A stretch of DNA of 64,000 nt from Nostoc sp. PCC 7524 (GTDB taxonomy: Bacteria > Cyanobacteriota > Cyanobacteriia > Cyanobacteriales > Nostocaceae). The notes beneath the pieces are model-generated. The model was given only the letters and a program-made list of their open reading frames with translations, did not search any database and had not been told where the DNA came from. The position numbers and the translations under genes were made by a program. Below, one piece after another: positions 1 through 64,000 of the stretch; position 1 is the first letter of the stretch, and each line of letters opens with the position of its first letter. Location of the stretch: positions 1,240,001-1,304,000 of the forward strand of contig NC_019684.1 in assembly GCF_000316645.1 (NCBI RefSeq), in the 5' to 3' direction.

Positions 1-74
1 TAAATGAGCCAGAAATTGATATGCTAAAAACCGAGACTAGCTTAAAAGTGCTGTTAGCAATAGCGCGACTTTGA
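1..74 (+). CDS. possible 3' end of an upstream gene (partial)
   Basis: The frame beginning at base 3 is open to a TGA at 72-74 and gives a plausible soluble C-terminus ending in LLAIARL. It would be the tail of a gene that starts before the window. Only about 23 codons are visible, so no family can be named and chance openness cannot be excluded. Confidence 0.3.
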   Translation, partial: NEPEIDMLKTETSLKVLLAIARL

Positions 75-123
75 GCCGCGTAAAAATACCAGTCCCCAAT
101 CCCCAGTCCCATACTTGTAAACC

Positions 124-2163
124 ATGCCTGCGCCTACTATCAGTCCCACAATTACCTCTTTTCCCTTGACTGCTGTAGTCGGTCAAGAAGCCATTAAATT
201 AGCCTTGCTGCTCGCAGCAGTCGATCCTGGGTTGGGAGGAGTAGCGATCGCAGGCCGTCGCGGTACGGCAAAATCTGTAATGGCGCGTGCGATTCATGCC
301 TTATTACCACCCATCGAAGTTGTTACAGGTTCGATCAGCAATTGCGACCCCAACCACCCAGAAGAATGGGATGACTATCTGGCGGCAGAGTATGCCGATA
401 AACAGATGCAAGATGTCCCCACCCAAATCATCCCCTCACCTTTTGTGCAGATCCCCCTCGGTGTGACTGAAGACCGTCTTCTCGGTTCTGTGGATGTGGA
501 ACAATCTGTTAAACAAGGGGATACAGTTTTTCAGCCTGGGTTACTCGCTACCGCTAACCGAGGCGTGCTGTATGTGGATGAAATCAATTTATTAGATGAT
601 CAGATATCCAATCAGCTATTAACAGTCCTATCGGAAGGACGCAACCAAATCGAACGGGAAGGCATCAGCTTTCAGCATCCTTGCAAACCCTTGTTTATTG
701 CAACCTATAACCCAGAAGAAGGGGCATTACGAGAACACTTATTAGATAGAATTGCGATCGCTCTGTCTGCTGACGGTGTTCTCGGTCTAGATCAAAGGGT
801 ACAAGCAGTTGAGCAAGCGATCGCCTATTCTAAATCACCCCAAGATTTTCTTCAGCAATACAGCGAAGATATCGACGCACTCAAAACCCAAATTATCCTA
901 GCGCGGGAGTGGTTGAAAGAAGTCACCATCACCCACGAACAAATTGCTTACTTAGTAGATGAAGCCATTCGCGGCGGTGTCCAAGGACATCGGGCGGAAT
1001 TATTTGCGGTGCGCGTTGCCAAAGCGGCTGCGGCTTTAGATGGCAGAGCCACCGTCAATGCGGAAGATTTGCGCCGGGCTGTAGAGTTGGTAATTGTACC
1101 ACGGGCCACCGTTGTGCAGACACCGCCACCAGACCAACCACCGCCACCACCCCCACCCCCTCCTCAAAGTCAAGACGAGTCAGAACAAGAGCAACAAGAG
1201 GAAGAGCAAGAAGAAGACAAAGAAGATCAACCAGACGAACCAGAAGAGCAAGAACCCCCCAGCATCCCCGAAGAATTTATCTTCGACCCAGAGGGAGTAA
1301 TACTTGATGATAGTGTGCTGTACTTTGCTCAAATGGCACAGCGTCAAGGTAAATCTGGTAGTCGTAGCACTATCTTTTCCGATGATCGGGGACGCTACAT
1401 TAAGCCGATGTTACCCAAAGGCAAAGTCCGCCGCATTGCCGTAGATGCGACATTAAGGGCGGCTGCACCATATCAAAAAGCGCGGCGTGAGAGACACCCA
1501 GACAAAAAAGTAATTGTTGAGCAGGGTGATATTCGCTCGAAGCGCCTAGTACGTAAAGCTGGGGCGTTAGTTGTGTTTGTAGTAGATGCTTCAGGTTCTA
1601 TGGCCTTAAACCGGATGCAGTCAGCCAAAGGTGCGGTGATGCAACTGTTAACAGAAGCCTATCAAAACCGTGACCAAGTGGCGTTGATTCCTTTCCGGGG
1701 AGAACAAGCCGAGGTGTTACTACCGCCAACCCGTTCTATTGCTTTAGCAAGGAACCGTTTAGAAAGATTACCCTGTGGTGGTGGTTCACCCCTAGCTCAT
1801 GGTTTAACCCAAGCAGTCCGCATCGGTATCAATGCCCAAATGAGTGGAGATGTTGGGCAAGTTGTGATTGTAGCTATCACCGACGGACGGGGTAATATTC
1901 CCTTATCACGTTCTTTAGGTGAACCACAAGAACCAGGAGAAAAACCAGATATCAAAGGAGAACTGCTAGAAATTGCTGGTAGGATGCGTGCTTTGGGGAT
2001 GCAACTATTAGTGATTGATACTGAGAGTAAATTTGTCTCCACTGGCTTTGCTAAAGAGTTAGCCAAAACATCGGGAGGTAAATATTATCATTTGCCCAAA
2101 GCCACCGATAAAGCCATTGCTGCCATGACTAAAGGTGCGATCGCTGATCTGAAATCTCGATGA
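124..2163 (+). CDS. chlD: magnesium-protoporphyrin IX chelatase subunit D
   Basis: ChlD is the AAA+/integrin-I-domain subunit of Mg-chelatase. With ChlI and ChlH it inserts Mg2+ into protoporphyrin IX, the first committed step to chlorophyll. At 679 aa it has the usual ChlD length. The N-terminal third is a AAA+ domain with a P-loop-like GRRGTAKS at residues 44-51. A proline run followed by a Glu/Asp/Gln-rich acidic linker (about residues 335-380) separates it from a C-terminal von Willebrand A domain with the MIDAS motif DASGSM near residue 488. The linker distinguishes ChlD from ChlI. The ATG at 124 has no strong ribosome-binding site, and the preceding spacer holds a short pyrimidine-rich repeat. 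The next gene is on the other strand, so it is probably monocistronic. Confidence 0.97.
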
Positions 2164-2166
2164 TCA

Positions 2167-2629
2167 GGGGATGAGGGGGATGAGGGGGATGAGGGGGATT
2201 AATGTTTAATTAGCAACCAATTTGATGAGTTGTTAATTATGTTTACTAGACCGCTAAGAATTTGGTTGTATTTACCATATAGTTGCCGGCCTATTTCAAC
2301 ATCCATGTAGTTGCACCTAACAGCAAACTCTATCCAAGTTTGAGTCTCTGCTGATTCTGCCTCGCAATCATTCAGTTTAGCTACAAAAGCAGCTTGATAT
2401 CTTCTCTTTCTCCATCCTTCTGCAAAATTGGCACAAACTGAACGTGAAGACCGACGAATCTGATCAGTGAGTGAGTAGCGTTCTTCCACAGGAAACTTTT
2501 TAGATAGTTCAAAAATTGTCATGGCTGCGTCAAAAGCCATTTTATAAACTTCTAAATCCTTATGGTCTTGAATAACTTTTACACCCTTCTCCCTCATCTT
2601 CCCCTACTCCCTCATCTCCCTCATCTCCT
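2167..2629. mobile_element. possible small mobile cassette: repeat arms around a four-helix-bundle gene
   Basis: A G-rich tandem arm (2167-2198, GATGAGGGGG units) and a C/T-rich tandem arm (2586-2629, CTCCCTCAT units) lie as inverted, roughly complementary arms. The only thing between them is the minus-strand four-helix-bundle gene. Its stop codon abuts the left arm and its ATG lies inside the right arm. Non-coding elements of the same design occur at 9261-9500, 28855-29046, 41219-41400, 48251-48362 and 51711-51888. Mobility is inferred from this arrangement and has not been demonstrated. Confidence 0.4.
2199..2597 (-). CDS. four-helix-bundle protein, S23/Avd-like family
   Basis: This 132-aa protein belongs to the family first seen as ORFs in 23S rRNA intervening sequences and related in fold to Avd of diversity-generating retroelements. 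Family features are DHKDLEVYKMAF near the N-terminus, the central IRRSSRSVCANFAEGW motif and a helical C-terminus. Members are small, basic and oligomeric, probably nucleic-acid binding; their role outside retroelements is unknown. The first seven residues (MREKGVK) are encoded by the flanking repeat arm, so the start codon is supplied by the repeat, and the stop codon touches the opposite arm. No rRNA, reverse transcriptase or variable repeat is nearby. The gene interrupts the spacer between chlD and sigF. Confidence 0.85.
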   Translation of the reverse strand: MREKGVKVIQDHKDLEVYKMAFDAAMTIFELSKKFPVEERYSLTDQIRRSSRSVCANFAEGWRKRRYQAAFVAKLNDCEAESAETQTWIEFAVRCNYMDVEIGRQLYGKYNQILSGLVNIINNSSNWLLIKH

Positions 2630-2648
2630 TTAACTGGTAATAATGACA

Positions 2649-3434
2649 TCATGACCCTGTAGCGACTGCTGGCGGTTGTAGATAACAAATTAAATCTTGA
2701 ATTCCCTTTTGCAGATACCGGGTGACTGTCATTGGGCTAGTACCGATACTTTTAGCGGCATCTTTGCGAGAAAGTTCCTTGAGAAATACCATCTCAACTG
2801 CTTGGCGGGGCTTGTCTTCTAACATATTAATCGCCCCTTGGAGTTGTTGCCGTTCTTCATCTTGTTGTTGCAACACCGCAGAACGGGGACAAGGGAGTGC
2901 TTCACCCAAGGTAATTTGACAGTCAACGTAGTGAACGGCGGTAGCATCTAAACTTAAAGGCATCCGATTTTGAGCTGCTAACTTGGTTTCTTGCCACTCT
3001 TGTACAGATACTTTGAGTTTTTTGGCAATTTCCGCATCCTTGGGAGGACGGCCTAAAGATACTGCCAATTCTTTGCGAACTTTTTGACCTTCATTGTACA
3101 GTTCTTGCCAACGTCGAGGAATCTTTAATAAAGTGCTGCGATCGCGCAAGAAATGTAGCATCTCGCCGCGAATATATGGTACAGCAAAGGAACTAAAAGC
3201 ATATCCTTGACTGGGATCAAAACGCTCAATTGCCCTGATTAAACCAAAATAACCAATTTGTTCCAAATCTTCATAAGGTTCATTACATTGATGGCTAAAT
3301 TTATGAGCCATTTTTCTGACTAAACCAGTATGTAATTGCACCAGTTTATTACGAAGTTTAATAGAAGGATTTTGGTGGTATAAGTGCAATAACTCCATAC
3401 CATCAGTTTGCATAGAGGACTCACTTGCTGCCAT
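2649..3434 (-). CDS. sigF: group 3 RNA polymerase sigma factor, SigF type
   Basis: This 261-aa protein is a SigB/SigF/SigG-type alternative sigma factor. Region 2 is seen in EPYEDLEQIGYFGLIRAIER and SSFAVPYIRGEMLHFLRD. A region 3 segment follows (PRRWQELYNEG), and region 4 carries a helix-turn-helix in LSRKDAAKSIGTSPMTVTRY. Cyanobacterial SigF proteins direct transcription of pilus, motility and surface genes, and of hormogonium genes in Nostocales. The sequence matches that subgroup better than the sporulation-like SigG/J types, though the letter assignment is from memory of the family. It is transcribed away from the Bax-inhibitor-like gene, with a 437-base spacer in front. No anti-sigma gene lies next to it. 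Confidence 0.88.
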   Translation of the reverse strand: MAASESSMQTDGMELLHLYHQNPSIKLRNKLVQLHTGLVRKMAHKFSHQCNEPYEDLEQIGYFGLIRAIERFDPSQGYAFSSFAVPYIRGEMLHFLRDRSTLLKIPRRWQELYNEGQKVRKELAVSLGRPPKDAEIAKKLKVSVQEWQETKLAAQNRMPLSLDATAVHYVDCQITLGEALPCPRSAVLQQQDEERQQLQGAINMLEDKPRQAVEMVFLKELSRKDAAKSIGTSPMTVTRYLQKGIQDLICYLQPPAVATGS

Positions 3435-3871
3435 ATAAAAATTCCTTTGGTGTAACTCCTTTGTTTGCCAAAATGGAGTTGCGTAACTCTTTAAAGCTGT
3501 AATTATTTTCCTTAGTGAACACTGATTAAACCATCGTCGTTTTACTGAACTTATTGGGGGGCTATCTCTACTATTCAGTATTTGTACGCATGATTTTTAT
3601 TGCCTATTTGTTACTAGCTCTTTTTGTTGCGCTAATAACAATTACTCTTTAGATAAAGTTTATTTTTTGCAACAAACCTAGCTATTTATGCTGAAAAATG
3701 CTGACTTAGCCTACCGTCATCTTTGACTTGAAAGTGTAGAGTGCTGAGTAAAAATCTTTCTAACAACTCCCACAACATATATTGATCCAGATTTACTCCC
3801 TAGCTAATAACAGCAAATCTTGGTAAGAATAAGAATCATGAGGAAGTTTGCCTAAAAATTAGTTTTTCCCT
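3435..3871. other. 437-base spacer between divergent sigF and the Bax-inhibitor-like gene
   Basis: The spacer is AT-rich and should hold the promoters of both flanking genes. A 20-codon hydrophobic frame (ATG at 3590) is visible but has no ribosome-binding site. I recognise no RNA gene or operator. Confidence 0.5.
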
Positions 3872-4600
3872 ATGAGTAATAGCAGTAATTTTCGCGAAGC
3901 TTTCCGGAACGCCCAGTCTCACGCCCTAGTTGGTCCTAATGTCATTGCCAATGCCCTGCCTTATGTTGGTGGCGGTCTGGTACTCACAGCGTTGGGAACT
4001 TACGGTGGTCTGGGTATTATCCGTACTAACCCTGGAATCTTCTTCCCTACGTTCCTTGGTGCAATTGTTCTAGAGTTAATACTGTTCTTTGTCGCCCAAA
4101 ATGTTGCCGAAAAAGGTAACAAGAGTGTAGCCTTACCGCTTTTAGCTACCTACAGCTTGTTGTCAGGATATACCCTGAGTGGTTTAGTATTTGTTGCCCT
4201 GAGAACTCAGGGGGTGGGCATTCAAGGTATTGGTTTAGCAGCCCTTGGTTGTGGTGTCACCTTCATATTTGCCCGACAAATTGGTTCTAATCTCTCAGAA
4301 CAAGACGGCATGGCATTGACCAAAACCATCTCTCTCGGCATTATCGCCTTGCTGGTCGTCTGTCTGACTCAATTTGTATTTGCCTTGTTTGGTGTTTACA
4401 CGCCTACTTGGTTAGAAATCGCTATTTCCGGTCTAGGGGTATTTCTTTTTGCAGGAGCATCAGTTGTAGATTTCTACATCCTGCCCCGTACATACCGTAA
4501 TGACCAATATCTACCCGCCGCTTTGTCGATGTATCTGACTTACATCAACTTGTTTATCTTTATTTTGCGCTTACTCATTGCCATCAATGGCCGTGATTAG
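3872..4600 (+). CDS. Bax inhibitor-1/YccA-like membrane protein
   Basis: This 242-aa protein has seven predicted hydrophobic segments, from ALPYVGGGLVLTALGTYGG to YLTYINLFIFILRLLIAING at the C-terminus. Length and the closing pattern (FAGASVVDFYILPRTYRND, then TYINLFIFILRLL) match the Bax inhibitor-1/YccA/TMBIM family. Members are integral membrane proteins, and some are proton-sensitive calcium leak channels; the cyanobacterial role is not established. A rho-independent terminator follows at 4637-4668, so the gene is likely expressed alone. Confidence 0.85.
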   Translation: MSNSSNFREAFRNAQSHALVGPNVIANALPYVGGGLVLTALGTYGGLGIIRTNPGIFFPTFLGAIVLELILFFVAQNVAEKGNKSVALPLLATYSLLSGYTLSGLVFVALRTQGVGIQGIGLAALGCGVTFIFARQIGSNLSEQDGMALTKTISLGIIALLVVCLTQFVFALFGVYTPTWLEIAISGLGVFLFAGASVVDFYILPRTYRNDQYLPAALSMYLTYINLFIFILRLLIAINGRD

Positions 4601-4636
4601 GTCACGATGAGTATAAAAATTTCAAATAATGACTAG

Positions 4637-4668
4637 CCGTGGTTGAGCATCAGCAACCACGGTTTTTT
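4637..4668 (+). terminator. rho-independent terminator
   Basis: A perfect 9-bp stem (CCGTGGTTG / CAACCACGG) with an 8-nt loop is followed by six T residues. It sits 36 bases after the Bax-inhibitor-like gene. Confidence 0.9.
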
Positions 4669-4704
4669 ATACCTAAATTTACGCCAGTGTTACCACAGTT
4701 GTTT

Positions 4705-4772
4705 GTAGTGAGGACTTTAGTCCTCTGTTTGAAACCCTCAGCCAACAAAATTAGGACTAAAGTCCTTACTAC
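4705..4772. repeat. inverted repeat with GGACTTTAGTCC arms
   Basis: GTAGTGAGGACTTTAGTCCT at 4705-4724 is nearly the reverse complement of AGGACTAAAGTCCTTACTAC at 4753-4772. Each arm also contains the short palindrome GGACTTTAGTCC or its complement. A related palindrome with a GTAGTCAGGACTT arm lies at 57722-57755, so this looks like a dispersed REP/MITE-type repeat. Confidence 0.75.
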
Positions 4773-4881
4773 CAGCTTTAAGTAAGTCATAAATCTATGG
4801 TCGGAGAATTTGACCAATTACCGCTAAAATCAAAAAGACAATAGTAATACCATCCAAAGGGCTGTATTTTCAGCAAGCACT

Positions 4882-5998
4882 ATGGAAGTTTTAGAAATCA
4901 AACGCGAAATCGAAACGTTGTCTAGCCGCCTGGGTAAAACCCAGGACTATCTTTGACATACCTGCACTGACAGCAAAAATTCACGACCTAGAACAAATAG
5001 CAGCACAGCCAGAATTTTGGGATGACCAAAACACAGCCCAAAAAACGCTGCAAGAACTCAATGACCTCAAAGCTCACATAGACCAGTATCGTCAGTGGCA
5101 AGCCAGTTTAGAAGATACTAAGGCAGTGGTTGAATTACTGGAACTGGAAACCGATGAGGCACTATTACAAGAAGCCGAGTCTACCATCACTCAGCTAAAT
5201 CGTGACCTTGACCAGTGGGAACTCCAGCAGTTACTTTCTGGCCCCTATGATGCTGAAGGGGCGGTACTGACGATTAACGCTGGGGCGGGTGGTACAGATG
5301 CTCAAGATTGGGCATTTATGCTGCTGAGAATGTATACCCGTTGGGGAGAAGCTCATGGTTACAAGGTAACTTTAGCGGAAGAGTCAGAGGGTGACGAAGC
5401 TGGTATTAAATCAGCCACCCTAGAAATAACAGGTCGTTATGCCTACGGTTATTTGCGTTCAGAAACAGGCACCCATCGCTTAGTACGGATTTCGCCTTTC
5501 AATGCCAATGGAAAACGGCAAACCAGTTTTGCTGGGGTGGAAGTGATGCCGCAAATAGATGATTCTGTACAGTTGGACATTCCAGATAAGGATTTGGAAA
5601 TCACCACAACTCGGTCTGGCGGTAAAGGTGGGCAGAACGTCAACAAAGTAGAAACAGCCGTGCGGATTGTACATATCCCCACGGGGATTGCTGTACGCTG
5701 TACAGAAGAACGTTCTCAGTTGCAAAACAAAGAAAAGGCTCTTGCTCGCCTGAAAGCCAAATTGTTAGTGATTGCCCAAGAACAAAAGGCGCAAGAAATT
5801 GCCCAAATTCGGGGCGATATGGTGGAAGCTTCCTGGGGTAATCAAATCCGTAACTATGTATTCCATCCTTACCAGATGGTAAAGGATTTGCGTACCAATG
5901 CCGAAACAACTGCGATCGCTGACATAATGAACGGCGAACTTGATATGTTCATCCAAGCCTATCTCCGTCAGGAAAATCAACTTGTAGAATCGGCTTAA
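4882..5998 (+). CDS. prfB: peptide chain release factor 2 (programmed +1 frameshift)
   Basis: RF2 terminates translation at UGA and UAA. The reading frame from ATG 4882 meets an in-frame TGA at codon 25 (4954-4956). Skipping T4954 continues into the 347-codon main frame ending at 5998, giving a 371-aa protein, the normal RF2 length. The main frame has the stop-codon recognition tripeptide SPF (in RISPFN) and the catalytic GGQ in [15 protein letters not shown]. Without the shift the N-terminal helical domain is lost. The DUF3285 and ybeY genes follow on the same strand. Confidence 0.97.
4941..4957 (+). promoter_or_regulatory. prfB programmed +1 frameshift site
   Basis: The sequence CCAGGACTATCTTTGAC contains the canonical slippery CTT TGA C. 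A weak Shine-Dalgarno-like AGGA lies just upstream, where E. coli prfB has AGGGGG. Low RF2 activity at the UGA would allow the shift and hence autoregulation, as established for the family. Confidence 0.93.
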
Positions 5999-6164
5999 TT
6001 GGGGACTGGGGATTAGGGATTGCGGATTGGGGACTGGGGACTGGGGGAGACAAGGAAGAACTAACTTCACCTGCTCCCCTACCTTCCACAAACGTTAGAC
6101 AATCTGGCTAGATAAATTCTGGCGAACTGTTACATTTATATATAAAAGAACTTTTTATTTAATT

Positions 6165-6320
6165 ATGAGCAATTCCCCTTCAACAGAACCTCAACCCAGC
6201 TACGTCAAACTAGCTATGCGAAATATGGTACGTAAGGGTGGTACTTCTTTGAAGCATTTCCTATTCACCGCAGTAGGACTGTTAGCTGTGCTGGTAGGTT
6301 TGGCTTACCTGACTCGCTAA
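6165..6320 (+). CDS. DUF3285 small membrane protein
   Basis: This 51-aa miniprotein has a polar N-terminus (MSNSPSTEPQPSYVKLAMRN), a basic turn (MVRKGGTSLKH) and one C-terminal transmembrane helix (FLFTAVGLLAVLVGLAYLTR). It matches my recollection of DUF3285, a cyanobacterial family of about this size found next to prfB. The position 166 bases after prfB and before ybeY agrees. Function is unknown. Confidence 0.8.
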   Translation: MSNSPSTEPQPSYVKLAMRNMVRKGGTSLKHFLFTAVGLLAVLVGLAYLTR

Positions 6321-6355
6321 ATATAGCAGTCGCCTACACCAAGAGGCTTTGAAGT

Positions 6356-6400
6356 CTGTAACCTGTAACCTGTAACCTGTAACCTGTCACCTGTCACCTG
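6356..6400. repeat. heptameric tandem repeat (CTGTAAC/CTGTCAC)
   Basis: Six or more consecutive 7-nt units CTGTAAC, changing to CTGTCAC, fill the spacer before ybeY. This is the short tandem repeat type characteristic of Nostocales. Confidence 0.85.
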
Positions 6401-6441
6401 CTATACCAGCCTAAAACCACAGTGCTAAGGAGAGTTTGTAG

Positions 6442-6972
6442 TTGGTAGAAGTTGAACTAGATGTGCAAGATTATTTCTTGGAGTCTTCCCCGGAAGAAGC
6501 TTTAAATTCTGGCTATCTAGATGCCCGGATTCCTCCGGAAACTTGGGAAAATTGGTTTAATCGTTGGCTAGAAGTTCTGCACGCCGACTTACCAGCAGCA
6601 GCTAGTTATGAAATTGGGCTGCGTTTGACTGATGACATAGAAATTCAAGAACTAAATGCCGCCTATCGTCAGCAAAATAAGCCCACAGATGTTTTATCTT
6701 TTGCGGCTTTAGAGGTAGAGTTACCGAAAAGTGCGGAAATGTCGGCTGCACCATTGTATTTAGGGGATATAGTTGTTTCGATCAACACGGCACAACGTCA
6801 AGCCCAACAGCAGGAACATAGTTTATCAACAGAGTTAGCTTGGTTGGTAGCGCATGGTTTACTGCACCTTTTGGGTTGGGATCATCCTGATGAGGAAAGT
6901 TTAATGCAAATGTTGCAACAGCAAGTAATCTTACTGAAGGCTATCAGTATTGATATAGACATAGAATATTAA
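6442..6972 (+). CDS. ybeY: endoribonuclease YbeY, 16S rRNA maturation
   Basis: YbeY is a zinc-dependent endoribonuclease in 16S rRNA 3'-end processing and ribosome quality control. The signature HGLLHLLGWDHPDEE near residue 140 supplies the three metal-binding histidines, and NKPTDVLSFA is the conserved upstream motif. The start is TTG at 6442, chosen because AAGGAG at 6427-6432 sits 9 bases upstream. At 176 aa it is slightly longer than E. coli YbeY, with an acidic N-terminal extension. dgkA follows after 139 bases; ybeY-dgkA linkage is common in bacteria. Confidence 0.95.
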   Translation: MVEVELDVQDYFLESSPEEALNSGYLDARIPPETWENWFNRWLEVLHADLPAAASYEIGLRLTDDIEIQELNAAYRQQNKPTDVLSFAALEVELPKSAEMSAAPLYLGDIVVSINTAQRQAQQQEHSLSTELAWLVAHGLLHLLGWDHPDEESLMQMLQQQVILLKAISIDIDIEY

Positions 6973-7111
6973 AGATTTCTATGGCTGTAGATGTGAAATT
7001 TTCACCATGCTTTTATAATACTTCTGTAGAAAATTGCGTTAAAGTTTATAGCTAGATTAAAATTAGCGAAAATTCTCACTAAATATACCGTACTGTTCTA
7101 TTTGTAAGCCT

Positions 7112-7567
7112 ATGTCTCAACAAATCTCCCCGCCACCTACGCAAAATCACTTATTTACCCTTGTGAATCAAGAACGAGAACTGTCTTGGCAAGTGGCCTC
7201 TAGTCTCTTGGTCAGCTTTAAGTATGCCTGGGCAGGTATTACCTACAGTTTTCAAACTCAACGTAATTTTCGGATTCATGTTAGTGTTTGTACTTTAGCG
7301 ATCGCTTTAAGTGTATTTTTACATTTACAACCAGTAGAAATAGCCATTATAGGCATCACTAGCGGTTTAGTATTAGCACTGGAGTTATTAAATACAGCGA
7401 TTGAGTCCCTTGTTGATTTAACCGTCAAGCAGACGTATCACGAATTAGCAAAAATCGCCAAAGATTGTGCTGCTGGTGCCGTGCTGGTTTCTGCTTTGGT
7501 GGCGGTGTTAGTTGCAGGAGTGTTATTGCTTCCACCCTTGTTAGTGTTGATTACGTCGGCTTTTTAG
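7112..7567 (+). CDS. dgkA: diacylglycerol kinase family protein (undecaprenol kinase type)
   Basis: This 151-aa DgkA-family integral membrane kinase phosphorylates diacylglycerol or, in Gram-positive-type members, undecaprenol. The hallmark ELLNTAIESLVDL lies between the second and third hydrophobic segments. Helices are seen in RIHVSVCTLAIALSVFLHL, IAIIGITSGLVLALELL and the long C-terminal segment. An N-terminal polar extension of about 45 residues precedes the core. The order ybeY-dgkA-trpG on one strand is conserved in cyanobacteria as far as I recall. Substrate preference cannot be read from the sequence. Confidence 0.92.
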   Translation: MSQQISPPPTQNHLFTLVNQERELSWQVASSLLVSFKYAWAGITYSFQTQRNFRIHVSVCTLAIALSVFLHLQPVEIAIIGITSGLVLALELLNTAIESLVDLTVKQTYHELAKIAKDCAAGAVLVSALVAVLVAGVLLLPPLLVLITSAF

Positions 7568-7640
7568 GAGCAACCGCACAGGCGGCACTACCACCCGCGA
7601 TGAATGAAATCAACACCCCTCTCCTCTCCTTTCCTCTTCA

Positions 7641-7680
7641 CTGTCACCTGTCACCTATCACCTGTCACCTGTCACCTGTA
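7641..7680. repeat. heptameric tandem repeat (CTGTCAC)
   Basis: Units CTGTCAC/CTATCAC repeat in 7-nt phase in the spacer between dgkA and trpG. It belongs to the same repeat class as 6356-6400. Confidence 0.85.
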
Positions 7681-7840
7681 TTTTTAAAAGTTATGACTGT
7701 AGGGGCAAGACTTTTTCATGTTTGGTTATGGGGTTTCCCGGTAATTAACTGTCATAATTGATGACGATGGTGTTTACATCGGTGCAAATCTGATGACAAT
7801 TAAACATGGTAAGAGTAATGACCAGGAGCTAATATAGGCT

Positions 7841-8440
7841 GTGATTATAGTAATCGATAATTACGACAGCTTTACTTATAATTTAGTCCAGTATCTAGGA
7901 GAGCTAGCAGCTGAGTTTTCTGTAGCGTCAGATATTCAAGTTTTTCGCAACGATAAAATATCCCTAGACGAAATTCAGAAATTAAAACCCGATGCCATTG
8001 TTATTTCTCCTGGGCCTGGTCGTCCAGAAGATGCGGGAATATCCCTAGATTTAATTAAAGAGTTAGGCCATAGTTTACCAATTTTAGGCGTGTGCTTAGG
8101 ACATCAAAGCATTGGTCAAGTATTTGGTGGTAAAATCATTTCTGCTCCAGAGTTAATGCACGGTAAAACATCTGAAGTTACTCACACTGGGGTAGGTGTT
8201 TTCCAGGGGTTAGAAAATCCCATGACCGCTACTAGGTATCATAGTCTAGTGATTGACCGTGCAACCTGTCCAGAAGTATTAGAAATCACCGCCTGGGTAG
8301 AAGATGGGACAATCATGGGAGTACGACATCGGAACTATCCTCACATTCAAGGTGTCCAGTTTCATCCAGAGAGTGTTTTGACATCTTCAGGAAAAGAGTT
8401 ATTGCGGAACTTTCTGGCACAATTACAGCAAAGAGAGTAA
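7841..8440 (+). CDS. trpG: glutamine amidotransferase: anthranilate/aminodeoxychorismate synthase component II
   Basis: This class I glutamine amidotransferase subunit releases ammonia for anthranilate (TrpG) or aminodeoxychorismate (PabA) synthesis. It shows the N-terminal signature IDNYDSFTYNLVQYL, the oxyanion strand SPGPGRPEDAG, the nucleophile in GVCLGHQ near residue 84, and the catalytic His/Glu in VQFHPES. The start is GTG at 7841; AGGAG at 7823-7827 is 13 bases upstream. No TrpE or PabB partner is in the window, so it may serve both pathways, as amphibolic TrpG proteins do. The next gene begins 3 bases after the stop, so they are probably co-transcribed. Confidence 0.93.
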   Translation: MIIVIDNYDSFTYNLVQYLGELAAEFSVASDIQVFRNDKISLDEIQKLKPDAIVISPGPGRPEDAGISLDLIKELGHSLPILGVCLGHQSIGQVFGGKIISAPELMHGKTSEVTHTGVGVFQGLENPMTATRYHSLVIDRATCPEVLEITAWVEDGTIMGVRHRNYPHIQGVQFHPESVLTSSGKELLRNFLAQLQQRE

Positions 8441-8443
8441 TTA

Positions 8444-9211
8444 ATGAAACGACGACAGTTTATTGGTTACGCTGGGGTAGGATTAGCCACAGCTGTAGCC
8501 CCTACATTCGGTGCTTACCTTCCAGCCAATGCTCAATCTAGTGGTATTTCCGTACAGTGGTTGGGTCACACTTGTTTTTTGTTTACTGGTGGTGGGGTGA
8601 AAATTCTTGTCAACCCCTTTAAGACAGTTGGTTGTACTGCTAAATATCGTCCCCCGAAAGTGACAGCAGATTTGGTTTTAATTAGCAGTCAATTACTAGA
8701 TGAAGGTGCAGTGGATGGCTTGCCGGGTAATCCCAAGTTAGTATTTGCACCTGGAGTTTATGAATTTCAAGGTATTAGATTTCAAGGAATTGCCATTGAC
8801 CACGATCGCAAAGGTGGTAAACAATTTGGTATAAATACTGCGTGGAAATGGACTCAAGGGGGAGTCAACATTCTACACCTAGGAGGCGCAGCTGCACCCA
8901 TTTCCATTGAACAAAAAATCCTCATGGGACGACCGGATGTCTTATTAGTCCCTGTAGGTGGTAGTGCCAAGGCGTATAATGCAGAAGAAGCTAAACAAGC
9001 GATCGCAGTCTTAAATCCCAAACTGGTGATTCCTACACATTACCGTACACAAGCTGCTGATCCTAACGCCTGTGATATTGCACCACTAGACGAATTTTTA
9101 ACCTTAATGCAGGGTACAACCGTGCGGCGCAGTAATAGCGACACTATTAATATCAAGTCTGGTAGTTTGCCTGAGAATAGTGAAATTCAGGTGTTAAGCT
9201 ACAAGTTTTGA
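8444..9211 (+). CDS. exported metallo-beta-lactamase-fold protein
   Basis: This 255-aa protein begins with a twin-arginine signal (KRRQFIGYAGVGLATAVAP, likely cleavage after ANA). The mature part resembles the UPF0173/YtnP branch of the metallo-beta-lactamase fold: WLGHTCFLF, ILVNPF, LVPVGG and the C-terminal VIPTHYRT. The usual HxHxDH metal motif is absent in the segment ADLVLISSQLLDEGAVDG, so metal binding and hydrolase activity are doubtful. It is separated by 3 bases from trpG, suggesting one transcript. Export by Tat to the periplasm or thylakoid lumen is inferred. Confidence 0.82.
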   Translation: MKRRQFIGYAGVGLATAVAPTFGAYLPANAQSSGISVQWLGHTCFLFTGGGVKILVNPFKTVGCTAKYRPPKVTADLVLISSQLLDEGAVDGLPGNPKLVFAPGVYEFQGIRFQGIAIDHDRKGGKQFGINTAWKWTQGGVNILHLGGAAAPISIEQKILMGRPDVLLVPVGGSAKAYNAEEAKQAIAVLNPKLVIPTHYRTQAADPNACDIAPLDEFLTLMQGTTVRRSNSDTINIKSGSLPENSEIQVLSYKF

Positions 9212-9541
9212 TGGGACTGGGAATTGGAGACTGGGGAAACAAGGTAGACAAGACAATTGAAGAAGGCAGGAGGCAGAAGGAGCAATTCAGCTATAGGATT
9301 CGACCCCTCCTGAATTGAAACCACTGAATTCTGATTCAGTGGGGGTCTTAAACCCTGTCTTGAAAAGTTGCTCCTCTTGGGTAAAACCCAAGACCGCACT
9401 TTTCGCTTGCTCCCGACCGTCGCGGCAGGAGTCAGTTCGCGCAGCGTCCCGTAGGGAGGGCAGTTTCCCTCCTGCCTCCTGCCCTCTGCCTCCTGCCTCT
9501 CTTGATAAATCTCTCATTCCCTAATCCCTACTCCCTACTCC
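9212..9541. repeat. spacer element with inverted heptad-repeat arms
   Basis: This gene-free 330-base spacer carries a purine-rich arm (9261-9282, GGCAGGA-like units) and a complementary pyrimidine-rich arm (9466-9500). The inner part includes a CACTGAATTCTGATTCAGTG hairpin and a GTCGCGGCAGGAG...CCCGTAGGGAG segment. A second pyrimidine tandem (about 9515-9548) runs to the chlM stop codon. The design matches 41219-41400. No coding frame is convincing. Confidence 0.7.
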
Positions 9542-10234
9542 CTACTCCCCACTACGTGTAGCTTCTAGAATACGCGAAAAGTAAAAACGAGTCTTAGTAA
9601 ATGCCTTTCTTTGGATAGCAAAGCCATTCTTTTCTAGGATTTTCACCACATCAGCCTCACGATGTAGATAGGCGCGAGTGGTTTTACTAGGCCCTGGAAA
9701 GAAACTGCCGATTTTTTTGAGTAAAGCTAAAGCGCAGGTTTTAGGCGCAAAACTCAAAATGATTCTCGACTCAGACAAAGAACAGAGGTGAGAAATCATC
9801 TCATCGGCTTTTTCTTGGGGGTAATGAATGAGGACATCCAAGCAAATCACAGTGTGATAACTGCCGCTTAAAGATTCCAAATCCTGTACCGCAAAGGTAG
9901 GATTTTCAGCATTACCCAAGGCTGCTAAGGCTCTTTGCTTGCCTTCTTCTACCATTTTTTCAGAGATATCGCTGGCATAAACCTTAGCGCCTGCTGTTGC
10001 TAGGGGAATGCTGAGACTACCTACACCACACCCAGCATCGCAGATTGATAACTCTGCTAAATTGCCATCATTTTTCAGCCAGTCGATAACTGTATCCACA
10101 GTTTGCTGGTGTCCATTACGGATGTCTAGCTGGACTTTGTTGACTTCGCCATCGCCATAAATCCGTCTCCATCGGTCAAACCCCGTGGAATTGAAATATT
10201 CGCGAACAATGGTTTTATCGTCGGCTGCGTTCAT
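9542..10234 (-). CDS. chlM: magnesium protoporphyrin IX methyltransferase
   Basis: ChlM transfers a methyl group from S-adenosylmethionine to the C13 propionate of Mg-protoporphyrin IX, the step after Mg-chelatase in chlorophyll synthesis. At 230 aa it has the family length. It shows the N-terminal REYFNSTGFDRWRRIYGD motif typical of BchM/ChlM, the SAM-binding loop ICDAGCGVGSLSIPLA, and the distal SFAPKTCALALLKKIGSFFPG. The ATG at 10234 begins MNAADDKTIV. The gene stands alone on its strand, about 7 kb from chlD. Confidence 0.95.
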   Translation of the reverse strand: MNAADDKTIVREYFNSTGFDRWRRIYGDGEVNKVQLDIRNGHQQTVDTVIDWLKNDGNLAELSICDAGCGVGSLSIPLATAGAKVYASDISEKMVEEGKQRALAALGNAENPTFAVQDLESLSGSYHTVICLDVLIHYPQEKADEMISHLCSLSESRIILSFAPKTCALALLKKIGSFFPGPSKTTRAYLHREADVVKILEKNGFAIQRKAFTKTRFYFSRILEATRSGE

Positions 10235-10368
10235 AAACTTCGATTTTTAAGGCTTCCCGATCCTTAAAATTATCATTGATCAGCACCGCTAAGAGCGATC
10301 GCTCTCACAGATTTTTTGGCAATGGTGGTGTTAATGTTAAATTTAACCTGTTCTTAGGCTAGGAAATC

Positions 10369-11847
10369 TTACTGATCTCGACCTAAACGTTGTAAAGTTC
10401 GCTCCAAATACTCTTGCGCTGAAGAATAATTAGGTTCTAATTTAAGTGCTTGACGAAAATACTCTACAGCTTGCTCATACCTACCAGTTTCATATAAAGC
10501 GCGTCCTAGATTAAAGTAAGCAGGCGTATTTTTAGGGTCAAGCTGAATAGATTGTTGAAGTACCTGAATAGCTTCATTATATCGACCTTGCCTACCAAAA
10601 ATCGAGCCTAAATTGTTGTAAGCATGAGCGTGTCTAGGATTTAGCTTGATAGTTTGACGGTAAGCCGCAATTGCTTCTTCTAAGTTATTTGTTCGAGTTA
10701 GTGTATAACCTAGCAGATAGTGAGCCTCATCATTATTGGGTTCAAGTTTAATGACCTGTCTATAATCTTGTATGGCTTCAGCATAGTTCTTGAGGTACAA
10801 ATTAGCCCTACCTCGCATGAAATATGATTTTGTATGTTGAATATCAAGGGAAATAACATTTTGAAAAGCTGTGCTAGCCTCTTGCCATTTTTCTTCATAA
10901 AACAAAGCCATTCCTAGATTAAAGTAAATAGCTGCCTCACTACTATTAATGCCTTTCGATACAGGTAGTTTAGACACAACTGAATTAATTTCTGACACTA
11001 ATTCAGTTTTGCGGATGTCAAATTGTTTATTGAAGACCCTAGGATTGATATTCTTGACAGAACGCTGTATGATAAATTCGCCTTCTTTTGGTTCTACAGG
11101 CTTTTTGAGAGGCTGATTTTTTTCAGGTTTCCACAATTGACCGTATTGAGTATTCATAGGAAACCACGGTGTATATCCTAAATATTCAGTCCTATCTACT
11201 CGACCATCAAAATCATCATCATAAACCCAAGCCGTTATACCTTGATCTGGATAACCATCTCCATCTAAATCGATATCATTAAAAACCATAATATCAATAT
11301 GACCATCGTAATTAGAATCTATCCAATGGTAATTCATCCAAAATAAACCAGGAAAAATTTTATCGGCATTTTGGGTTTCTTCCTTAACAAATAAAGGACC
11401 TCCATTAAAAACAAAATAATCCATTTTGCCATCTTGATTGAGATCAAACATGAAGCCAAAATCCGGAGAATCATAGTCTCCTGATGGATGGTGTATCCAT
11501 TCATCAGGTTTACCATCATGATTATTATCCATCAAAGTTAAGACAGTGTCAGATGATCCTAGTTTACTTTTAACCTCTAGCAGAATTCGCTGGTCTAACG
11601 ATGCCCACAAAGCATAAGCATGGTATTGAATCGTTTCATAAATATACAGTTGTCTTTGTGGAGTAACGGAGCCAAGCTGTTGAATTGAACGAGTCGAATA
11701 CTTTTGCATCCAATCTTGAGATGATAAAGAATAATCTAAGCTGGGAGTAAATGAAAACGCTGGTAGGTCTATAGCTAACAAAGTTAATAGATTGATTGCT
11801 ATAGAAGCTAATGGTAAAAAACACTGAAAAGCCTGATGTATTTTCAT
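10369..11847 (-). CDS. secreted protein with calcium-type DxDxDG repeats and TPR repeats
   Basis: This 492-aa protein has a hydrophobic N-terminal signal (about residues 10-32). The first half carries a row of EF-hand/dockerin-like loops: DNNHDGKPDEW, DLNQDGKMDYF, DSNYDGHIDIM, DIDLDGDGYPDQG and DDDFDGRVDRTEY, spaced like a calcium-binding repeat domain. After a linker the second half is four to five consecutive TPR units, for example NDEAHYLLGYTLTRTNNLEE and HAHAYNNLGSIFGRQGRYNE. Calcium binding and protein interaction outside the cytoplasm are inferred. I do not recognise a named family for the combination. No operon partner is evident; chlM downstream on the same strand is 134 bases away. 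Confidence 0.8.
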   Translation of the reverse strand: MKIHQAFQCFLPLASIAINLLTLLAIDLPAFSFTPSLDYSLSSQDWMQKYSTRSIQQLGSVTPQRQLYIYETIQYHAYALWASLDQRILLEVKSKLGSSDTVLTLMDNNHDGKPDEWIHHPSGDYDSPDFGFMFDLNQDGKMDYFVFNGGPLFVKEETQNADKIFPGLFWMNYHWIDSNYDGHIDIMVFNDIDLDGDGYPDQGITAWVYDDDFDGRVDRTEYLGYTPWFPMNTQYGQLWKPEKNQPLKKPVEPKEGEFIIQRSVKNINPRVFNKQFDIRKTELVSEINSVVSKLPVSKGINSSEAAIYFNLGMALFYEEKWQEASTAFQNVISLDIQHTKSYFMRGRANLYLKNYAEAIQDYRQVIKLEPNNDEAHYLLGYTLTRTNNLEEAIAAYRQTIKLNPRHAHAYNNLGSIFGRQGRYNEAIQVLQQSIQLDPKNTPAYFNLGRALYETGRYEQAVEYFRQALKLEPNYSSAQEYLERTLQRLGRDQ

Positions 11848-12096
11848 AACTCTTTACCTATTTATGTCAAATGTTAAAAACTAATTGCAACAGAGACTGC
11901 ATATTAAAATGCGCTTATATTTTGTTAATCAAGAGCGCAATAAATATTTTTACCATAAGTTTAAACCTCTCTTTAATTAATTATTTTGTACTCAAAGTTA
12001 CAACACATTTTGATGCTTCATACCTAAGCTCAATGTGTTCTTGCTTAATTTCTCCTGTGAAAATAATTTCTGAATTTAATGAATGTTCGACAGCTA

Positions 12097-13125
12097 TAGC
12101 GTTTCTCAGTCTGGTGAAGTACAGTAGCAACAGTGGGTAAACCAATTATAAATATCATTTAAAGAGATTTGGTTAAAAGCCATTTCAATTGCTTTTGCTA
12201 AATCTGGATAACTTCTAGCACCAAGAGAACGTAGTATGTTCTTCAGCTTCGACCAACAATTTTCAATAGGGGAAAAATCAGGAGAATATGGTGGTAAATA
12301 AATCAACTTAGCTCCGGCAGCCTCAATGAGTGCTTCAATATCTCCACCTTGATGAATTGAGCAATTGTCCATGATTACATAATCACCTTCCTTAAGTTTA
12401 GGAACTAATTTTTGAGCAATATAAGCCTCAAATGTCAGCCCATCAGTTGCACCTAAAATGCTATATTGACTAATCACACCCCTCAGACCAATTGCACCAA
12501 TTATCGAAACATTTTTACTGCGTTTTTGAGGTCGAGAACCATGCGCTCTTTTACCTTTAGGGGAACGAGCAGAATGTCGGCTCAAAGATAGATTAGCTCC
12601 AGCTTCATCAAGGAAAATCAGATGATCAGCAGGTATTCCTTGAATTAAGAGCCAGAACTGGACTCTTAATAATTGAACTCTCTCAGTTTCCTTTTCTGCG
12701 GCGTGCAATGTTTTTTTTAAGCTGATTTCCATCTTCTGTAACATTCTGTCTACTGTGGAAATACCAATCGTTATCCCTGTCTTCTCTTTGAGTTGCTCAC
12801 GAATTTCTGATAAAGTGGCATCATTCTTGGCTTCTACTATTTCAAAAAGAACATTCAATTGTTCTTCATTTAGCTTTGGTGGAGTTTGTTGCATCCTGAC
12901 TTTAGGCGCGATACTTCCTGTTTCTCTATATTGTTTAAGTAATTTCTCAATAAAGCTTAAAGTTACACAAAATCTTTTGGCTAACTGACGTTGTGATATT
13001 CCACCTGTCTTATATGTATCAAGTATTTTTTGGCGTAAATCGAGCGAATATGCTTTCATTTTTACCCTGGCGAAGATGTACAGTTTTATTTGATTTAGTG
13101 TACTTCATTAGACCGGTAAACGCTA
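12097..13125 (-). mobile_element. IS630-family insertion sequence, about 1.03 kb, intact
   Basis: The ends are imperfect inverted repeats: 24 of 29 positions match between 12095-12123 and the reverse complement of 13099-13127, counting the flanking TA. The element lies between TA dinucleotides, as expected for IS630/Tc1 elements that duplicate TA. It contains one full transposase gene. Sequence on both sides joins into one reading frame when it is removed. Confidence 0.92.
12106..13059 (-). CDS. IS630-family transposase
   Basis: This 317-aa DDE transposase has an N-terminal helix-turn-helix (LRQKILDTYKTGGISQRQLA, then RFCVTLSFIEKLLKQY). The catalytic triad sits in IFLDEAG, VIMDNCSIH and PPYSPDFSPIENCWS. 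It is a single uninterrupted frame, unlike many cyanobacterial IS630 copies that need a frameshift, so it may be active. Its stop codon lies only about 10 bases from the left end of the element. Confidence 0.95.
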   Translation of the reverse strand: MKAYSLDLRQKILDTYKTGGISQRQLAKRFCVTLSFIEKLLKQYRETGSIAPKVRMQQTPPKLNEEQLNVLFEIVEAKNDATLSEIREQLKEKTGITIGISTVDRMLQKMEISLKKTLHAAEKETERVQLLRVQFWLLIQGIPADHLIFLDEAGANLSLSRHSARSPKGKRAHGSRPQKRSKNVSIIGAIGLRGVISQYSILGATDGLTFEAYIAQKLVPKLKEGDYVIMDNCSIHQGGDIEALIEAAGAKLIYLPPYSPDFSPIENCWSKLKNILRSLGARSYPDLAKAIEMAFNQISLNDIYNWFTHCCYCTSPD

Positions 13126-13680
13126 TAAAGATGATTCAACAGTTACGCCTTGATGTCTAATTTTTCCTTGAAAATCACCGTGGGCAAGACTAAATTGAAA
13201 CTCGTCTTGGTCAATTACAGTTTTTTCTCCTTCCACAAAACCAATCGTCTTACATTCTGAAGTTATGCTGGTGTTATACTCGCCATTAATCTTCTGAAAC
13301 CCGCGCTTTCTAATCGCATCTGCATATATCTGCAACCTTTCTTCAAAACCAGATATATAAACATCAGCATTAGATTTATTAATAGTCTCTGCCTGACCAT
13401 CAATGAAAGTGTAGATTGTTAAACCCTCTATTCTGCTGGCAGTTTTGGCTGCTAACAAGTTATAGCTAGTTATGAGATATGCTTGTGCTAGGGAATAAGA
13501 AGGAGAATTAAGTGCTTGGTCGAGACTAACACGTATTATTCCTTCTACTGGTGTGGCAAATGCTAAAACTGATATAGTTGTAAGTAGGGCTACTGTGTAA
13601 TATTTACAAAAGTTGATGATCATTTCGCCCTGTTGCTGTTGGCCTACTGCCAGGACTGCATATTTTATAGATTTTTTCAT

Positions 13681-14207
13681 TTACATCCACCCCCGTTGAC
13701 TGTTTGAGTCGTTTTAGGGTATTTCGGGAAACCTATAAGTCCATCACAGACAAGAATTAGAACCAGAATTGACAAGATTAATATTGAGACAGCTATTCCA
13801 TAGGAACGGATATAGTTGAATCTTGAATATATTTTGATTTCTGGTTTATATCCTTAATCTAGGATGAAATTGTGAGGAATTTGTGAGTAATACCATTTCA
13901 GAAAATCTTTGTAACACATCGATTATCTGTAAGGGCGCAAGACCTATCTTTGTGCATTAGTAGGTTAGGATTTAACTCTAGTGGTAGGATAATGAGGCTG
14001 AATTTTGAATTTCGCATAGTTGTACTACTGTTGTGTGCTTATCCTTACTCATATATCACTACTTCACTATTTGAGTATTTCATTTTATTTTGGACAGTGT
14101 TTGTTATTATTAGCCTATTAATTTGACAAATATATCGAGGTTAATTAATTATTTTGGATATTAGAATCTCACAAATATTAACTTATAGACAATCATCATA
14201 GGAATAT
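13681..14207. other. 527-base spacer between the interrupted gene and the antiporter
   Basis: This is an AT-rich divergent spacer that should hold two promoters. I see no RNA gene or repeat in it. The only candidate coding content is the 44-codon hydrophobic frame at 13992-14126. Confidence 0.5.
13992..14126 (+). CDS. possible 44-aa hydrophobic small protein
   Basis: ATG 13992 opens a 44-codon frame, strongly hydrophobic over its last two-thirds (SLFEYFILFWTVFVIISLLI). It ends 82 bases before the antiporter start on the same strand. The ribosome-binding site (AGGAT, very close to the ATG) is weak, and the AT-rich context makes hydrophobic frames likely by chance. Treat it as a candidate only. 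Confidence 0.2.
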   Translation: MRLNFEFRIVVLLLCAYPYSYITTSLFEYFILFWTVFVIISLLI

Positions 14208-16289
14208 ATGGCTTCAAACTTACTAACAGATACTCCTATTATTGCATTTACAATCCTTCTGACAGTAATCTTTACTGTACCACCAATATTTGAACGCTTA
14301 AGACTACCTGGACTGGTAGGATTACTATTGGCGGGCGTAATTCTAGGACAAAATGGCTTAAAGCTTTTAGATTCTGATTCTGAAACTATCAAACTACTTT
14401 CGGATATCGGGAAAGTTTATTTAATGTTTGTGGCGGGATTAGAAATTGATATTGATCAGTTTCGGAAGACGAAAAATAGGTCAATTGGCTTTGGCATTTT
14501 AACATTTTTAGTGCCAATGATTGCTGGCATTTTAGTAGGGCGTTTCTTTAATTTTAGCTGGAATTCATCTGTATTAATTGGTTCTTTATTAGCTTCTCAC
14601 ACTCTCTTGGCATATCCAATTGTCAGCCGCTTAGGAGTGGTGATGAATGAAGCTGTAACAGTGACTATTGGGGCTACAATTTTTACTGACACAGGTGCTT
14701 TGCTCGTTCTAGCAATTTGTGTAGGCATTCACAGTGGAGAATTCACCACTTTCAGTCTATTAACTTTGTTAGGTGGATTAGCAATTTACTCAATTGTCGT
14801 CTTGTTTGGTTTTGATTGGTTAGGTAAAGAGTTTTTTCGCCGTTCTGGGGATGAACAAAGTAATCAATTTTTGTTTATCTTATTAGCTTTATTTTTAGCA
14901 TCGGTTGGAGCGCAAATTATCGGAGTAGAAAAAATCGTTGGTGCGTTTCTTGCTGGTTTAGCAGTCAATGATGTTTTGGGACGTAGCCCTGTTAAAGAAA
15001 AGATTGAGTTTATTGGCAGTGTATTATTTATTCCTTGTTTTTTTGTAGACATGGGATTGCTGATTAACATTCCCGCTTTTATCAAAACTCTTTCTTCTTT
15101 TTGGCTAACTTTGTTGATTATTGTAGCTTTAATTTGTAGCAAATTTTTAGCAGCATTATTTGCTAAATTGCTTTACCGCTATAACAATGCGGAACTCTTA
15201 ACCATGTGGTCATTATCACTGCCACAAGTAGCGGCAACACTGGCTGCAACATTAGTTGCATATCAAACTATGAACTCTGCTGGTGAACGGTTAATTAATG
15301 AAGGTGTCTTAAATAGTGTGATTGTGTTGATGTTGGTGACAGCAATTTTGGGGCCAATTATCACAGCTAGGTTTGCTACTTCATTACAGCTTCCCCAAGC
15401 AGAATTAGACACAGATAGTCTAGCAATGTGGTGGGGAAATGCTGAAGAACAACTAATAGAAGAAAACCATTATCCATTTACAGTATTAGTACCAATATAT
15501 AACCCACAAACTCAGAGATATCTCATAGAAATGGCCGCATTACTGGCTCATCACGAATCTGGGCGGATTATACCATTAGCTATTGCTCAAGCTCATGTGC
15601 ATATGGATGATCCCCAGTTAGGAATCTCACTGGAACAAAGTCAACAAAGATTGAGGTTAGCTAAAGATATCAGTCAAGAGTTTGATGTGGAAGTGCTAAC
15701 TGCCATTCGGATTGATGATGATGTAGCTTTAGGAATTAGCCGCACCAGTCGAGAACAAAATGCTAGTTTAGTGGTGATGGGTTGGTCACGTACAACTGGT
15801 TTACGCGCCCGCTTATTTGGTAGTGTAATTGATAGCGTTTTCTGGTCATCTCATTGTCCGGTAGCAGTAACACGCCTGTTAGATAGCCCTAGTACAATTC
15901 GCAGAATTTTAGTTCCAGTGAAGGACTTAATGCCACAAAGTATAGGGGCTTTAAGATTTGCTCAAATTTTGGCTGATAGTAATCATGGGGAGATAGTGTT
16001 ACTGCACGTTAGCGATCCCAATACACCAGCGCCTTTAGTAGAACTATTTACCTCGCAATTGTCTGATATTGTTACTAACACTCAATTGCAGGTGAACACA
16101 GAGATTAAAACAATTAGGGATGATGATGTTGCTAGAGTAATTATTAGAGAAGCCGCAGCTTTTGATTTAGCAATTTTAAGGGCGGTTCGTTATCGGACAA
16201 CAGGGGGATTTGCCGTTAGCCAGGTGACAACGCAAGTAATTAATGAATTGACTTGCTCAATTGTATTGTTGGGTGCGCCTCATTCATAA
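14208..16289 (+). CDS. CPA2-family cation/proton antiporter with C-terminal Usp-like domains
   Basis: This 693-aa protein has an N-terminal half of about 12 membrane helices of the monovalent cation:proton antiporter-2 (KefB/NapA) type, starting IIAFTILLTVIFTVPPIFERL and including LLASHTLLAYPIVSRLG and GATIFTDTGALLVLA. The cytoplasmic C-terminal 260 residues form two universal-stress-protein-like lobes (VLVPIYNPQTQRYLIEMAAL; RILVPVKDLMPQSIGALRFA). Exchange of Na+ or K+ for H+ is inferred from the fold; the ion cannot be told from sequence. The 3' end overlaps the 3' end of convergent nagA by 6 bases. Confidence 0.9.
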   Translation: MASNLLTDTPIIAFTILLTVIFTVPPIFERLRLPGLVGLLLAGVILGQNGLKLLDSDSETIKLLSDIGKVYLMFVAGLEIDIDQFRKTKNRSIGFGILTFLVPMIAGILVGRFFNFSWNSSVLIGSLLASHTLLAYPIVSRLGVVMNEAVTVTIGATIFTDTGALLVLAICVGIHSGEFTTFSLLTLLGGLAIYSIVVLFGFDWLGKEFFRRSGDEQSNQFLFILLALFLASVGAQIIGVEKIVGAFLAGLAVNDVLGRSPVKEKIEFIGSVLFIPCFFVDMGLLINIPAFIKTLSSFWLTLLIIVALICSKFLAALFAKLLYRYNNAELLTMWSLSLPQVAATLAATLVAYQTMNSAGERLINEGVLNSVIVLMLVTAILGPIITARFATSLQLPQAELDTDSLAMWWGNAEEQLIEENHYPFTVLVPIYNPQTQRYLIEMAALLAHHESGRIIPLAIAQAHVHMDDPQLGISLEQSQQRLRLAKDISQEFDVEVLTAIRIDDDVALGISRTSREQNASLVVMGWSRTTGLRARLFGSVIDSVFWSSHCPVAVTRLLDSPSTIRRILVPVKDLMPQSIGALRFAQILADSNHGEIVLLHVSDPNTPAPLVELFTSQLSDIVTNTQLQVNTEIKTIRDDDVARVIIREAAAFDLAILRAVRYRTTGGFAVSQVTTQVINELTCSIVLLGAPHS

Positions 16290-17456
16290 TCGCATCCAGT
16301 TAAGTTCTTTTGTCGTCTCATCCCAATGCCAGCGTAATAAGTTGGCTTTTTGGTTGATGGCAATTCCTGGTAAACCGATCGCCTGTCTGGGTGCATCTGT
16401 AGCTAAAGCGATCGCACTTTCTACGTCACAAATACCCCACTTCAGCAAGTTCTGTACTCCCACCAATAAGGGTAAAGTTGTCCCTGATAAAGTCCCATCT
16501 GGTAGTCGTGCAGTTCCGTTGTTGACTTCTATCTCCCGACTATCCCAAGGATAGAACCCATCGGGTAGCCCTAGAGGTGAAAGGGCATCACTAACAAGAA
16601 ACAGCCCTTTGGTAGCGCAAAGGAGAATTTGCAACATTGTCGGTGTAATATGTTGCCCATCGGCAATAAAACCACACATCACGCCAGGATGAGTAATTGC
16701 TGCACCTAATAATCCTGGTTCGCGGTGGTGTAGAGATGGCATAGCATTGAAGGCATGAGTCACCATCGTTGCGCCCAGTGCAAAGGCGTGTTTTGCTTGT
16801 GCTTCTGTGGCTTGAGAATGCCCTAAGCTGACGGTGATCCCTAAAGAACGTAAATAAGGAATGACTTCCCCAGTCGGATCTAACTCTGGCGCTAAGGTAA
16901 TGACTTTGACAACATCAGCATAATCACCCAAAACCCGTTTTACTTCATCGATGGTTAGAGGTAAAAGATATTCGGCTGGGTGTGCGCCACGCTTTTGATA
17001 ATTTAAAAATGGCCCTTCTAGATGTACACCTAAAATTTGAGAACCAGTCTTGGGAGTAGAGATAAAATCTGCAATTACAGCCAGCGATCGCTGTATATTT
17101 TCTACAGAAGTCGTTACTAATGTCGGTAAATATCCATCTACTCCCACATCCCATAAAAACTGGGATATTTTTGCTAATAAATGACAATTTTGCGCCGATA
17201 AATCAGGAAACGCCAAACCTAAAGCCCCGTTAATCTGTAAATCCAAACCTCCCAAAGAAATCCAGTCTCCACCAACATCTAATATTTCTAAGTCTGTTGG
17301 TGGCACTCGTTTCCATACTGTCCCCATTGGCAAGATTTGCTCAATTATGCCCTCTTGATTGACTAAGAGCATTTGCAAATCCTGATAGCCAGGAACTCTA
17401 GCATTAATAATGTCTACTGCTTGGGAATTAGGCATTGGGAATTGGGCATGGGGCAT
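16284..17456 (-). CDS. nagA: N-acetylglucosamine-6-phosphate deacetylase
   Basis: NagA removes the acetyl group from GlcNAc-6-phosphate in amino-sugar catabolism and peptidoglycan recycling. The amidohydrolase core shows ILGVHLEGPFLNYQKRGAH (metal-binding Glu in HLEGP), SLGHSQAT, VTHAFNAMPSLHHREPG, CGFIADGQH and the catalytic Asp in LVSDALSPLG. At 390 aa it has the family length. The first 12 residues (MPHAQFPMPNSQ) are read from a heptamer-like repeat upstream, so the true start may be ATG at residue 8 or lie further in. No nagB or transporter is adjacent. Confidence 0.93.
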   Translation of the reverse strand: MPHAQFPMPNSQAVDIINARVPGYQDLQMLLVNQEGIIEQILPMGTVWKRVPPTDLEILDVGGDWISLGGLDLQINGALGLAFPDLSAQNCHLLAKISQFLWDVGVDGYLPTLVTTSVENIQRSLAVIADFISTPKTGSQILGVHLEGPFLNYQKRGAHPAEYLLPLTIDEVKRVLGDYADVVKVITLAPELDPTGEVIPYLRSLGITVSLGHSQATEAQAKHAFALGATMVTHAFNAMPSLHHREPGLLGAAITHPGVMCGFIADGQHITPTMLQILLCATKGLFLVSDALSPLGLPDGFYPWDSREIEVNNGTARLPDGTLSGTTLPLLVGVQNLLKWGICDVESAIALATDAPRQAIGLPGIAINQKANLLRWHWDETTKELNWMRL

Positions 17457-17696
17457 GGGTTATTGGTCATTAACTCATGTACTGACTATTTAATCAAGCA
17501 AAGTAACAGCAATATTTTTAGATAAAAACTTGAAGTTGAAAAGGCTAGGGGAAACATACGTCTTTTATCTTGAATTTTCACTGATCACTCCCACTCACCA
17601 TTCCCTACTCCCCACTCCCCACTCAATATGAGATGATAATTGCACCCCCAGCTTGCTGTGGGGGCTAAAATTTTGCATTTTAAATTTTGAATTATT

Positions 17697-18221
17697 ATGT
17701 CTCCTGTTGTTGGCATTATTATGGGCAGTGATTCCGATTTGCCCACCATGAAAGATGCGATCGCTGTTTGTGATGAGTTTGGTATTGAGAATGAAGTAGC
17801 GATCGTTTCTGCCCATCGTACCCCAGAACGGATGGTGCAATATGCCCAACAAGCTCACCAACGAGGGATTAAGGTAATCATTGCTGGTGCTGGTGGTGCG
17901 GCTCATCTTCCCGGTATGGTGGCATCTTTAACACCATTGCCTGTAATTGGTGTTCCCGTAGCTACCCGCAATTTGCAAGGTGTGGATTCTTTGTATTCTA
18001 TTGTCCAGATGCCAGCAGGTATCCCAGTTGCCACAGTAGCGATAGGTAATGCCAAAAATGCCGGACTATTGGCAGTACAAATCCTTGCTACCCACCAACC
18101 AGAATTACTAGAAAAAGTTCAACAATACCGTCAAAGCCTAGCTGATTTAGTCATGGCAAAGCAAGTGAAACTAGAACAACTAGGCTATGAAAAATATATT
18201 GAAAAAGGGAGTGGGGAGTAG
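17697..18221 (+). CDS. purE: N5-carboxyaminoimidazole ribonucleotide mutase
   Basis: PurE converts N5-CAIR to CAIR in purine synthesis. The class I signature [16 protein letters not shown] is at the N-terminus, followed by SAHRTPERM and the catalytic-site loop [20 protein letters not shown]. The protein is 174 aa, slightly longer than bacterial PurE because of a polar C-terminal tail. It stands alone, without purK. The ATG at 17697 is the first in frame; its upstream region is a repeat-rich spacer shared with divergent nagA. Confidence 0.96.
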
Positions 18222-18681
18222 GGAATGGGGGCAGGGGGCAGGGGGGTAGGGGAGAATCAATATTGCCTCAGCACTGCCCACACAGTAGTTAATGATTTAA
18301 GAATATTTACTTATTTGTATCAATTTGTGATACAAATGACTGAGAATATACTGAATCAATTGATACTCTTTAATAAATACTTAAAAATATACATATAAAT
18401 TCATAGACTAATTAGTGATCATCTCTGGGTAGGATGAAATGCTTATATATCAAGCTCTACAAGTAATTTATTTGACTTTTGACAGCCTATTGACTATTGT
18501 TAAAAACATTAAATTGTATTTAAAAATACAGAATTAATGTTTAAGTAAATAGAGTATTAGTCAAATTTATTTGTGGATTTGTTAACAACAAAAATGCAAT
18601 TATGTTTAAGTAAAAAACTTGATTGTGGTTAAGTTTGCTACCATTGTCAATCATCGCTTTTCAAGTAGAGAAAGATCACCA
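18222..18681. other. 460-base spacer upstream of the first ammonium transporter
   Basis: After a short G-rich tandem tract (about 18206-18255) the spacer is AT-rich. It contains the GTA-N8-TAC promoter element described separately. No further gene is seen. Confidence 0.6.
18516..18555 (+). promoter_or_regulatory. NtcA-type promoter (GTA-N8-TAC-N20-TAGAGT)
   Basis: GTA at 18516-18518 and TAC at 18527-18529 are exactly 8 bases apart. A TAN3T box (TAGAGT, 18550-18555) starts 20 bases after TAC. This is the canonical class II NtcA-activated promoter layout of cyanobacterial nitrogen-assimilation genes. Transcription would begin near 18562, giving a leader of about 120 bases to ATG 18682. Confidence 0.75.
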
Positions 18682-20151
18682 ATGAATAAGCGTATTCGAC
18701 CTTGGCAACGCATACTGGCGCTGGCTATTAGCTCAATGATATTTGCAGTTTTTGCACCGATTGTTGTGCAAGCAGCAGATTCACCAAATTTGCAGTCTTT
18801 ATCAGAGACTACAATCAGACTGCAAGTTTCACTTGATACTACATGGGTGCTACTCACTGGGTTTTTAGTGTTTTTTATGCAAACTGGCTTTGCCATGTTA
18901 GAAGCAGGTTTTCTGCAACAAAGGAGTGTAGTCAATGTTTTACTAGAAAACTTTGTTGATGCTGCTGTAACAATCCTGGTGTGGTGGGCAGTAGGTTTTG
19001 GTATCGCATTCGGTAGCAGTGCTGGTGGGTTGTTAGGTGTAGATACATTCTTTCTGAGCCAGATGCCTGGTGCTGATGGTAGTTTTCCAATGGGTGCGCC
19101 TGGTTCTACAGCTGCGATTAACACCTATACTTTGTTCTTTTTTCAGTTTGCCTTTGCAGCTACTGCTAGTACAATTACTACTGGTGCTATGGCTGGCAGA
19201 ACGGACTTTGTTGGTGACTTAATTTACAGTGCTGTCATGGGAGCAATTAGCTACCCAATTATCGTCCACTGGGCTTGGAACGCGGAAGGTTGGTTAGCCA
19301 AACTCAGTTATCATGACTTTGCTGGTAGTTCCATTGTGCATTGTGTGGGCGGTTGGACGGGGTTAGTAGGTGCTTATTTGTTGGGGCCACGTCCTGGGCG
19401 TTCAAGTTGGGGAACACCACCACCAGCCCATAATTTAGGCTTGACGACGTTGGGAACTATGATTTTATGGTTGGGTTGGTATGGATTCAATCCTGGTTCA
19501 ACCTTGGGTGCTGGTAATCCTGGCTTAATTGGGTTGGTGACTGTTAACACCACATTGGCGGCTGGTGCAGCTGCAATATCAGCCATGATTTTGCAATATA
19601 TCCGCACCGGCAAGTGGGATTTAGCCTCTTGTCTGAATGGTTCTTTAGCTGGATTAGTGGCAATTACAGCTGCTTGCGCTTACGTTGCACCTGCGGCGGC
19701 GGTGTTGATTGGGTTAACAGGTGGAATCTTAGTAGTGTTGGGGATGGATCTGATGGAATCACTCCACATTGATGATCCGGTAGGGGCTTTTTCCGTACAC
19801 GGGATTAACGGGATGATGGGTACTCTTGCCGTCGGCTTTTTGGGACAAGCAGAACTCACCTTAAACAAAAAGGCTGGGCTATTGTTAGGCGGTGGAATTG
19901 AATTATTGGGTATTCAAATTTTAGGTGTGGTAGCGATCGCAGTTTTTACGGTTGCTTTTAGTTTTCTCATGTTTGGTGGTCTGAAAATAATTGGACGTTT
20001 GCGTGTCCATCCTGAAGGCGATCGCTTGGGTATTGATGTTTATGAACATGGTGTATCGGTATGGCCTGATGTTTATGCAATTGAAAATTTGAATGAAGCC
20101 AAAAAAAAGCCCCCAAAAACTTCAGATGTAAAAACTTTTGAGCAGGAATGA
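18682..20151 (+). CDS. amt4: ammonium transporter, Amt family (first of three)
   Basis: This 489-aa Amt/MEP/Rh channel has a signal-like N-terminus (RILALAISSMIFAVFAPIVVQA) and 11 membrane helices. Family motifs include FMQTGFAMLEAGF, the pore-lining HWAWNAEGW, FAGSSIVHCVGGWTGLVGAY and DDPVGAFSVHGINGMMG with the second pore histidine. The C-terminal tail (GIDVYEHGVSVWP) has the YGxE-like regulatory segment. I place the start at ATG 18682; an in-frame TTG at 18619 would add 21 residues that look non-coding. The name follows the amt4-amt1-amtB order I recall for Anabaena PCC 7120. An NtcA-type promoter precedes it. Confidence 0.93.
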   Translation: MNKRIRPWQRILALAISSMIFAVFAPIVVQAADSPNLQSLSETTIRLQVSLDTTWVLLTGFLVFFMQTGFAMLEAGFLQQRSVVNVLLENFVDAAVTILVWWAVGFGIAFGSSAGGLLGVDTFFLSQMPGADGSFPMGAPGSTAAINTYTLFFFQFAFAATASTITTGAMAGRTDFVGDLIYSAVMGAISYPIIVHWAWNAEGWLAKLSYHDFAGSSIVHCVGGWTGLVGAYLLGPRPGRSSWGTPPPAHNLGLTTLGTMILWLGWYGFNPGSTLGAGNPGLIGLVTVNTTLAAGAAAISAMILQYIRTGKWDLASCLNGSLAGLVAITAACAYVAPAAAVLIGLTGGILVVLGMDLMESLHIDDPVGAFSVHGINGMMGTLAVGFLGQAELTLNKKAGLLLGGGIELLGIQILGVVAIAVFTVAFSFLMFGGLKIIGRLRVHPEGDRLGIDVYEHGVSVWPDVYAIENLNEAKKKPPKTSDVKTFEQE

Positions 20152-20559
20152 AGCAGTTAGGATCATCAATTGACAAAAGTTAGCAAACAGTAGTAGTGTA
20201 TTGCACAAATTTTTCATTCATCTCCACCCAAACTGCTTACAGAAATGAGATTGACAATTTGCAGCAATCACCCTTTCCACACTTCTTTTTTGCTTCATTA
20301 AAGATTCAATGAAGAGAGACAACTGTTTAAAAAAGTACATAATAATTTCTTAAGGAGAATTAGCTAAAAATATTTACAAAAGTGTCATTTTTTTTCTAAA
20401 CTCCTACATAGGTTAATTGACTTACTACTGTACAAACAGTCAACAAGTGTCTTCATTGAAAACTATCCAAATTCACGGATTTTAAACTGTAAGACTGAGT
20501 TTTTTCTCATTAACTGGTATTGCCTGTTAAAGATAACTGGGAGGTTAGGGTTCATACTC
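20152..20559. other. 408-base spacer between amt4 and amt1
   Basis: AT-rich spacer. I found no perfect GTA-N8-TAC; the nearest matches each miss one base (GTAGTGTATTGCAC, GTATTGCCTGTTAA). No terminator, repeat or small gene stands out. Confidence 0.5.
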
Positions 20560-22146
20560 ATGTACAAACAAAAATCAAAAATAAAAAGTAGGCGAGTTTC
20601 CCCAAGGAATTACGCTAAAACAACTAAATTCACCTCAAAAACCAAGTTATTTAATCTAGTTAAGCGACTTTCTCCCAGTTGGCGAGCTTGCTTACCTTTA
20701 GCTGGTTTAATTGTGTTGGGATGGGGTTATGCAGCAGTTGCCCAAAGCCCCGCCCCAGGTCCAACAACAGCTGAATTGAAAGTTGCCCTTGACACTCTTT
20801 GGGTAGCTCTCGCCGCCTTTTTGGTATTCTTCATGAATGCTGGTTTCGGGATGTTAGAAACCGGCTTCTGTCGCCAGAAAAACGCCGTTAACGTCCTCGC
20901 CAAAAACTTAATTGTCTTTGCACTAGCCACCGTTGCTTTTTGGGTAATTGGTTTTGGTTTAATGTTCGGTGATGGCAACGATTTTATTGGGTTAAATGGG
21001 TTTTTCTTAACAGGAGTAGATAACAGTCCTGAAACCGGAGATGCTTATAAAGGTGTCTTCAGTGCTTTAAGTTGGGCTGGTGTACCCCTGGCGGCTAAAT
21101 TTTTATTCCAGTTGGTGTTTGCTGGAACCGCAGCCACAATTGTGTCTGGTGCAGTTGCAGAGAGAATCAAGTTTGTTGACTTCTTAATTTTCAGCATCTT
21201 ACTTGTAGGCATTGCCTACCCCATTACCGGACACTGGATTTGGGGTGCGGGTTGGTTAGCAGACAAAGGCTTTTGGGACTTTGCAGGTTCTACGGTAGTT
21301 CACTCAGTCGGTGGTTGGGCAGCTTTGATGGGAGCAGCCTTTCTAGGACCTCGTATCGGTAAATATCAAGATGGTAAAGTTGTGGCTCTACCCGGTCATA
21401 ACATGAGTATTGCCACTTTAGGCTGTTTAATTCTGTGGTTGGGCTGGTTTGGTTTTAACCCCGGTTCTGTCATGGCTGCTGATCCCAATGCCATTACTCA
21501 CATCGCCTTAACAACTAACATGGCCGGTGCAGTTGGTGGGATTGCTGCTACCATGACAGCTTGGTTCTACCTAGGTAAGCCTGACCTGTCAATGATTATC
21601 AACGGTATTTTGGCTGGTTTAGTGGCGATTACAGCCCCTTGTGCTTACGTCAGCATTCCCAGTGCAGTGATTATTGGTTTGATTGCTGGCGTATTAGTAG
21701 TTTTTGCTGTCACATTATTTGACAAACTCGGTATTGATGATCCAGTAGGAGCTACCTCCGTTCACCTAGTTTGTGGTGTTTTCGGAACTCTGGCAGTTGG
21801 TTTATGGTCTGTTGGGCCTGGCGTTTACTCTTGGTATGGTGAAGGACTTGGGCCTGCCAAGGGTTTATTCGCTGGTGGTGACTTAGGACAGTTAGGTATT
21901 CAGTTCCTAGGCGTGATTTCCGTTGGTGGTATGACTGTGCTTCTGAGCAGTATCTTTTGGCTCGCTCTGAAAGCTACTTTGGGTATTCGAGTCACCAGAG
22001 AAGAAGAACTGGAAGGTTTGGATATCGGTGAACATGGCATGGAAGCCTACAGTGGATTCCTCAAAGAAGCCAGTCCCGGTGGATTTGCTGAAGGTGGTCA
22101 ACCTGGTGGTTACACATCAGGTGAAGATTATTCCAGTAGCATTTAA
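20560..22146 (+). CDS. amt1: ammonium transporter, Amt family (second of three)
   Basis: This 528-aa Amt protein has a long basic N-terminal extension ahead of the signal/first helix ([20 protein letters not shown]). The core shows [57 protein letters not shown] and [17 protein letters not shown]. The C-terminal [24 protein letters not shown] regulatory tail is the target of P-II/GlnK control in this family. It continues in a Gly/Ser-rich extension. A strong terminator follows at 22174-22221. The start could be one of several codons in the basic leader. Confidence 0.95.
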
Positions 22147-22173
22147 ATCAGTCTGTATATCTGGTTTTTGCTT

Positions 22174-22221
22174 AAAACCTGCCCCTCAAACTTTTTGTGT
22201 TCAAAGAGGTGGCAGGTTTTT
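22174..22221 (+). terminator. rho-independent terminator after amt1
   Basis: AACCTGCC (22176-22183) pairs with GGCAGGTT (22211-22218). An inner CCTC/GAGG extension continues the stem, and a T-run follows the right arm. It separates amt1 from the convergent RiPP cluster. Confidence 0.85.
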
Positions 22222-22236
22222 CTGTACCAATTCCAA

Positions 22237-22971
22237 TTACAAATTAGCTTCAGTACCAACCGCGACACAGTAAAGTGTCGCATGACGTTGACCATCAATA
22301 CCCAAAATCTGATTGACAGCCATATCTTGAAATCCACCTAGACAAAGACTACCAAGCCCTAACTCCACAGCCATGAGACAGATATTTTCAGCTTGATGAC
22401 CGGCTTCCAACAGAATAAAACGATAGCCGCGTGTACTATATTTACAGAGCGATCGCATGAAAACCCCAGTCAGAATAAACAGGGCATTGGCATTAGCAAT
22501 ATAATCCTGTTGTAATAAAGGCGTAATAAAATCTTTAGGCGTAGCTTCATTCACCCAATGTAACCCATGACGACGTGGCTCATAGTGGTATAGTCCATTA
22601 GATAAATCTTCTACTGCCTGTATAGATACAAACATCTCAATTGGAAACAGTCCACCAGCAGACGGAGCGTTCCGCCCTTCGTAAGGATTACCTTCTGCCT
22701 GACGCAACCCATTTATACCACAGGCAGCATCCAGTAATTGAGCCAATGTAATCAATGTCATGTGCGTATTTTTAAATGCTCGTACTGAATGGCGTTGTCT
22801 TAGTAAGTTGGTAAAGTAATTATCTTGTGGCACTGTCGGCAATTCCAGAACAGTCGCCTCTGGCATATACCGCATTTCTGTAGCTGGAACCCGCTTGACA
22901 TAACCTTCAGGTGGTAAAGAATTCCAGTGGTACAGTAGGGTTAACTCTAAAGGTTCGTTGATTTTGTGCAT
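22237..22971 (-). CDS. SagB-type FMN-dependent azoline dehydrogenase
   Basis: This 244-aa nitroreductase-fold protein is of the SagB family, which oxidises thiazolines and oxazolines to thiazoles and oxazoles in TOMM biosynthesis. Diagnostic segments are LLRQRHSVRAFKN (FMN phosphate site), NAPSAGGLFPIEMFVSIQ, GLYHYEPRRHGL, LEAGHQAENICLMAVELGLG and the C-terminal GIDGQRHATLYCVAVG. It is shorter than two-domain SagB proteins. It is last in a minus-strand series after the precursor, the E1-like partner and YcaO, which supports an oxidase role in the same pathway. A 169-base spacer separates it from ycaO. Confidence 0.9.
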   Translation of the reverse strand: MHKINEPLELTLLYHWNSLPPEGYVKRVPATEMRYMPEATVLELPTVPQDNYFTNLLRQRHSVRAFKNTHMTLITLAQLLDAACGINGLRQAEGNPYEGRNAPSAGGLFPIEMFVSIQAVEDLSNGLYHYEPRRHGLHWVNEATPKDFITPLLQQDYIANANALFILTGVFMRSLCKYSTRGYRFILLEAGHQAENICLMAVELGLGSLCLGGFQDMAVNQILGIDGQRHATLYCVAVGTEANL

Positions 22972-23140
22972 ATTTAGTCAATAGTTATTAGTTAAGTAGT
23001 CCTGGTGAAACAAGTTTCACCAGCCTTGTATGAAAATGTCTTTCTCCCCATGCTTCCCCTGCTCTTTCAAGCTAGGAGGCATAAGGGTTTTAAGCTGATT
23101 CATTTTTCTTAATCTCCCTCATCTCCTACTCCCCACTCCC

Positions 23141-24529
23141 TCAATCAAGCGGATGTGGGCAGGGATTCAAGCCATTTTCAATATGTCGGCTACCATAACC
23201 CATACGTTCTGGCACCTCGAACAAACGCCGAGTTCCCAGAGGCTCTTGACCGTAGCCAAAATATATGGGAGTTAATTCACTAGCTAAAGTCCTGACTACT
23301 CGAAAACCCAACCTAGCAATGTCAGGAGTGGTGACATCTACTAAATACGACTCAGCACCAACTGCACCTAACTTTTCCACTACGGTTTGTAATTTTTCTG
23401 ACTCTGCGGCAGAGGTATAAGTGGGTAAATCTTCGATGTTTTGGTATTGATGGTGGTGCAGTAAAAAGTCCAACTCACTAAGTCGTGCTGTAGTGTAGAA
23501 GAAAGCACTATGATCAGCTAAATCTTGAATATCCTCATATTTATGGAGCTTTGCACCATCTCCGGCAGCCATCCGGCTGATATCATGAGGACGTGCTTGG
23601 CAAACTTCAAAGATAGCTTTGCGAAGGGCGATAGCACCATCGAGGTCACATCCCAGTCCAGTTACAAGTGCCGGACCTTTACCAGAACGGTCAATTGCCA
23701 TTGCTGCAATCACTGGGATTTGAGTATCGGTAGTGAAATTAAAGGCTATCAACTCAATGTGAAATCGAGCATAGTTGCGAGCAATTTCAGTTTCAATCCC
23801 TGGTCTGTGCAGGAAATTAATCCGTGGCACTGGTAGGCGATTTAACCATGTAATGATTAAAGCATCACGTTCAACCAATTCACACAAACCCCTGGAAGCA
23901 GCAAACTCCACAGAAGGGCCACTGGCCATGCCATTGGTTGTGACAGGTAATATGCAATCCCCCTGTTGATGGCTACAAAAGTTGAGATAGACTGAGGCTG
24001 CGGGAATTAACACTTGCTTCTTGGTTCGCAGATTTACGGCTGTCACCCAGGAAGTTTGCATTGTGGGGTCAAAAGTCGGGAAGGGAAAATCAGGATCAGA
24101 GTATTGTTGTTCCGAAAAAGAGTAAAAAACTTGCGGTGGAACAGCTTTATCGCCCAATTCTGCGTAACTGCTGATAATTATTTGGTTGCGATCAAAAATA
24201 CTGCCACAATACCGTTCCAAGGCTTCGCCAACAGCACCCAAAATGGCTTGCTCATCAGTCATACCCTTGCCTACACCGTAGCGTAGATCATCTGGCTGTT
24301 GATAAATATTAAAATGCGCCAATTCTACCTGCCACAAAACAGGCAACTCAAACTCTGTATAAGGCTTAGTTAATCTGTCCACTGTGCGAATGATGCCAGT
24401 ATGGGGACTAACCAAGTCACGCCAACTGGGACTAACAACTGCTGTATTCACTATGTTTGCTTCCAATCCGAAGGGACTTCCAGATAAAAAAGTATGCAAA
24501 ATGTAGGGTGCGTCAGTGCCAGAAAACAT
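23141..24529 (-). CDS. YcaO-domain azoline-forming cyclodehydratase (SagD-like)
   Basis: This 462-aa YcaO protein uses ATP to phosphorylate peptide amide oxygens so that Cys/Ser/Thr side chains cyclise. ATP/Mg motifs are visible in ILGAVGEALERYCG, EFAASRGLCELVERDALI and IFEVCQARPHDIS. The C-terminus is NPCPHPLD, a PxPxP motif that lines the active site in azoline-forming YcaOs and separates this class from other YcaOs. The ATG at 24529 lies inside an inverted repeat (24503-24566), so the first dozen residues may not be native. GTG at residue 27, preceded by GGAAG, is a credible alternative start. The E1-like partner gene lies 102 bases upstream. Confidence 0.93.
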   Translation of the reverse strand: MFSGTDAPYILHTFLSGSPFGLEANIVNTAVVSPSWRDLVSPHTGIIRTVDRLTKPYTEFELPVLWQVELAHFNIYQQPDDLRYGVGKGMTDEQAILGAVGEALERYCGSIFDRNQIIISSYAELGDKAVPPQVFYSFSEQQYSDPDFPFPTFDPTMQTSWVTAVNLRTKKQVLIPAASVYLNFCSHQQGDCILPVTTNGMASGPSVEFAASRGLCELVERDALIITWLNRLPVPRINFLHRPGIETEIARNYARFHIELIAFNFTTDTQIPVIAAMAIDRSGKGPALVTGLGCDLDGAIALRKAIFEVCQARPHDISRMAAGDGAKLHKYEDIQDLADHSAFFYTTARLSELDFLLHHHQYQNIEDLPTYTSAAESEKLQTVVEKLGAVGAESYLVDVTTPDIARLGFRVVRTLASELTPIYFGYGQEPLGTRRLFEVPERMGYGSRHIENGLNPCPHPLD

Positions 24530-24566
24530 AGCTGCTCAGGAAATTATTCATACTGACGCACCCTAC
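24503..24566. repeat. 14-bp perfect inverted repeat overlapping the ycaO start
   Basis: GTAGGGTGCGTCAG (24503-24516) and CTGACGCACCCTAC (24553-24566) flank 36 bases. It has the look of a dispersed MITE-type repeat. The left arm lies within the annotated N-terminus of the YcaO gene. Confidence 0.85.
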
Positions 24567-24631
24567 TAACCATTAATTTGGGATAATTGATTTTTTGGTC
24601 TTCCCTAATTCCAAAGTAAAGGTTTGCTGAA

Positions 24632-25759
24632 TTACGAATTACGAGCTGGTGAACAATGGGGACAACCAGGCTTTTTGAGTACAACATTGTGAGTCAGCTT
24701 GGTGTTGATTAAGTCGATGTGCAGTAATTTACCATCCGTAGCAATTGGTAGACCAAGTAACAGCTTTAGGGTCTCAAGCACGAGATGACTACCAACCAAC
24801 AGATGTCCGATTGGCCAATTTTCTCGCAGTTGTGCTTGAGAACGGCGATCGCGATCTAAAAATTTTTCTAGTTCTAACTCTGCTTCCGGCAATTTAGCAC
24901 AAGCTATCGACCGCATCCGATAGCAAAGATAACAGGGAGCATCACCGCCTAAAACTAGAGGTCCAAGAGTTCCTTCAATTCCAAAAGCTCCTCCTGGTAA
25001 CAATGGACACTGCATTTTTAAACAAAGTCGGTTCAGGCGGTAAGCAAGATTCACTGATACCGCATCGGTAGCGACAATGGCTAAATCCACATCATCCAGC
25101 AATTCTGCTACTGTTTCGTCATTAGTTAAAGTATCAGTGACAGTCTCGGTTGCGGTCATACTTCCCATAGTGGCAATACGTTGAGCCGCTTCCACAGAGC
25201 GAAAATTACCCGCTTGACCAAATCCCCAGTTAGACATGATTAGGGAATCATAAGGGGATGTAGAGGCATTATCACACAAGCGCAGAAAACCAATACCAGA
25301 AGCCGCTAGATTCATAGCAGCGACAATACCTGAGCCTCCCAATCCAAAAATTGCAATACGGGCATTGGCTAATCGCTCTTCGGCATCTTGTTGCTTAAAA
25401 CCTAGTTCGTGGTAGAGACTGAGTTGAGGCTGCAATTGAGAGGGACTATATAGATTTAACCTGTCTTCTGGATGTTCTTCTACTAAGCGATTTTTAATCA
25501 AAAATTCTAAACATTCATTGAGAGAGGAATCTGTAAGTTTATCCCAGACAGCAGCGCGTATTTCTCCTATGGTACGTGTTCCATCTAGTAAAGGAAACAG
25601 CATCTTTTCTACATCTTGTAGTGCTTGACCATCTACTTTTAGCGTCCTCCGTGTGGTGTTGAATAACATTGTTTCTCTATCTTCATCAGTATCTGAAGAC
25701 ATCACACGAATGACGAGATGTTCTAGTAAACGCAGTCGCTGATTATCATTCAATTTCAT
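24632..25759 (-). CDS. RRE-E1-like TOMM partner protein (leader-binding cyclodehydratase component)
   Basis: This 375-aa protein is a SagC/ThiF-like partner of YcaO. Residues about 35-100 form a winged-helix RiPP recognition element (TRRTLKVDGQALQDVEKMLF, then TIGEIRAAVWDKLTD) that binds the precursor leader. The rest is an E1-like Rossmann domain with ARIAIFGLGGSGIVAAMNLA. Four zinc-binding cysteines come from CYLC and the C-terminal CPHC. In this class adenylation is degenerate and the protein serves to present substrate to YcaO. It lies 264 bases downstream of the precursor gene and 102 bases before ycaO on the same strand. Confidence 0.9.
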   Translation of the reverse strand: MKLNDNQRLRLLEHLVIRVMSSDTDEDRETMLFNTTRRTLKVDGQALQDVEKMLFPLLDGTRTIGEIRAAVWDKLTDSSLNECLEFLIKNRLVEEHPEDRLNLYSPSQLQPQLSLYHELGFKQQDAEERLANARIAIFGLGGSGIVAAMNLAASGIGFLRLCDNASTSPYDSLIMSNWGFGQAGNFRSVEAAQRIATMGSMTATETVTDTLTNDETVAELLDDVDLAIVATDAVSVNLAYRLNRLCLKMQCPLLPGGAFGIEGTLGPLVLGGDAPCYLCYRMRSIACAKLPEAELELEKFLDRDRRSQAQLRENWPIGHLLVGSHLVLETLKLLLGLPIATDGKLLHIDLINTKLTHNVVLKKPGCPHCSPARNS

Positions 25760-26023
25760 AGGCTTTTTACTTTCCCAAATACCAGAAATGTAAGAATATT
25801 CTTTGGGAGATAAGTTGATATTAAAAAACGAGCGATCGCTTCAAATAACTTTAAGCAATTAATATCTATATTTTCCTACTGATATCATGGCGATATTAGG
25901 TAATTTATTTGGCATTGAACTAAAAATTATTACCATGACATCAGCAGTTAAGAATAATTCGCCAAGAAAGAATTAACTAAAGCAACAGTTTTTAGTTTGG
26001 CAGATGGTTCTAAATTTGTAATC
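25760..26023. other. 264-base spacer between the precursor and E1-like genes
   Basis: AT-rich spacer with no convincing frame on either strand; a 13-codon frame at 25937 is too short to support. I see no second precursor here. Confidence 0.5.
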
Positions 26024-26365
26024 TTAGTATCCAAATCCCATATCGGAATCTTCCTCAGTTACAGCTGATGCTGATGCAACGCCACAGCCTCCACATTTAC
26101 TACAGCCTCCACATTTACCACAGCCGAAACATCGACCACAGCCGAAACATCGACCACAGCCGAAACATCGACCACAACCGCCACATCGACTACAGCCAAA
26201 ACAACTAGCACATCTGTTGCCCATAGGGGCAAGCAGTCCCTGACTAGCTAACTTTTCCCAAGTTGCTCTTTCTTGATCAGACAGCAGAACCTGCTCTAGT
26301 TTATCTTCGCTGTCTACTAAACGCATTTCTATGGTTTTTTCGGTCAGTGTTTTTTCTGCAAGCAT
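26024..26365 (-). CDS. Cys-Xaa-Xaa-repeat TOMM/RiPP precursor peptide
   Basis: This 113-aa peptide has a leader of about 50 residues (acidic and helical, ending [12 protein letters not shown]). The core has 15 cysteines at residues 52 to 94, one at exactly every third position, with Gly, Arg, Lys, Phe and Ser between them (RCFGCG units). A short acidic follower ends DMGFGY. The layout is that of heterocycloanthracin-type precursors of Bacillus, whose cysteines become thiazoles. I place the start at ATG 26365, where AAGGAG lies 9 bases upstream; an ATG two codons earlier (26371) is only 3 bases from it. The modifying enzymes follow on the same strand. No Gly-Gly protease site is evident. Confidence 0.92.
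26118..26189. repeat. 18-nt tandem repeat in the precursor core
   Basis: Three identical 18-nt units CCACAGCCGAAACATCGA occupy 26118-26135, 26136-26153 and 26154-26171. A diverged fourth unit lies at 26172-26189. Each encodes one six-residue GRCFGC unit on the minus strand. Identical adjacent units suggest copy-number change by slippage. Confidence 0.95.
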
Positions 26366-26371
26366 TGTCAT

Positions 26372-27028
26372 TTACTCCTTGTCAATTCAACTCTCATACT
26401 CTGTCTGACAATCTGTTTCAGATTCGCCAATAGCCTTGATGGTGTTAATCTGTTAACCATCTATAGAAGAGTAGGTATAAGAATCAGTGAGGAAATTATT
26501 GATATTCTTCTATTAGTAGAGTTAACAAGAAACATCAAGAATACTATTGAGAGTATTGCTGGTTCGCAAAAATTACCAATCACTTGCATTTAATTGCAAC
26601 GCTATTCTCAATGAGCTTTCACTCTCACTTAAGTCCGCCTATTATAAACAAACTGTTGCTTTTGGTTGTCATTGCAAATAACTGAATTTAGCAAAGTTTT
26701 GCAGACTCCAACTAATATCTACAATAGCTACTTATTCAGATTTTTATTCTTTCTTTGGTAGTTTATTATTATTTTATGATTATGTCTTTAGGAGTATTGT
26801 TTTTATTCTTTCTCAAACTAAAGTTATATATAGTGGCATTATCTATAAAATCTAGAATAAGATTTGGATTGTTTGCATATTATGTAAGGTCTATTCATCT
26901 ACACGTAAGTGATAGCTAATATCAATGATATTCACTTTGATTGAGTGATAAATATAGCAATTCATCAAAAATCAGCAAATACAGTAGAAAAAATTATTAA
27001 ACGCCAAATAAACAATAGGTTGCGATGA
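26372..27028. other. 657-base divergent spacer between precursor and exporter genes
   Basis: Very AT-rich, without a supported gene. It should carry the promoters for the precursor-led minus-strand genes and for the plus-strand ABC transporter. I found no GTA-N8-TAC site and no clear inverted-repeat operator. Confidence 0.55.
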
Positions 27029-28849
27029 ATGAGCGATTTAAGAGTTTGGTTTGAAGACTATACTAAAGCTTTATTTCGTTCTCTTCCCTTGTTATGGGCA
27101 GCAGCGCCTAGGGAAATCATTATTCTGATTACTGTCACTTTGTTACAAGGGTTTCTGCCTGCTGTAAGTGTATGGATTACTAAGTTGGTAGTAGATGCCG
27201 TAGCCACAGCTTTGTCTGATGGTGGAGAATTGGGCTGGACAATTTTGCTACCCTTGGTTGCTGGTTGGGTAGGTGCTTTGCTGTTAACCACGCTGCTTGA
27301 CCCTTGGAGAACAGCACTTCAAGGAAATCTCAACGATAAGCTAATGGCTCATATGAGTTTGATGTTGATGCGTAAAGCCAATACATTACCAGACCTGAGC
27401 CGTTTTGAAGATTCGCAATTCTATGATGAGCTACAGCTATTGCAAGAACGAGTTGGCTATCAACCTTTGAGTTTTCTAGAAAATTTGGTGGAATTAGTCC
27501 GGTCTTTGGTGACTGTAGTGGTGATGGTGGCGCTCTTGATTCCCCTAGGCTTTTGGATTCCCTTAGTGATTGCGATCGCTACTATACCACAGGTAGTAGT
27601 TTCTACTCAGTATGGTAAAACTATTTGGCTAACTCTGTTTGAGAATAGCCCCCAAGCTCGGAGGATGGAGTATTACACTTCCGTAATGTTGACTGACACC
27701 TATGCTAAAGAAACTAGACTATTTCAGTTAGGTTCATTTTTTATTGAGCGTTACCTACAAGCATTTCGCTCTTTATATCAAACTATGAGCCATCTGCGGG
27801 GTAAACAAGCTTTTTGGTCTTCTAGTTTAGCTATTTTAAGTACCCTAGGAAATGGTTTTGCTTTTTACTGGGTAGTGCAGCAGGCCTTTCGAGGACAGTT
27901 AAGCCCCGGTAGCGTGCTATTGTTTGTCCAGTCTTTAACTTATTTCCAACAGAATTTAGAGGGTTTAGTGGGTAATTGGCTGGAAATATTTGAAAATGCC
28001 CTGTTTATGCAGCAATTTTTCAATTTCCTTGATAGTACCAGTCCCATGCCATTGAGTGTACCTGGAGAGAAAATCCCAAATCCCATTCGTTCCGGCATCA
28101 CTTTTGACAAAGTTTACTTTCGCTACCCTGATGCTAAGGGATGGGCGCTCAAAAATGTTTCCTTTACCTTACAACCAGGGGAAACAGTAGCCATTGTGGG
28201 GGAAAATGGCGCGGGTAAAACTACTATTGTGAAGTTACTTACTAGGTTATACGACCCCACCAAAGGGCGGATTTTGGTTGATGGTGTAGACCTAAAAAAT
28301 TTAAATCTAGAGCAGTGGCGACAGCAAATAGCAGCAGTATTTCAAGACTTTGGCCGCTACGCTCTCACCCTAGGAGAAAATATCGCTTTAGGCAACCTCC
28401 AAGCATTAGAGCATAGGGATTTAGTCAGATACGCCATAGAAAAGGCCGATATAGCCAAATTAGTTGCAAAATTTCCTACAGGGGAAGACACACCCATAGG
28501 TAAGCAATTTAGTGGTACAGAACTTTCTGGTGGACAGTGGCAGAAATTAGCTTTAGCTCGTGCTTTTGTGCGTCAGGAAGCGCAAATACTGCTTTTAGAT
28601 GAGCCTACAGCTGCACTCGACCCCCGCAGCGAATATGAGCTATATCTACGGTTTGTTGAACTCACCAAGGGTAAGACTACCATTTTGATTACCCATCGAC
28701 TAGCTTCTGTGCGGATGGCTCACAGAATCTTAGTTCTCAAAGCCGGTCGTTTAATTGAGGATGGCACCCATCAGGAACTCTTACAGCATGGCGGCGAGTA
28801 TACCGCACTGTGGAATATGCAGGTGCAGCAGTATGGGATTGCGGAGTGA
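27029..28849 (+). CDS. ABC transporter, fused permease-ATPase, probable RiPP exporter
   Basis: This 606-aa half-transporter has an N-terminal membrane domain of about six helices (residues 20-320). The nucleotide-binding domain shows Walker A GENGAGKTT near residue 395, the signature LSGGQWQKLALARAF, Walker B ILLLDEPTAALDP and the switch ITHRLASV. There is no N-terminal C39 peptidase domain, so it should export an already cleaved or leader-bearing product. It is divergent from the precursor gene and lies within the same insertion between amt1 and amtB, which is the main reason to assign it to the RiPP system. The ribosome-binding site is weak. Confidence 0.9.
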   Translation: MSDLRVWFEDYTKALFRSLPLLWAAAPREIIILITVTLLQGFLPAVSVWITKLVVDAVATALSDGGELGWTILLPLVAGWVGALLLTTLLDPWRTALQGNLNDKLMAHMSLMLMRKANTLPDLSRFEDSQFYDELQLLQERVGYQPLSFLENLVELVRSLVTVVVMVALLIPLGFWIPLVIAIATIPQVVVSTQYGKTIWLTLFENSPQARRMEYYTSVMLTDTYAKETRLFQLGSFFIERYLQAFRSLYQTMSHLRGKQAFWSSSLAILSTLGNGFAFYWVVQQAFRGQLSPGSVLLFVQSLTYFQQNLEGLVGNWLEIFENALFMQQFFNFLDSTSPMPLSVPGEKIPNPIRSGITFDKVYFRYPDAKGWALKNVSFTLQPGETVAIVGENGAGKTTIVKLLTRLYDPTKGRILVDGVDLKNLNLEQWRQQIAAVFQDFGRYALTLGENIALGNLQALEHRDLVRYAIEKADIAKLVAKFPTGEDTPIGKQFSGTELSGGQWQKLALARAFVRQEAQILLLDEPTAALDPRSEYELYLRFVELTKGKTTILITHRLASVRMAHRILVLKAGRLIEDGTHQELLQHGGEYTALWNMQVQQYGIAE

Positions 28850-29254
28850 AGAAGGTGATAGGTGACAGGTGATAGGTGACAGTTGAACAGGGTGTAGGGG
28901 GTAGGGTGTAGGGTGTAGTGAAAACGGCGTTGGAAGAGGATTCTGACGAATTCCAACGCAGCCGCCCTGAAAGGGCGGGGCTTCTAACCCTATGGTTGTT
29001 GGGGCTGTCTTTTCCCCTACACCCCACACCCCACACCCTACACCCCGCCCCAACGGGGCATGGTGACAGGGAGAAGTGGGGAAAGTCTTCTCATTCTTGC
29101 ACTCTGCATCCTAACCCAATACCTATTTTTTTATTAAAATTTGCCGAAAAATAAATCAGCGTAACTTGCAAGACAAAAATTCTCTGCAAAAAGTAATGAA
29201 ATGTAATTAAGTATACATGGTTATTACTTTTTCAGGAGAAAGAGACAAAAAGAC
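28850..29254. repeat. spacer with inverted heptad-repeat arms before amtB
   Basis: A GGTGATA/GGTGTAG tandem arm (about 28855-28918) and a CTACACCCC tandem arm (about 29014-29046) form inverted arms around an insert with a CGCCCTGAAAGGGCG hairpin. The remaining 29050-29254 is spacer leading to amtB. No gene is supported. Confidence 0.7.
29203..29216. promoter_or_regulatory. possible NtcA-binding site upstream of amtB
   Basis: GTAATTAAGTATAC is an exact GTA-N8-TAC palindrome 38 bases before the amtB start. No TAN3T box lies at the usual 20-24 base spacing. It could therefore act as an operator, or be chance in AT-rich DNA. Confidence 0.35.
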
Positions 29255-30673
29255 GTGTTCAAAAAATTCTTGCTGATTGGGGTGATTACCCTTCTACTAC
29301 TCGCCAATTATCCAATAGGCGATGCGTTGGCTCAAACCCCAAATAATGCTCTGTCTGCTGATCCTGGAGATACAGCATTTATACTGTTTTCATCGGCTTT
29401 TGTGTTACTAATGACACCAGGACTAGCTTTCTTTTATGGTGGCTTTGTGCGATCGCGTAATATCCTCAATACATTGATGATGAGCTTTGTATTGATGGCG
29501 ATTGTGGGTGTCACCTGGGTTTTGTGGGGTTATAGTCTGTCGTTTGCCCCTGGGTTGCCGTTTATCGGTGGCTTACAGTGGCTCGGTTTAAATGGTGTGG
29601 GGCTAGAAACAACCAATTATTTACAAGGTTCTGCCCCCATCGATATAGTCTCCTATGCACCAACGATTCCCCATCAGGCATACATGATTTATCAAGCTAT
29701 GTTTGCCATTATCACCCCGGCGTTGATTTCCGGTGCGATCGCCGAACGGATGAGCTTTCGCGCCTATTGTCTGTTTGTCTTGCTATGGTCAACCTTGATT
29801 TATACCCCCCTAGCTCACATGGTCTGGGCTAAAGGTGGTTTACTGGGTTTATACGGTGGTTTAGGCGCTCTTGATTTTGCTGGTGGTACAGTCGTTCATA
29901 TTAGTTCTGGTGTTTCTGCCCTGGTTGCTGCCATTGTTTTAGGGCCACGTAAAACCCACCCTGACCGCCTCAGCCCTCCCCACAACGTACCATTTATTTT
30001 GTTGGGTGCTGGGTTACTCTGGTTTGGGTGGTTTGGCTTCAACGCTGGTAGTGCCTTATCTGTAGCTAGTGGTACTTCCGGTAATTTAGTCACAAACGTA
30101 GCTACAACCGCCTTCGTCGCTACTAATACCTCTGCGGCGGCGGGGGCTTTAATGTGGCTGATTTTGGAAGCAACTTTACGGGGTAAACCTACCGCCGTAG
30201 GTGCGGCTACAGGCGCGGTTGCTGGTTTAGTAGGTATTACCCCATCTGCCGGTTTTGTGGTTCCCTTGTCAGCAATTTTGATTGGTTTTATCACCGCTTT
30301 CGTGTGTTTCTATGCGGTGAGTTTCAAACACAAACTCAATGTTGATGATGCCTTAGACACCTATCCTTTGCATGGTGTGGGTGGGACAGTCGGCGCAATT
30401 TTAACAGCCTTCTTTGCCACGTCTGAAGTCAACTCAGCCGGGAAGGATGGCGTATTGCGGGGTAACTTTGGGGAATTGGGCGTGGAACTAGCAGCAATTA
30501 TGATTGCTTATATCATTGCGGCGGCTGGAACTTGGATCATCCTCAAAATTATTGACGCTACCGTAGGGTTAAGAGTCAAAGAAGAAGCCGAATATCAAGG
30601 ATTGGATATCAACGAACACGGAGAAGAAGGTTATAACTCCGAGTATAGCGATCGCATCAATGTATCCGAATAA
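29255..30673 (+). CDS. amtB: ammonium transporter, Amt family (third of three)
   Basis: This 472-aa Amt channel has a cleavable-type signal (FLLIGVITLLLLANYPIGDALA) and the standard 11-helix core. Motifs include LMTPGLAFFYGGFVRSRNIL (Phe gate region), FAGGTVVHISSGVSALVAAI with a pore histidine and ALDTYPLHGVGGTVGAIL with the other. The tail LRVKEEAEYQGLDINEHGEE is the GlnK-sensitive segment. Of the three it is closest to E. coli AmtB. The start is GTG at 29255, chosen by the AGGAG at 29234-29238. In the Anabaena PCC 7120 order I recall it directly follows amt1; here 7.1 kb separates them. Confidence 0.95.
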   Translation: MFKKFLLIGVITLLLLANYPIGDALAQTPNNALSADPGDTAFILFSSAFVLLMTPGLAFFYGGFVRSRNILNTLMMSFVLMAIVGVTWVLWGYSLSFAPGLPFIGGLQWLGLNGVGLETTNYLQGSAPIDIVSYAPTIPHQAYMIYQAMFAIITPALISGAIAERMSFRAYCLFVLLWSTLIYTPLAHMVWAKGGLLGLYGGLGALDFAGGTVVHISSGVSALVAAIVLGPRKTHPDRLSPPHNVPFILLGAGLLWFGWFGFNAGSALSVASGTSGNLVTNVATTAFVATNTSAAAGALMWLILEATLRGKPTAVGAATGAVAGLVGITPSAGFVVPLSAILIGFITAFVCFYAVSFKHKLNVDDALDTYPLHGVGGTVGAILTAFFATSEVNSAGKDGVLRGNFGELGVELAAIMIAYIIAAAGTWIILKIIDATVGLRVKEEAEYQGLDINEHGEEGYNSEYSDRINVSE

Positions 30674-30736
30674 TCCGGTCAAATAGTGCCATTATCTGAC
30701 TAGCGATCTAAAATCTGAGTCAAACGTTGCAAGATT

Positions 30737-31564
30737 GTGCTAGTCGTGACCACTACTGCAAAAACCTTTCCTGTCTGGGCTTTTTTCTTACTGGCAACCA
30801 ACGGCATACTGATGTTGGCGGTCATCTTGCTGATTTTGCAACAGCAGAGATTGACCGCTTTCTCCGGTAATGCACTACCCCCAGTACCAGCAAGTCAAAC
30901 CCAAACTGTCAAACCAGAGTTAGGCACTCGCCATCAACTCAATTATCAACAGTGGGTAGACATTCTCAACAAAGAAGCTAAAGTAGTTGCTGAACAGCGT
31001 CCCTCAAAATTAAGCATACTAGCAGGGGATTCTTTAAGTTTGTGGTTCCCTGTGGAATTCTTACCTCAAGAAAGAAACTGGCTTAATCAAGCAATTTCTG
31101 GCGAAACCAGTAATGGGCTATTAAAAAGATTAAATTTATTTGACAATACCCAGCCAGAGACAATATTTATCATGATTGGCATTAATGACCTGATTCGGGG
31201 AGTAAGTGATCAGGTGATTTTAGATAATCAACGGCAAATCATGAATTATCTCAAAAAAGCCCATCCCCAAGCCAAAATATTTGTCCAGTCGATTTTGCCA
31301 CATGGGGGAAAAGCAGCCACTTGGGAAGGACGAGAAAAATTACTAGCTATTCCTAATAGTCGCATTCAGCAATTAAACCAACAGTTAAAAAGCATAGCTA
31401 ATCAACAAGGAGTTAAATATCTAGATTTATATTCTTTATTTATTAATCAACAAGGAAATATCCGGGAAGAATTAACTACCGACGGCTTACACCTAAATCC
31501 TGCCGGCTACCTAGTTTGGCGCACAGCGTTGCAGATTTATCAGCAGGAATTGGAGACTAGGTAA
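30737..31564 (+). CDS. membrane-anchored SGNH/GDSL hydrolase
   Basis: This 275-aa protein begins with one membrane anchor (FPVWAFFLLATNGILMLAVI) and a Pro/Gln linker. The SGNH esterase domain follows: block I ILAGDSLSLWF (catalytic Ser), block III MIGINDLIRG, and block V DGLHLNPAGY with the Asp/His pair. The enzyme probably deacylates a lipid or carbohydrate outside the cytoplasmic membrane; the substrate is unknown. The start is GTG at 30737 with a poor ribosome-binding site. It follows amtB by 63 bases and could share its transcript. Confidence 0.88.
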   Translation: MLVVTTTAKTFPVWAFFLLATNGILMLAVILLILQQQRLTAFSGNALPPVPASQTQTVKPELGTRHQLNYQQWVDILNKEAKVVAEQRPSKLSILAGDSLSLWFPVEFLPQERNWLNQAISGETSNGLLKRLNLFDNTQPETIFIMIGINDLIRGVSDQVILDNQRQIMNYLKKAHPQAKIFVQSILPHGGKAATWEGREKLLAIPNSRIQQLNQQLKSIANQQGVKYLDLYSLFINQQGNIREELTTDGLHLNPAGYLVWRTALQIYQQELETR

Positions 31565-31811
31565 ACGGGTAAAATTTGTAGTTGGTATAAGGCAAAGGCA
31601 GGAGAGAAGAAGGTTGTAGCCTAATTTACTTGATTACAAAAATATCCAAGATAGACTCGTTCTACCTCACGGCACAATGATGATGCTACATAGTCTTGCA
31701 CAAGAGGGAGGTCAAGCCTTTTGAGTATTGATAGCGTTGAGTTGTGATCCTGAAACAGGAGAAACATTAATTTTACCTACTCTCAAATTTCTTGAGAGAC
31801 AATATTCAACA

Positions 31812-32804
31812 ATGAATGTTTTAAATTCCGAGCATCGTCAAGTGATTATTATCGGTGCTGGTTCAGCTGGATTAACTGCTGCTATTTATACCGCACGAGC
31901 TAACCTGAAGCCATTAGTGATTAGAGGATCAGAACCTGGAGGTCAACTGGCAACTACTACAGAGGTAGAAAACTATCCGGGCTTTGTCAATGGGATTCTA
32001 GGGCCAGAATTAATGCAGCATTTTGAAGCACAAGCAGCTCGCTTTGGTACAGAATTTCGTTATGGCATGATTACATCCGTAGATTTTTCCCGGCGACCAT
32101 TTCGCCTCATCTTGGATGATGATCAAGTCTTGCTGGCTGATGCTGTGATTATCGCTACTGGTGCTAGTCCCAAATACCTGGGATTAGAAAACGAAAAAAG
32201 GCTTCTGGGTCATGGGGTGTCATCCTGTGCTACCTGCGATGCTGCTTTTTTCCAAGAACAGGAAGTTGCCATTGTGGGTGGTGGGGATACGGCGATAGAA
32301 GATGCCATCTTCTTGACGCGGTTTTGTTCTAAAGTTTACGTAATTCACCGACGAAAACAACTGCGAGCTTCTAAAATTTTACAGGAGCGTGCTTTTGCTA
32401 AAGAAAAGATCAACTTTATCTGGAATACATCAGTCGAAGATGTTTTGGGAGAAGACGAAGTAGAAGGACTGCTGCTCAAAAATCGAGAAACTGAAGAAAC
32501 ATATATCCTATCGGTAGCAGGTTTATTTATTGCCATAGGTTATCAGCCGAATACAAGAATTTTTCAGGGATACCTAGATATAGATAATAAAGGCTATATC
32601 AGTACCCTCCCTGGTTCAACATATACAAATATTGCTGGTGTGTTTGCCAGTGGTGATGCTCAAGACTATGTGTATCGACAAGCCGCAACTGCTGTAGGAA
32701 CTGGTTGTATGGCAGCTATTGATGCTGAACGTTGGCTAGAGTCACAAAATCAGGTTGCAGTTACCTTCAGCGATAAATGGGGAAAGTTAGGAACTTCCAA
32801 CTAA
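31812..32804 (+). CDS. trxB: NADPH-dependent thioredoxin reductase family flavoprotein
   Basis: This 330-aa low-molecular-weight thioredoxin reductase homologue has the FAD-binding IIIGAGSAGLTAAIYTARA, the redox-active CATC in SSCATCDAAFF, the NADPH Rossmann motif GGGDTAIEDA, the NADPH phosphate-binding HRRKQLRA, and the final ASGDAQDYVYRQAATAVGTG. All are intact. I use ATG 31812; an upstream in-frame TTG (31728) would add 28 residues that do not fit the family. Cyanobacteria also carry NTRC and ferredoxin-dependent reductases, so the in vivo partner is uncertain. Confidence 0.9.
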   Translation: MNVLNSEHRQVIIIGAGSAGLTAAIYTARANLKPLVIRGSEPGGQLATTTEVENYPGFVNGILGPELMQHFEAQAARFGTEFRYGMITSVDFSRRPFRLILDDDQVLLADAVIIATGASPKYLGLENEKRLLGHGVSSCATCDAAFFQEQEVAIVGGGDTAIEDAIFLTRFCSKVYVIHRRKQLRASKILQERAFAKEKINFIWNTSVEDVLGEDEVEGLLLKNRETEETYILSVAGLFIAIGYQPNTRIFQGYLDIDNKGYISTLPGSTYTNIAGVFASGDAQDYVYRQAATAVGTGCMAAIDAERWLESQNQVAVTFSDKWGKLGTSN

Positions 32805-32958
32805 AAAAATATCCTATTGCTTTGGTGAGCAGGGGGAGCAGGGGAGGAAGAATCAAGTGAATCATGAGAAAAAATTTCCCGATGTCTCTATCTGGTTAAC
32901 TAAATTGCGTCTTGGCGCGAGAAAATCATAAGGAGGAGACATTAACAAAATAAACCAA

Positions 32959-34167
32959 ATGGATACAAAAGCTTTTAAACGTTCACTGCAACATTCAGAA
33001 AATTACAACCGTAAAGGGTTTGGCCATCAGGCTGAAGTGGCTACCCAATTGCAATCTGAGTATCAAAGTAACTTAATCCAAGAAATTCGCGATCGCAACT
33101 ACACTCTGCAAAGAGGTGATGTCACTATCCGCTTGGCTCAAGCTTTTGGTTTTTGTTGGGGTGTAGAACGCGCTGTGGCTATGGCTTACGAAACCCGCAA
33201 GCACTTCCCCACGGAACGCATCTGGATTACTAACGAAATTATCCATAATCCTTCTGTCAATCACAGAATGCAGGAGATGCAAGTGGGATTCATCCCAGTT
33301 GATGGAGGTAAAAAAGATTTTTCTGTGGTTGGCAACAAGGATGTGGTGATATTACCTGCTTTTGGTGCCAGCGTCCAAGAAATGCAGATTCTCAATGATA
33401 AGGGCTGTCAAATTGTTGATACTACCTGTCCTTGGGTGTCAAAAGTTTGGAATACTGTCGAAAAGCACAAAAAAGGTGAGTATACCTCAATTATTCACGG
33501 TAAATATAAGCATGAAGAAACTATCGCCACCAGTTCTTTCGCTGGTAAATATTTAATTGTTCTTAATTTAAAAGAAGCACAATATGTAGCCGACTACATT
33601 TTACATGGTGGCGATCGCGAGGAATTTTTACAAAAGTTTGCCAAAGCTTGTTCAGCAGGATTTGATCCTGATCAGGATTTAGAACGAGTGGGGATTGCTA
33701 ACCAAACCACTATGCTTAAAGGTGAAACGGAGCAGATTGGTAAACTGTTTGAGCGTACCATGATGCAAAAGTATGGCCCGGCTGAATTAAATCAACATTT
33801 CCAAAGCTTCAATACTATTTGTGATGCTACCCAAGAACGGCAAGATGCCATGTTGGAATTAGTCAAAGACAAATTAGATTTGATGATTGTCATTGGTGGG
33901 TTTAATTCTTCCAATACTACCCAATTACAACAAATTTCTCAGGAAAGGGGATTGCCGTCATATCACATCGATAGTGTAGAGCGAATTAAATCTAGAACCT
34001 CTATTGAACATCGACAATTAACTGGGGATTTAGTCATTTCAGAAAACTGGCTACCAGAAGGAGAAATTGTTGTGGGAGTAACTTCTGGTGCTTCAACACC
34101 AGATAAAGTTGTGGAAGATATAATTGAGAAAATTTTTACATTAAAGGCAAAAGTTTCTGTTTCTTAA
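32959..34167 (+). CDS. ispH: 4-hydroxy-3-methylbut-2-enyl diphosphate reductase
   Basis: IspH (LytB) is the [4Fe-4S] enzyme of the last MEP-pathway step, forming IPP and DMAPP for carotenoids, phytol and quinones. The three cluster cysteines are in [22 protein letters not shown] and [13 protein letters not shown]. At 402 aa it is the long cyanobacterial/plant form, with an N-terminal extension of about 50 residues. AAGGAGGAG (32930-32938) lies 20 bases before ATG 32959, somewhat far. It is convergent with lrtA/hpf, sharing a terminator at 34305-34335. Confidence 0.96.
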
Positions 34168-34198
34168 ATGTAAGAATTCATATCATGTTATTTCATCT

Positions 34199-34248
34199 AG
34201 TCCACTTGAGTGGACTTTCGCTATTAGCCTAGAACTTTAGTTCTAGGC
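34199..34248. repeat. two adjacent palindromes in the ispH-lrtA spacer
   Basis: AGTCCACTTGAGTGGACT (34199-34216) and GCCTAGAACTTTAGTTCTAGGC (34227-34248) are near-perfect palindromes side by side. They resemble a dispersed REP-type repeat unit. Confidence 0.75.
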
Positions 34249-34304
34249 GGGATATGGTTTCAGTGTGAAAATTTTCGACTTGTGTGTACACCGTAGCCAC
34301 TAAT

Positions 34305-34335
34305 AAAAGGTAAAAGATTTTTTCTTTTACCTTTT
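34305..34335. terminator. bidirectional terminator between ispH and lrtA/hpf
   Basis: A 13-bp stem AAAAGGTAAAAGA / TCTTTTACCTTTT has a five-T loop. A and T tracts in the arms make it usable from both strands, which suits the convergent genes. Confidence 0.7.
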
Positions 34336-34359
34336 ACCTTTTAGATTTTGGCTTTCGAT

Positions 34360-35013
34360 TTATTTACTGTGGGACTTTTCTGGCATAACCATATTAACGG
34401 CTACCTTACCATTTTTACCGTTGGTATGATGGGTATGACCGTTATTATTCCGGGGTTGAATCACGCCATAACCGCCATGATTGCGTTCATAAATGACGTT
34501 AATTTCACCAGTTTCGGCATTACGGAACATATAAAAATCATGTCCCACCAGTTGCAGCTGTTCTAAAGCCTCTGCCAAAGTCATTGGTGGCATGGAAAAG
34601 TATTTAGTACGCACTACTTCTTCTGGAAGTTCGGGAGTGCGATCGCCGATTAAATCTGCAACCACTGGTTGGGGTACAACGACTTCGTTAGTGGGTTGAG
34701 CTTGAGTTTTCTTATCTTGCCTTCTTTCTTTATATTTACGCAGTTGTCGGGAAATTTTATCTGCTACTAAATCAATACTTGCGTATAGGTTTTCGCTGCT
34801 CTCCTCGGCGCGGATCACACTACCGTTTGCATAGATAGTGACTTCAGCCGCTTGTTTAGGGTTAATTCGGGGATTGCGAGCTACGCTAAGGTGGACATCC
34901 ACTTCGTTTGTGATGTTCTGAAAGTGATTAACTGCCTTTTCAATTTTTTGATGCACATATTCTCGAATCGCATCGGTAATTTCAATATTTTTGCCGTGGA
35001 TGACAAGCTTCAT
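34360..35013 (-). CDS. hpf: long-form ribosome hibernation promoting factor (LrtA)
   Basis: This 217-aa HPF/LrtA binds 30S subunits and promotes 100S dimers in dark or stationary cells. The N-terminal S30AE domain is seen in [20 protein letters not shown] and [20 protein letters not shown]. After a charged linker ([16 protein letters not shown]) comes the C-terminal dimerisation domain ([20 protein letters not shown], then [20 protein letters not shown]). The long form is standard in cyanobacteria, where the gene is called lrtA for light-repressed transcript. A 617-base leader region precedes it. Confidence 0.95.
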
Positions 35014-35630
35014 GTAAACTCTCCCGCTCGATAGCTCAATATTTAATGTGATGTTGTCTTTGTATGAAAAGAGATTGCGGTAAGTTATATCACTGCACCA
35101 GCACCTAATGGGAACTGTTTTAATGTACTTGTAGTCTGTTTTCTCTAATTACTTGGCATCTTAATAGTATTCTCATGTATATTCTTGATATTTCTCCTGT
35201 ATTTCTGCGCTGACTCTAACTGATTGCTAGACAATTAGATAGTCGCGCCATTTTCTCAATTAAGGTAGCCTCATTCATCACTGTTTTGACTACCTGACGC
35301 ATCAAAACAAACTTTACATAACTGGTAGTAGTTACTTCTGGTTTGTTAAAGGAGATTTGTTTGCTGTTGTTAGAATACACAAGTTTTTAAGATGTAGACA
35401 ATTCATGAGATTCATCAGCCAGTACATTTATTCCTCTTCTCTTGGCGTGATGCTTATTGTAGAGAATTCCTCCCAACACCTTTGTGTTTATATATTCAAA
35501 CTAGCACTTTGTTTTTCCTACAGATGATTCCCTTGATGTTCCTTTAAAATCCTTTGCATAGCTTGACAATTGTTGACTCTCAGCCCGTAAGTTGAAATAT
35601 ATTTAGTTGTAAACACAGTTGATTTTTGGC
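35014..35630. other. 617-base divergent spacer between lrtA/hpf and lipB
   Basis: AT-rich, with no supported gene; a 40-codon frame near 35407 lacks a ribosome-binding site. In Synechococcus PCC 7002 lrtA has a long 5' leader affecting mRNA stability in light and dark. A long leader here is plausible, but I cannot place the transcription start. Confidence 0.5.
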
Positions 35631-36305
35631 ATGATCCATAGTAAAGAAGCTCAGGTAAAACGCTGTTTGTTATATAACAAAGGATTGATGCCATACCAAG
35701 AAGCCCATGAGTGGCAAAAATCGCTCCTGGCTGAACGTGTTCACAATCCCCACCTAGATGATGTGTTAATCTTGCTAGAACATCCCCCTGTCTATACTTT
35801 GGGACAGGGCAGTAATTCCGAATTTCTCAAATTTGATATCGCTCAAAATCAGTTCGCGATATATAGAACTGAACGCGGCGGCGAAGTGACTTACCACTGT
35901 CCTGGACAATTAGTCGGGTATCCAATTTTAAATCTGCAACGCTATTGTAAAGATTTGCATTGGTACTTGCGACAATTAGAAGAAGTCATCATTCGCGTAT
36001 TAGCAGTTTATGGGTTGTCAGGCGATCGCATCCCGTCTTTAACTGGGGTATGGTTAGAAGGACGTAAAGTTGCAGCTATTGGCATTAAAGTTAGCCGTTG
36101 GATTACCATGCACGGTTTCGCCTTAAATGTTTGTCCAGATATGACAGGCTTTGGGCGTATTGTTCCCTGCGGTATTGCAGATAAACCTGTAGGCAGTTTA
36201 GCCGAATGGATTCCGGGAATTACCTGTGCAGAAGTACGCAGTCATATTGTCCAGGCTTTTACGGAAGTATTTGGTATAGAAATTGTCGAAGAAATTATGA
36301 AATAA
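35631..36305 (+). CDS. lipB: lipoyl(octanoyl) transferase
   Basis: LipB moves the octanoyl group from acyl carrier protein to E2 and GCV-H domains, the first step of lipoate assembly. Motifs are [53 protein letters not shown] (catalytic Lys) and FGRIVPCGI (catalytic Cys). The protein is 224 aa from ATG 35631. An in-frame TTG at 35619 is possible but less likely. LipA is not nearby. Confidence 0.95.
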
Positions 36306-36434
36306 TTGTGCTGTTTTGTGTAAATTTAGCTGTAATGATGTAATAGGTGCGATTTGCTGCTAAGTAAAAATATCTGATAAGTAAAAGCAAATCGCTGCAT
36401 ATTTGAGATTTCAATTGTGCAAGTTAAAATATGA

Positions 36435-36689
36435 TTGTTTGCCAGTCTCAAGACTAACTTTTTGTATCATTTGACTCAAATTTCGCCTGTGACTTATCCT
36501 AGCCATCCACAGACTTACGCACCAGTATTTACTTCTCTGCGAGAAAGAGACTGGAAAGTTCTTATCGAACTGTTTGATAGACAAGACAGCGAAGATATTG
36601 AAGCTGACATCAACAGTAACTTGCTGTTAATGATACCGGAACCATGTTGGGAAGACGACCCCTTTGATTTCTTACGAGAATATCTTTAG
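36435..36689 (+). CDS. small acidic protein of unknown function
   Basis: A frame of up to 84 aa from TTG 36435. Its better-supported part begins near VTYPSHPQTYAPVFTSLRER and continues RDWKVLIELFDRQDSEDIEA to a very acidic C-terminus (CWEDDPFDFLREYL). There are no membrane segments and no family I recognise. The start is uncertain: TTG 36435 or GTG 36489. It lies alone between lipB and a heptamer repeat tract. Confidence 0.55.
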   Translation: MFASLKTNFLYHLTQISPVTYPSHPQTYAPVFTSLRERDWKVLIELFDRQDSEDIEADINSNLLLMIPEPCWEDDPFDFLREYL

Positions 36690-36890
36690 GAGTTGTGAGT
36701 GCTGAGTCATGAGTGCTGAGTCTCCGACTTGTGCAGTTACATACTTGGAAAAAATCAAAGAAACACGTCATTAGTCATTAGTTTGTTTCCAATACACCCC
36801 CATAACCCTACACCCAATCCCCACTCTCTACTCCCTATTCCCGGTGTTTTGTCAAAGTAGCAGGTTGTAACCTGTACAGATTCAGCATAC

Positions 36891-36967
36891 ACTCATTACT
36901 CATCACTCATCACTCATCACTCATTACTCATTACTCATTACTCATTACTCATTACTCAGCACTCAGG
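36891..36967. repeat. eleven ACTCATT/ACTCATC heptamers reaching the bgtB ribosome-binding site
   Basis: Eleven consecutive 7-nt units run from 36891 to 36967. The last unit, ACTCAGG, merges into AGGAGG (36965-36970), the probable ribosome-binding site of the ABC gene starting at 36982. Repeat number therefore changes the leader immediately before the start. Confidence 0.92.
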
Positions 36968-36981
36968 AGGGTAAAAATCAT

Positions 36982-38529
36982 ATGGCTAGATTCAGTTTGA
37001 GGCATTGGCTGCGCTGGTTTCTGGTTGTATGTTTGAGTTGTGTTTTACTCTCTGGTTGTAGTGTAAATCTGAGTGCTAGTAAAACTTTGCGGGTGGCGAC
37101 TGAACCAGCATTTCCGCCTTTTGAGTTTCAAGGACAAGGTGGAGAGTTACAGGGTTTTTCCATTGACTTGATGAATGCGATCGCTTCCTCTGCTAACTTT
37201 AAAGTTAACTTCCAAAGTCTGCCATTTGACGGCATCATCCCAGCCTTACAAGCCAAAACCGTAGATGCAGCCATTAGTTCCATTACTATCACCGCCGAAC
37301 GCGCTAAGACTGTGGCTTTCTCCCGTCCTTATTTTAAAGCCGGATTAGCGATCGCTATTCGTCAAAATAATCCAGAAATTACAGGTTTTGATCGTCTCAA
37401 CAATAAAAAAATCGCCGTCCAAATTGGTACAACTGGCGCAGAAAAAGCTAAAAGTATCCCTGGTGCAGAAATTCGCAGTTTTGATTCTGCGCCTTTAGCC
37501 TTACAAGAATTACTCAATGGCAATGTAGATGCAGTCATTAATGATGCACCAGTAACTTTATATGCCATCAATACAGGTAATCTCAAAGGCATTAAAGTTG
37601 TAGAACAATTATTAACAGAAGAATATTACGGCATTGCTACAGCCCAAAATTCACCCAATTTAGCACTTATAAATAACGGACTAGATACAGTATTAAAAAA
37701 TGGCACTTATGCCCAAATTTATCAAAAATGGTTTAAAGCTACACCGCCACAATTACCAGATAAATCACCGTTTGAAAATCAAGAAAACACAAGTAACGAG
37801 GGAATATTTAACTCAATAGGCGTAATTTTTCAGGCTTTACCAACTTTATTACAAGGTGCGTTAGTTACTCTCCAACTCACAGTTATTTCCGTCGTGCTGG
37901 GTTTAATTGGAGGTTCCTTAATTGGTATTGTTCGCCTCTCCAAAATTGCTCCTGTACGCTGGCTGGCGAGAGCTTATGTTGATTTCTTTCGGGGAACGCC
38001 ATTACTCGTACAAATTTTTATGATTTATTTTGGCATCCCAGCCATTCTTCAAGAACTGAACTTGACTTTTACATTTGACAGATTAGCGGCTGGGGTAATT
38101 GCCTTAAGTTTAAATTGTGCAGCTTACATTGCTGAAATTGTCCGTGCTGGAATCCAATCAATTGAACCAGGACAAGCAGAAGCAGCCAAATCATTAGGCT
38201 TAAATCCTCTATTAACCATGCGCTTGGTAATTTTTCCCCAAGCATTCCGGCGAATGTTACCACCTTTAGGTAATGAATTTATTAGTCTATTGAAAGATAC
38301 TAGCTTAGTAGCGGTGATTGGGTTTGAAGAATTATTTCGCAAAGGACAATTGATTGTAGCTGCTAATTATCGCCCCTTTGAAATTTACGCAGCAGTTGCC
38401 ATATTTTACTTATGTTTAACTCTGCTTTCTTCCCAAGCTTTTAGTCGCTTAGAAACTTGGATGAATCCGACTCAATCAGGCAAACTTCGGACAGCAACAG
38501 CTTATAAATTAAAGAATAACAAAGATTGA
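36982..38529 (+). CDS. bgtB: amino-acid ABC transporter, fused binding protein and permease
   Basis: This 515-aa lipoprotein fuses two functions. Residues 1-26 are a signal with lipobox LSGC (Cys26). Residues about 35-255 are a family 3 solute-binding domain (LRVATEPAFPPFEFQGQGGE). Residues about 290-500 are a HisM/GlnP-type permease with the EAA loop in EPGQAEAAKSLGLNPLLTMR. A fused protein of this type is BgtB of the cyanobacterial basic amino acid/glutamine transporter; the symbol rests on that architecture. The ATPase is encoded elsewhere. The start follows AGGAGG by 11 bases. Confidence 0.9.
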   Translation: MARFSLRHWLRWFLVVCLSCVLLSGCSVNLSASKTLRVATEPAFPPFEFQGQGGELQGFSIDLMNAIASSANFKVNFQSLPFDGIIPALQAKTVDAAISSITITAERAKTVAFSRPYFKAGLAIAIRQNNPEITGFDRLNNKKIAVQIGTTGAEKAKSIPGAEIRSFDSAPLALQELLNGNVDAVINDAPVTLYAINTGNLKGIKVVEQLLTEEYYGIATAQNSPNLALINNGLDTVLKNGTYAQIYQKWFKATPPQLPDKSPFENQENTSNEGIFNSIGVIFQALPTLLQGALVTLQLTVISVVLGLIGGSLIGIVRLSKIAPVRWLARAYVDFFRGTPLLVQIFMIYFGIPAILQELNLTFTFDRLAAGVIALSLNCAAYIAEIVRAGIQSIEPGQAEAAKSLGLNPLLTMRLVIFPQAFRRMLPPLGNEFISLLKDTSLVAVIGFEELFRKGQLIVAANYRPFEIYAAVAIFYLCLTLLSSQAFSRLETWMNPTQSGKLRTATAYKLKNNKD

Positions 38530-38601
38530 TACTCTATTTTTGAAGCAAATGTGTTTATGTTAACTTAGGTGTTGATAATAAAATCCATCTAAATTTAAGT
38601 T

Positions 38602-38880
38602 ATGAGTTACTCATTTGAGTCTAGACCCGAAAGGATTGATATATGTACAAGTTCTAGCGACAAAAAACTATTGCAGCAAGCTGCTGTTGAAAGTAATAAA
38701 AATGTGAATGAATTTTTGTTAGAACACGGTTTAATTGATGCTCAAGATACTTTAATAAATCGTAAAGTATTTGCACTAGATGATGAGCAATGGCAATCTT
38801 TTCAAAATGTCCTTGATTCTCCAACAACAGATAAACCTGCTTTGCGCCGTCTATTAACTGAGCGAAGCGTTTTTGAGTAA
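38602..38880 (+). CDS. DUF1778 (TacA-like) antitoxin without a toxin neighbour
   Basis: This 92-aa protein has an N-terminal ribbon-helix-helix region (RPERIDICTSSSDKKLLQQA) and a C-terminal toxin-binding segment ending ALRRLLTERSVFE, typical of DUF1778/TacA antitoxins. Those are normally followed within a few bases by a GNAT acetyltransferase toxin that modifies aminoacyl-tRNA. Here the next 90 bases are non-coding and the following gene is a minus-strand nuclease, so the toxin is missing. It may be a solitary regulator or a relic of a lost pair. Confidence 0.82.
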   Translation: MSYSFESRPERIDICTSSSDKKLLQQAAVESNKNVNEFLLEHGLIDAQDTLINRKVFALDDEQWQSFQNVLDSPTTDKPALRRLLTERSVFE

Positions 38881-38971
38881 TTTCCCTTGAATAATTTATA
38901 TATTGAGAAATTATCAAAGCGATCGCTACCTGTATTCTAATAGCCTGCTTGTTTCTCCTTCGCACTCTCAG

Positions 38972-39541
38972 CTATTTTCTCTTATTAAAACTGCGATATT
39001 CCCACGGGTTAATAAATTTAGCATCACCCCAAATCCCAACTTTCTGCTGCTGCGCTTGAGCTTCTGCTTGCTGCACTAATTCTTTACTAGGACACTTGTT
39101 TAAATAGGGACGATAAACCTTAGCTAATCCTTCCTGTAACAAAACTTGTTGGACAAAAGTACCATCTTGTAATCGTACCTCTGCAACTTTGCGTCCATAA
39201 CGATCGCTATCCGTAATCTTCAAGGTAACGCGATCGCCATTTTGTCTAACCAATTGCTCTAATCTTGTTTGTGCTTTCACACCCCAATTAAATTGATTGC
39301 GATCGCCAGCTCTTTTACTAGCCTTTTCTTGACGAGAATGGGGTATTTCTGGCGCATCCATACAAGCAAAGCGCACAGTAAATTTATTACCCTTGGCATC
39401 TCTAATTAATAAAGTATCACCGTCACTAACTCGCTCAACCAAGTCTCCTGATACACCAAACAGGCGATTACAACCCATCAAGCCTAAAATGATAAATGCT
39501 GCACCTAATACAATTAGTAAATTTTTGTGTAGTTTAGTCAT
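38972..39541 (-). CDS. thermonuclease-family lipoprotein (SNase-like)
   Basis: This 189-aa protein has an N-terminal lipoprotein signal (LLIVLGAAFIILGLMGC, Cys24). The staphylococcal-nuclease-like domain shows VERVSDGDTLLIRDAKGNKF, VRFACMDAPEIPHS, KITDSDRYGRKVAEVRL and GLAKVYRPYLNKCPS. The arginines and acidic residues of the SNase active site are largely present, so extracytoplasmic nucleic-acid cleavage is plausible. Its upstream region is shared with the divergent ArsR-type regulator. Confidence 0.88.
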   Translation of the reverse strand: MTKLHKNLLIVLGAAFIILGLMGCNRLFGVSGDLVERVSDGDTLLIRDAKGNKFTVRFACMDAPEIPHSRQEKASKRAGDRNQFNWGVKAQTRLEQLVRQNGDRVTLKITDSDRYGRKVAEVRLQDGTFVQQVLLQEGLAKVYRPYLNKCPSKELVQQAEAQAQQQKVGIWGDAKFINPWEYRSFNKRK

Positions 39542-39643
39542 TACTTCTTCTCCCAGTCCTCAGTCCCCTATCCTCGCCCCATGAGATGTTTATAATACTA
39601 ATTAGTTATTCAACTATTTTATTATTGACTATTGAATCTGCCT

Positions 39644-40006
39644 ATGCCGAAAAATAAGCCATCTCAGGCTGATTCAGATATATTTGCGGCAGTTGCTGAC
39701 TATTTTAAAATGCTATCGGAGGCGAGTCGGCTGCAAATTTTAGCGTGTCTTAAATCAGGGCCGATGAATGTGATGGAACTAACAGAAGCTACTGGTTTGG
39801 GACAAGCAAATCTGTCCAAGCACCTGAAAGTTTTAACCCAAGCCGGGATTGTCATTCGTCAACCCAAAGGTACGAGTGCTTTTTATGAGATTGCCGATCC
39901 GATGATTTTTGAGCTTTGTGAATTAGTGTGCGATCGCATTAGCGAACGAATCCTACAACAAGCCGAAAATCTCAAAGCTTTACAGAACACAAAAACGATT
40001 TTTTAA
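39644..40006 (+). CDS. ArsR/SmtB-family transcriptional regulator, possible sulfide/redox sensor
   Basis: This 120-aa winged-helix repressor has MLSEASRLQILACLKSGPMN in helices 2-3 and the recognition helix region ATGLGQANLSKHLKVLTQAG. The classic ELCVCDL metal box of SmtB is missing. Cysteines instead lie at 35, 92 and 96 (ILACL; ELCELVC), a layout reminiscent of the (poly)sulfide-sensing SqrR/BigR group but with different spacing. I use ATG 39644; a TTG lies 12 bases upstream. Next to D1'-type psbA and 4.6 kb from a sulfide:quinone oxidoreductase, a low-oxygen or sulfide sensor is inferred. It ends 60 bases before convergent psbA. Confidence 0.88.
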   Translation: MPKNKPSQADSDIFAAVADYFKMLSEASRLQILACLKSGPMNVMELTEATGLGQANLSKHLKVLTQAGIVIRQPKGTSAFYEIADPMIFELCELVCDRISERILQQAENLKALQNTKTIF

Positions 40007-40008
40007 CC

Positions 40009-40037
40009 AAAAAAAAGCACCCTAATTCTAGGGTGCT
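40009..40037 (-). terminator. psbA rho-independent terminator
   Basis: On the minus strand AGCACCCTAGAATTAGGGTGCT is followed by a run of T residues (plus-strand A-tract at 40009-40015). It lies 30 bases after the psbA stop codon. Confidence 0.92.
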
Positions 40038-40066
40038 GGAGTACCAAGCAGTATAAAAGTAAGCAA

Positions 40067-41149
40067 CTAGCTAGCAATGGACGGAGCAGCAAGGGCAATT
40101 GGTTGAGCTTCACCAGATGCTAAGTCTAGAGGGAAGTTGTGAGCATTGCGCTCGTGCATCACTTCAATTCCTAGATTGGCTCTGTTTAACAAATCTGCCC
40201 AGGTATCAATGGTGCGTCCTTGGTGATCCAAAATCGAGTTATTGAAGTTGAATCCATTCAAGTTAAACGACATGGTGCTGATACCCAAAGCCGCAAACCA
40301 AATACCAACTACAGGCCAAGCAGCTAGGAAGAAGTGTAAAGAACGTGAGTTATTAAAGCTGGCATATTGGAAGATTAACCGTCCAAAGTAACCGTGCGCC
40401 GCTACAATGTTGTAGGTTTCTTCTTCTTGACCAAACTTATAACCAGCATTAGCTGATTCTGCTTCTGATGTTTCCTTCACCAGTGTAGAAGTTACCAAAG
40501 AACCGTGCATTGCAGAGAACAAAGCCCCACCAAACACTCCAGCCACACCAATCATGTGAAATGGGTGCATGAGAATATTGTGTTCCGGTGAAAACACAAT
40601 CATAAAGTTGAATGTGCCGGAAATACCCAACATCATGCCATCAGAAAAACTACCTTGCCCGATGGGATAAATCAACAACACAGCTGTAGCAGCCGCAACG
40701 GGAGCAGAAAAAGCCACAGGAATCCAAGGACGCATTCCTAAACGGTAGCTTAATTCCCATTGCCGACCCATATAAGCATAGATAGCAGTCAGGAAGTGCA
40801 ACACAATCATTTGGTAAGGGCCGCCATTGTATAGCCATTCATCCAAAGAAGCTGCTTCCCAGATGGGGTACAAGTGCAAACCAATCGCCGCCGAAGTGGG
40901 AACTACGGTAGCAGTGATGAGGTTATTGCCGTAGAGCAATGAACCAGAAACAGGTTCGCGGATACCGTCTACATCCACAGGAGGGGCAGCAATAAACGCC
41001 AGAATAAAGACAATCGCCGCAGTTAAAGCCGTGGGAATCAGGATCACGCCAAACCAGCCAATATACATCCGATTTTCTGTACTGGTGATCCAGTTACAGA
41101 ATCTATCCCATAAGTTTGTGCTACTGCGCTGTTCTAAAAGTGTTGTCAT
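40067..41149 (-). CDS. psbA: photosystem II D1 protein, D1' (low-oxygen) form
   Basis: This 360-aa D1 reaction-centre protein keeps the essential residues: D61, Y161 (TyrZ), D170, H190, H198, H215, S264 and H272. The C-terminal processing region is [11 protein letters not shown]. It differs from house-keeping D1 at all three positions that define the D1' isoform: Ala80 instead of Gly, Leu158 instead of Phe and Ala286 instead of Thr. Residue 130 is Gln. D1' genes are established to be induced under micro-oxic conditions in Synechocystis, Anabaena and Thermosynechococcus. The promoter region is separated from the gene by a repeat element (41219-41400). Confidence 0.97.
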
Positions 41150-41218
41150 ATTTGGTTATGAGTGCGAATAGAGGGAAATACAACCAATTCATAATTACGT
41201 AGCTAGCTTTACCAAGAA

Positions 41219-41400
41219 AGGCAGAGGGCAGGAGGCAGGAGGCAGAAGGAAATACTGACTCCTGTCCTCTGCCACGACCGGAAGGGAGTAAGGGTTTAAA
41301 GCCCCCTCTGAACTTTTGTTCAGTGGCTACAAGTCAGAAGGGGTTTGAATCCCCTTCTGACTTGAACCTTCTGCCTTCTGCCCTCTGCCTCCTGCCTTTT
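41219..41400. repeat. spacer element with inverted GGCAGGA-type arms
   Basis: The left arm (41219-41250, AGGCAGAGGGCAGGAGGCAG and on) is nearly complementary to the right arm (41367-41400). Between them are hairpins, including AAGGGGTTTGAATCCCCTT. The design and inner CAGTGG-type hairpin resemble the 9212-9541 element. It sits between psbA and its likely promoter. Confidence 0.8.
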
Positions 41401-41519
41401 TCAACAGAGGGGTACGGAAAGAGTAGTGTCTACGTAATTAAGAAAGTCAGATGCAGCCTGAGTTGTCAGGGAAAGCATCTGTAGCTTTCGGTGAATTGGT
41501 GTAATTTGTCGTATATCAA

Positions 41520-41537
41520 TTATATAACTGTATAGTT
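41520..41537. promoter_or_regulatory. candidate operator in the psbA/NMO spacer
   Basis: TTATATAACTGTATAGT (41520-41536) matches the reverse complement of 44351-44367 at 16 of 17 positions. The core AACTGTATAGTT is an interrupted palindrome, fitting a dimeric repressor such as the nearby ArsR protein. The regulator assignment is inference. Confidence 0.5.
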
Positions 41538-41649
41538 GTAGAGTTGTCAAGAGGCAATTTTAAACTTGTGCTTCTGGGTATAGAAGCTCTATAGCCATAA
41601 AAAGGCACACTGAGATGGTAAGATTACTTTTCAGTTATTTAGTTAATAA

Positions 41650-42744
41650 ATGAGCAAATCTGTCATGAACCACATCCTCCCTCCCTTGCGGATTGGTCAA
41701 CATATTGCCCGCTATCCCATCATGCAAGCTGCAATGGCGGTGCGGGTATCTGGCGCGAAATTGGCTGGAGCAGTTGCCAACGCTGGAGGTGTGGGGATGA
41801 TTGCTTCTTTGGGAATAGGTTTAGATTCTCCCTACTTTAATCCACGTCAACGCAGTAGTTTTTTTACAGCCAATCGACTGGCTTTAATTGATGAATTAGC
41901 CAAAGCCCGCCACATCAGCCCCGATGGTGTGATAGGTGTCAATATTCTTGTCGGTACTAAAGATTACTCCGTGTTAGCCCAAACAGCAGCAGCCGAGGGA
42001 GCAAATCTGATTGTTACAGGGGGAGCATTGCCCTTAACTTTACCAGAGTACACCGCCGATTATCCTGATGTTGCCCTGGTGCCGACTGTCGCCAATGTAG
42101 ACTCAGCACAGTATCTGTGTCAGACATGGAAAAGTCGATATAATCGCCTACCCGATGCCTTAATTTTAGAAAATTGCCAGAAAGTAGGGGGACATTTTAC
42201 CCAATGTGAACAGATAAACATTCCAGGGTTTTCCATTGGGTGGGTAATTTCGCAAGTACGGGAATATTTAACCGAAAAAATGGGTGTGAGGATACCGTTG
42301 ATTGTGACAGGTGGAGTTAGCGATCGCAACGATATTGATCAAATGTTAGCAATGGGAGCGGATGGCGTACAAATGGGTACTCGTTTCATCACCACAATTG
42401 AATGTGATGCCCATCAGAGTTATAAAGAACGTCATTTACAAGCGAACGCCGAAGATATCGTCACAGTACCCAGTCCCGTAGGCAAACCCAGCCGGGCATT
42501 ACGCAATTCCTTTGCAGAGCAGATTATGACAGATTCATCACAGCAACGGCGATGTATTGCCAACTGTTTAGAAATCTGTCTATTTCGAGACAAAGGTAAA
42601 ACCTATTGCCTACTTAATGCCCTAGCTCAAGCTGCCCGTGGTGACGTGGAAAATGGTTTAATTTTCTCCGGTGCTAATGTCACTCATACTGAGCGCATCA
42701 TCTCTGTTGCAGAGCTGATGGCAGATTTGACAGCCAAGGTCTAG
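41650..42744 (+). CDS. nitronate monooxygenase/FabK-like flavoprotein
   Basis: This 364-aa TIM-barrel FMN protein belongs to the 2-nitropropane dioxygenase family. Visible features are IMQAAMAVRVSGAKLAGAVA, NAGGVGMIAS, the glycine-rich PLIVTGGVSDRNDIDQMLAM and GADGVQMGTRFITT. It has an extra C-terminal segment with several cysteines (RCIANCLEICLFRDKGKTYC). Members oxidise nitronates or act as enoyl-ACP reductases; the substrate is unclear. Its 3' end overlaps the convergent flavoprotein gene by 47 bases. Divergent from D1'-type psbA, it is probably part of the same low-oxygen locus. Confidence 0.85.
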   Translation: MSKSVMNHILPPLRIGQHIARYPIMQAAMAVRVSGAKLAGAVANAGGVGMIASLGIGLDSPYFNPRQRSSFFTANRLALIDELAKARHISPDGVIGVNILVGTKDYSVLAQTAAAEGANLIVTGGALPLTLPEYTADYPDVALVPTVANVDSAQYLCQTWKSRYNRLPDALILENCQKVGGHFTQCEQINIPGFSIGWVISQVREYLTEKMGVRIPLIVTGGVSDRNDIDQMLAMGADGVQMGTRFITTIECDAHQSYKERHLQANAEDIVTVPSPVGKPSRALRNSFAEQIMTDSSQQRRCIANCLEICLFRDKGKTYCLLNALAQAARGDVENGLIFSGANVTHTERIISVAELMADLTAKV

Positions 42745-43705
42745 CACCGACAGCACGGCGAATTTCCCGCCAAATCTGCGTTGCAGCCAATGCGCCATCA
42801 CCCGCAGCAATCACCACTTGATTTAAGCCTACCTTCAAGTCTCCAATCGCAAAAATGCGCGGGTGAGAAGTCCGTCCCATCTGGTCTGTTACTAAATATC
42901 CCCCTTTTCGCTCCAAATTAAACTTTTCTAGATAGGTATTGTGATAACGCGAACCCATTGAGATTAAACCAGTTGCCAACTCAACCACCGCACCATCCAC
43001 CAATTCCACACCTGTCATGTGATGGTTTTTACCCAAAAATTGCTTAATTGGTGTTTCCACCAAGCGATAACCATACTGCTGCAATTTAGAACGTAATTCT
43101 GCACTCACAGTAAATAATCCATGAGTAAAGATAGTAATGTAGGGCGTAAACCAACTCAAATTAAACACCATTTCCTCAATACTGGCCTCACTTCCTGCAA
43201 AAAACCCGCATAGTTTATCAGCCATTTCATAGCCATCGCACACCATACAAACGTGTAAGTTATAGCCAGCGTATTCAAACACATTCTGCATATTTTCCAA
43301 AGGTGGCAGATGGTCAATAATCCCACTAGCCGCAATCAGGTACTTAGCGCGCAACACAGAGTAAATACTATTTTGACGACCAACTTTCACCCGCACCGCA
43401 AAAGTATTGCCCTCGTCCACCACCTCCTCAACATAAGCATTTAAAAAATCCCCATCCAAAGAGTCATAATGCTTTTTACCTTGTTGCAACAACACACGCC
43501 CAGGAGTATCAGGAGGCAAACCCAGATAATTATGTAATTCCTGCATCCAGAAAGAACGCGCCTTACCCTTATCAATAATTAGACTTGAAAGCCGATATCT
43601 TTGTAAATAAATACCAGCCGACAACCCCCCAGCACCACCCCCAACAATAATTGCATCATAAACATGATCCAAACGTTCCGAAACATTACCTTTTGATAAC
43701 TGCAT
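42698..43705 (-). CDS. FAD-dependent thioredoxin-reductase-like oxidoreductase
   Basis: This 335-aa flavoprotein has IIVGGGAGGLSAGIYLQRYR at the N-terminus for FAD and HPRIFAIGDLKVGLNQVVIA at the C-terminus. A CxxC-like CMVCDGYE stands where thioredoxin reductases have CATC. The second nucleotide-binding region (LCGFFAGSEASIEEMVFNLS) lacks the usual GxGxxA/G and HRR motifs, so NADPH use is doubtful. It may use another electron donor. It is 69 bases upstream of nothing coding on its own strand but lies 69 bases downstream of the Rieske gene, so co-transcription with it is likely. Confidence 0.85.
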   Translation of the reverse strand: MQLSKGNVSERLDHVYDAIIVGGGAGGLSAGIYLQRYRLSSLIIDKGKARSFWMQELHNYLGLPPDTPGRVLLQQGKKHYDSLDGDFLNAYVEEVVDEGNTFAVRVKVGRQNSIYSVLRAKYLIAASGIIDHLPPLENMQNVFEYAGYNLHVCMVCDGYEMADKLCGFFAGSEASIEEMVFNLSWFTPYITIFTHGLFTVSAELRSKLQQYGYRLVETPIKQFLGKNHHMTGVELVDGAVVELATGLISMGSRYHNTYLEKFNLERKGGYLVTDQMGRTSHPRIFAIGDLKVGLNQVVIAAGDGALAATQIWREIRRAVGARPWLSNLPSALQQR

Positions 43706-43774
43706 ATTCTCACCTATTTCCTCTTAAAAAAACTCTCCGCGCCCCTCTGCGTTAACCTCCGCGCCCCTCCGCGT

Positions 43775-44323
43775 TTAAACCCACCAAGGCTTTTCCCCAG
43801 TCCGGGGGTCTATTTCTTGCCAAGGCGAAATCCAAACATAATCATCCTTAACCTGCACATGAACCAACTTCAGAGGACGATTAGCAGGTCCCCGTTCTAC
43901 AGAACCTTGGGCATCATAGCGAGAACCATGACAAGGACATTGGAACTGTTCATCAACAGGATTCCAAGGAAAAGTACAACCCAAATGGGTACAGTTATTA
44001 ACAATACCCATTGGCTCAAGAGTCCCATCTTCCCGAACAGTTAAATAGGTAGGCTCACCAGCCAATCCAGCGATTAAAGCCCGTGTTCCTGGTGCTTCAG
44101 CTAAAATTTGACTGGCTGGGATGGGATGACCGATTTGGTCTTTAGCGAGGATGCTACCATCTGCATCAGTGTTTTCGGCTGGAGGTACGAAAAACCTAGT
44201 CGCTGGATATAAGGCAGCACTGGCTGTAGCTGCAACAATGGCTCCAGAGAAGAAATTCAGTAACTGCCGTCTAGACATAGAAGGATTGGACAGACTCAAG
44301 CTATCATCCATAAACTTTCTCAC
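43775..44323 (-). CDS. petC: Rieske iron-sulfur protein, PetC type
   Basis: This 182-aa Rieske protein of the cytochrome b6f type begins with a Tat-like N-terminus (SRRQLLNFFSGAIVAATASA). The [2Fe-2S] ligands are in CTHLGC (Cys111, His113) and CPCHG (Cys129, His132), with Cys116 and Cys131 forming the disulfide. Cyanobacteria carry several petC paralogues. The short form, and its position beside D1'-type psbA and a sulfide:quinone oxidoreductase, suggests an alternative PetC for low-oxygen or sulfide conditions rather than the main one next to petA. The flavoprotein gene follows. Confidence 0.9.
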   Translation of the reverse strand: MRKFMDDSLSLSNPSMSRRQLLNFFSGAIVAATASAALYPATRFFVPPAENTDADGSILAKDQIGHPIPASQILAEAPGTRALIAGLAGEPTYLTVREDGTLEPMGIVNNCTHLGCTFPWNPVDEQFQCPCHGSRYDAQGSVERGPANRPLKLVHVQVKDDYVWISPWQEIDPRTGEKPWWV

Positions 44324-44350
44324 TCTTTACTAATATTTATTTATTATACT

Positions 44351-44367
44351 ACTATATAGTTATATAA
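44351..44367. promoter_or_regulatory. candidate operator in the Rieske/SQR spacer
   Basis: ACTATATAGTTATATAA contains the perfect palindrome ACTATATAGT. It lies 28 bases before the Rieske start, where it would overlap the promoter. It matches the motif at 41520-41536 in reverse complement with one difference. Confidence 0.5.
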
Positions 44368-44618
44368 AATTTTTGGGAGATTTATCAAAAAAATACCAAC
44401 GACTCAGCAAATAAAATCTCTCTTCCCTACTGCTTTTTTGCCGTCAGTATCTTAATTAAAAGTAATACAAGAGTTCTGATGGCTGACGAATGATAATAAT
44501 AGAAATCAATCTATGATATGGCATCCCAAAATCCTGGATGAAGAATCTCAAAGTAGCCTGTAGCCTTTAGCCCTTATCGTTCCTAGCAAAACAATCAAAT
44601 ATTTGGAGATTTCCTGCA

Positions 44619-45920
44619 ATGGCTCACATTGTTATCGTTGGTGCAGGGTTGGGTGGTTTACCCACCGCTTATGAATTACGGCATATCCTTCCGAGGCAAC
44701 ACCAAGTTACCGTGATTTCAGAGTCACCAAATTTTACATTTATTCCTTCGTTGCCTTGGGTAGCACTGGGCTTAACTTCCCTGGACTCTATTCAGATGAG
44801 TCTGGAACACCGATTGAAACAAAGGAATATTAATTGGATACATGGGCGAGTAGATAAATTAAATCCCCATAGCCAAGAGATATTCTGCGGTGAGCAAACC
44901 ATTGCCTACGATTATTTGATTATTGCCACAGGAGCAGAACTAGCACTGGATGCGTTATCTGGACTAGGCCCCGAAGGATATACACAATCAGTGTGTAATC
45001 CTCATCATGCGTTGATGGCAGGCAAAGCTTGGCAAGAATTTCTCCTAGCACCAGGGCCAATAGTAGTTGGGGCGTTACCGAAAACGAGTTGTTTAGGCCC
45101 CGCCTACGAATTTGCAATGTTAACAGACTACGTTCTACGGCAGAAGGGATTACGAGAACAAGTATCGATTACCTTTGTCACTCCGGAACCCTACGCTGGA
45201 CACTTGGGTATTGGTGGTATGGCGAATTCTGCCCAATTAGTGAAAAAAATGATGGCAGAACGTGATGTAGAAATCATCGAGAATGCTGCTGTGACAGCAA
45301 TTGAGCCAAACCAAATTCATCTGGGAAATGGTAGAGTATTACCCTTTGCCTATTCAATGCTGTTACCGCCCTTCCGAGGGCCGCGTTTTGTACGTCAGGT
45401 GCCAGGATTAAGTAATCCTGATGGCTTTATTCCCGTATTACCTACATACAGACATCCTGAATATCCTTCCATTTACGCGGTAGGAGTGGTTGTACAGATA
45501 AAACTGCCAGAGGAGACTCCTCTACCATTGGGAGTACCAAAAACAGGACAGATGACGGAAGCAATGGGCATGGCAGTGGCACATAATATTGCCATAGAAT
45601 TAGGAGTGATTTCTGCCCAGCCAGTAACACCAACACTTGATGCCATTTGCTTTGCTGACTTTGGTAAGACAGGAATTTTATTTCTCGCTAACCCAGTGTT
45701 ACCGGATTTAATCACAGGTAAACGTCGGCGGGCTGTAGCCTTGAGTGGCACTTGGGTAAGTTGGGCCAAGACTGCGTTTGAGAAGTATTTTTTAGCCAAA
45801 ATGCGCTTTGGTGCAGCAGTACCTTGGTTTGAAAGAATAGGGTTGAAATTCTTGGGATTGTCGTTAGTTGAACCTATTCCAGTACAGAGTAGTAGAAACA
45901 TCAGCCAAGAGATTTTTTGA
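44619..45920 (+). CDS. sqr: sulfide:quinone oxidoreductase
   Basis: This 433-aa flavoprotein oxidises sulfide and reduces plastoquinone. FAD motifs are IVIVGAGLGGLPTAYEL and DYLIIATGAEL. The three cysteines that define SQR catalysis are present: Cys126 (TQSVCNPHH), Cys158 (PKTSCLGPA) and Cys344 (DAICFADFGKTG). The quinone-site segment GVPKTGQMTEAMGMAVAHNI is also conserved. The C-terminal basic/hydrophobic stretch fits monotopic membrane attachment. It is transcribed divergently from the Rieske gene across a 295-base spacer. The ferritin-like gene follows after 47 bases. Confidence 0.93.
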   Translation: MAHIVIVGAGLGGLPTAYELRHILPRQHQVTVISESPNFTFIPSLPWVALGLTSLDSIQMSLEHRLKQRNINWIHGRVDKLNPHSQEIFCGEQTIAYDYLIIATGAELALDALSGLGPEGYTQSVCNPHHALMAGKAWQEFLLAPGPIVVGALPKTSCLGPAYEFAMLTDYVLRQKGLREQVSITFVTPEPYAGHLGIGGMANSAQLVKKMMAERDVEIIENAAVTAIEPNQIHLGNGRVLPFAYSMLLPPFRGPRFVRQVPGLSNPDGFIPVLPTYRHPEYPSIYAVGVVVQIKLPEETPLPLGVPKTGQMTEAMGMAVAHNIAIELGVISAQPVTPTLDAICFADFGKTGILFLANPVLPDLITGKRRRAVALSGTWVSWAKTAFEKYFLAKMRFGAAVPWFERIGLKFLGLSLVEPIPVQSSRNISQEIF

Positions 45921-45967
45921 ATAAGAATACAGAATGAAATTCTCACTAACTAAAAAATGAGGAAGAG

Positions 45968-46498
45968 ATGATGAATTGTCAAAGAAACCGCCACATAAAT
46001 CATCAAATATCCAGAGTAAATCACAGGGGTAACAGAGGTTTGTGTGCTGTAGCTTCCACTAGCACCATTAGCCAAACTTCTGCTGATACTCGCACCGAGT
46101 TGAATGCTAAAACCCAACAAGCAATGATTGATGCTATCAATGATGAATATTATGCCCGTGCTTTTTACACAGCAGTAATCAACAAATTTGGGGAAGTACG
46201 TCCTTTTAGCAATATTGTTCACGGTGAAGATAGACACGTTTCTTTGTGGAATCACCTATTTACTAAATACGGGCTACCGATTCCTCCTGATACTTTTATG
46301 GGAAATGTCCCAGCACCTGATACTCTCCAAGCTGCGTGTCAAGCAGGAGTAGAATCAGAAATAGCCAATGTCAAAATGTATGACCAGTTTTTAGAATTTG
46401 TTCAGGAAGCAGATTTACGTGCTGCTTTCACCCAACTCCGCCATGTTTCTCAAGATAACCATCTTCCTGCGTTTCAATGTTGTGTTAGTCGATATTAG
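45968..46498 (+). CDS. ferritin-like DUF2202 protein
   Basis: A 176-aa frame with a four-helix DUF2202-type ferritin-like domain: DAINDEYYARAFYTAVINKF, NIVHGEDRHVSLWNHLFTKY, GVESEIANVKMYDQFLEFVQ and LRHVSQDNHLPAFQCC. The Glu/His residues suit a di-iron site. The first 50 residues are poorly conserved in character (polar, Asn/Arg-rich), so the start may lie further in, near the helix NAKTQQAMIDAI. It is close behind the SQR gene, and a role in iron or peroxide handling under the same conditions is inferred. Confidence 0.8.
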   Translation: MMNCQRNRHINHQISRVNHRGNRGLCAVASTSTISQTSADTRTELNAKTQQAMIDAINDEYYARAFYTAVINKFGEVRPFSNIVHGEDRHVSLWNHLFTKYGLPIPPDTFMGNVPAPDTLQAACQAGVESEIANVKMYDQFLEFVQEADLRAAFTQLRHVSQDNHLPAFQCCVSRY

Positions 46499-46655
46499 GG
46501 AATGGAGAATGGAGAAAAAACGATTTATAATTGGTCATACAAGAAATTGATTGTCACTGCTTTGTGTAGCTTCTTCTGAGTAAAAATAGTAGTCTTTATT
46601 TGGCTACCAAAAAAGCATAAATTCGGCTCTTAAACTTTTAATTCTTTTGAATTTA

Positions 46656-47372
46656 ATGATGGATTTGGATAATATTCTCAAACAGTATACTGCTGGGAAA
46701 CGAAATTTTCAGCGCGTCAACTTACAAGAAGCAGAATTAACCAATGTCAACCTGACAGGCGCAGATTTTAGCTATGCTGATTTGCGTCAGACACGATTAG
46801 GGAAAACCAACCTCAGCCAAGCTTGTCTACAGTCAGCTGATTTGAGTGAATCCATTCTTTGGGGAATAGATTTGAGTGCAGCAGACTTATATCGTGCCAT
46901 TCTTAGGGAAGCTGATTTAACAGGCGCAAAGTTAGTAAAAACTCGCTTGGAATCAGCGAACTTAATTAAAGCCAGTTTATGCGGTGCTAATTTAAATGGT
47001 GCTAATCTCTCTAATTCTCTGCTATTTCAAGCAGACCTGCGTCCCAGTTCCAACCAGCGCACAGATTTGGGATACGCAGTTTTGAGTGGGGCAGATTTGA
47101 GTTACGCTGACTTGAGAGCTACTAGCCTACATCATGCCAATTTAGATAGAGCAAAGCTATGTAGGGCAAATTTGGGTAAAACAATACAATGGGGAAATTT
47201 GGCGGCGGATTTAACTGGAGCTAGTTTGCAAGGTGCAGACCTGAGTTATGCCAATCTAGATAGTGCTATTCTCCGCAAAGCCAATCTGCGAGGGGCAGAC
47301 TTAACAGGAGCAATTCTCACAGATGCAGAACTAGAAGGAGCAATCATGCCTGATGGTACGGTTCATGAATAG
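46656..47372 (+). CDS. pentapeptide repeat protein
   Basis: This 238-aa protein is made almost wholly of A(D/N)Lxx pentapeptide repeats, for example LTGADFSYADLRQTRLGKTN and ANLNGANLSNSLLFQADLRP, forming a right-handed quadrilateral beta-helix. A short N-terminal helix (LDNILKQYTAGKRNF) precedes it. No signal peptide, membrane segment or extra domain is present. Such proteins are abundant in cyanobacteria and mostly of unknown role. I use ATG 46656; ATG 46659 and TTG 46647 are also in frame. Confidence 0.9.
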   Translation: MMDLDNILKQYTAGKRNFQRVNLQEAELTNVNLTGADFSYADLRQTRLGKTNLSQACLQSADLSESILWGIDLSAADLYRAILREADLTGAKLVKTRLESANLIKASLCGANLNGANLSNSLLFQADLRPSSNQRTDLGYAVLSGADLSYADLRATSLHHANLDRAKLCRANLGKTIQWGNLAADLTGASLQGADLSYANLDSAILRKANLRGADLTGAILTDAELEGAIMPDGTVHE

Positions 47373-47471
47373 GCAATAGGCAATAGGCAATAGGCAATAG
47401 TCATTAGTTTTTCTCCCCTGCTCCTCTGCTCCCCTGCCCCTCTGCCCCTCTGCTCCCCTGCTCCCTTAAAT

Positions 47472-48242
47472 TTACGGAAACTTTCGCTCTCGCACATCTA
47501 CAGCGTAATCTTGTACTGCTTTGGTAATTGTTGCTCGTAAATTGGTGTAAACTTTGGCGAATGGTGGCTGTTTTTCTGATAAACCCAGAACATCAGATGT
47601 TACTAAAACTTGACCATCACAATGAGAACCTGCACCAATACCAATTGTGGGAATGCTGAGTTTTTGTGTGATGTGCATTGCCAAATCGGCGGGGATATGC
47701 TCTAACACAATAGAAAATACACCTGCTTGTTCGAGTGCGATCGCTTCAGTTAAAATTCTCTGGGCTGTTTCCTCAGTTTTTCCCTGTTGTCGTAAACCTA
47801 ACTGGTGAATTGACTGTGGTGTTAAACCCACATGACCCATCACTGGAATTCCCGCTTGCACCAATCGCGCCACAGTTTCCACCATTGCGGGATAACCACC
47901 CTCCAACTTCACGGCTTGAGCGCCAGTTTCCTTTAATATCCGCCCTGCCGAATGTATTGCTTGGGCGATGCTTTCTTGATACGTGAGAAACGGTAGGTCT
48001 ACCACAACTAAGGCACGTTTAACACCCCGACGTACAGCCTTAGCATGATGCAGCATTTCTTCTAGGGTAATGGGCAGGGTTGTTTGATAACCCAACACTA
48101 CTGCCATCGAGTCCCCAACTAGGATTAAGTCTACACCAGCCGCGTCGAGAATGTGAGCGATCGCATAATCCCATGCGGTCAACGCCACAATTGCACGTCC
48201 CTGTTGTTTCCATTGAATTAATTGTTGGGTAGTGACTGCCAT
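47472..48242 (-). CDS. panB: 3-methyl-2-oxobutanoate hydroxymethyltransferase
   Basis: PanB makes ketopantoate from 2-oxoisovalerate and methylene-tetrahydrofolate in pantothenate/CoA synthesis. The 256-aa TIM barrel shows [65 protein letters not shown] and [18 protein letters not shown], all hallmarks. It is preceded by a heptamer-arm repeat. The beta-propeller gene lies upstream on the same strand, but the repeat makes a shared transcript uncertain. Confidence 0.96.
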
Positions 48243-48250
48243 TTTTAAAT

Positions 48251-48362
48251 CGGGAGTAGGGAGTAGGGAGTAGGGAGTAGGGAGTAGGGAGTAGGGAGTA
48301 GGGGAGCGGAGGGAAAAAATCCCATACCCAGTCCCCAGTCCCCACTCCCCAGTCCCCAGCCC
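48251..48362. repeat. GGGAGTA heptamer arm and C-rich counter-arm
   Basis: About seven GGGAGTA units (48251-48303) are followed after a short insert by a CCCCAGT/CCCCACT tandem (48327-48362). This is the inverted purine/pyrimidine arm design seen elsewhere in the window. It fills the whole spacer between panB and the propeller gene. Confidence 0.85.
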
Positions 48363-48363
48363 C

Positions 48364-49503
48364 TCACTTCACAGCACGACTGAAAGCCAGATGAGGTTTT
48401 GCACTGTTCATTTTGGGCATTAACCAAGCCAGACCTTCAGTTGTTCCAACCCATAATTTATTAGCGATGTCGGGTACAAGTGTTAACACTCGACTTGAAG
48501 GCAGACCAGCAACTTCATCTAACACAGCGCCTGTGTTTGGATTTAATCGTAACAAACCATTGTGAGTCCCTACCCAAACACTACCATCTTTAGAAAAACT
48601 GACGGCTGTAACATTCTTGCCGCGTAAACGAGCCACAGACCGCAACACTACTCCAGTTTTAGGGTTAATCACCAATAAATTATTCGGCATTCCTGCCCAA
48701 ATTAACCCTTCTGGACTAATAGCTAAAGTCTGTACGGTTGTACCCGGTAAATCATTGATACGCTTCATAATCAAGGCGCTGGCGGTATTAACTCGGACTA
48801 TGCCATCTAAAGTCCCAACCCACAATTGACCTTCAGCATCTAAAGTCATGGTGTTGGCACTGACACCAGGCAAATTTTTGATTGTGGTCATAATTAAGCC
48901 TTGGTCGGGACTAATTAAAGCTAAACCACTATCAGTCCCAGCCCACAAATAACCGCGCTTGTCAACAAGTAATGACAATACCCGTTTAGAAGGTAAAAAT
49001 AAATTTTGTGCTGAAATTTCATTAGTACGGGGTTCTACTCGTATCAGCCCTTCATAACTTCCCACCCATAAACGTCCTACTTTATCTTGGGCTAAAGCTC
49101 CAATAGCCGTATTGGGCAGACTAACACGCGCCAAAATCTTACCTGTTTTGGGGTCAATCCGCGATAATCCTCGCCAAGAACCTACCCAGAGATTACCCGC
49201 AAAATCTCCCAGCAAGTTACTAACACGATAATCAGTTTCTACGGAACGCTCTTGCAACCCCCGTTCATTAGGTAAGGGGTCTACTCGTGGCGGCGGTGCA
49301 GACGCAGGATAGGAAGGAGCTAATTCCGATGGTTTAATCTCAGGGGTTATTGGCGATGGTGCATTATTGTCAGAGTTTTGGGCTTTAACTGCCATGCTCG
49401 GCACCACTATCAACCCCAACAATATAGAAGTCATCAGTAAATTAGTACGTTTGCGAAGTAATACCACGGCGAAATTTCCTTTGGAGACACTATCTAAAGC
49501 CAT
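48364..49503 (-). CDS. secreted beta-propeller protein (two-component-regulator-propeller-like)
   Basis: This 379-aa protein has a signal-like segment ([20 protein letters not shown]), a Pro-rich linker and about seven repeats of the pattern [51 protein letters not shown] and so on. These match the reg_prop repeats that form a propeller in hybrid histidine kinases. No kinase or output domain is attached. It may be a periplasmic binding scaffold. It is divergent from rbcL. Confidence 0.85.
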
Positions 49504-50271
49504 TACCTAAACTGGCTAACGGTTAGTCTCAGTTTTCCCGCAGTTAGTAGTTTTTAAACAGTCAAGAGGCAGAAGACAGGGGAGATATAGTAATGTACGT
49601 TTTCCCCAGCCCCCAATCCCCATTACAATTAGAGTTACTTTTTGTAAATAAAATTTAACAAAATGTTTAAAAGTTTATTTAATAACAAATTCAAATAGAT
49701 AAGTTAAAAACTTTCAAAGTTTAACTTATGCCATTTCTTGATATATTGTGAGACAAGCTACAAATTTATGTGGTGTGCAACTTTTGATCTTGCGCTGATC
49801 ACTCTACTAAGTATTCCGTCAAGCCAACTCTCTCCTGTTGACTATTTCTTGACAATCAGGAAGTCATCAGGAAAGTATGGGCGGGAACTTGTGAAAACAG
49901 ACCCACTTACCTAATAACACTAGGAATATGGGATATATTCACACTTTCGTCCTAGCGCGAAGGTAGCTATGGGATACAGCAATTTAGTGGAGTGAGAAAA
50001 ACAGATAAAAGAGAATTTTTAAAGATGGCATGGGGGATCAAGCCAAAGCGTTCAGTTATGCAACCCTAGATGGGAAAGACACTGGTGAAGAGGTTTAAAA
50101 CTTAAATCAAGTGCCAGTAGCAGAAAATCGCCACCCTCTACCAAAGAAAACCTCTAAAAAAAATTATTCCTGTTTTTCTCCTTGCTGATGGAGAGATAGC
50201 GAGTTTGTGAGAAAAATTTGCACAGAACGTGATTTGATAAGTAAAAAGAGTGACATCTTGGAAGGATAGAT
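49504..50271. promoter_or_regulatory. 768-base rbc upstream region
   Basis: No gene is supported. A TTGACA at 49849-49854 followed after 18 bases by AAGTAT (49873-49878) is a weak promoter candidate. It would give a leader of nearly 390 bases; long rbcL leaders have been reported in Anabaena. A GTA-N9-TAC at 49963-49977 has the wrong spacing for NtcA. The ribosome-binding site GGAAGGA lies just before ATG 50272. Confidence 0.45.
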
Positions 50272-51702
50272 ATGTCTTACGCTCAAACGAAGACTCAGTC
50301 AAAAGCTGGGTATCAAGCCGGGGTTAAAGATTACAGACTAACTTATTACACACCAGATTACACACCTAAAGATACAGATATTCTGGCGGCATTCCGTGTT
50401 ACACCTCAGCCCGGAGTTCCTCCTGAAGAAGCAGGTGCGGCTGTAGCGGCTGAGTCTTCCACTGGTACTTGGACAACTGTGTGGACCGACTTGTTGACCG
50501 ATCTAGATCGCTACAAAGGTCGTTGCTACGACATCGAACCAGTTCCCGGCGAAGACAACCAATTTATTGCCTACATTGCCTATCCTCTGGATCTGTTTGA
50601 AGAAGGTTCTGTAACCAATATGTTTACCTCCATCGTAGGTAACGTATTCGGTTTTAAAGCATTGCGGGCGTTACGTCTAGAAGACTTACGCATTCCCGTT
50701 GCTTACCTGAAGACCTTCCAAGGTCCTCCCCACGGTATTCAAGTTGAGCGTGACAAATTAAACAAATACGGTCGTCCTTTGTTGGGTTGTACCATTAAAC
50801 CCAAATTAGGTTTGTCTGCTAAAAACTACGGTCGTGCAGTATACGAATGTTTGCGCGGTGGTTTGGACTTCACCAAAGACGACGAAAACATTAACTCCGC
50901 ACCTTTCCAACGTTGGCGCGATCGCTTCTTGTTCGTAGCTGATGCTATCCACAAATCTCAAGCAGAAACCGGCGAAATCAAAGGTCACTACCTAAACGTC
51001 ACCGCTCCTACCTGCGAAGAAATGTTGAAGCGGGCTGAGTACGCTAAAGAACTCGGTATGCCCATCATCATGCACGACTACCTAACCGCAGGTTTCACCG
51101 CTAACACCACCTTGGCTCGTTGGTGTCGTGACAACGGTTTGTTACTGCACATCCACCGCGCGATGCACGCTGTAATCGACCGTCAAAAGAACCACGGTAT
51201 CCACTTCCGTGTATTGGCTAAAGCACTACGTATGTCTGGTGGTGATCACATCCACACCGGTACAGTTGTAGGTAAATTGGAAGGCGATCGCGCCATCACA
51301 ATGGGCTTCGTCGATTTGTTGCGTGAAAACTACGTTGAGCAAGACAAGTCTCGCGGTATCTACTTCACCCAAGACTGGGCTTCCATGCCTGGTGTAATGG
51401 CAGTTGCTTCCGGTGGTATCCACGTATGGCATATGCCCGCACTGGTAGAAATCTTCGGTGACGACTCCGTACTGCAATTCGGTGGTGGTACACTCGGACA
51501 CCCCTGGGGTAACGCTCCTGGTGCAACCGCTAACCGTGTGGCTCTGGAAGCTTGTATCCAAGCTCGTAACGAAGGCCGTAACTTGGCTCGTGAAGGTAAC
51601 GACGTTATCCGTGAAGCTGCTAAGTGGTCTCCTGAATTGGCTGCTGCTTGCGAACTGTGGAAAGAAATCAAGTTCGAGTTTGAGGCAATGGATACCGTCT
51701 GA
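50272..51702 (+). CDS. rbcL: Rubisco large subunit, form IB
   Basis: RbcL catalyses CO2 fixation on ribulose bisphosphate in carboxysomes. The 476-aa sequence is of the cyanobacterial form IB type: [20 protein letters not shown], the catalytic lysine region [16 protein letters not shown], the carbamylated lysine in [30 protein letters not shown] and loop 6 in [12 protein letters not shown]. The C-terminus ends EFEAMDTV. Codon use is strongly biased towards C-ending codons, as expected for a highly expressed gene. It heads the rbcL-rbcX-rbcS operon. Confidence 0.99.
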
Positions 51703-51710
51703 TCATCAAG

Positions 51711-51888
51711 TAAAAGGTAAAAAGTTAAAAGGTAAGCCACTGCGGTGGTTAGGCAGTGCAATATTGGGGTTTTCCCCATGAGCAACTGCCGAAAGGTTTG
51801 CTCTGCATCAGCAAGTGGTAAACCCAAAGGGTAAAAGAAAATTTTCAATCCTTCTTTTTACTTTTTACTTTTGACTTTTTACTTTAAC
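51711..51888. repeat. inverted tandem-arm element in the rbcL-rbcX spacer
   Basis: The arm AAAAGGTAAAAAGTTAAAAG (51712 onward) and the T-rich arm TTTTTACTTTTTACTTTTGA (51855 onward) are roughly complementary. Between them are CCACTGCGGTGG and GGGGTTTTCCCC palindromes. The element fills nearly the whole spacer and would form a large hairpin in the rbc mRNA. Confidence 0.75.
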
Positions 51889-51904
51889 TTGGGCTGGGTC
51901 AAGC

Positions 51905-52312
51905 ATGGATCTCAAGCAAATTGCGAAAGACACAGCCAAAACTCTCCAAAGCTACCTGACTTATCAGGCACTAAGGACAGTTTTGGCACAGCTGAGCGAA
52001 ACGAATCCTCCGTTAGCACATTGGCTGCAAAACTTTTCCGCAGGTAAAATCCAGGACGGAGAAGCTTACCTTGATCAACTTTTTCGGGAAAAGCCGGATT
52101 TAGCACTGCGGATTATGACTGTCAGAGAACACATTGCAGAGGAAGTAACAGAGTTCTTACCTGAAATGGTTCTGAGTGGCATTCAAAAAGCCAACATGGA
52201 ACAACGTCGCCAGCACTTAGAACGCATGACACAGCTGAGTTTATCTCATCCCAGTCCTGAATCAGAACAGCAAAAAATTTCCGATCCTGATTGGGATAAC
52301 TTATCCAGTTAG
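51905..52312 (+). CDS. rbcX: Rubisco assembly chaperone RbcX
   Basis: This 135-aa RbcX acts as a dimer binding the RbcL C-terminal tail during holoenzyme assembly. The helical sequence begins MDLKQIAKDTAKTLQSYLTY, followed by LSETNPPLAHWL and LPEMVLSGIQKANMEQRRQH, typical of the family. It lies between rbcL and rbcS, the usual place in Nostocales. A variable polar C-terminus follows the last helix. Confidence 0.97.
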   Translation: MDLKQIAKDTAKTLQSYLTYQALRTVLAQLSETNPPLAHWLQNFSAGKIQDGEAYLDQLFREKPDLALRIMTVREHIAEEVTEFLPEMVLSGIQKANMEQRRQHLERMTQLSLSHPSPESEQQKISDPDWDNLSS

Positions 52313-52371
52313 GCCAGCCATACGCACCAATTTCCAAGTAGTTAAAAAATAGCAATCCATTAACATCAGCT

Positions 52372-52701
52372 ATGCAAACTTTACCAAAAGAGCGTCGTTA
52401 CGAAACCCTGTCTTACCTGCCTCCCCTCAGCGACGCGCAAATTGCCAAGCAAGTCCAATACATTCTCAATCAAGGGTACATTCCTGCGATCGAATTCAAC
52501 GAAACCTCTGAACCCACCGAATTTTATTGGACAATGTGGAAGCTACCTTTGTTTGGTGCTAAATCCACTCAAGAAGTTTTGGGTGAAGTTCAAGCTTGCC
52601 GTTCCCAGTACGGTAACTGCTACATCCGTGTTGTAGGTTTCGACAACATCAAACAGTGCCAAGTTCTCAGCTTTATCGTTCACAAACCCAGCAGATACTA
52701 A
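52372..52701 (+). CDS. rbcS: Rubisco small subunit
   Basis: RbcS caps the L8 core of form I Rubisco. This 109-aa protein begins [20 protein letters not shown] and has [15 protein letters not shown] and [20 protein letters not shown], all family hallmarks. It lies 59 bases after rbcX and ends at a strong terminator, closing the operon. Its sequence resembles the C-terminal domain of Rca encoded about 4 kb downstream. Confidence 0.98.
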
Positions 52702-52730
52702 AAGCTGATTTGGTTTAAATAATTTCTCAA

Positions 52731-52761
52731 AGAGAGGTAGAAAACTCTACCTCTCTTTTTT
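52731..52761 (+). terminator. rbc operon terminator
   Basis: A perfect 11-bp stem AGAGAGGTAGA / TCTACCTCTCT with an AAAC loop is followed by T residues, 30 bases after rbcS. Confidence 0.95.
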
Positions 52762-52835
52762 CTTCGCTCAATAGTTACCTTGACTGCAAACCTACTCTTG
52801 GCTACTATCAATAGCAAACATATTTATTATAGTAA

Positions 52836-54206
52836 ATGAATAATCATCAACTATCACTTTTTACTGATATTAATGTCCAGGAAACATCTTCATTTATAGA
52901 TCATAAATTACAAAACTCTACATCCTATATCCATATTAAATATGATATTCCGGTTGAATTACCTAATGGAACATACATTTCTTTAGAAAGAGATACACCT
53001 TTAAAGGTTTATTCCCTAGGATTTCAGCCAGCAAAAACAATTCCTGAGATTCCATCTTGGTTTTTGCAAAAATATACATCTCCAGGCTCAGTGATTCTTG
53101 AACCATTTGCAGGTTCAGGAACTAGCCTGATTGAAGGATTGAAGTTCAAAAGAAATATTATTTGGTTAGATAATAACCCTCTGAGTCAACTAATTTGTCG
53201 AGTAAAGACAACTCGTTTACCACTAATTGATATTTTGGCAGAATCGCACAAAATAGTTGCTGATGAAAATACTGCCAACACTGTAATTAGTAGCATCAAT
53301 TTTAGTAATAAAGATTTTTGGTTTCAAGAAGAAGTACAAGCAGGTTTAGAAATTATTAAAAGTAGAATCTATTTATCAAAACTAGCTTACCAACCAGTTT
53401 TATTACTAGCTTTTGCATCGACTGTCAGAAAATGTTCCAACATGAATGATGGCATGATATTAGCTGCACGGCGTTCAAGTGTTAAAGAAGTACCTCAAAG
53501 AAGTCGTGCAGATGTTTTTAAATATTTTCAACTTTATGTTGACAAAATTATAGAGGCTCTTGCGGAATGGTATCAGTTTACATGGGATGATACTGATGTT
53601 AGGGAAGTTGCCTCACAAGATGCACGAAATTTAGAAGGAGATTGGTTATGTGATGCTGTAGTTACATCTCCTCCTTACATTAATGCAATTGATTATATTT
53701 GGGCTAGTAAATTTGAGTTGCATTGGTTAGATTTTGTCAAAAGTGATCAGGAAAGGTTGAATTTATATTCAAAAGAAATCGGTACAGAAAGAATTGCTAG
53801 TTCCGAGTATAGACAACTTGGCACAACTGGACATCATGCTCTTGATCACTTAATTGCCGAGATATTTCATGGTAACAAATATCAAGCTAGTAAAGGACAA
53901 AATCAACTAAGAGCAAGAGTTGTATATAAGTATTTTATAGATATGCAAGAACATTTCTCTGCTTGTTTTAATAAATTAAAACCAGGGGGTTATTATTGCT
54001 TTACTATTGGTGATGTTAGTAAAATTTGTGGTGTTGATATTCCAGTAGCTAACTTATTAGTGGATTTTGCTACTAATATTGGATTTCAAGAGGTTTTTCG
54101 ATTTCATCTATTGTTAAAAAATAGAAAATTGAACATTCCTAGAAATGTTAATTGGGCAGGAACTATTAAGCATGATACAACAGTAGTTCTGCAAAAGATG
54201 CACTAA
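52836..54206 (+). CDS. DNA methyltransferase of a type II restriction-modification pair (TSPPY type)
   Basis: This 456-aa amino-methyltransferase has the SAM-binding motif EPFAGSGTSLIEG (FAGSG at 91-95) and the catalytic TSPPY at 277-281. A long region between them is probably the target recognition domain. A further conserved strand LKPGGYYCFTIGDV follows. TSPPY favours N4-cytosine methylation, though N6-adenine cannot be excluded. Codon use is AT-rich compared with neighbouring rbc genes, suggesting transfer. It overlaps the 3' end of the convergent endonuclease gene by 4 bases. Confidence 0.9.
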   Translation: MNNHQLSLFTDINVQETSSFIDHKLQNSTSYIHIKYDIPVELPNGTYISLERDTPLKVYSLGFQPAKTIPEIPSWFLQKYTSPGSVILEPFAGSGTSLIEGLKFKRNIIWLDNNPLSQLICRVKTTRLPLIDILAESHKIVADENTANTVISSINFSNKDFWFQEEVQAGLEIIKSRIYLSKLAYQPVLLLAFASTVRKCSNMNDGMILAARRSSVKEVPQRSRADVFKYFQLYVDKIIEALAEWYQFTWDDTDVREVASQDARNLEGDWLCDAVVTSPPYINAIDYIWASKFELHWLDFVKSDQERLNLYSKEIGTERIASSEYRQLGTTGHHALDHLIAEIFHGNKYQASKGQNQLRARVVYKYFIDMQEHFSACFNKLKPGGYYCFTIGDVSKICGVDIPVANLLVDFATNIGFQEVFRFHLLLKNRKLNIPRNVNWAGTIKHDTTVVLQKMH

Positions 54207-54766
54207 GTGTTGCTGCGAACAGCGTATTTCCCCGCGTTACTTTCTAAGAAAAATTTAATATCAAATCCAGAAATTTGTTGTATGAAATCAAGGCTTGCTG
54301 TTCCTGTTAAAATATTCCACCTACCAGATATGCAGGCTTGAATTGCCGCAGGTAAATTATCATTCCTTAATATCAGTAATGTTGGTATATAGCCTCTATT
54401 ACTTAGTAAATTACCATAATATCTAAATTTTTTTAGTGTTCCTGAATCGCCAGAACCGATACGATATTTAGTATCAATAGCATATTGTCCAACTATTAAA
54501 TCGCATGGCTCATCATTATCAATTTTTAAAGCAGGTTGAAAATTATCACAGGTATACTGACATATTCTAGTAACAATTAACTGCCAACACATCCCTAGCT
54601 CGCGTCCCCAATACTGGCGATTTTCGCGTTTCATATCTGGGGTAAGAGAAAACACATTCATTAAAATATCGTAGTCTTCATTTTCATCGACATAAACCTT
54701 ATTAATAAATGAGTTTTGGTATTGAGATAATATTGTTGCTAGTGTTGTTTGTAAATCTTTGTCCAT
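54203..54766 (-). CDS. type II restriction endonuclease candidate (PD-D/ExK)
   Basis: This 187-aa protein is encoded tail-to-tail with the methyltransferase. It has the nuclease motif PCD at residues 87-89 and, after a short strand, AIDTKYRIG with Asp98 and Lys100, that is PD-(D/E)xK with xDxK. The segment YRIGSGDSGTLKKFRYYG follows. I do not recognise its specificity. I place the start at ATG 54766, preceded by AGGA; an in-frame ATG at 54835 would add 23 residues and overlap the next gene. AT-rich codon use matches the methyltransferase. Confidence 0.82.
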   Translation of the reverse strand: MDKDLQTTLATILSQYQNSFINKVYVDENEDYDILMNVFSLTPDMKRENRQYWGRELGMCWQLIVTRICQYTCDNFQPALKIDNDEPCDLIVGQYAIDTKYRIGSGDSGTLKKFRYYGNLLSNRGYIPTLLILRNDNLPAAIQACISGRWNILTGTASLDFIQQISGFDIKFFLESNAGKYAVRSNT

Positions 54767-54825
54767 TATTCCTGAATATTTTCTCCTGATGAGTTGAGAC
54801 AATACACTAATTGCCAGAGTCATAT

Positions 54826-55425
54826 ATGTACACAAAAACCAGACTTTGTTTTGTTGGAGAATCGTTTGTTAATGGTACAGGTGATCCAGAGTGCCTTGGT
54901 TGGACAGGTAGAATATGTGTAAATGCCAATAGAAAAGGTTATGATATCACGTACTATAATTTAGGTGTAAGAAGAGAAACGAGTACAGAACTGAGACATC
55001 GCTGGCTGAGAGAAGTTTCTTATCGTCTACCACCAGAGTATGACGGTAGAGTTGTATTTTCTTTCGGTGTAAACGACACGACTATAGAGAATGGTAAAAC
55101 TCGTGTTGCAATTACAGAATCAATTGAAAATATTCAGATGATTTTGAGTGAGACAAAACAGTTATATCCTGTTTTAATGGTTAGTCCTCCGCCATGTGGA
55201 GATAGAGAACAGAATCAAAGAATTGCTAATTTATCTCAAGAGTTTGCAAAAGTTTGTCACGAATTAAATGTCCCTTATCTCAACGTTTTTTCGATATTAG
55301 AAAAGTCAACTGTTTGGCTAGAAGAAGCAATAAATAATGATGGCGCTCATCCCAAAGCCGCAGGTTATACAGAATTTGCCCAACTTGTTGATAATTGGGA
55401 TGCTTGGGTGAATTGGTTTAGATAA
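54826..55425 (+). CDS. cytoplasmic SGNH/GDSL-type hydrolase
   Basis: A protein of about 199 aa with SGNH blocks: LCFVGESFVNGTGDPECLGW (Ser in GES), VFSFGVNDTT and the Asp/His pair in NDGAHPKAAGY. There is no signal peptide, unlike the SGNH protein at 30.7 kb. I use ATG 54826; a TTG at 54811 is also in frame. It starts 59 bases from the divergent endonuclease start, so it belongs to the same accessory block. Substrate is unknown. Confidence 0.82.
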   Translation: MYTKTRLCFVGESFVNGTGDPECLGWTGRICVNANRKGYDITYYNLGVRRETSTELRHRWLREVSYRLPPEYDGRVVFSFGVNDTTIENGKTRVAITESIENIQMILSETKQLYPVLMVSPPPCGDREQNQRIANLSQEFAKVCHELNVPYLNVFSILEKSTVWLEEAINNDGAHPKAAGYTEFAQLVDNWDAWVNWFR

Positions 55426-55735
55426 GAATTGCCTATACTAGATGCAGCAACACTCCTGTGAGGAATCTGCCAATGACATCATCGGTAGAACACAACATTA
55501 ATCAAAGCGCCAAAATTCCATCGTTAGAAAGTGGTGACAGATTCACTCGCCACGAATTTGAGCGTTGATATGCAGCAATGCCACACCTCAAGAAAGCCGA
55601 GTTATGAATCAATTCAAAATTCAAAATACCCTACGGGTAGGCTTAAGCCATCGTAAGAGAAGCAAGCTACAAAATTCAAAATAAAACAATCAGCCATAAT
55701 TTCATAAAAATTATTCAGATTTAATGGTGAAAAAT
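55426..55735. other. spacer with degenerate repeat fragments
   Basis: Apart from the Uma2 remnant, the stretch 55610-55690 contains TCAAAATTCAAAAT direct repeats and a CCCTACGGGTAGG palindrome. It looks like debris of insertion and deletion. Confidence 0.5.
55473..55607 (+). pseudogene. Uma2-family (DUF820) endonuclease remnant
   Basis: ATG 55473 opens a frame reading KIPSLESGDRFTRHEFER, then TGA (55566-55568), then YAAMPHLKKAEL and a second TGA (55605-55607). The conserved N-terminus of cyanobacterial Uma2 proteins is GDRxTRxEFERRYAAMPHLKKAELIEG, so Arg became stop and the rest of the gene is lost. It is a short relic. Confidence 0.8.
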
Positions 55736-55960
55736 ATGACCCAAATTACTTTATCTGAAGCATCTCAACACTTACCAGACTTGATCGAAGCTGCACTAGG
55801 TGGCGAAGAAATTATCATTATGAAAGATAATCAGCCTGTTGTAAAATTAACTCCTGTAGAGCCAGTTAAACGTCAGCGTCAACCAGGAAGTGCTAAAGGC
55901 TTAATTACAATAGCTGATGACTTTGACGCACCTTTAGAAGATTTTCAGGAATATATGTGA
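55736..55960 (+). CDS. Phd/YefM-type antitoxin
   Basis: This 74-aa antitoxin begins TQITLSEASQHLPDLIEAAL with GGEEIIIMKDNQPVVKLTPV, the DNA-binding Phd/YefM fold. An acidic C-terminus (DDFDAPLEDFQEYM) should wrap the toxin. ATG 55736 has GGTGA 7 bases upstream and is preferred over ATG 55724. It overlaps the PIN toxin gene by one base (TGATG), the usual coupling of such pairs. Confidence 0.93.
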   Translation: MTQITLSEASQHLPDLIEAALGGEEIIIMKDNQPVVKLTPVEPVKRQRQPGSAKGLITIADDFDAPLEDFQEYM

Positions 55961-56346
55961 TGATATTGCTGATGGATACACATACTTTTATTTGGTATGT
56001 AACATATGATTCAAAATTAAGTAATCCAGTAACAAAATTAATTAATGATGAGAATAACCAGATTTTTTTGAGTATAGCTAGCATATGGGAAATGGGTATT
56101 AAGCAGAGTTTAGGTAAGTTGAGATTTAATCTACCACTGGAGATGTTTATCACACAGCAACTCAACAATAATGACTTTAATGTACTAGATATCAAAATTA
56201 GTCATATTAGTGTTATTTCTCAACTACCTCTACACCATCGTGACCCTTTTGACAGAATGTTGATTGCACAAGCTATAGCAGAAAATCTACCTATTCTTAG
56301 TGCAGATACAATTTTTGATGCCTATCCCATACAGCGTTTATGGTAG
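55960..56346 (+). CDS. PIN-domain (VapC-family) toxin
   Basis: This 128-aa PIN-domain ribonuclease has LLMDTHTFIWYV (first catalytic Asp), SIASIWEMGIKQSLGKL (Glu), HHRDPFDRMLIAQAIAENLP (Asp residues) and ILSADTIFDAYPI. All acidic ligands of the active site appear intact. Such toxins cleave tRNA or rRNA. The pair with the Phd-type antitoxin is complete, so the module is probably functional. It precedes rca by 90 bases. Confidence 0.94.
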   Translation: MILLMDTHTFIWYVTYDSKLSNPVTKLINDENNQIFLSIASIWEMGIKQSLGKLRFNLPLEMFITQQLNNNDFNVLDIKISHISVISQLPLHHRDPFDRMLIAQAIAENLPILSADTIFDAYPIQRLW

Positions 56347-56436
56347 CAACCCTGAATCTCTACCGCAAGATTAGTAAACACCAGATACAAAAAAAACTTA
56401 ACATTAATTAAATAAGTCCTCGTCAGTGATAATTTT

Positions 56437-57684
56437 ATGAGTTATTACATTGCTCCTCGATTTTTGGATAAACTTGCAGTTCACATCACCAAAAACTTTT
56501 TAAATCTTCCTGGTGTACGAGTACCTTTGATTTTAGGGATTCATGGACGCAAAGGTGAAGGGAAAACCTTTCAGTGTGAGTTAGCTTTTGAAAAAATGGG
56601 TGTGGAAGTCACACTCATCTCTGGTGGTGAATTGGAAAGTCCGGATGCGGGAGATCCAGCACGGTTAATCCGCTTGCGCTATCGGGAAACAGCAGAACTC
56701 ATTAAAGTGCGTGGCAAAATGTGCGTACTGATGATTAATGATTTAGATGCAGGTGCGGGGCGCTTTGATGAAGGGACACAATACACTGTGAATACTCAGT
56801 TGGTGAATGCCACCCTGATGAATATTGCTGATAATCCCACAGATGTACAGTTGCCGGGAAGCTATGATTCCACACCTTTACGTCGTGTACCAATTATTGT
56901 CACAGGTAATGATTTTTCTACCCTCTACGCGCCGTTGATTCGGGATGGACGGATGGAGAAGTTCTACTGGGAACCTAACCGTGATGATAAGGTGGGAATT
57001 GTCGGTGGAATTTTTGGGGAAGATGGACTCTCACAGCGTGAAGTTGAACAGTTAGTAGATACCTTCCCCAATCAATCGATTGACTTCTTTAGTGCCTTAC
57101 GTTCCCGAATTTACGATGAACAAATCCGCAACTTTATCCATCAAGTAGGGTTTGAACACGTATCTTTACGTGTGGTGAATAGTTTAGAAGGGCCACCAGC
57201 ATTTAAAAAACCAGAGTTTAGTCTCTCTCATTTAATCGAGTCTGGCAACTTTATGGTGGGTGAACAAAAACGGGTAGAAACTTCCCAGTTAGTAGATGAA
57301 TACAATCGTCTGAATCGAGGTAGAGGCTATCAACCCGCACCAACATCTGAGGTGTCACCAAATCATCAACCATCAACGAATAGCGCGCCAAAACACCAGA
57401 GTTCGAGTACACACTTAAGCTTAGAAACACAAGAACAAATCCGGCAAATTTTATCTCAAGGTCATACAATTACCTTTGAACACGTAGATGAGCGTCGCTT
57501 CCGTACTGGTTCTTGGCAAAGCTGCGGTACTATTCATGGCGATGCTGAGTCTGATGCTATTTCTGCTTTAGAAGCTTGTTTAGCAGAATACAGTGGTGAG
57601 TATGTACGGTTGGTAGGGGTTGATCCGAAAGCCAAACGGCGAGTTTTAGAGACGATTATTCAGCGTCCCAATAGCAAAAATTAG
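56437..57684 (+). CDS. rca: Rubisco activase with C-terminal small-subunit-like domain
   Basis: This 415-aa cyanobacterial Rca has a AAA+ module with Walker A GRKGEGKT at residues 37-44, Walker B VLMINDLDAGAG and the sensor segment VPIIVTGNDFSTLYAPLIRD. A Gln/Ser-rich linker (about 295-325) joins a Rubisco small-subunit-like domain (FEHVDERRFRTGSWQSCGTI, then DAISALEACLAEYSGEYVRL, VGVDPKAKRRVLETII). This domain binds RbcL and recruits Rca to carboxysomes. It lies 3.7 kb downstream of rbcS with accessory genes between. Confidence 0.97.
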   Translation: MSYYIAPRFLDKLAVHITKNFLNLPGVRVPLILGIHGRKGEGKTFQCELAFEKMGVEVTLISGGELESPDAGDPARLIRLRYRETAELIKVRGKMCVLMINDLDAGAGRFDEGTQYTVNTQLVNATLMNIADNPTDVQLPGSYDSTPLRRVPIIVTGNDFSTLYAPLIRDGRMEKFYWEPNRDDKVGIVGGIFGEDGLSQREVEQLVDTFPNQSIDFFSALRSRIYDEQIRNFIHQVGFEHVSLRVVNSLEGPPAFKKPEFSLSHLIESGNFMVGEQKRVETSQLVDEYNRLNRGRGYQPAPTSEVSPNHQPSTNSAPKHQSSSTHLSLETQEQIRQILSQGHTITFEHVDERRFRTGSWQSCGTIHGDAESDAISALEACLAEYSGEYVRLVGVDPKAKRRVLETIIQRPNSKN

Positions 57685-57721
57685 CAAGATGTTTTTTGCA
57701 ATGTGAAATCATGGGGGTTTA

Positions 57722-57755
57722 GTTTGTAGTCAGGACTTAAGTCCTGACTACAAAC
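57722..57755. terminator. 34-nt perfect palindrome, likely bidirectional terminator
   Basis: GTTTGTAGTCAGGACTT (57722-57738) is exactly complementary to AAGTCCTGACTACAAAC (57739-57755). It separates convergent rca and the lysozyme gene, ending 2 bases before the lysozyme stop codon. It shares its core with the repeat at 4705-4772, so it is also a dispersed repeat copy. Confidence 0.75.
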
Positions 57756-57757
57756 CT

Positions 57758-58486
57758 TTAAGGGTTGTTATCCATTGGCTGAAGAAATAGTTTAGCTTCC
57801 GCCACACGTCGCCTTCTTAACCCTTTCTCAACAGGGCTTCCAGGATTTATATACAAAACTAATGCTGCTTCTATCTGCTCCCACTGCTGATTTCTCAAGA
57901 CTCTGGTGATAGTCTCGAAATTCTTAGCGCCAAAGAAGTTAGGCCCCAAATTGTAAGCAAAACTCAATAAAGCCCCCTGCTGATAAGGGTTCAAATTTTG
58001 CCATCCCGGAATCTTCTCTAGAGGTGGTAGATAACGACTTTCTAACTGTAGAATTAATAACTCATCAGCCTCTTGTTGAGTGATTTTATCTCCCAATTTC
58101 CACTCACTACCATCTTTCTTACGAGTAGAACCCCAGCCTATAGTGTAAGGCTTACCCTTCGTGAGTGGATCAGGATAGGCTTCCAACTTACAACCTTCAA
58201 ATTCCTGAATAAGAGCTACACCCGGAAGTGGTAATTTTCCAGAAACACCACCATAAAACCTTTGTCGTTGAATAGCCTGATTTAAGGCATTTTGAGTATC
58301 AATTTCCACAATTCCATTAGAATTTAGACCTTGTTGCTTTTGAAACTGCTTCACAGCTGCTTCAGTTTTGTCACCAAAATCACCATCTATGGGGCCTGGA
58401 TCTAGTTTTAGCTGAATTAAAAGCTCTTGTAGTTGCGTAACTTCTGAACCTTTTGAGCCTTTCCTCAACGACTCAGTGATCCTCAT
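57758..58486 (-). CDS. peptidoglycan-binding GH24-type lysozyme
   Basis: This 242-aa protein has an N-terminal PG_binding_1 domain (GSKGSEVTQLQELLIQLKLD, then IDGDFGDKTEAAVKQFQKQQ). The C-terminal phage-type lysozyme domain shows IQEFEGCKLEAYPDPLTKGK (catalytic Glu), YTIGWGST and YNLGPNFF. No signal peptide is present, as in endolysins. There are no phage genes around it, so it may be a domesticated cell-wall enzyme. It is convergent with rca. Confidence 0.9.
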   Translation of the reverse strand: MRITESLRKGSKGSEVTQLQELLIQLKLDPGPIDGDFGDKTEAAVKQFQKQQGLNSNGIVEIDTQNALNQAIQRQRFYGGVSGKLPLPGVALIQEFEGCKLEAYPDPLTKGKPYTIGWGSTRKKDGSEWKLGDKITQQEADELLILQLESRYLPPLEKIPGWQNLNPYQQGALLSFAYNLGPNFFGAKNFETITRVLRNQQWEQIEAALVLYINPGSPVEKGLRRRRVAEAKLFLQPMDNNP

Positions 58487-58576
58487 GATATACGTCTTGA
58501 TTTGTTGAATAGTTGACTTAGTTATTCATCAAATGACATTTGTGATTATACGCAAACCTTCTGTAATAAATATTGA

Positions 58577-59140
58577 TTAGTTGTCACCAGACGAAAAAGC
58601 AAACTCCGATCGCATATGCCAGTGTCTCCCATCGTGAATCAAGAGGGTTAACTTGTCAGCAGTAAACTCAAAGTGTAGCGGGCGATGCTCGAATTCTGGC
58701 CAAGCTGCCTTAAAGTTTTGCTTGGTTAAGTCTCGAAAGGCAACTGTCATGTGAGGTGCAAAAGGGCGTTTTTGGCCAACTTCATCAATAATTTGTAAGT
58801 TGGCTGCCATGTGCATTATTAAGTCAGTTTGCAAACTCAGGAGTTGGGTACTTCTTACCACATCTATATATATGACGCGGGGTGGAAAGGCGGCAAACCC
58901 ACTCAGAGTAATAGATAATGGCTGCTGCTGGCTGGCAAACTCCCGCAGGGATGCTTCCATCCGTGATAGGTCATCATTTAGCCATTCAAAGGGGGGTTGG
59001 AGGGTAATATGTGGTGGTGACTTTTGCGCGTGTGTACTGGCATACTGATCAGCAAAGTGTTGCTTGATGTCGTTGGCGTAATCTTGAATATGCTGGGGTG
59101 GTAGTAGGGCTATGAAGAAACGGCTTTTAGAGGAATTCAA
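58577..59140 (-). CDS. thpR: RNA 2',3'-cyclic phosphodiesterase (2H family)
   Basis: This 187-aa 2H phosphoesterase (formerly 2'-5' RNA ligase) has the two catalytic HxT/S motifs: SPPHITLQPPFEWL and FAPHMTVAFRD. The N-terminus SRFFIALLPPQHIQDYAN is typical. It hydrolyses 2',3'-cyclic phosphates at RNA ends. It is divergent from the YciI-like gene. Confidence 0.92.
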   Translation of the reverse strand: MNSSKSRFFIALLPPQHIQDYANDIKQHFADQYASTHAQKSPPHITLQPPFEWLNDDLSRMEASLREFASQQQPLSITLSGFAAFPPRVIYIDVVRSTQLLSLQTDLIMHMAANLQIIDEVGQKRPFAPHMTVAFRDLTKQNFKAAWPEFEHRPLHFEFTADKLTLLIHDGRHWHMRSEFAFSSGDN

Positions 59141-59205
59141 AACGCAAAAGAATAAAAGCAGATAATCTTTAACAATAGTAGAACATATATAAGGTCGCCA
59201 GCAAA

Positions 59206-59472
59206 ATGCCGTGGTTTGTCAAGATAGAGCAGGGCAAAGTTGATAAATCCATCTTTGACCAATACATACCCGCTCACAAAGCTTATGTTCAAGAGTTAAT
59301 TGCCAAAGGCCATCAAGCCAAATCAGGTTATTGGTCAAAGTTTGGCGGTGGGATGTTGCTGTTTGAGGCTAACTCAATGGAGGAAGCAGAGGCGATTGTC
59401 GCTAGTGACCCCTTGGTAAAAAACGGCTGCGTCAACTATCAACTTTATGAATGGAAAATCGTAGTCGAATAA
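59206..59472 (+). CDS. YciI-like protein
   Basis: This 88-aa ferredoxin-like-fold protein of the YciI family shows MPWFVKIEQGKVDKSIFDQY, PAHKAYVQELIAKGH, GGGMLLFEANSMEEAEAIVA and DPLVKNGCVNYQLYEWKIV. The His and Asp of the putative active site (AHKAY; SDPLV) are present. Function is not established in cyanobacteria. The SRP RNA gene follows 37 bases downstream. Confidence 0.9.
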   Translation: MPWFVKIEQGKVDKSIFDQYIPAHKAYVQELIAKGHQAKSGYWSKFGGGMLLFEANSMEEAEAIVASDPLVKNGCVNYQLYEWKIVVE

Positions 59473-59509
59473 CACACACTTACGCAATATTAGTGTTATA
59501 CTTTGTTTA

Positions 59510-59603
59510 GACCTGGATCTATGCGACTGCAACGCCTAAACCTTGTCAGGACCGGAAGGTAGCAGCAATACGGGATGCTTGTAGTAGGCGTAGTCTCCGG
59601 GTC
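59510..59603 (+). ncRNA. ffs: signal recognition particle RNA (4.5S)
   Basis: The universally conserved SRP domain IV hairpin is visible: GTCAGGACCGGAAGGTAGCA in the 5' strand and the asymmetric loop, closed by GCCTAAAC...TAGTAGGC pairing. The outer GACCTGGA...TCTCCGGGTC helix sets the ends. Length is about 94 nt, the small bacterial type. It guides Ffh/FtsY-dependent membrane targeting. Confidence 0.95.
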
Positions 59604-59632
59604 GCCCTATTTTCTAGGAGTAATCAGCAGCG

Positions 59633-60013
59633 ATGCCTGGTTTTGGAGATATAGTTCAAAAGGCTTTTTACCTCGGTATCGGGTTGGCTTCCTACGCCGG
59701 TGAGAAAGCTGGGGAAAAATTAACTGAACTGCGATCGCAAGCCCAAAAACTGGCAGATGAAATGGTAGCTAAGGGCGAGATGACCACAGAAGAAGCCCGC
59801 CGCTTTGTGGAAGATATGATGACCCAAGCTCAACAAGCACCAACATCGGCTGAAACTCCTGAGAAACCGCCAACTTCTGAACCTCGTCGCATCGAAATCT
59901 TAGAGGAAGACGAAGAACCAACGGTCAAAGAGGCATCAACAGAAAATGTGGATCAACTCCGCGAACAAGTGCTACAACTGCAAGAAGAGTTGAAAAGATT
60001 GCAAAACGATTAA
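59633..60013 (+). CDS. phasin-like coiled-coil protein
   Basis: This 126-aa protein begins with an amphipathic helix (GDIVQKAFYLGIGLASYAGE) and KLTELRSQAQKLADEMVAKGEMTTEEARRFVEDMM, as in PhaF/phasin-family proteins. A Pro/Glu-rich linker precedes a C-terminal leucine-heptad coiled coil (VDQLREQVLQLQEELKRLQN). It may bind polyhydroxyalkanoate or another granule surface; no PHA genes are nearby. It begins 30 bases after the SRP RNA. Confidence 0.75.
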   Translation: MPGFGDIVQKAFYLGIGLASYAGEKAGEKLTELRSQAQKLADEMVAKGEMTTEEARRFVEDMMTQAQQAPTSAETPEKPPTSEPRRIEILEEDEEPTVKEASTENVDQLREQVLQLQEELKRLQND

Positions 60014-60178
60014 TCATCCCCAACTCCTTACTCTAACAGCAGCAGTCAGCACAGTCATACGTTAGTGGAATGTCGTGTCCACAAGAATCTATAATATAGA
60101 TTACCTAGGGTGTACTCTAGTGCTTCAGGCCAAGTAGCACTAAGCGTCCTGTTGACCGTAAGTATGGGCGTTGAATTT

Positions 60179-60577
60179 ATGGAACAGTGGCAAAAAGATT
60201 TGATGGAAATTGTAGAAACCGTGGCTGAAGAAGTAGAGCGTCTCTTCCTAGGAATGAGTGAAATGGTAGATGCTTTTTTTGAGTTATCAGAAGAAATTTC
60301 CGAGCAAGTACAAAACTCCATTGTTACTGAAGTTGACCAGTATCTCCAGGATATAACTGAACCGCTTTTAGACGTTTACTGGGAACTAGAAGACATTGTA
60401 GTTGATGCTGATCCGGGTTTTCCTTATTCAGTTGAACCCTCAGCAGAACAAAATCCGGCTTGCGTTGGTTGTCAAAATTATCACGGCCATGTGTATGGGG
60501 GTAATTTGTTAGTTTGTGCTATGCACCCGCATGGTTGGGATGATGCGAGTTGTCCGGATTGGGAGAAAGAGTATTAA
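60179..60577 (+). CDS. cyanobacterial protein with a helical N-terminus and Cys/His-rich C-terminus
   Basis: This 132-aa protein has an amphipathic acidic N-terminal half (QWQKDLMEIVETVAEEVERL, then FFELSEEISEQVQNS). The C-terminal motif CVGCQNYHGHVYGG continues to CAMHPHGWDDASCPDWE, that is CxxC, C and C with several histidines, suggesting a metal site. I do not recognise a named family. ATG 60179 is my choice; ATG 60164 is in frame. It stands between the phasin-like gene and queF on the same strand. Confidence 0.75.
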   Translation: MEQWQKDLMEIVETVAEEVERLFLGMSEMVDAFFELSEEISEQVQNSIVTEVDQYLQDITEPLLDVYWELEDIVVDADPGFPYSVEPSAEQNPACVGCQNYHGHVYGGNLLVCAMHPHGWDDASCPDWEKEY

Positions 60578-60686
60578 AGAGTGCTGTTAGCTTTCTTCGG
60601 GGCGTTGAGTAGCGTGTTGTGTGGGGAATGTTAAGTTAGTAATGATTGGTTTCTCCATCTTGCTAACATAGTCACATCACTAACTT

Positions 60687-61097
60687 ATGAGTAATTCCTC
60701 ACCTGAAACAGTATCTCAGTCTAGCCAAGAAATGAAGTATGGCGAACGCAACATTGCGGAGGGAGAACTCATTACTTTTCCGAATCCGCGTGTGGGTAGG
60801 CGTTATGACATTAATATTAGTTTGCCGGAATTTACTTGTAAGTGTCCATTTTCCGGCTATCCTGATTTTGCCACAATTCATATTACCTACGTGCCTGATG
60901 AACGAGTCGTAGAATTAAAGGCGCTGAAACTTTATATTAACAGTTACCGCGATCGCTACATTTCTCACGAAGAGACAGCTAACCAAATTCTCGATGATTT
61001 TGTGGCAGCTTGTGATCCTTTAGAAGTCACAGTAAAAGCCGATTTCGCCCCTCGTGGGAATGTTCATACTTTTGTAGAAGTACGTCACAGTAAATAG
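60687..61097 (+). CDS. queF: NADPH-dependent 7-cyano-7-deazaguanine reductase
   Basis: QueF reduces preQ0 to preQ1 in queuosine synthesis. This is the 136-aa unimodular form. It has the catalytic Cys in FTCKCPFSGYPDFATI with the following Asp, and the NADPH/substrate segments ELKALKLYINSYRDRYISHE and CDPLEVTVKADFAPRGNVHT. No preQ1 riboswitch could be recognised upstream. Other queuosine genes are not in the window. Confidence 0.95.
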   Translation: MSNSSPETVSQSSQEMKYGERNIAEGELITFPNPRVGRRYDINISLPEFTCKCPFSGYPDFATIHITYVPDERVVELKALKLYINSYRDRYISHEETANQILDDFVAACDPLEVTVKADFAPRGNVHTFVEVRHSK

Positions 61098-61167
61098 GGT
61101 TAGAGGAGATGGGGGAGATGGGGGAGAAATATAAAATAGGCCTCTCCCAGTCCCCAGTCCCCAGTCC

Positions 61168-62538
61168 CTATGCTGTCGTAGACTGCGAACTCAAGCCATC
61201 TAAAATTTCTAAAACTTCCTGTTCAAAAGCCACTTGAGCGCGGTTAGTTTTACCACCAATATACAAGCGATCGCCTTTTTGTAATGCCCAAATTTGGGAG
61301 TGAGAAAAATAACTCATCACTGTACCCAACATCAACACAGCAAACCCTGTATACACAATGGGAATACCGGGATCAGCTTTAATTTGTAAACCAGTGCTAC
61401 CAACTACATCTAAAACTTTTAGTGTCACACCATTAACTTGGGTAGACATTCCACTACGGACAGTATCAACTAACTTACCTTGAGCATCGTAAATTAATAC
61501 CATCCCTTGTAAATCTTTGGCTAATAACGAGACTCCCTGACTCATATCTGGTTTTGTGGGAATCCAAGTACCCCAAATTCTCCCCTTACCTTTGGTGTCT
61601 AATGATGCCATGGGGATTTGAAAAATTGGGCTGTTGTTAACCCGCACCCGAACAGCTGAAATTCCCCAATCAGTTTGATAGAAAGTTACGCCATGATAAC
61701 GCAGAGGCTGATTGACAAAAATCTTTTTGTGGTCAACTTCTTGCCCCTGATTATTCAACACTGACATATCTGAATAAAATTGGTCAATTCCACCTGTGGG
61801 AGTGTAATCAATCCAAAAACGATTGACTCTGACAGACCAATCTTTGGGGATTTGAGCAGATGCTAAAGGACCAGCATCAATAATATTTTTCACCTGAAAA
61901 GTATCACCACTGGGAATCATTTCTTGGGCAATAAAACCAGTCATTGCCCCCCAAATTCCCCCCAACAAAATCATGACAATGCCAATATGAACGATAATTG
62001 GGCCGATGCGTCCAACTATCCCCTTACGGGCGTAAAGAATATCATCTTTTTCTTGAAAAATTTTATAACGACGGTTTTGTAATATTTGGCTTAAAGAATT
62101 GACAGAAACAGTATCTAGTTCTGCACTTAAAGCGAGTTTTTGAAATTGTCTTGGTTCTTCGTAATATTTCCAGCGACGGGCTGCTTTTAGAGCTGGTAAC
62201 TGACGGGTAAAAGTACAAGCAGTCAAGCTAGTGCCGAATAAAACCAGTAACGAGAGAAACCACCAAGTCCGATAGACATGATCTAAGCCTACTACTTGGA
62301 TGACCTTCCAAGAGAGGAAACCAAATAAGGCTGGGTGTTCTGGGTAGTTGGCTTGGTAGAATGCGGGTGACTGACCTTGTTCGATGACAGTACCAGTCAC
62401 ACTAAATAGGGCGATGATTAATAATAGAGCGATCGCCAATCTTAAATCTGTCAGTACAGGTAAAAACTCTTGGCGCAAGAATTTACCCGGTACTGACCAC
62501 CAACGGGATGCTGTAGACGTGGAATTATCTATAGTCAT
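61168..62538 (-). CDS. ccsB: cytochrome c biogenesis protein CcsB/ResB (Ccs1)
   Basis: This 456-aa System II haem-delivery subunit acts at the thylakoid/plasma membrane. ResB-family features are the N-terminal helix region [20 protein letters not shown] with [36 protein letters not shown], a third helix [20 protein letters not shown] and a large lumenal domain ([20 protein letters not shown]). A last helix follows near [20 protein letters not shown]. It lies 3 bases downstream of ccdA, so they form an operon. CcsA must be elsewhere. Confidence 0.95.
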
Positions 62539-62541
62539 TGC

Positions 62542-63282
62542 TTAGAAACTGCCAAGGGGAATTCGAGAAATTAGAGAAAATACACCAAATCCAACTAAAA
62601 GCGCCCCGCTAACAGGGTTAATCCAACCAGACCAGCGACGCAATTCTAGTAACTTTTTAATGGCAGCTGTAAACGTACCTGCCACAATTAAGGGGGCGAC
62701 ATATCCGGCTGTGTAGGAAATTAATAACACAGCGCCCAAAATTAAATCTTGTGTATTTGCCACCCAACCCAACAAGCTGGCTAAAACAGGCGTGCTACAT
62801 GGGGAAGCGACTAAACCAAAAGTTAACCCAATACCATAGGAACGCACCCCTGGCGGTAAATCTGGAGAAATCCAATTAGTATCACCAAAAGATGGCAGTT
62901 GCAGAGGTAATGCTTCCAGTAAGTTCAACCCCATGAGAATGGCGATAATACTGACAATAATCGGCAAACCAATGCCTATCTGACCGTAAACTTTACCTAC
63001 CAAAGCAGCTGTAATGCCTAGTCCTGCTAGTGTAGTGGCTAATCCTAATGCAAACCATGTTGATTGAACTGCTGCTTGCAGACGGCTTTTAGCTTCATAA
63101 CCGCCAATGTAGCCTATCGTAATGGGCAACATGGAAAGCATACAGGGAGTTAGGCTAGTTAATAGCCCAGCCGTGAAAATGATCCCAACACTCAGCAAAC
63201 TCAGATGCGTCAATTGGTGAGAAACCAGGGTGTTGGCAAATTGTTCTAGTTGGTAAACTTGAGTTTGCAGATTCTCCAGCAT
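62542..63282 (-). CDS. ccdA: thiol-disulfide transporter CcdA
   Basis: This 246-aa six-helix DsbD/CcdA-type protein carries electrons across the membrane to keep apocytochrome c thiols reduced. The two catalytic cysteines lie in TSLTPCMLSMLPI and VASPCSTPVLASL, each in a helix, and both are present. It is the first gene of the ccdA-ccsB operon. Its upstream region is the non-coding 63283-64000 stretch. Confidence 0.95.
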   Translation of the reverse strand: MLENLQTQVYQLEQFANTLVSHQLTHLSLLSVGIIFTAGLLTSLTPCMLSMLPITIGYIGGYEAKSRLQAAVQSTWFALGLATTLAGLGITAALVGKVYGQIGIGLPIIVSIIAILMGLNLLEALPLQLPSFGDTNWISPDLPPGVRSYGIGLTFGLVASPCSTPVLASLLGWVANTQDLILGAVLLISYTAGYVAPLIVAGTFTAAIKKLLELRRWSGWINPVSGALLVGFGVFSLISRIPLGSF

Positions 63283-63576
63283 GGGGTATTAGTCAGGGCA
63301 AAATGCTTGTTCTGCTTGAATTGTAGCTTACTTTGGTGTGCTAGTTAGTTGAGGAGTGATAGGAAGATCAAAATGAGCCAATGTTGAGAGCGAAGGAGTA
63401 GGGACTGGCGTGTAGGGGTGTAAGAGGATTTTTGAAAAGTGGTTGGCTGTGTTTTTAAACACTTGTTGATCCCCCCTAACCCCCTTAAAAAGGGTGAAAC
63501 TAGAATTAACCAGTAGTTAACTTATAGATAATTTACCTACAGCAAGATGCTCATTATTCCTCATACTTACCTTACC

Positions 63577-63610
63577 CCTCCAGTCTTCCCATATACCTGG
63601 AGGTTTTTTT
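63577..63610 (+). terminator. orphan rho-independent terminator
   Basis: CCTCCAG (63577-63583) pairs with CTGGAGG (63597-63603) and is followed by seven T residues. No gene ends before it on this strand, so it may close a short untranslated RNA starting between 63300 and 63570. Confidence 0.7.
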
Positions 63611-63842
63611 GGTCTTCCCTATTTTTCTATTCTCTGCCCGAAAGGCTGCTTAGTAGGGGGACAGAGCAGCAAAAGGGTGAAGGCGAAGAGTTTTTGATGC
63701 TGATTTGCTTAAATTCGGGAATTTTGACAAACAAAAACTCCGAAAAATTATGTCAGAGATGATCAAAATTTAAGGAGCGATCGCATCATCTTCATCGTTT
63801 CGTGATAACTCTGTCACAATCTCCTGATACTCTAAGGAATAA

Positions 63843-63912
63843 GTAAACATTAAGTTTGCTCCTCACACCATACGACTGCCCTCTGCTGTTGCACAGTTAG
63901 AGGGATTTTTTT
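63843..63912 (+). ncRNA. yfr1: Yfr1 small regulatory RNA
   Basis: The layout is the Yfr1 one. A 5' hairpin (GTAAAC-ATTAA-GTTTGC) leads to the single-stranded CTCCTCACACC signature at 63859-63869. A strong terminator hairpin follows (CCCTCT...AGAGGG with inner CTGT/ACAG) and seven T residues. Yfr1 is conserved across cyanobacteria and represses target mRNAs through this unpaired CU-rich motif. The 5' end near 63838-63843 is estimated from a GATACT -10-like box at 63825-63830. Confidence 0.85.
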
Positions 63913-64000
63913 CTGGTGAAAAAGTTAACGTAAAACCTAACCCCCTAACCCCCTTCCCTACTAGGGAAGGGGGAAAATTAAAGCCTCTCTCCTTGTAGGG

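Follow-up and report, generated by a model that had tools for sequence, protein, structure and literature searches.

The closest described relatives of the locus studied here are probably the anabaenasins, which were named from sequence alone in 11 species, with Anabaena among the hosts (Cox et al. 2015, PMC4603692). As that paper outlines them, anabaenasins have separate C and D proteins and Gly- and Cys-rich precursors, and their D proteins lie nearest those of haloazolisin and mobilisin. Heterocycloanthracins are defined, in the descriptions given of them, by a fused, N-terminally truncated C-D cyclodehydratase and an ocin-ThiF-like F protein, TIGR03693 (PMC4603692, PMC7470986). Wang et al. 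2011 (PMC3140520) classed C39/HlyD clusters, and the excerpted text of that work describes none of the present kind. Among titles and abstract openings in the literature, we found no product assigned to this cluster.

Our window is a 64,000-nucleotide stretch of Nostoc sp. PCC 7524 (NC_019684.1, positions 1,240,001 to 1,304,000). Within it, a segment of about 7 kb (22147..29124) is flanked by two ammonium transporter genes; PF00909 was matched for three transporter genes. On the minus strand lie genes for a precursor peptide (26024..26371; 115 aa as listed), a 375-aa E1-like partner of the cyclodehydratase, or C protein (24632..25759), a 462-aa YcaO cyclodehydratase, or D protein (23141..24529), and a SagB-type FMN dehydrogenase (22237..22971), predicted to convert azolines to azoles. 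A 606-aa ABC exporter is encoded divergently on the plus strand (27029..28849). All five ORFs and the layout given in the initial annotation are thus present, and its assignment to the TOMM/RiPP class, with three enzymes and a divergent exporter, is supported by family models and by synteny in 41 distinct cyanobacterial clusters, the window included (clusters being counted as distinct when their E1 proteins differ in the last 300 residues). Of these, 40 include SagB and 39 a full-length divergent exporter, and the two that lack the exporter stop at a contig edge; because both are so consistently kept, the gene association is not a matter of chance. The precursor adjoins the enzymes in 40 clusters; in the 41st genome (G057) it sits at the edge of another contig. 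No protease and no recognized immunity protein is found among the five cluster genes of the window.

The two anabaenasin traits, separate C and D proteins and Gly/Cys-rich precursors, are found here, and we take the Nostoc cluster family to be probably the anabaenasins of Cox et al., a match made by description and not by sequence. The Anabaena sp. 90 anabaenasin, however, is described as having a transposase between C and D (PMC4603692), which fits none of the 41 clusters; the gap between E1 and YcaO is at most 216 bases in all of them, and Anabaena sp. 90 is not among the named loci of the family. The Bradyrhizobium japonicum TOMM precursor is described as having Cys-Arg-Gly repeats (PMC2674419), as our Nostocaceae relatives often do, a likeness again of description. 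Nostatin A, from the same kind of host, is another azole RiPP, an azole-containing proteusin of Nostoc, but its leader is described as nitrile hydratase-like (PMC11583998), and that description sets it apart. Cyanobactin systems (LynD, TruD) have a YcaO that aligns with ours over about 425 residues and a TIGR03882-type partner; in the Nostoc cluster, in contrast, the cyclodehydratase is separate rather than fused, the precursor is different, and none of the five genes encodes a PatA/PatG-type protease.

The initial annotation had called the locus heterocycloanthracin-like, a description that holds for the appearance of the core but not for membership in the family. With heterocycloanthracin and sonorensin, as these are outlined (TIGR03601; PMC2674419), the locus has in common Cys-Xaa-Xaa repeats in the window core, a YcaO protein, a SagB-type dehydrogenase (B protein) and a ThiF-like, putatively leader-binding protein. 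However, the precursor scored 11.4 bits against TIGR03601, for which the cut-off is 35, and the match spans profile positions 40-86, the core only. The Nostoc leader lies outside that match, and the conserved acidic tail is a further difference. The cyclodehydratase is unfused here and consists of separate ORFs in other clusters also. Its partner is of the TIGR03882 and not the TIGR03693 type, the F protein family being absent among the families matched by the E1-like protein at E up to 1 and by 18 family members at E up to 1e-5. A genuine heterocycloanthracin cluster, either donated or received by Bacillus, would agree with the similar-looking core, with the weak core-only matches to TIGR03601 (the highest cited here being 20.7 bits for the precursor of locus L003), with the appearance of precursors from Bacillus and Thermoactinomyces as weak matches, and with the UniRef name "heterocycloanthracin" on 5 of 46 leader-search matches. 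That naming is the same core-driven link, and the leader is related instead to acidobacterial and Paracoccus precursors. Given the subthreshold precursor, the unfused cyclodehydratase and the lack of an ocin-ThiF partner, we reject membership and consider such a transfer very improbable.

The enzymes themselves scored above curated cut-offs. The E1-like protein matches TIGR03882 at 44.5 bits (cut-off 36.9), as do all 18 aligned members at E up to 1e-5, and it also matches PF00899; against the SagC model TIGR03603 it falls below the cut-off (43.1 versus 187.65). Among solved structures, its N-terminal profile matches a protein lysine methyltransferase best (E 0.0087), followed by PbtF (0.095) and LynD (0.21), and the structure model has medium confidence (pLDDT 77); the predicted RRE-like N terminus is a weak assignment. 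YcaO scored 316.5 bits against TIGR03604, the SagD type (cut-off 219.25), matches PF02624 and was aligned with MusD, LynD and TruD. It does not end in PxPxP, as had been proposed, since two more residues come after PCPHP (LD in the window, mostly MA in relatives). The genome encodes a second YcaO as part of a different cluster, which includes a TfuA gene and two precursors with Nif11 domains. SagB scored 134.6 bits against TIGR03605 (cut-off 78.4), matches McbC (6gos, E 8e-11) and has the KY pair. L003 has no SagB in its cluster, and a 73%-identical SagB is encoded elsewhere in that genome.

The precursor consists of a leader (residues 1-53, 26213..26371), a core (residues 54-96, 26084..26212) and an acidic C-terminal tail, or follower (residues 97-115, 26027..26083), ending in MGFGY, all on the minus strand. 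While the ORF is confirmed, its start is probably 26365 rather than 26371, which would give 113 aa: the ribosome-binding site AAGGAGT lies too near to the first ATG, and MLAEK is a frequent start among relatives. This site (AAGGAGTAA; 26374..26380, minus strand) lies 5′ of the gene, with no position shared by fewer than 85% of the 40 upstream regions compared. No second precursor was found in the genome at E up to 1. For the family, precursors with identical last 80 residues were collapsed to 73; P0041, P0044, P0050 and P0053 from the leader search, which carry a frameshift, a truncation or a very short core, were left out of core and tail counts, and P0003 to P0008, from a separate search, went unused. 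P0050 (86 aa) nonetheless ends in the tail. The pattern across Nostocaceae is a conserved leader (mean pairwise identity 0.76), a strongly varying Cys/Gly/Arg core and an acidic tail ending in FG[Y/H/N], an ending found in all 73 of the 73 precursors retained for the counts. Mean net charges are -5.1 for the leader, +5.2 for the core and -3.8 for the tail; the window core and tail carry +6 and -4.

The window core has 15 Cys, spaced at exactly 3 residues throughout the 14 intervals, as first noted. It is encoded by 18/36-bp tandem repeats. Such unbroken three-residue spacing occurs in 11 of 73 cores, so it is not typical of the family, in which spacings of 2, 3, 4 and more are found. Together the 73 cores hold 2,993 residues, of which 1,346 are Gly and 1,057 Cys. 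Gly precedes Cys in 855 of 984 cases, whereas 1,000 shuffles of the non-Cys core residues gave 688 on average (sd 10, maximum 733); Pro, a less usual substrate, does so in 71. With 16 Ser/Thr and no Asp/Glu among the 2,993 residues, Cys is therefore nearly the sole possible substrate. In the window core, Cys is preceded by Gly in 7 of 14 cases, by Arg in 4, by Lys in 2 and by Ser in 1.

Searches with the E1 protein and, independently, with the leader (at most 30 candidates per genome scored, a limit that some genomes exceeded) recovered one identical set of 41 genomes out of the 217 from Nostocaceae, leaving 176 without the cluster. The identity of the two distributions contradicts the case raised against the annotation at the outset, in which the Cys array would be a metal-binding protein with no relation to the YcaO genes, and we reject that case. 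In a phylum sample of 386 genomes, all 16 matches fall within Nostocaceae. Six related genomes have empty sites, lacking the ~7 kb between the ammonium transporter (amt) genes; such genes adjoin 5 of the 41 clusters, the window included, one of them seen from one side only. The cluster family is patchily inherited across Nostocaceae. In a SagB-plus-exporter tree, the window pairs with Anabaena sp. 4-3 (support 100/99), with an AU p of 2e-8 against window+L074+L075; in the E1-plus-YcaO tree it stands apart from that strain, with an AU p of 2e-43 against window+L010+L072. The trees drew on 20 and 19 of the 41 clusters, and the AU p-values are not for prenamed clades, since the clades were picked after pairwise identities had been viewed. 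Comparison of the two trees indicates that the precursor-E1-YcaO segment was exchanged, with SagB and the exporter retained.

The leader is homologous to those of acidobacterial and Paracoccus precursors (profile comparison, 95% probability, E 2.6e-8; the acidobacterial profile was built from 120 listed of 302 matches). Their loci (L026-L028, L086) share the E1-YcaO-SagB order, and L086 has a divergent ABC gene. They differ in that a radical-SAM gene separates the precursor from E1 (TIGR03975 in L027; PF04055 in L026, L028 and L086) and in their cores, for example with CTIRA repeats, and none of those listed has the acidic FGY tail. One relative, from Paracoccus, is on a plasmid (E up to 1e-20 and 1e-30). 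As far as the sources at hand extend, the clean empty sites, the segment exchange and the cross-phylum leader homology have apparently not been described before.

The exporter matches PF00005 at 123.2 bits (cut-off 25); its membrane part, PF00664, is below the cut-off (18.5 versus 28), and none of the subfamily models among the matches listed reaches its own. No C39 peptidase domain is among its Pfam matches. The exporter might also be part of a different system. In a survey of neighbors covering 40 clusters, many with short flanks, an adaptor-type (MacA/HlyD) gene was found in the flanks of 20 loci, and 11 of 12 adaptor places listed are on the exporter side, 15-3,758 bp away. The adaptor of L005, the sole one checked against families, is above the TIGR01730 cut-off; the MacB-like permease there is below its own (286.5 versus 966). 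There is no adaptor gene beside the window exporter, and two partial relatives (51% and 46%) are encoded elsewhere in the genome. Among the best 25 neighbor groups, a C39-peptidase ABC transporter group lies near 5 of 40 loci (one member confirmed, L022) and an M16 peptidase group near 4 of 40 (one member confirmed, L007); with such counts, no leader protease candidate is common to the clusters, and each group may supply the protease of its own loci.

The three enzymes above curated cut-offs, the co-occurrence of leader and E1, and the conserved synteny make it very probable that this is a TOMM, or linear azole peptide, cluster, making an azole or azoline peptide. We envision that the leader would dock onto the RRE-like N terminus of the E1-like protein, and that this protein would present the core to YcaO, which with ATP would cyclize Cys onto the preceding residue, in the family mostly Gly. 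SagB would then oxidize thiazolines to thiazoles, with 20.03 Da lost per ring and up to 300.4 Da for 15. The acidic leader and tail might offset the cationic core until a protease, for which the five genes hold no candidate, frees the core from the leader, and possibly from the tail as well. The product would be secreted by the exporter, possibly aided in half of the relatives by a MacA/HlyD-type adaptor whose gene lies nearby, and the exporter might double as self-protection.

Microcin B17 is a Gly-spaced azole chain, including Ser-derived oxazoles, made with the McbC dehydrogenase, dedicated export and McbG immunity. The predicted Gly-spaced azole chain, McbC-like dehydrogenase and dedicated export of the Nostoc cluster resemble this system. 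Unlike microcin B17, few or no Ser-derived oxazoles are expected (the window core has 3 Ser), the C-terminal tail is conserved, and no McbG-like immunity gene is among the five. By this analogy, and from the variability and mobility of the cluster, an exported cationic, Gly-spaced polythiazole bacteriocin acting broadly like microcin B17 is the likeliest product, a reading to which we give about an even chance.

Other products have to be weighed against a full polythiazole bacteriocin. The core might instead be partly thiazoline or partly modified, as the lack of a local SagB in L003 and the non-Gly residues before half of the window Cys could suggest; L003 does have its second copy, and SagB is retained in 40 of 41 clusters, so we regard this as possible but doubtful. 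A signaling or developmental role for the peptide in filamentous cyanobacteria, in place of an antibiotic one, would suit the confinement of matches to one family and the ammonium transporter neighbors. It seems unlikely, given that most Nostocaceae genomes lack the cluster, that other clusters have no such neighbors in their available flanks, and that strong core variation is unusual for a conserved signal; the lack of NtcA-like GTAN8TAC sites in 40 upstream regions, each at most 400 bases long, also counts against it. Thiazole peptides are able to bind metals, and the core is Cys-rich and regularly spaced, as might be expected of a metal ligand or metallophore, with thiazoles or partly free Cys, released by the exporter. 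However, full cyclization would remove the thiols, the variable Cys spacing ill suits a single fixed metal site, and no uptake receptor or metal regulator is among the five genes; such a role is more improbable still.

Returning to the polythiazole reading, it may be, though we offer this only tentatively, that a leader family, E-M-R-x(5)-D-K-L ... E-E, spans TOMM clusters of cyanobacteria, Acidobacteria and an alphaproteobacterial plasmid; that the cationic polythiazoles of the cyanobacterial branch are kept inactive by an acidic leader on one side and a conserved acidic follower on the other; and that leader, E1 and YcaO are swapped as a block, SagB and the exporter being reused and the core rewritten by repeat turnover, in a natural plug-in antibiotic design. 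The segment exchange and SagB supplied in trans suggest that leader, E1 and YcaO are specific and that SagB and the exporter are shared, a distinction of use in pathway engineering. Leader homology also provides a handle for finding relatives with very different cores in other phyla. If the chemistry is as predicted, Nostocaceae would be a source of unexplored thiazole-chain peptides whose cores are almost only Cys, Gly and Arg, and would offer a simple system in which to ask what a polythiazole chain does.

The cluster that the initial annotation placed at 22237-28849, and described as a heterocycloanthracin-like TOMM cluster, is real and looks intact. Its five genes, the divergent ABC exporter among them, were found as open reading frames. 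Four lie on the minus strand, with the precursor gene (26371-26024) followed by those for the E1-like protein (25759-24632), the YcaO (24529-23141) and the SagB-type dehydrogenase (22971-22237), and the exporter (27029-28849) is on the plus strand. The three enzymes proposed for azoline formation and oxidation are all present, each over its curated cut-off. The exporter was recognized via its ATPase domain; its membrane domain fell under the cut-off, and no C39 peptidase domain was among its Pfam matches. The YcaO does not end in PxPxP, as had been suggested; in the 41 clusters compared, two residues follow the motif, which is PCPHP in 39 and RCPHP in the other two.

In profile comparisons, the E1-like protein aligned with MoeB, MccB and PaaA; LynD and TruD aligned to its C-terminal part. 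Because the MoeB Arg (NLQRQ) and Lys (GQPKVE) are not retained among the aligned members and four zinc-type Cys are invariant, this protein is, judging from sequence, probably a presenting partner and not an adenylating enzyme, given the functional roles of these residues.

The 15 Cys at perfect three-residue spacing described for the window core are indeed there, encoded by 18/36-bp tandem repeats. The 73 nonredundant cyanobacterial precursors have a conserved leader (mean identity, 0.76) and a moderately conserved tail (0.52); all 73 end in FG[Y/H/N], 69 of them in FGY. Leader and tail are acidic and the core is basic. Cores are 30 to 55 residues long and contain 9 to 20 Cys, at intervals of 3 (798), 2 (123), 4 (42) or more (21); they lack acidic residues, and Ser/Thr make up 16 of 2,993 residues, 3 of them in the window. 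The residue before Cys is Gly in 855 of 984 cases, more than in any of 1,000 shuffles (mean, 688; maximum, 733), but in only 7 of 14 in the window core. Different cores occur on precursors with identical leaders (e.g., P0048 and P0049). Amazonocrinis nigriterrae (L009) has two adjacent precursors (8746-9144 and 9300-9632) differing in core length.

The E1 protein was present in 41 of 217 Nostocaceae genomes. Conversely, a profile from 13 leaders, run over the same 217, matched in the identical 41, twice in one and once in each of the others, and in none of the E1-free genomes. All 16 E1 matches in a phylum sample of 386 genomes were within Nostocaceae, and one public genome scan returned 24 loci from cyanobacteria and 3 from acidobacteria. 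After duplicate removal, 41 cyanobacterial clusters remained; the precursor adjoins the enzymes in 40, SagB is present in 40 and a full-length divergent exporter in 39. The absent precursor and exporters coincide with contig ends, the precursor being on another contig of the same genome; the sole SagB-free cluster, in Dendronalium phyllosphericum (L003/G042), has a SagB at 73% identity elsewhere in the genome. MacA/HlyD-type adaptor genes (e.g., L005, 3522-6258) flank 20 of 40 clusters and MacB-like permeases 12 of 40; of the positions listed, most are on the side of the exporter. No such adaptor gene accompanies the window's cluster.

The window carries three consecutive ammonium transporter genes (18619-22146 and 29255-30673), all matching PF00909, with the cluster splitting the second from the third. 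In six genomes of the same genus, the flanking transporter genes are 129 to 357 bases apart (aligned ends), versus about 7 kb in the window; one of the six (G205) has a cluster elsewhere (L071). This site is occupied by 5 of 41 clusters, one visible on one side only. Visual inspection showed short direct repeats (GGTGACAGGTGATAG..., CCCTACACCCCACACC...) at 28850-29070, in the spacer that separates the third transporter gene from the exporter and at one margin of the insertion.

Anabaena sp. 4-3 (L010) has its cluster at the same site. DNA identity to the window is 85 to 88% for its transporter genes, SagB and exporter, whereas YcaO and E1 reach only 71 to 72% and the precursor aligns only in its 5′ part (74% over 175 bases). 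In two control loci, the corresponding values were 79 to 80% for YcaO and E1 versus 79 to 85% for flanks (L075) and 75 to 77% versus 79 to 82% (L074). The E1-plus-YcaO tree conflicts with the SagB-plus-exporter tree, in line with this pattern, and by inspection L010 shares with L072 a leader ending in QRWVSRC and CGGYC-type cores, both missing in the window. The simplest reading of these comparisons is that a specificity block would have been replaced via recombination.

Beyond cyanobacteria, the leader profile picked, from 516 ORFs of three acidobacterial loci, exactly the three short ORFs that precede E1/YcaO (E values, 4e-7 to 7e-6; next best, 2.8), and profile-profile comparison of the two leaders gave 95% probability. 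A leader search returned 302 relatives, apparently a large family; those named among 120 listed were Pyrinomonadaceae, Vicinamibacterales, Alloacidobacterium and an uncultured bacterium, and the 40 that were inspected had other cores, such as CTIRACTIRAC. L027 has a gene for a radical-SAM C-methyltransferase (TIGR03975; 684.9 bits against a cut-off of 281.85), and L026 and L028 have radical-SAM genes (PF04055) at the matching position; two of these three acidobacterial TOMM clusters have CTIRA-type repeat cores. The same layout was found on a Paracoccus denitrificans plasmid (NZ_CP141053.1; L086, 2416-10186): divergent ABC gene, precursor, radical-SAM gene, E1, YcaO and SagB. Its precursor was picked by the cyanobacterial leader profile (E value, 7e-8; next best, 0.31), so that its leader, too, is related to the window's. 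That region had no annotated features in the collection used.

How, then, should the family be named? The likeness to heterocycloanthracin stands for the B protein and the Cys-Xaa-Xaa repeats. It fails for the fused truncated cyclodehydratase, F protein (TIGR03693) and TIGR03601 precursors, which published accounts give for those clusters together with the B protein (PMC4603692; PMC7470986) and which the window's cluster lacks. The cluster fits the anabaenasins, which Cox et al. (2015; PMC4603692) list among groups without an explored product, in having C and D as distinct proteins, precursors rich in Gly and Cys, and an Anabaena host; that name had no use outside this paper in the literature searched. 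In a difference from Haft et al., the TIGR03882-type protein stands alone in the window's cluster. The Nostoc sp. PCC 7524 genome has a further RiPP locus, L085 (G000:C2:834500-849500; about 2179-7468), where two precursors with Nif11 domains (PF07862) lie close to a TfuA gene (PF07812) and, after it, a YcaO, possibly a thioamidation cluster.

The window's cluster is a TOMM cluster, and its family is uncharacterized, although it probably has a name already. It very likely makes an azole- or azoline-bearing peptide, and the chance that the product is antibacterial is about even. For product and role alike, we infer that an exported cationic polythiazole with an antibacterial function is most likely.
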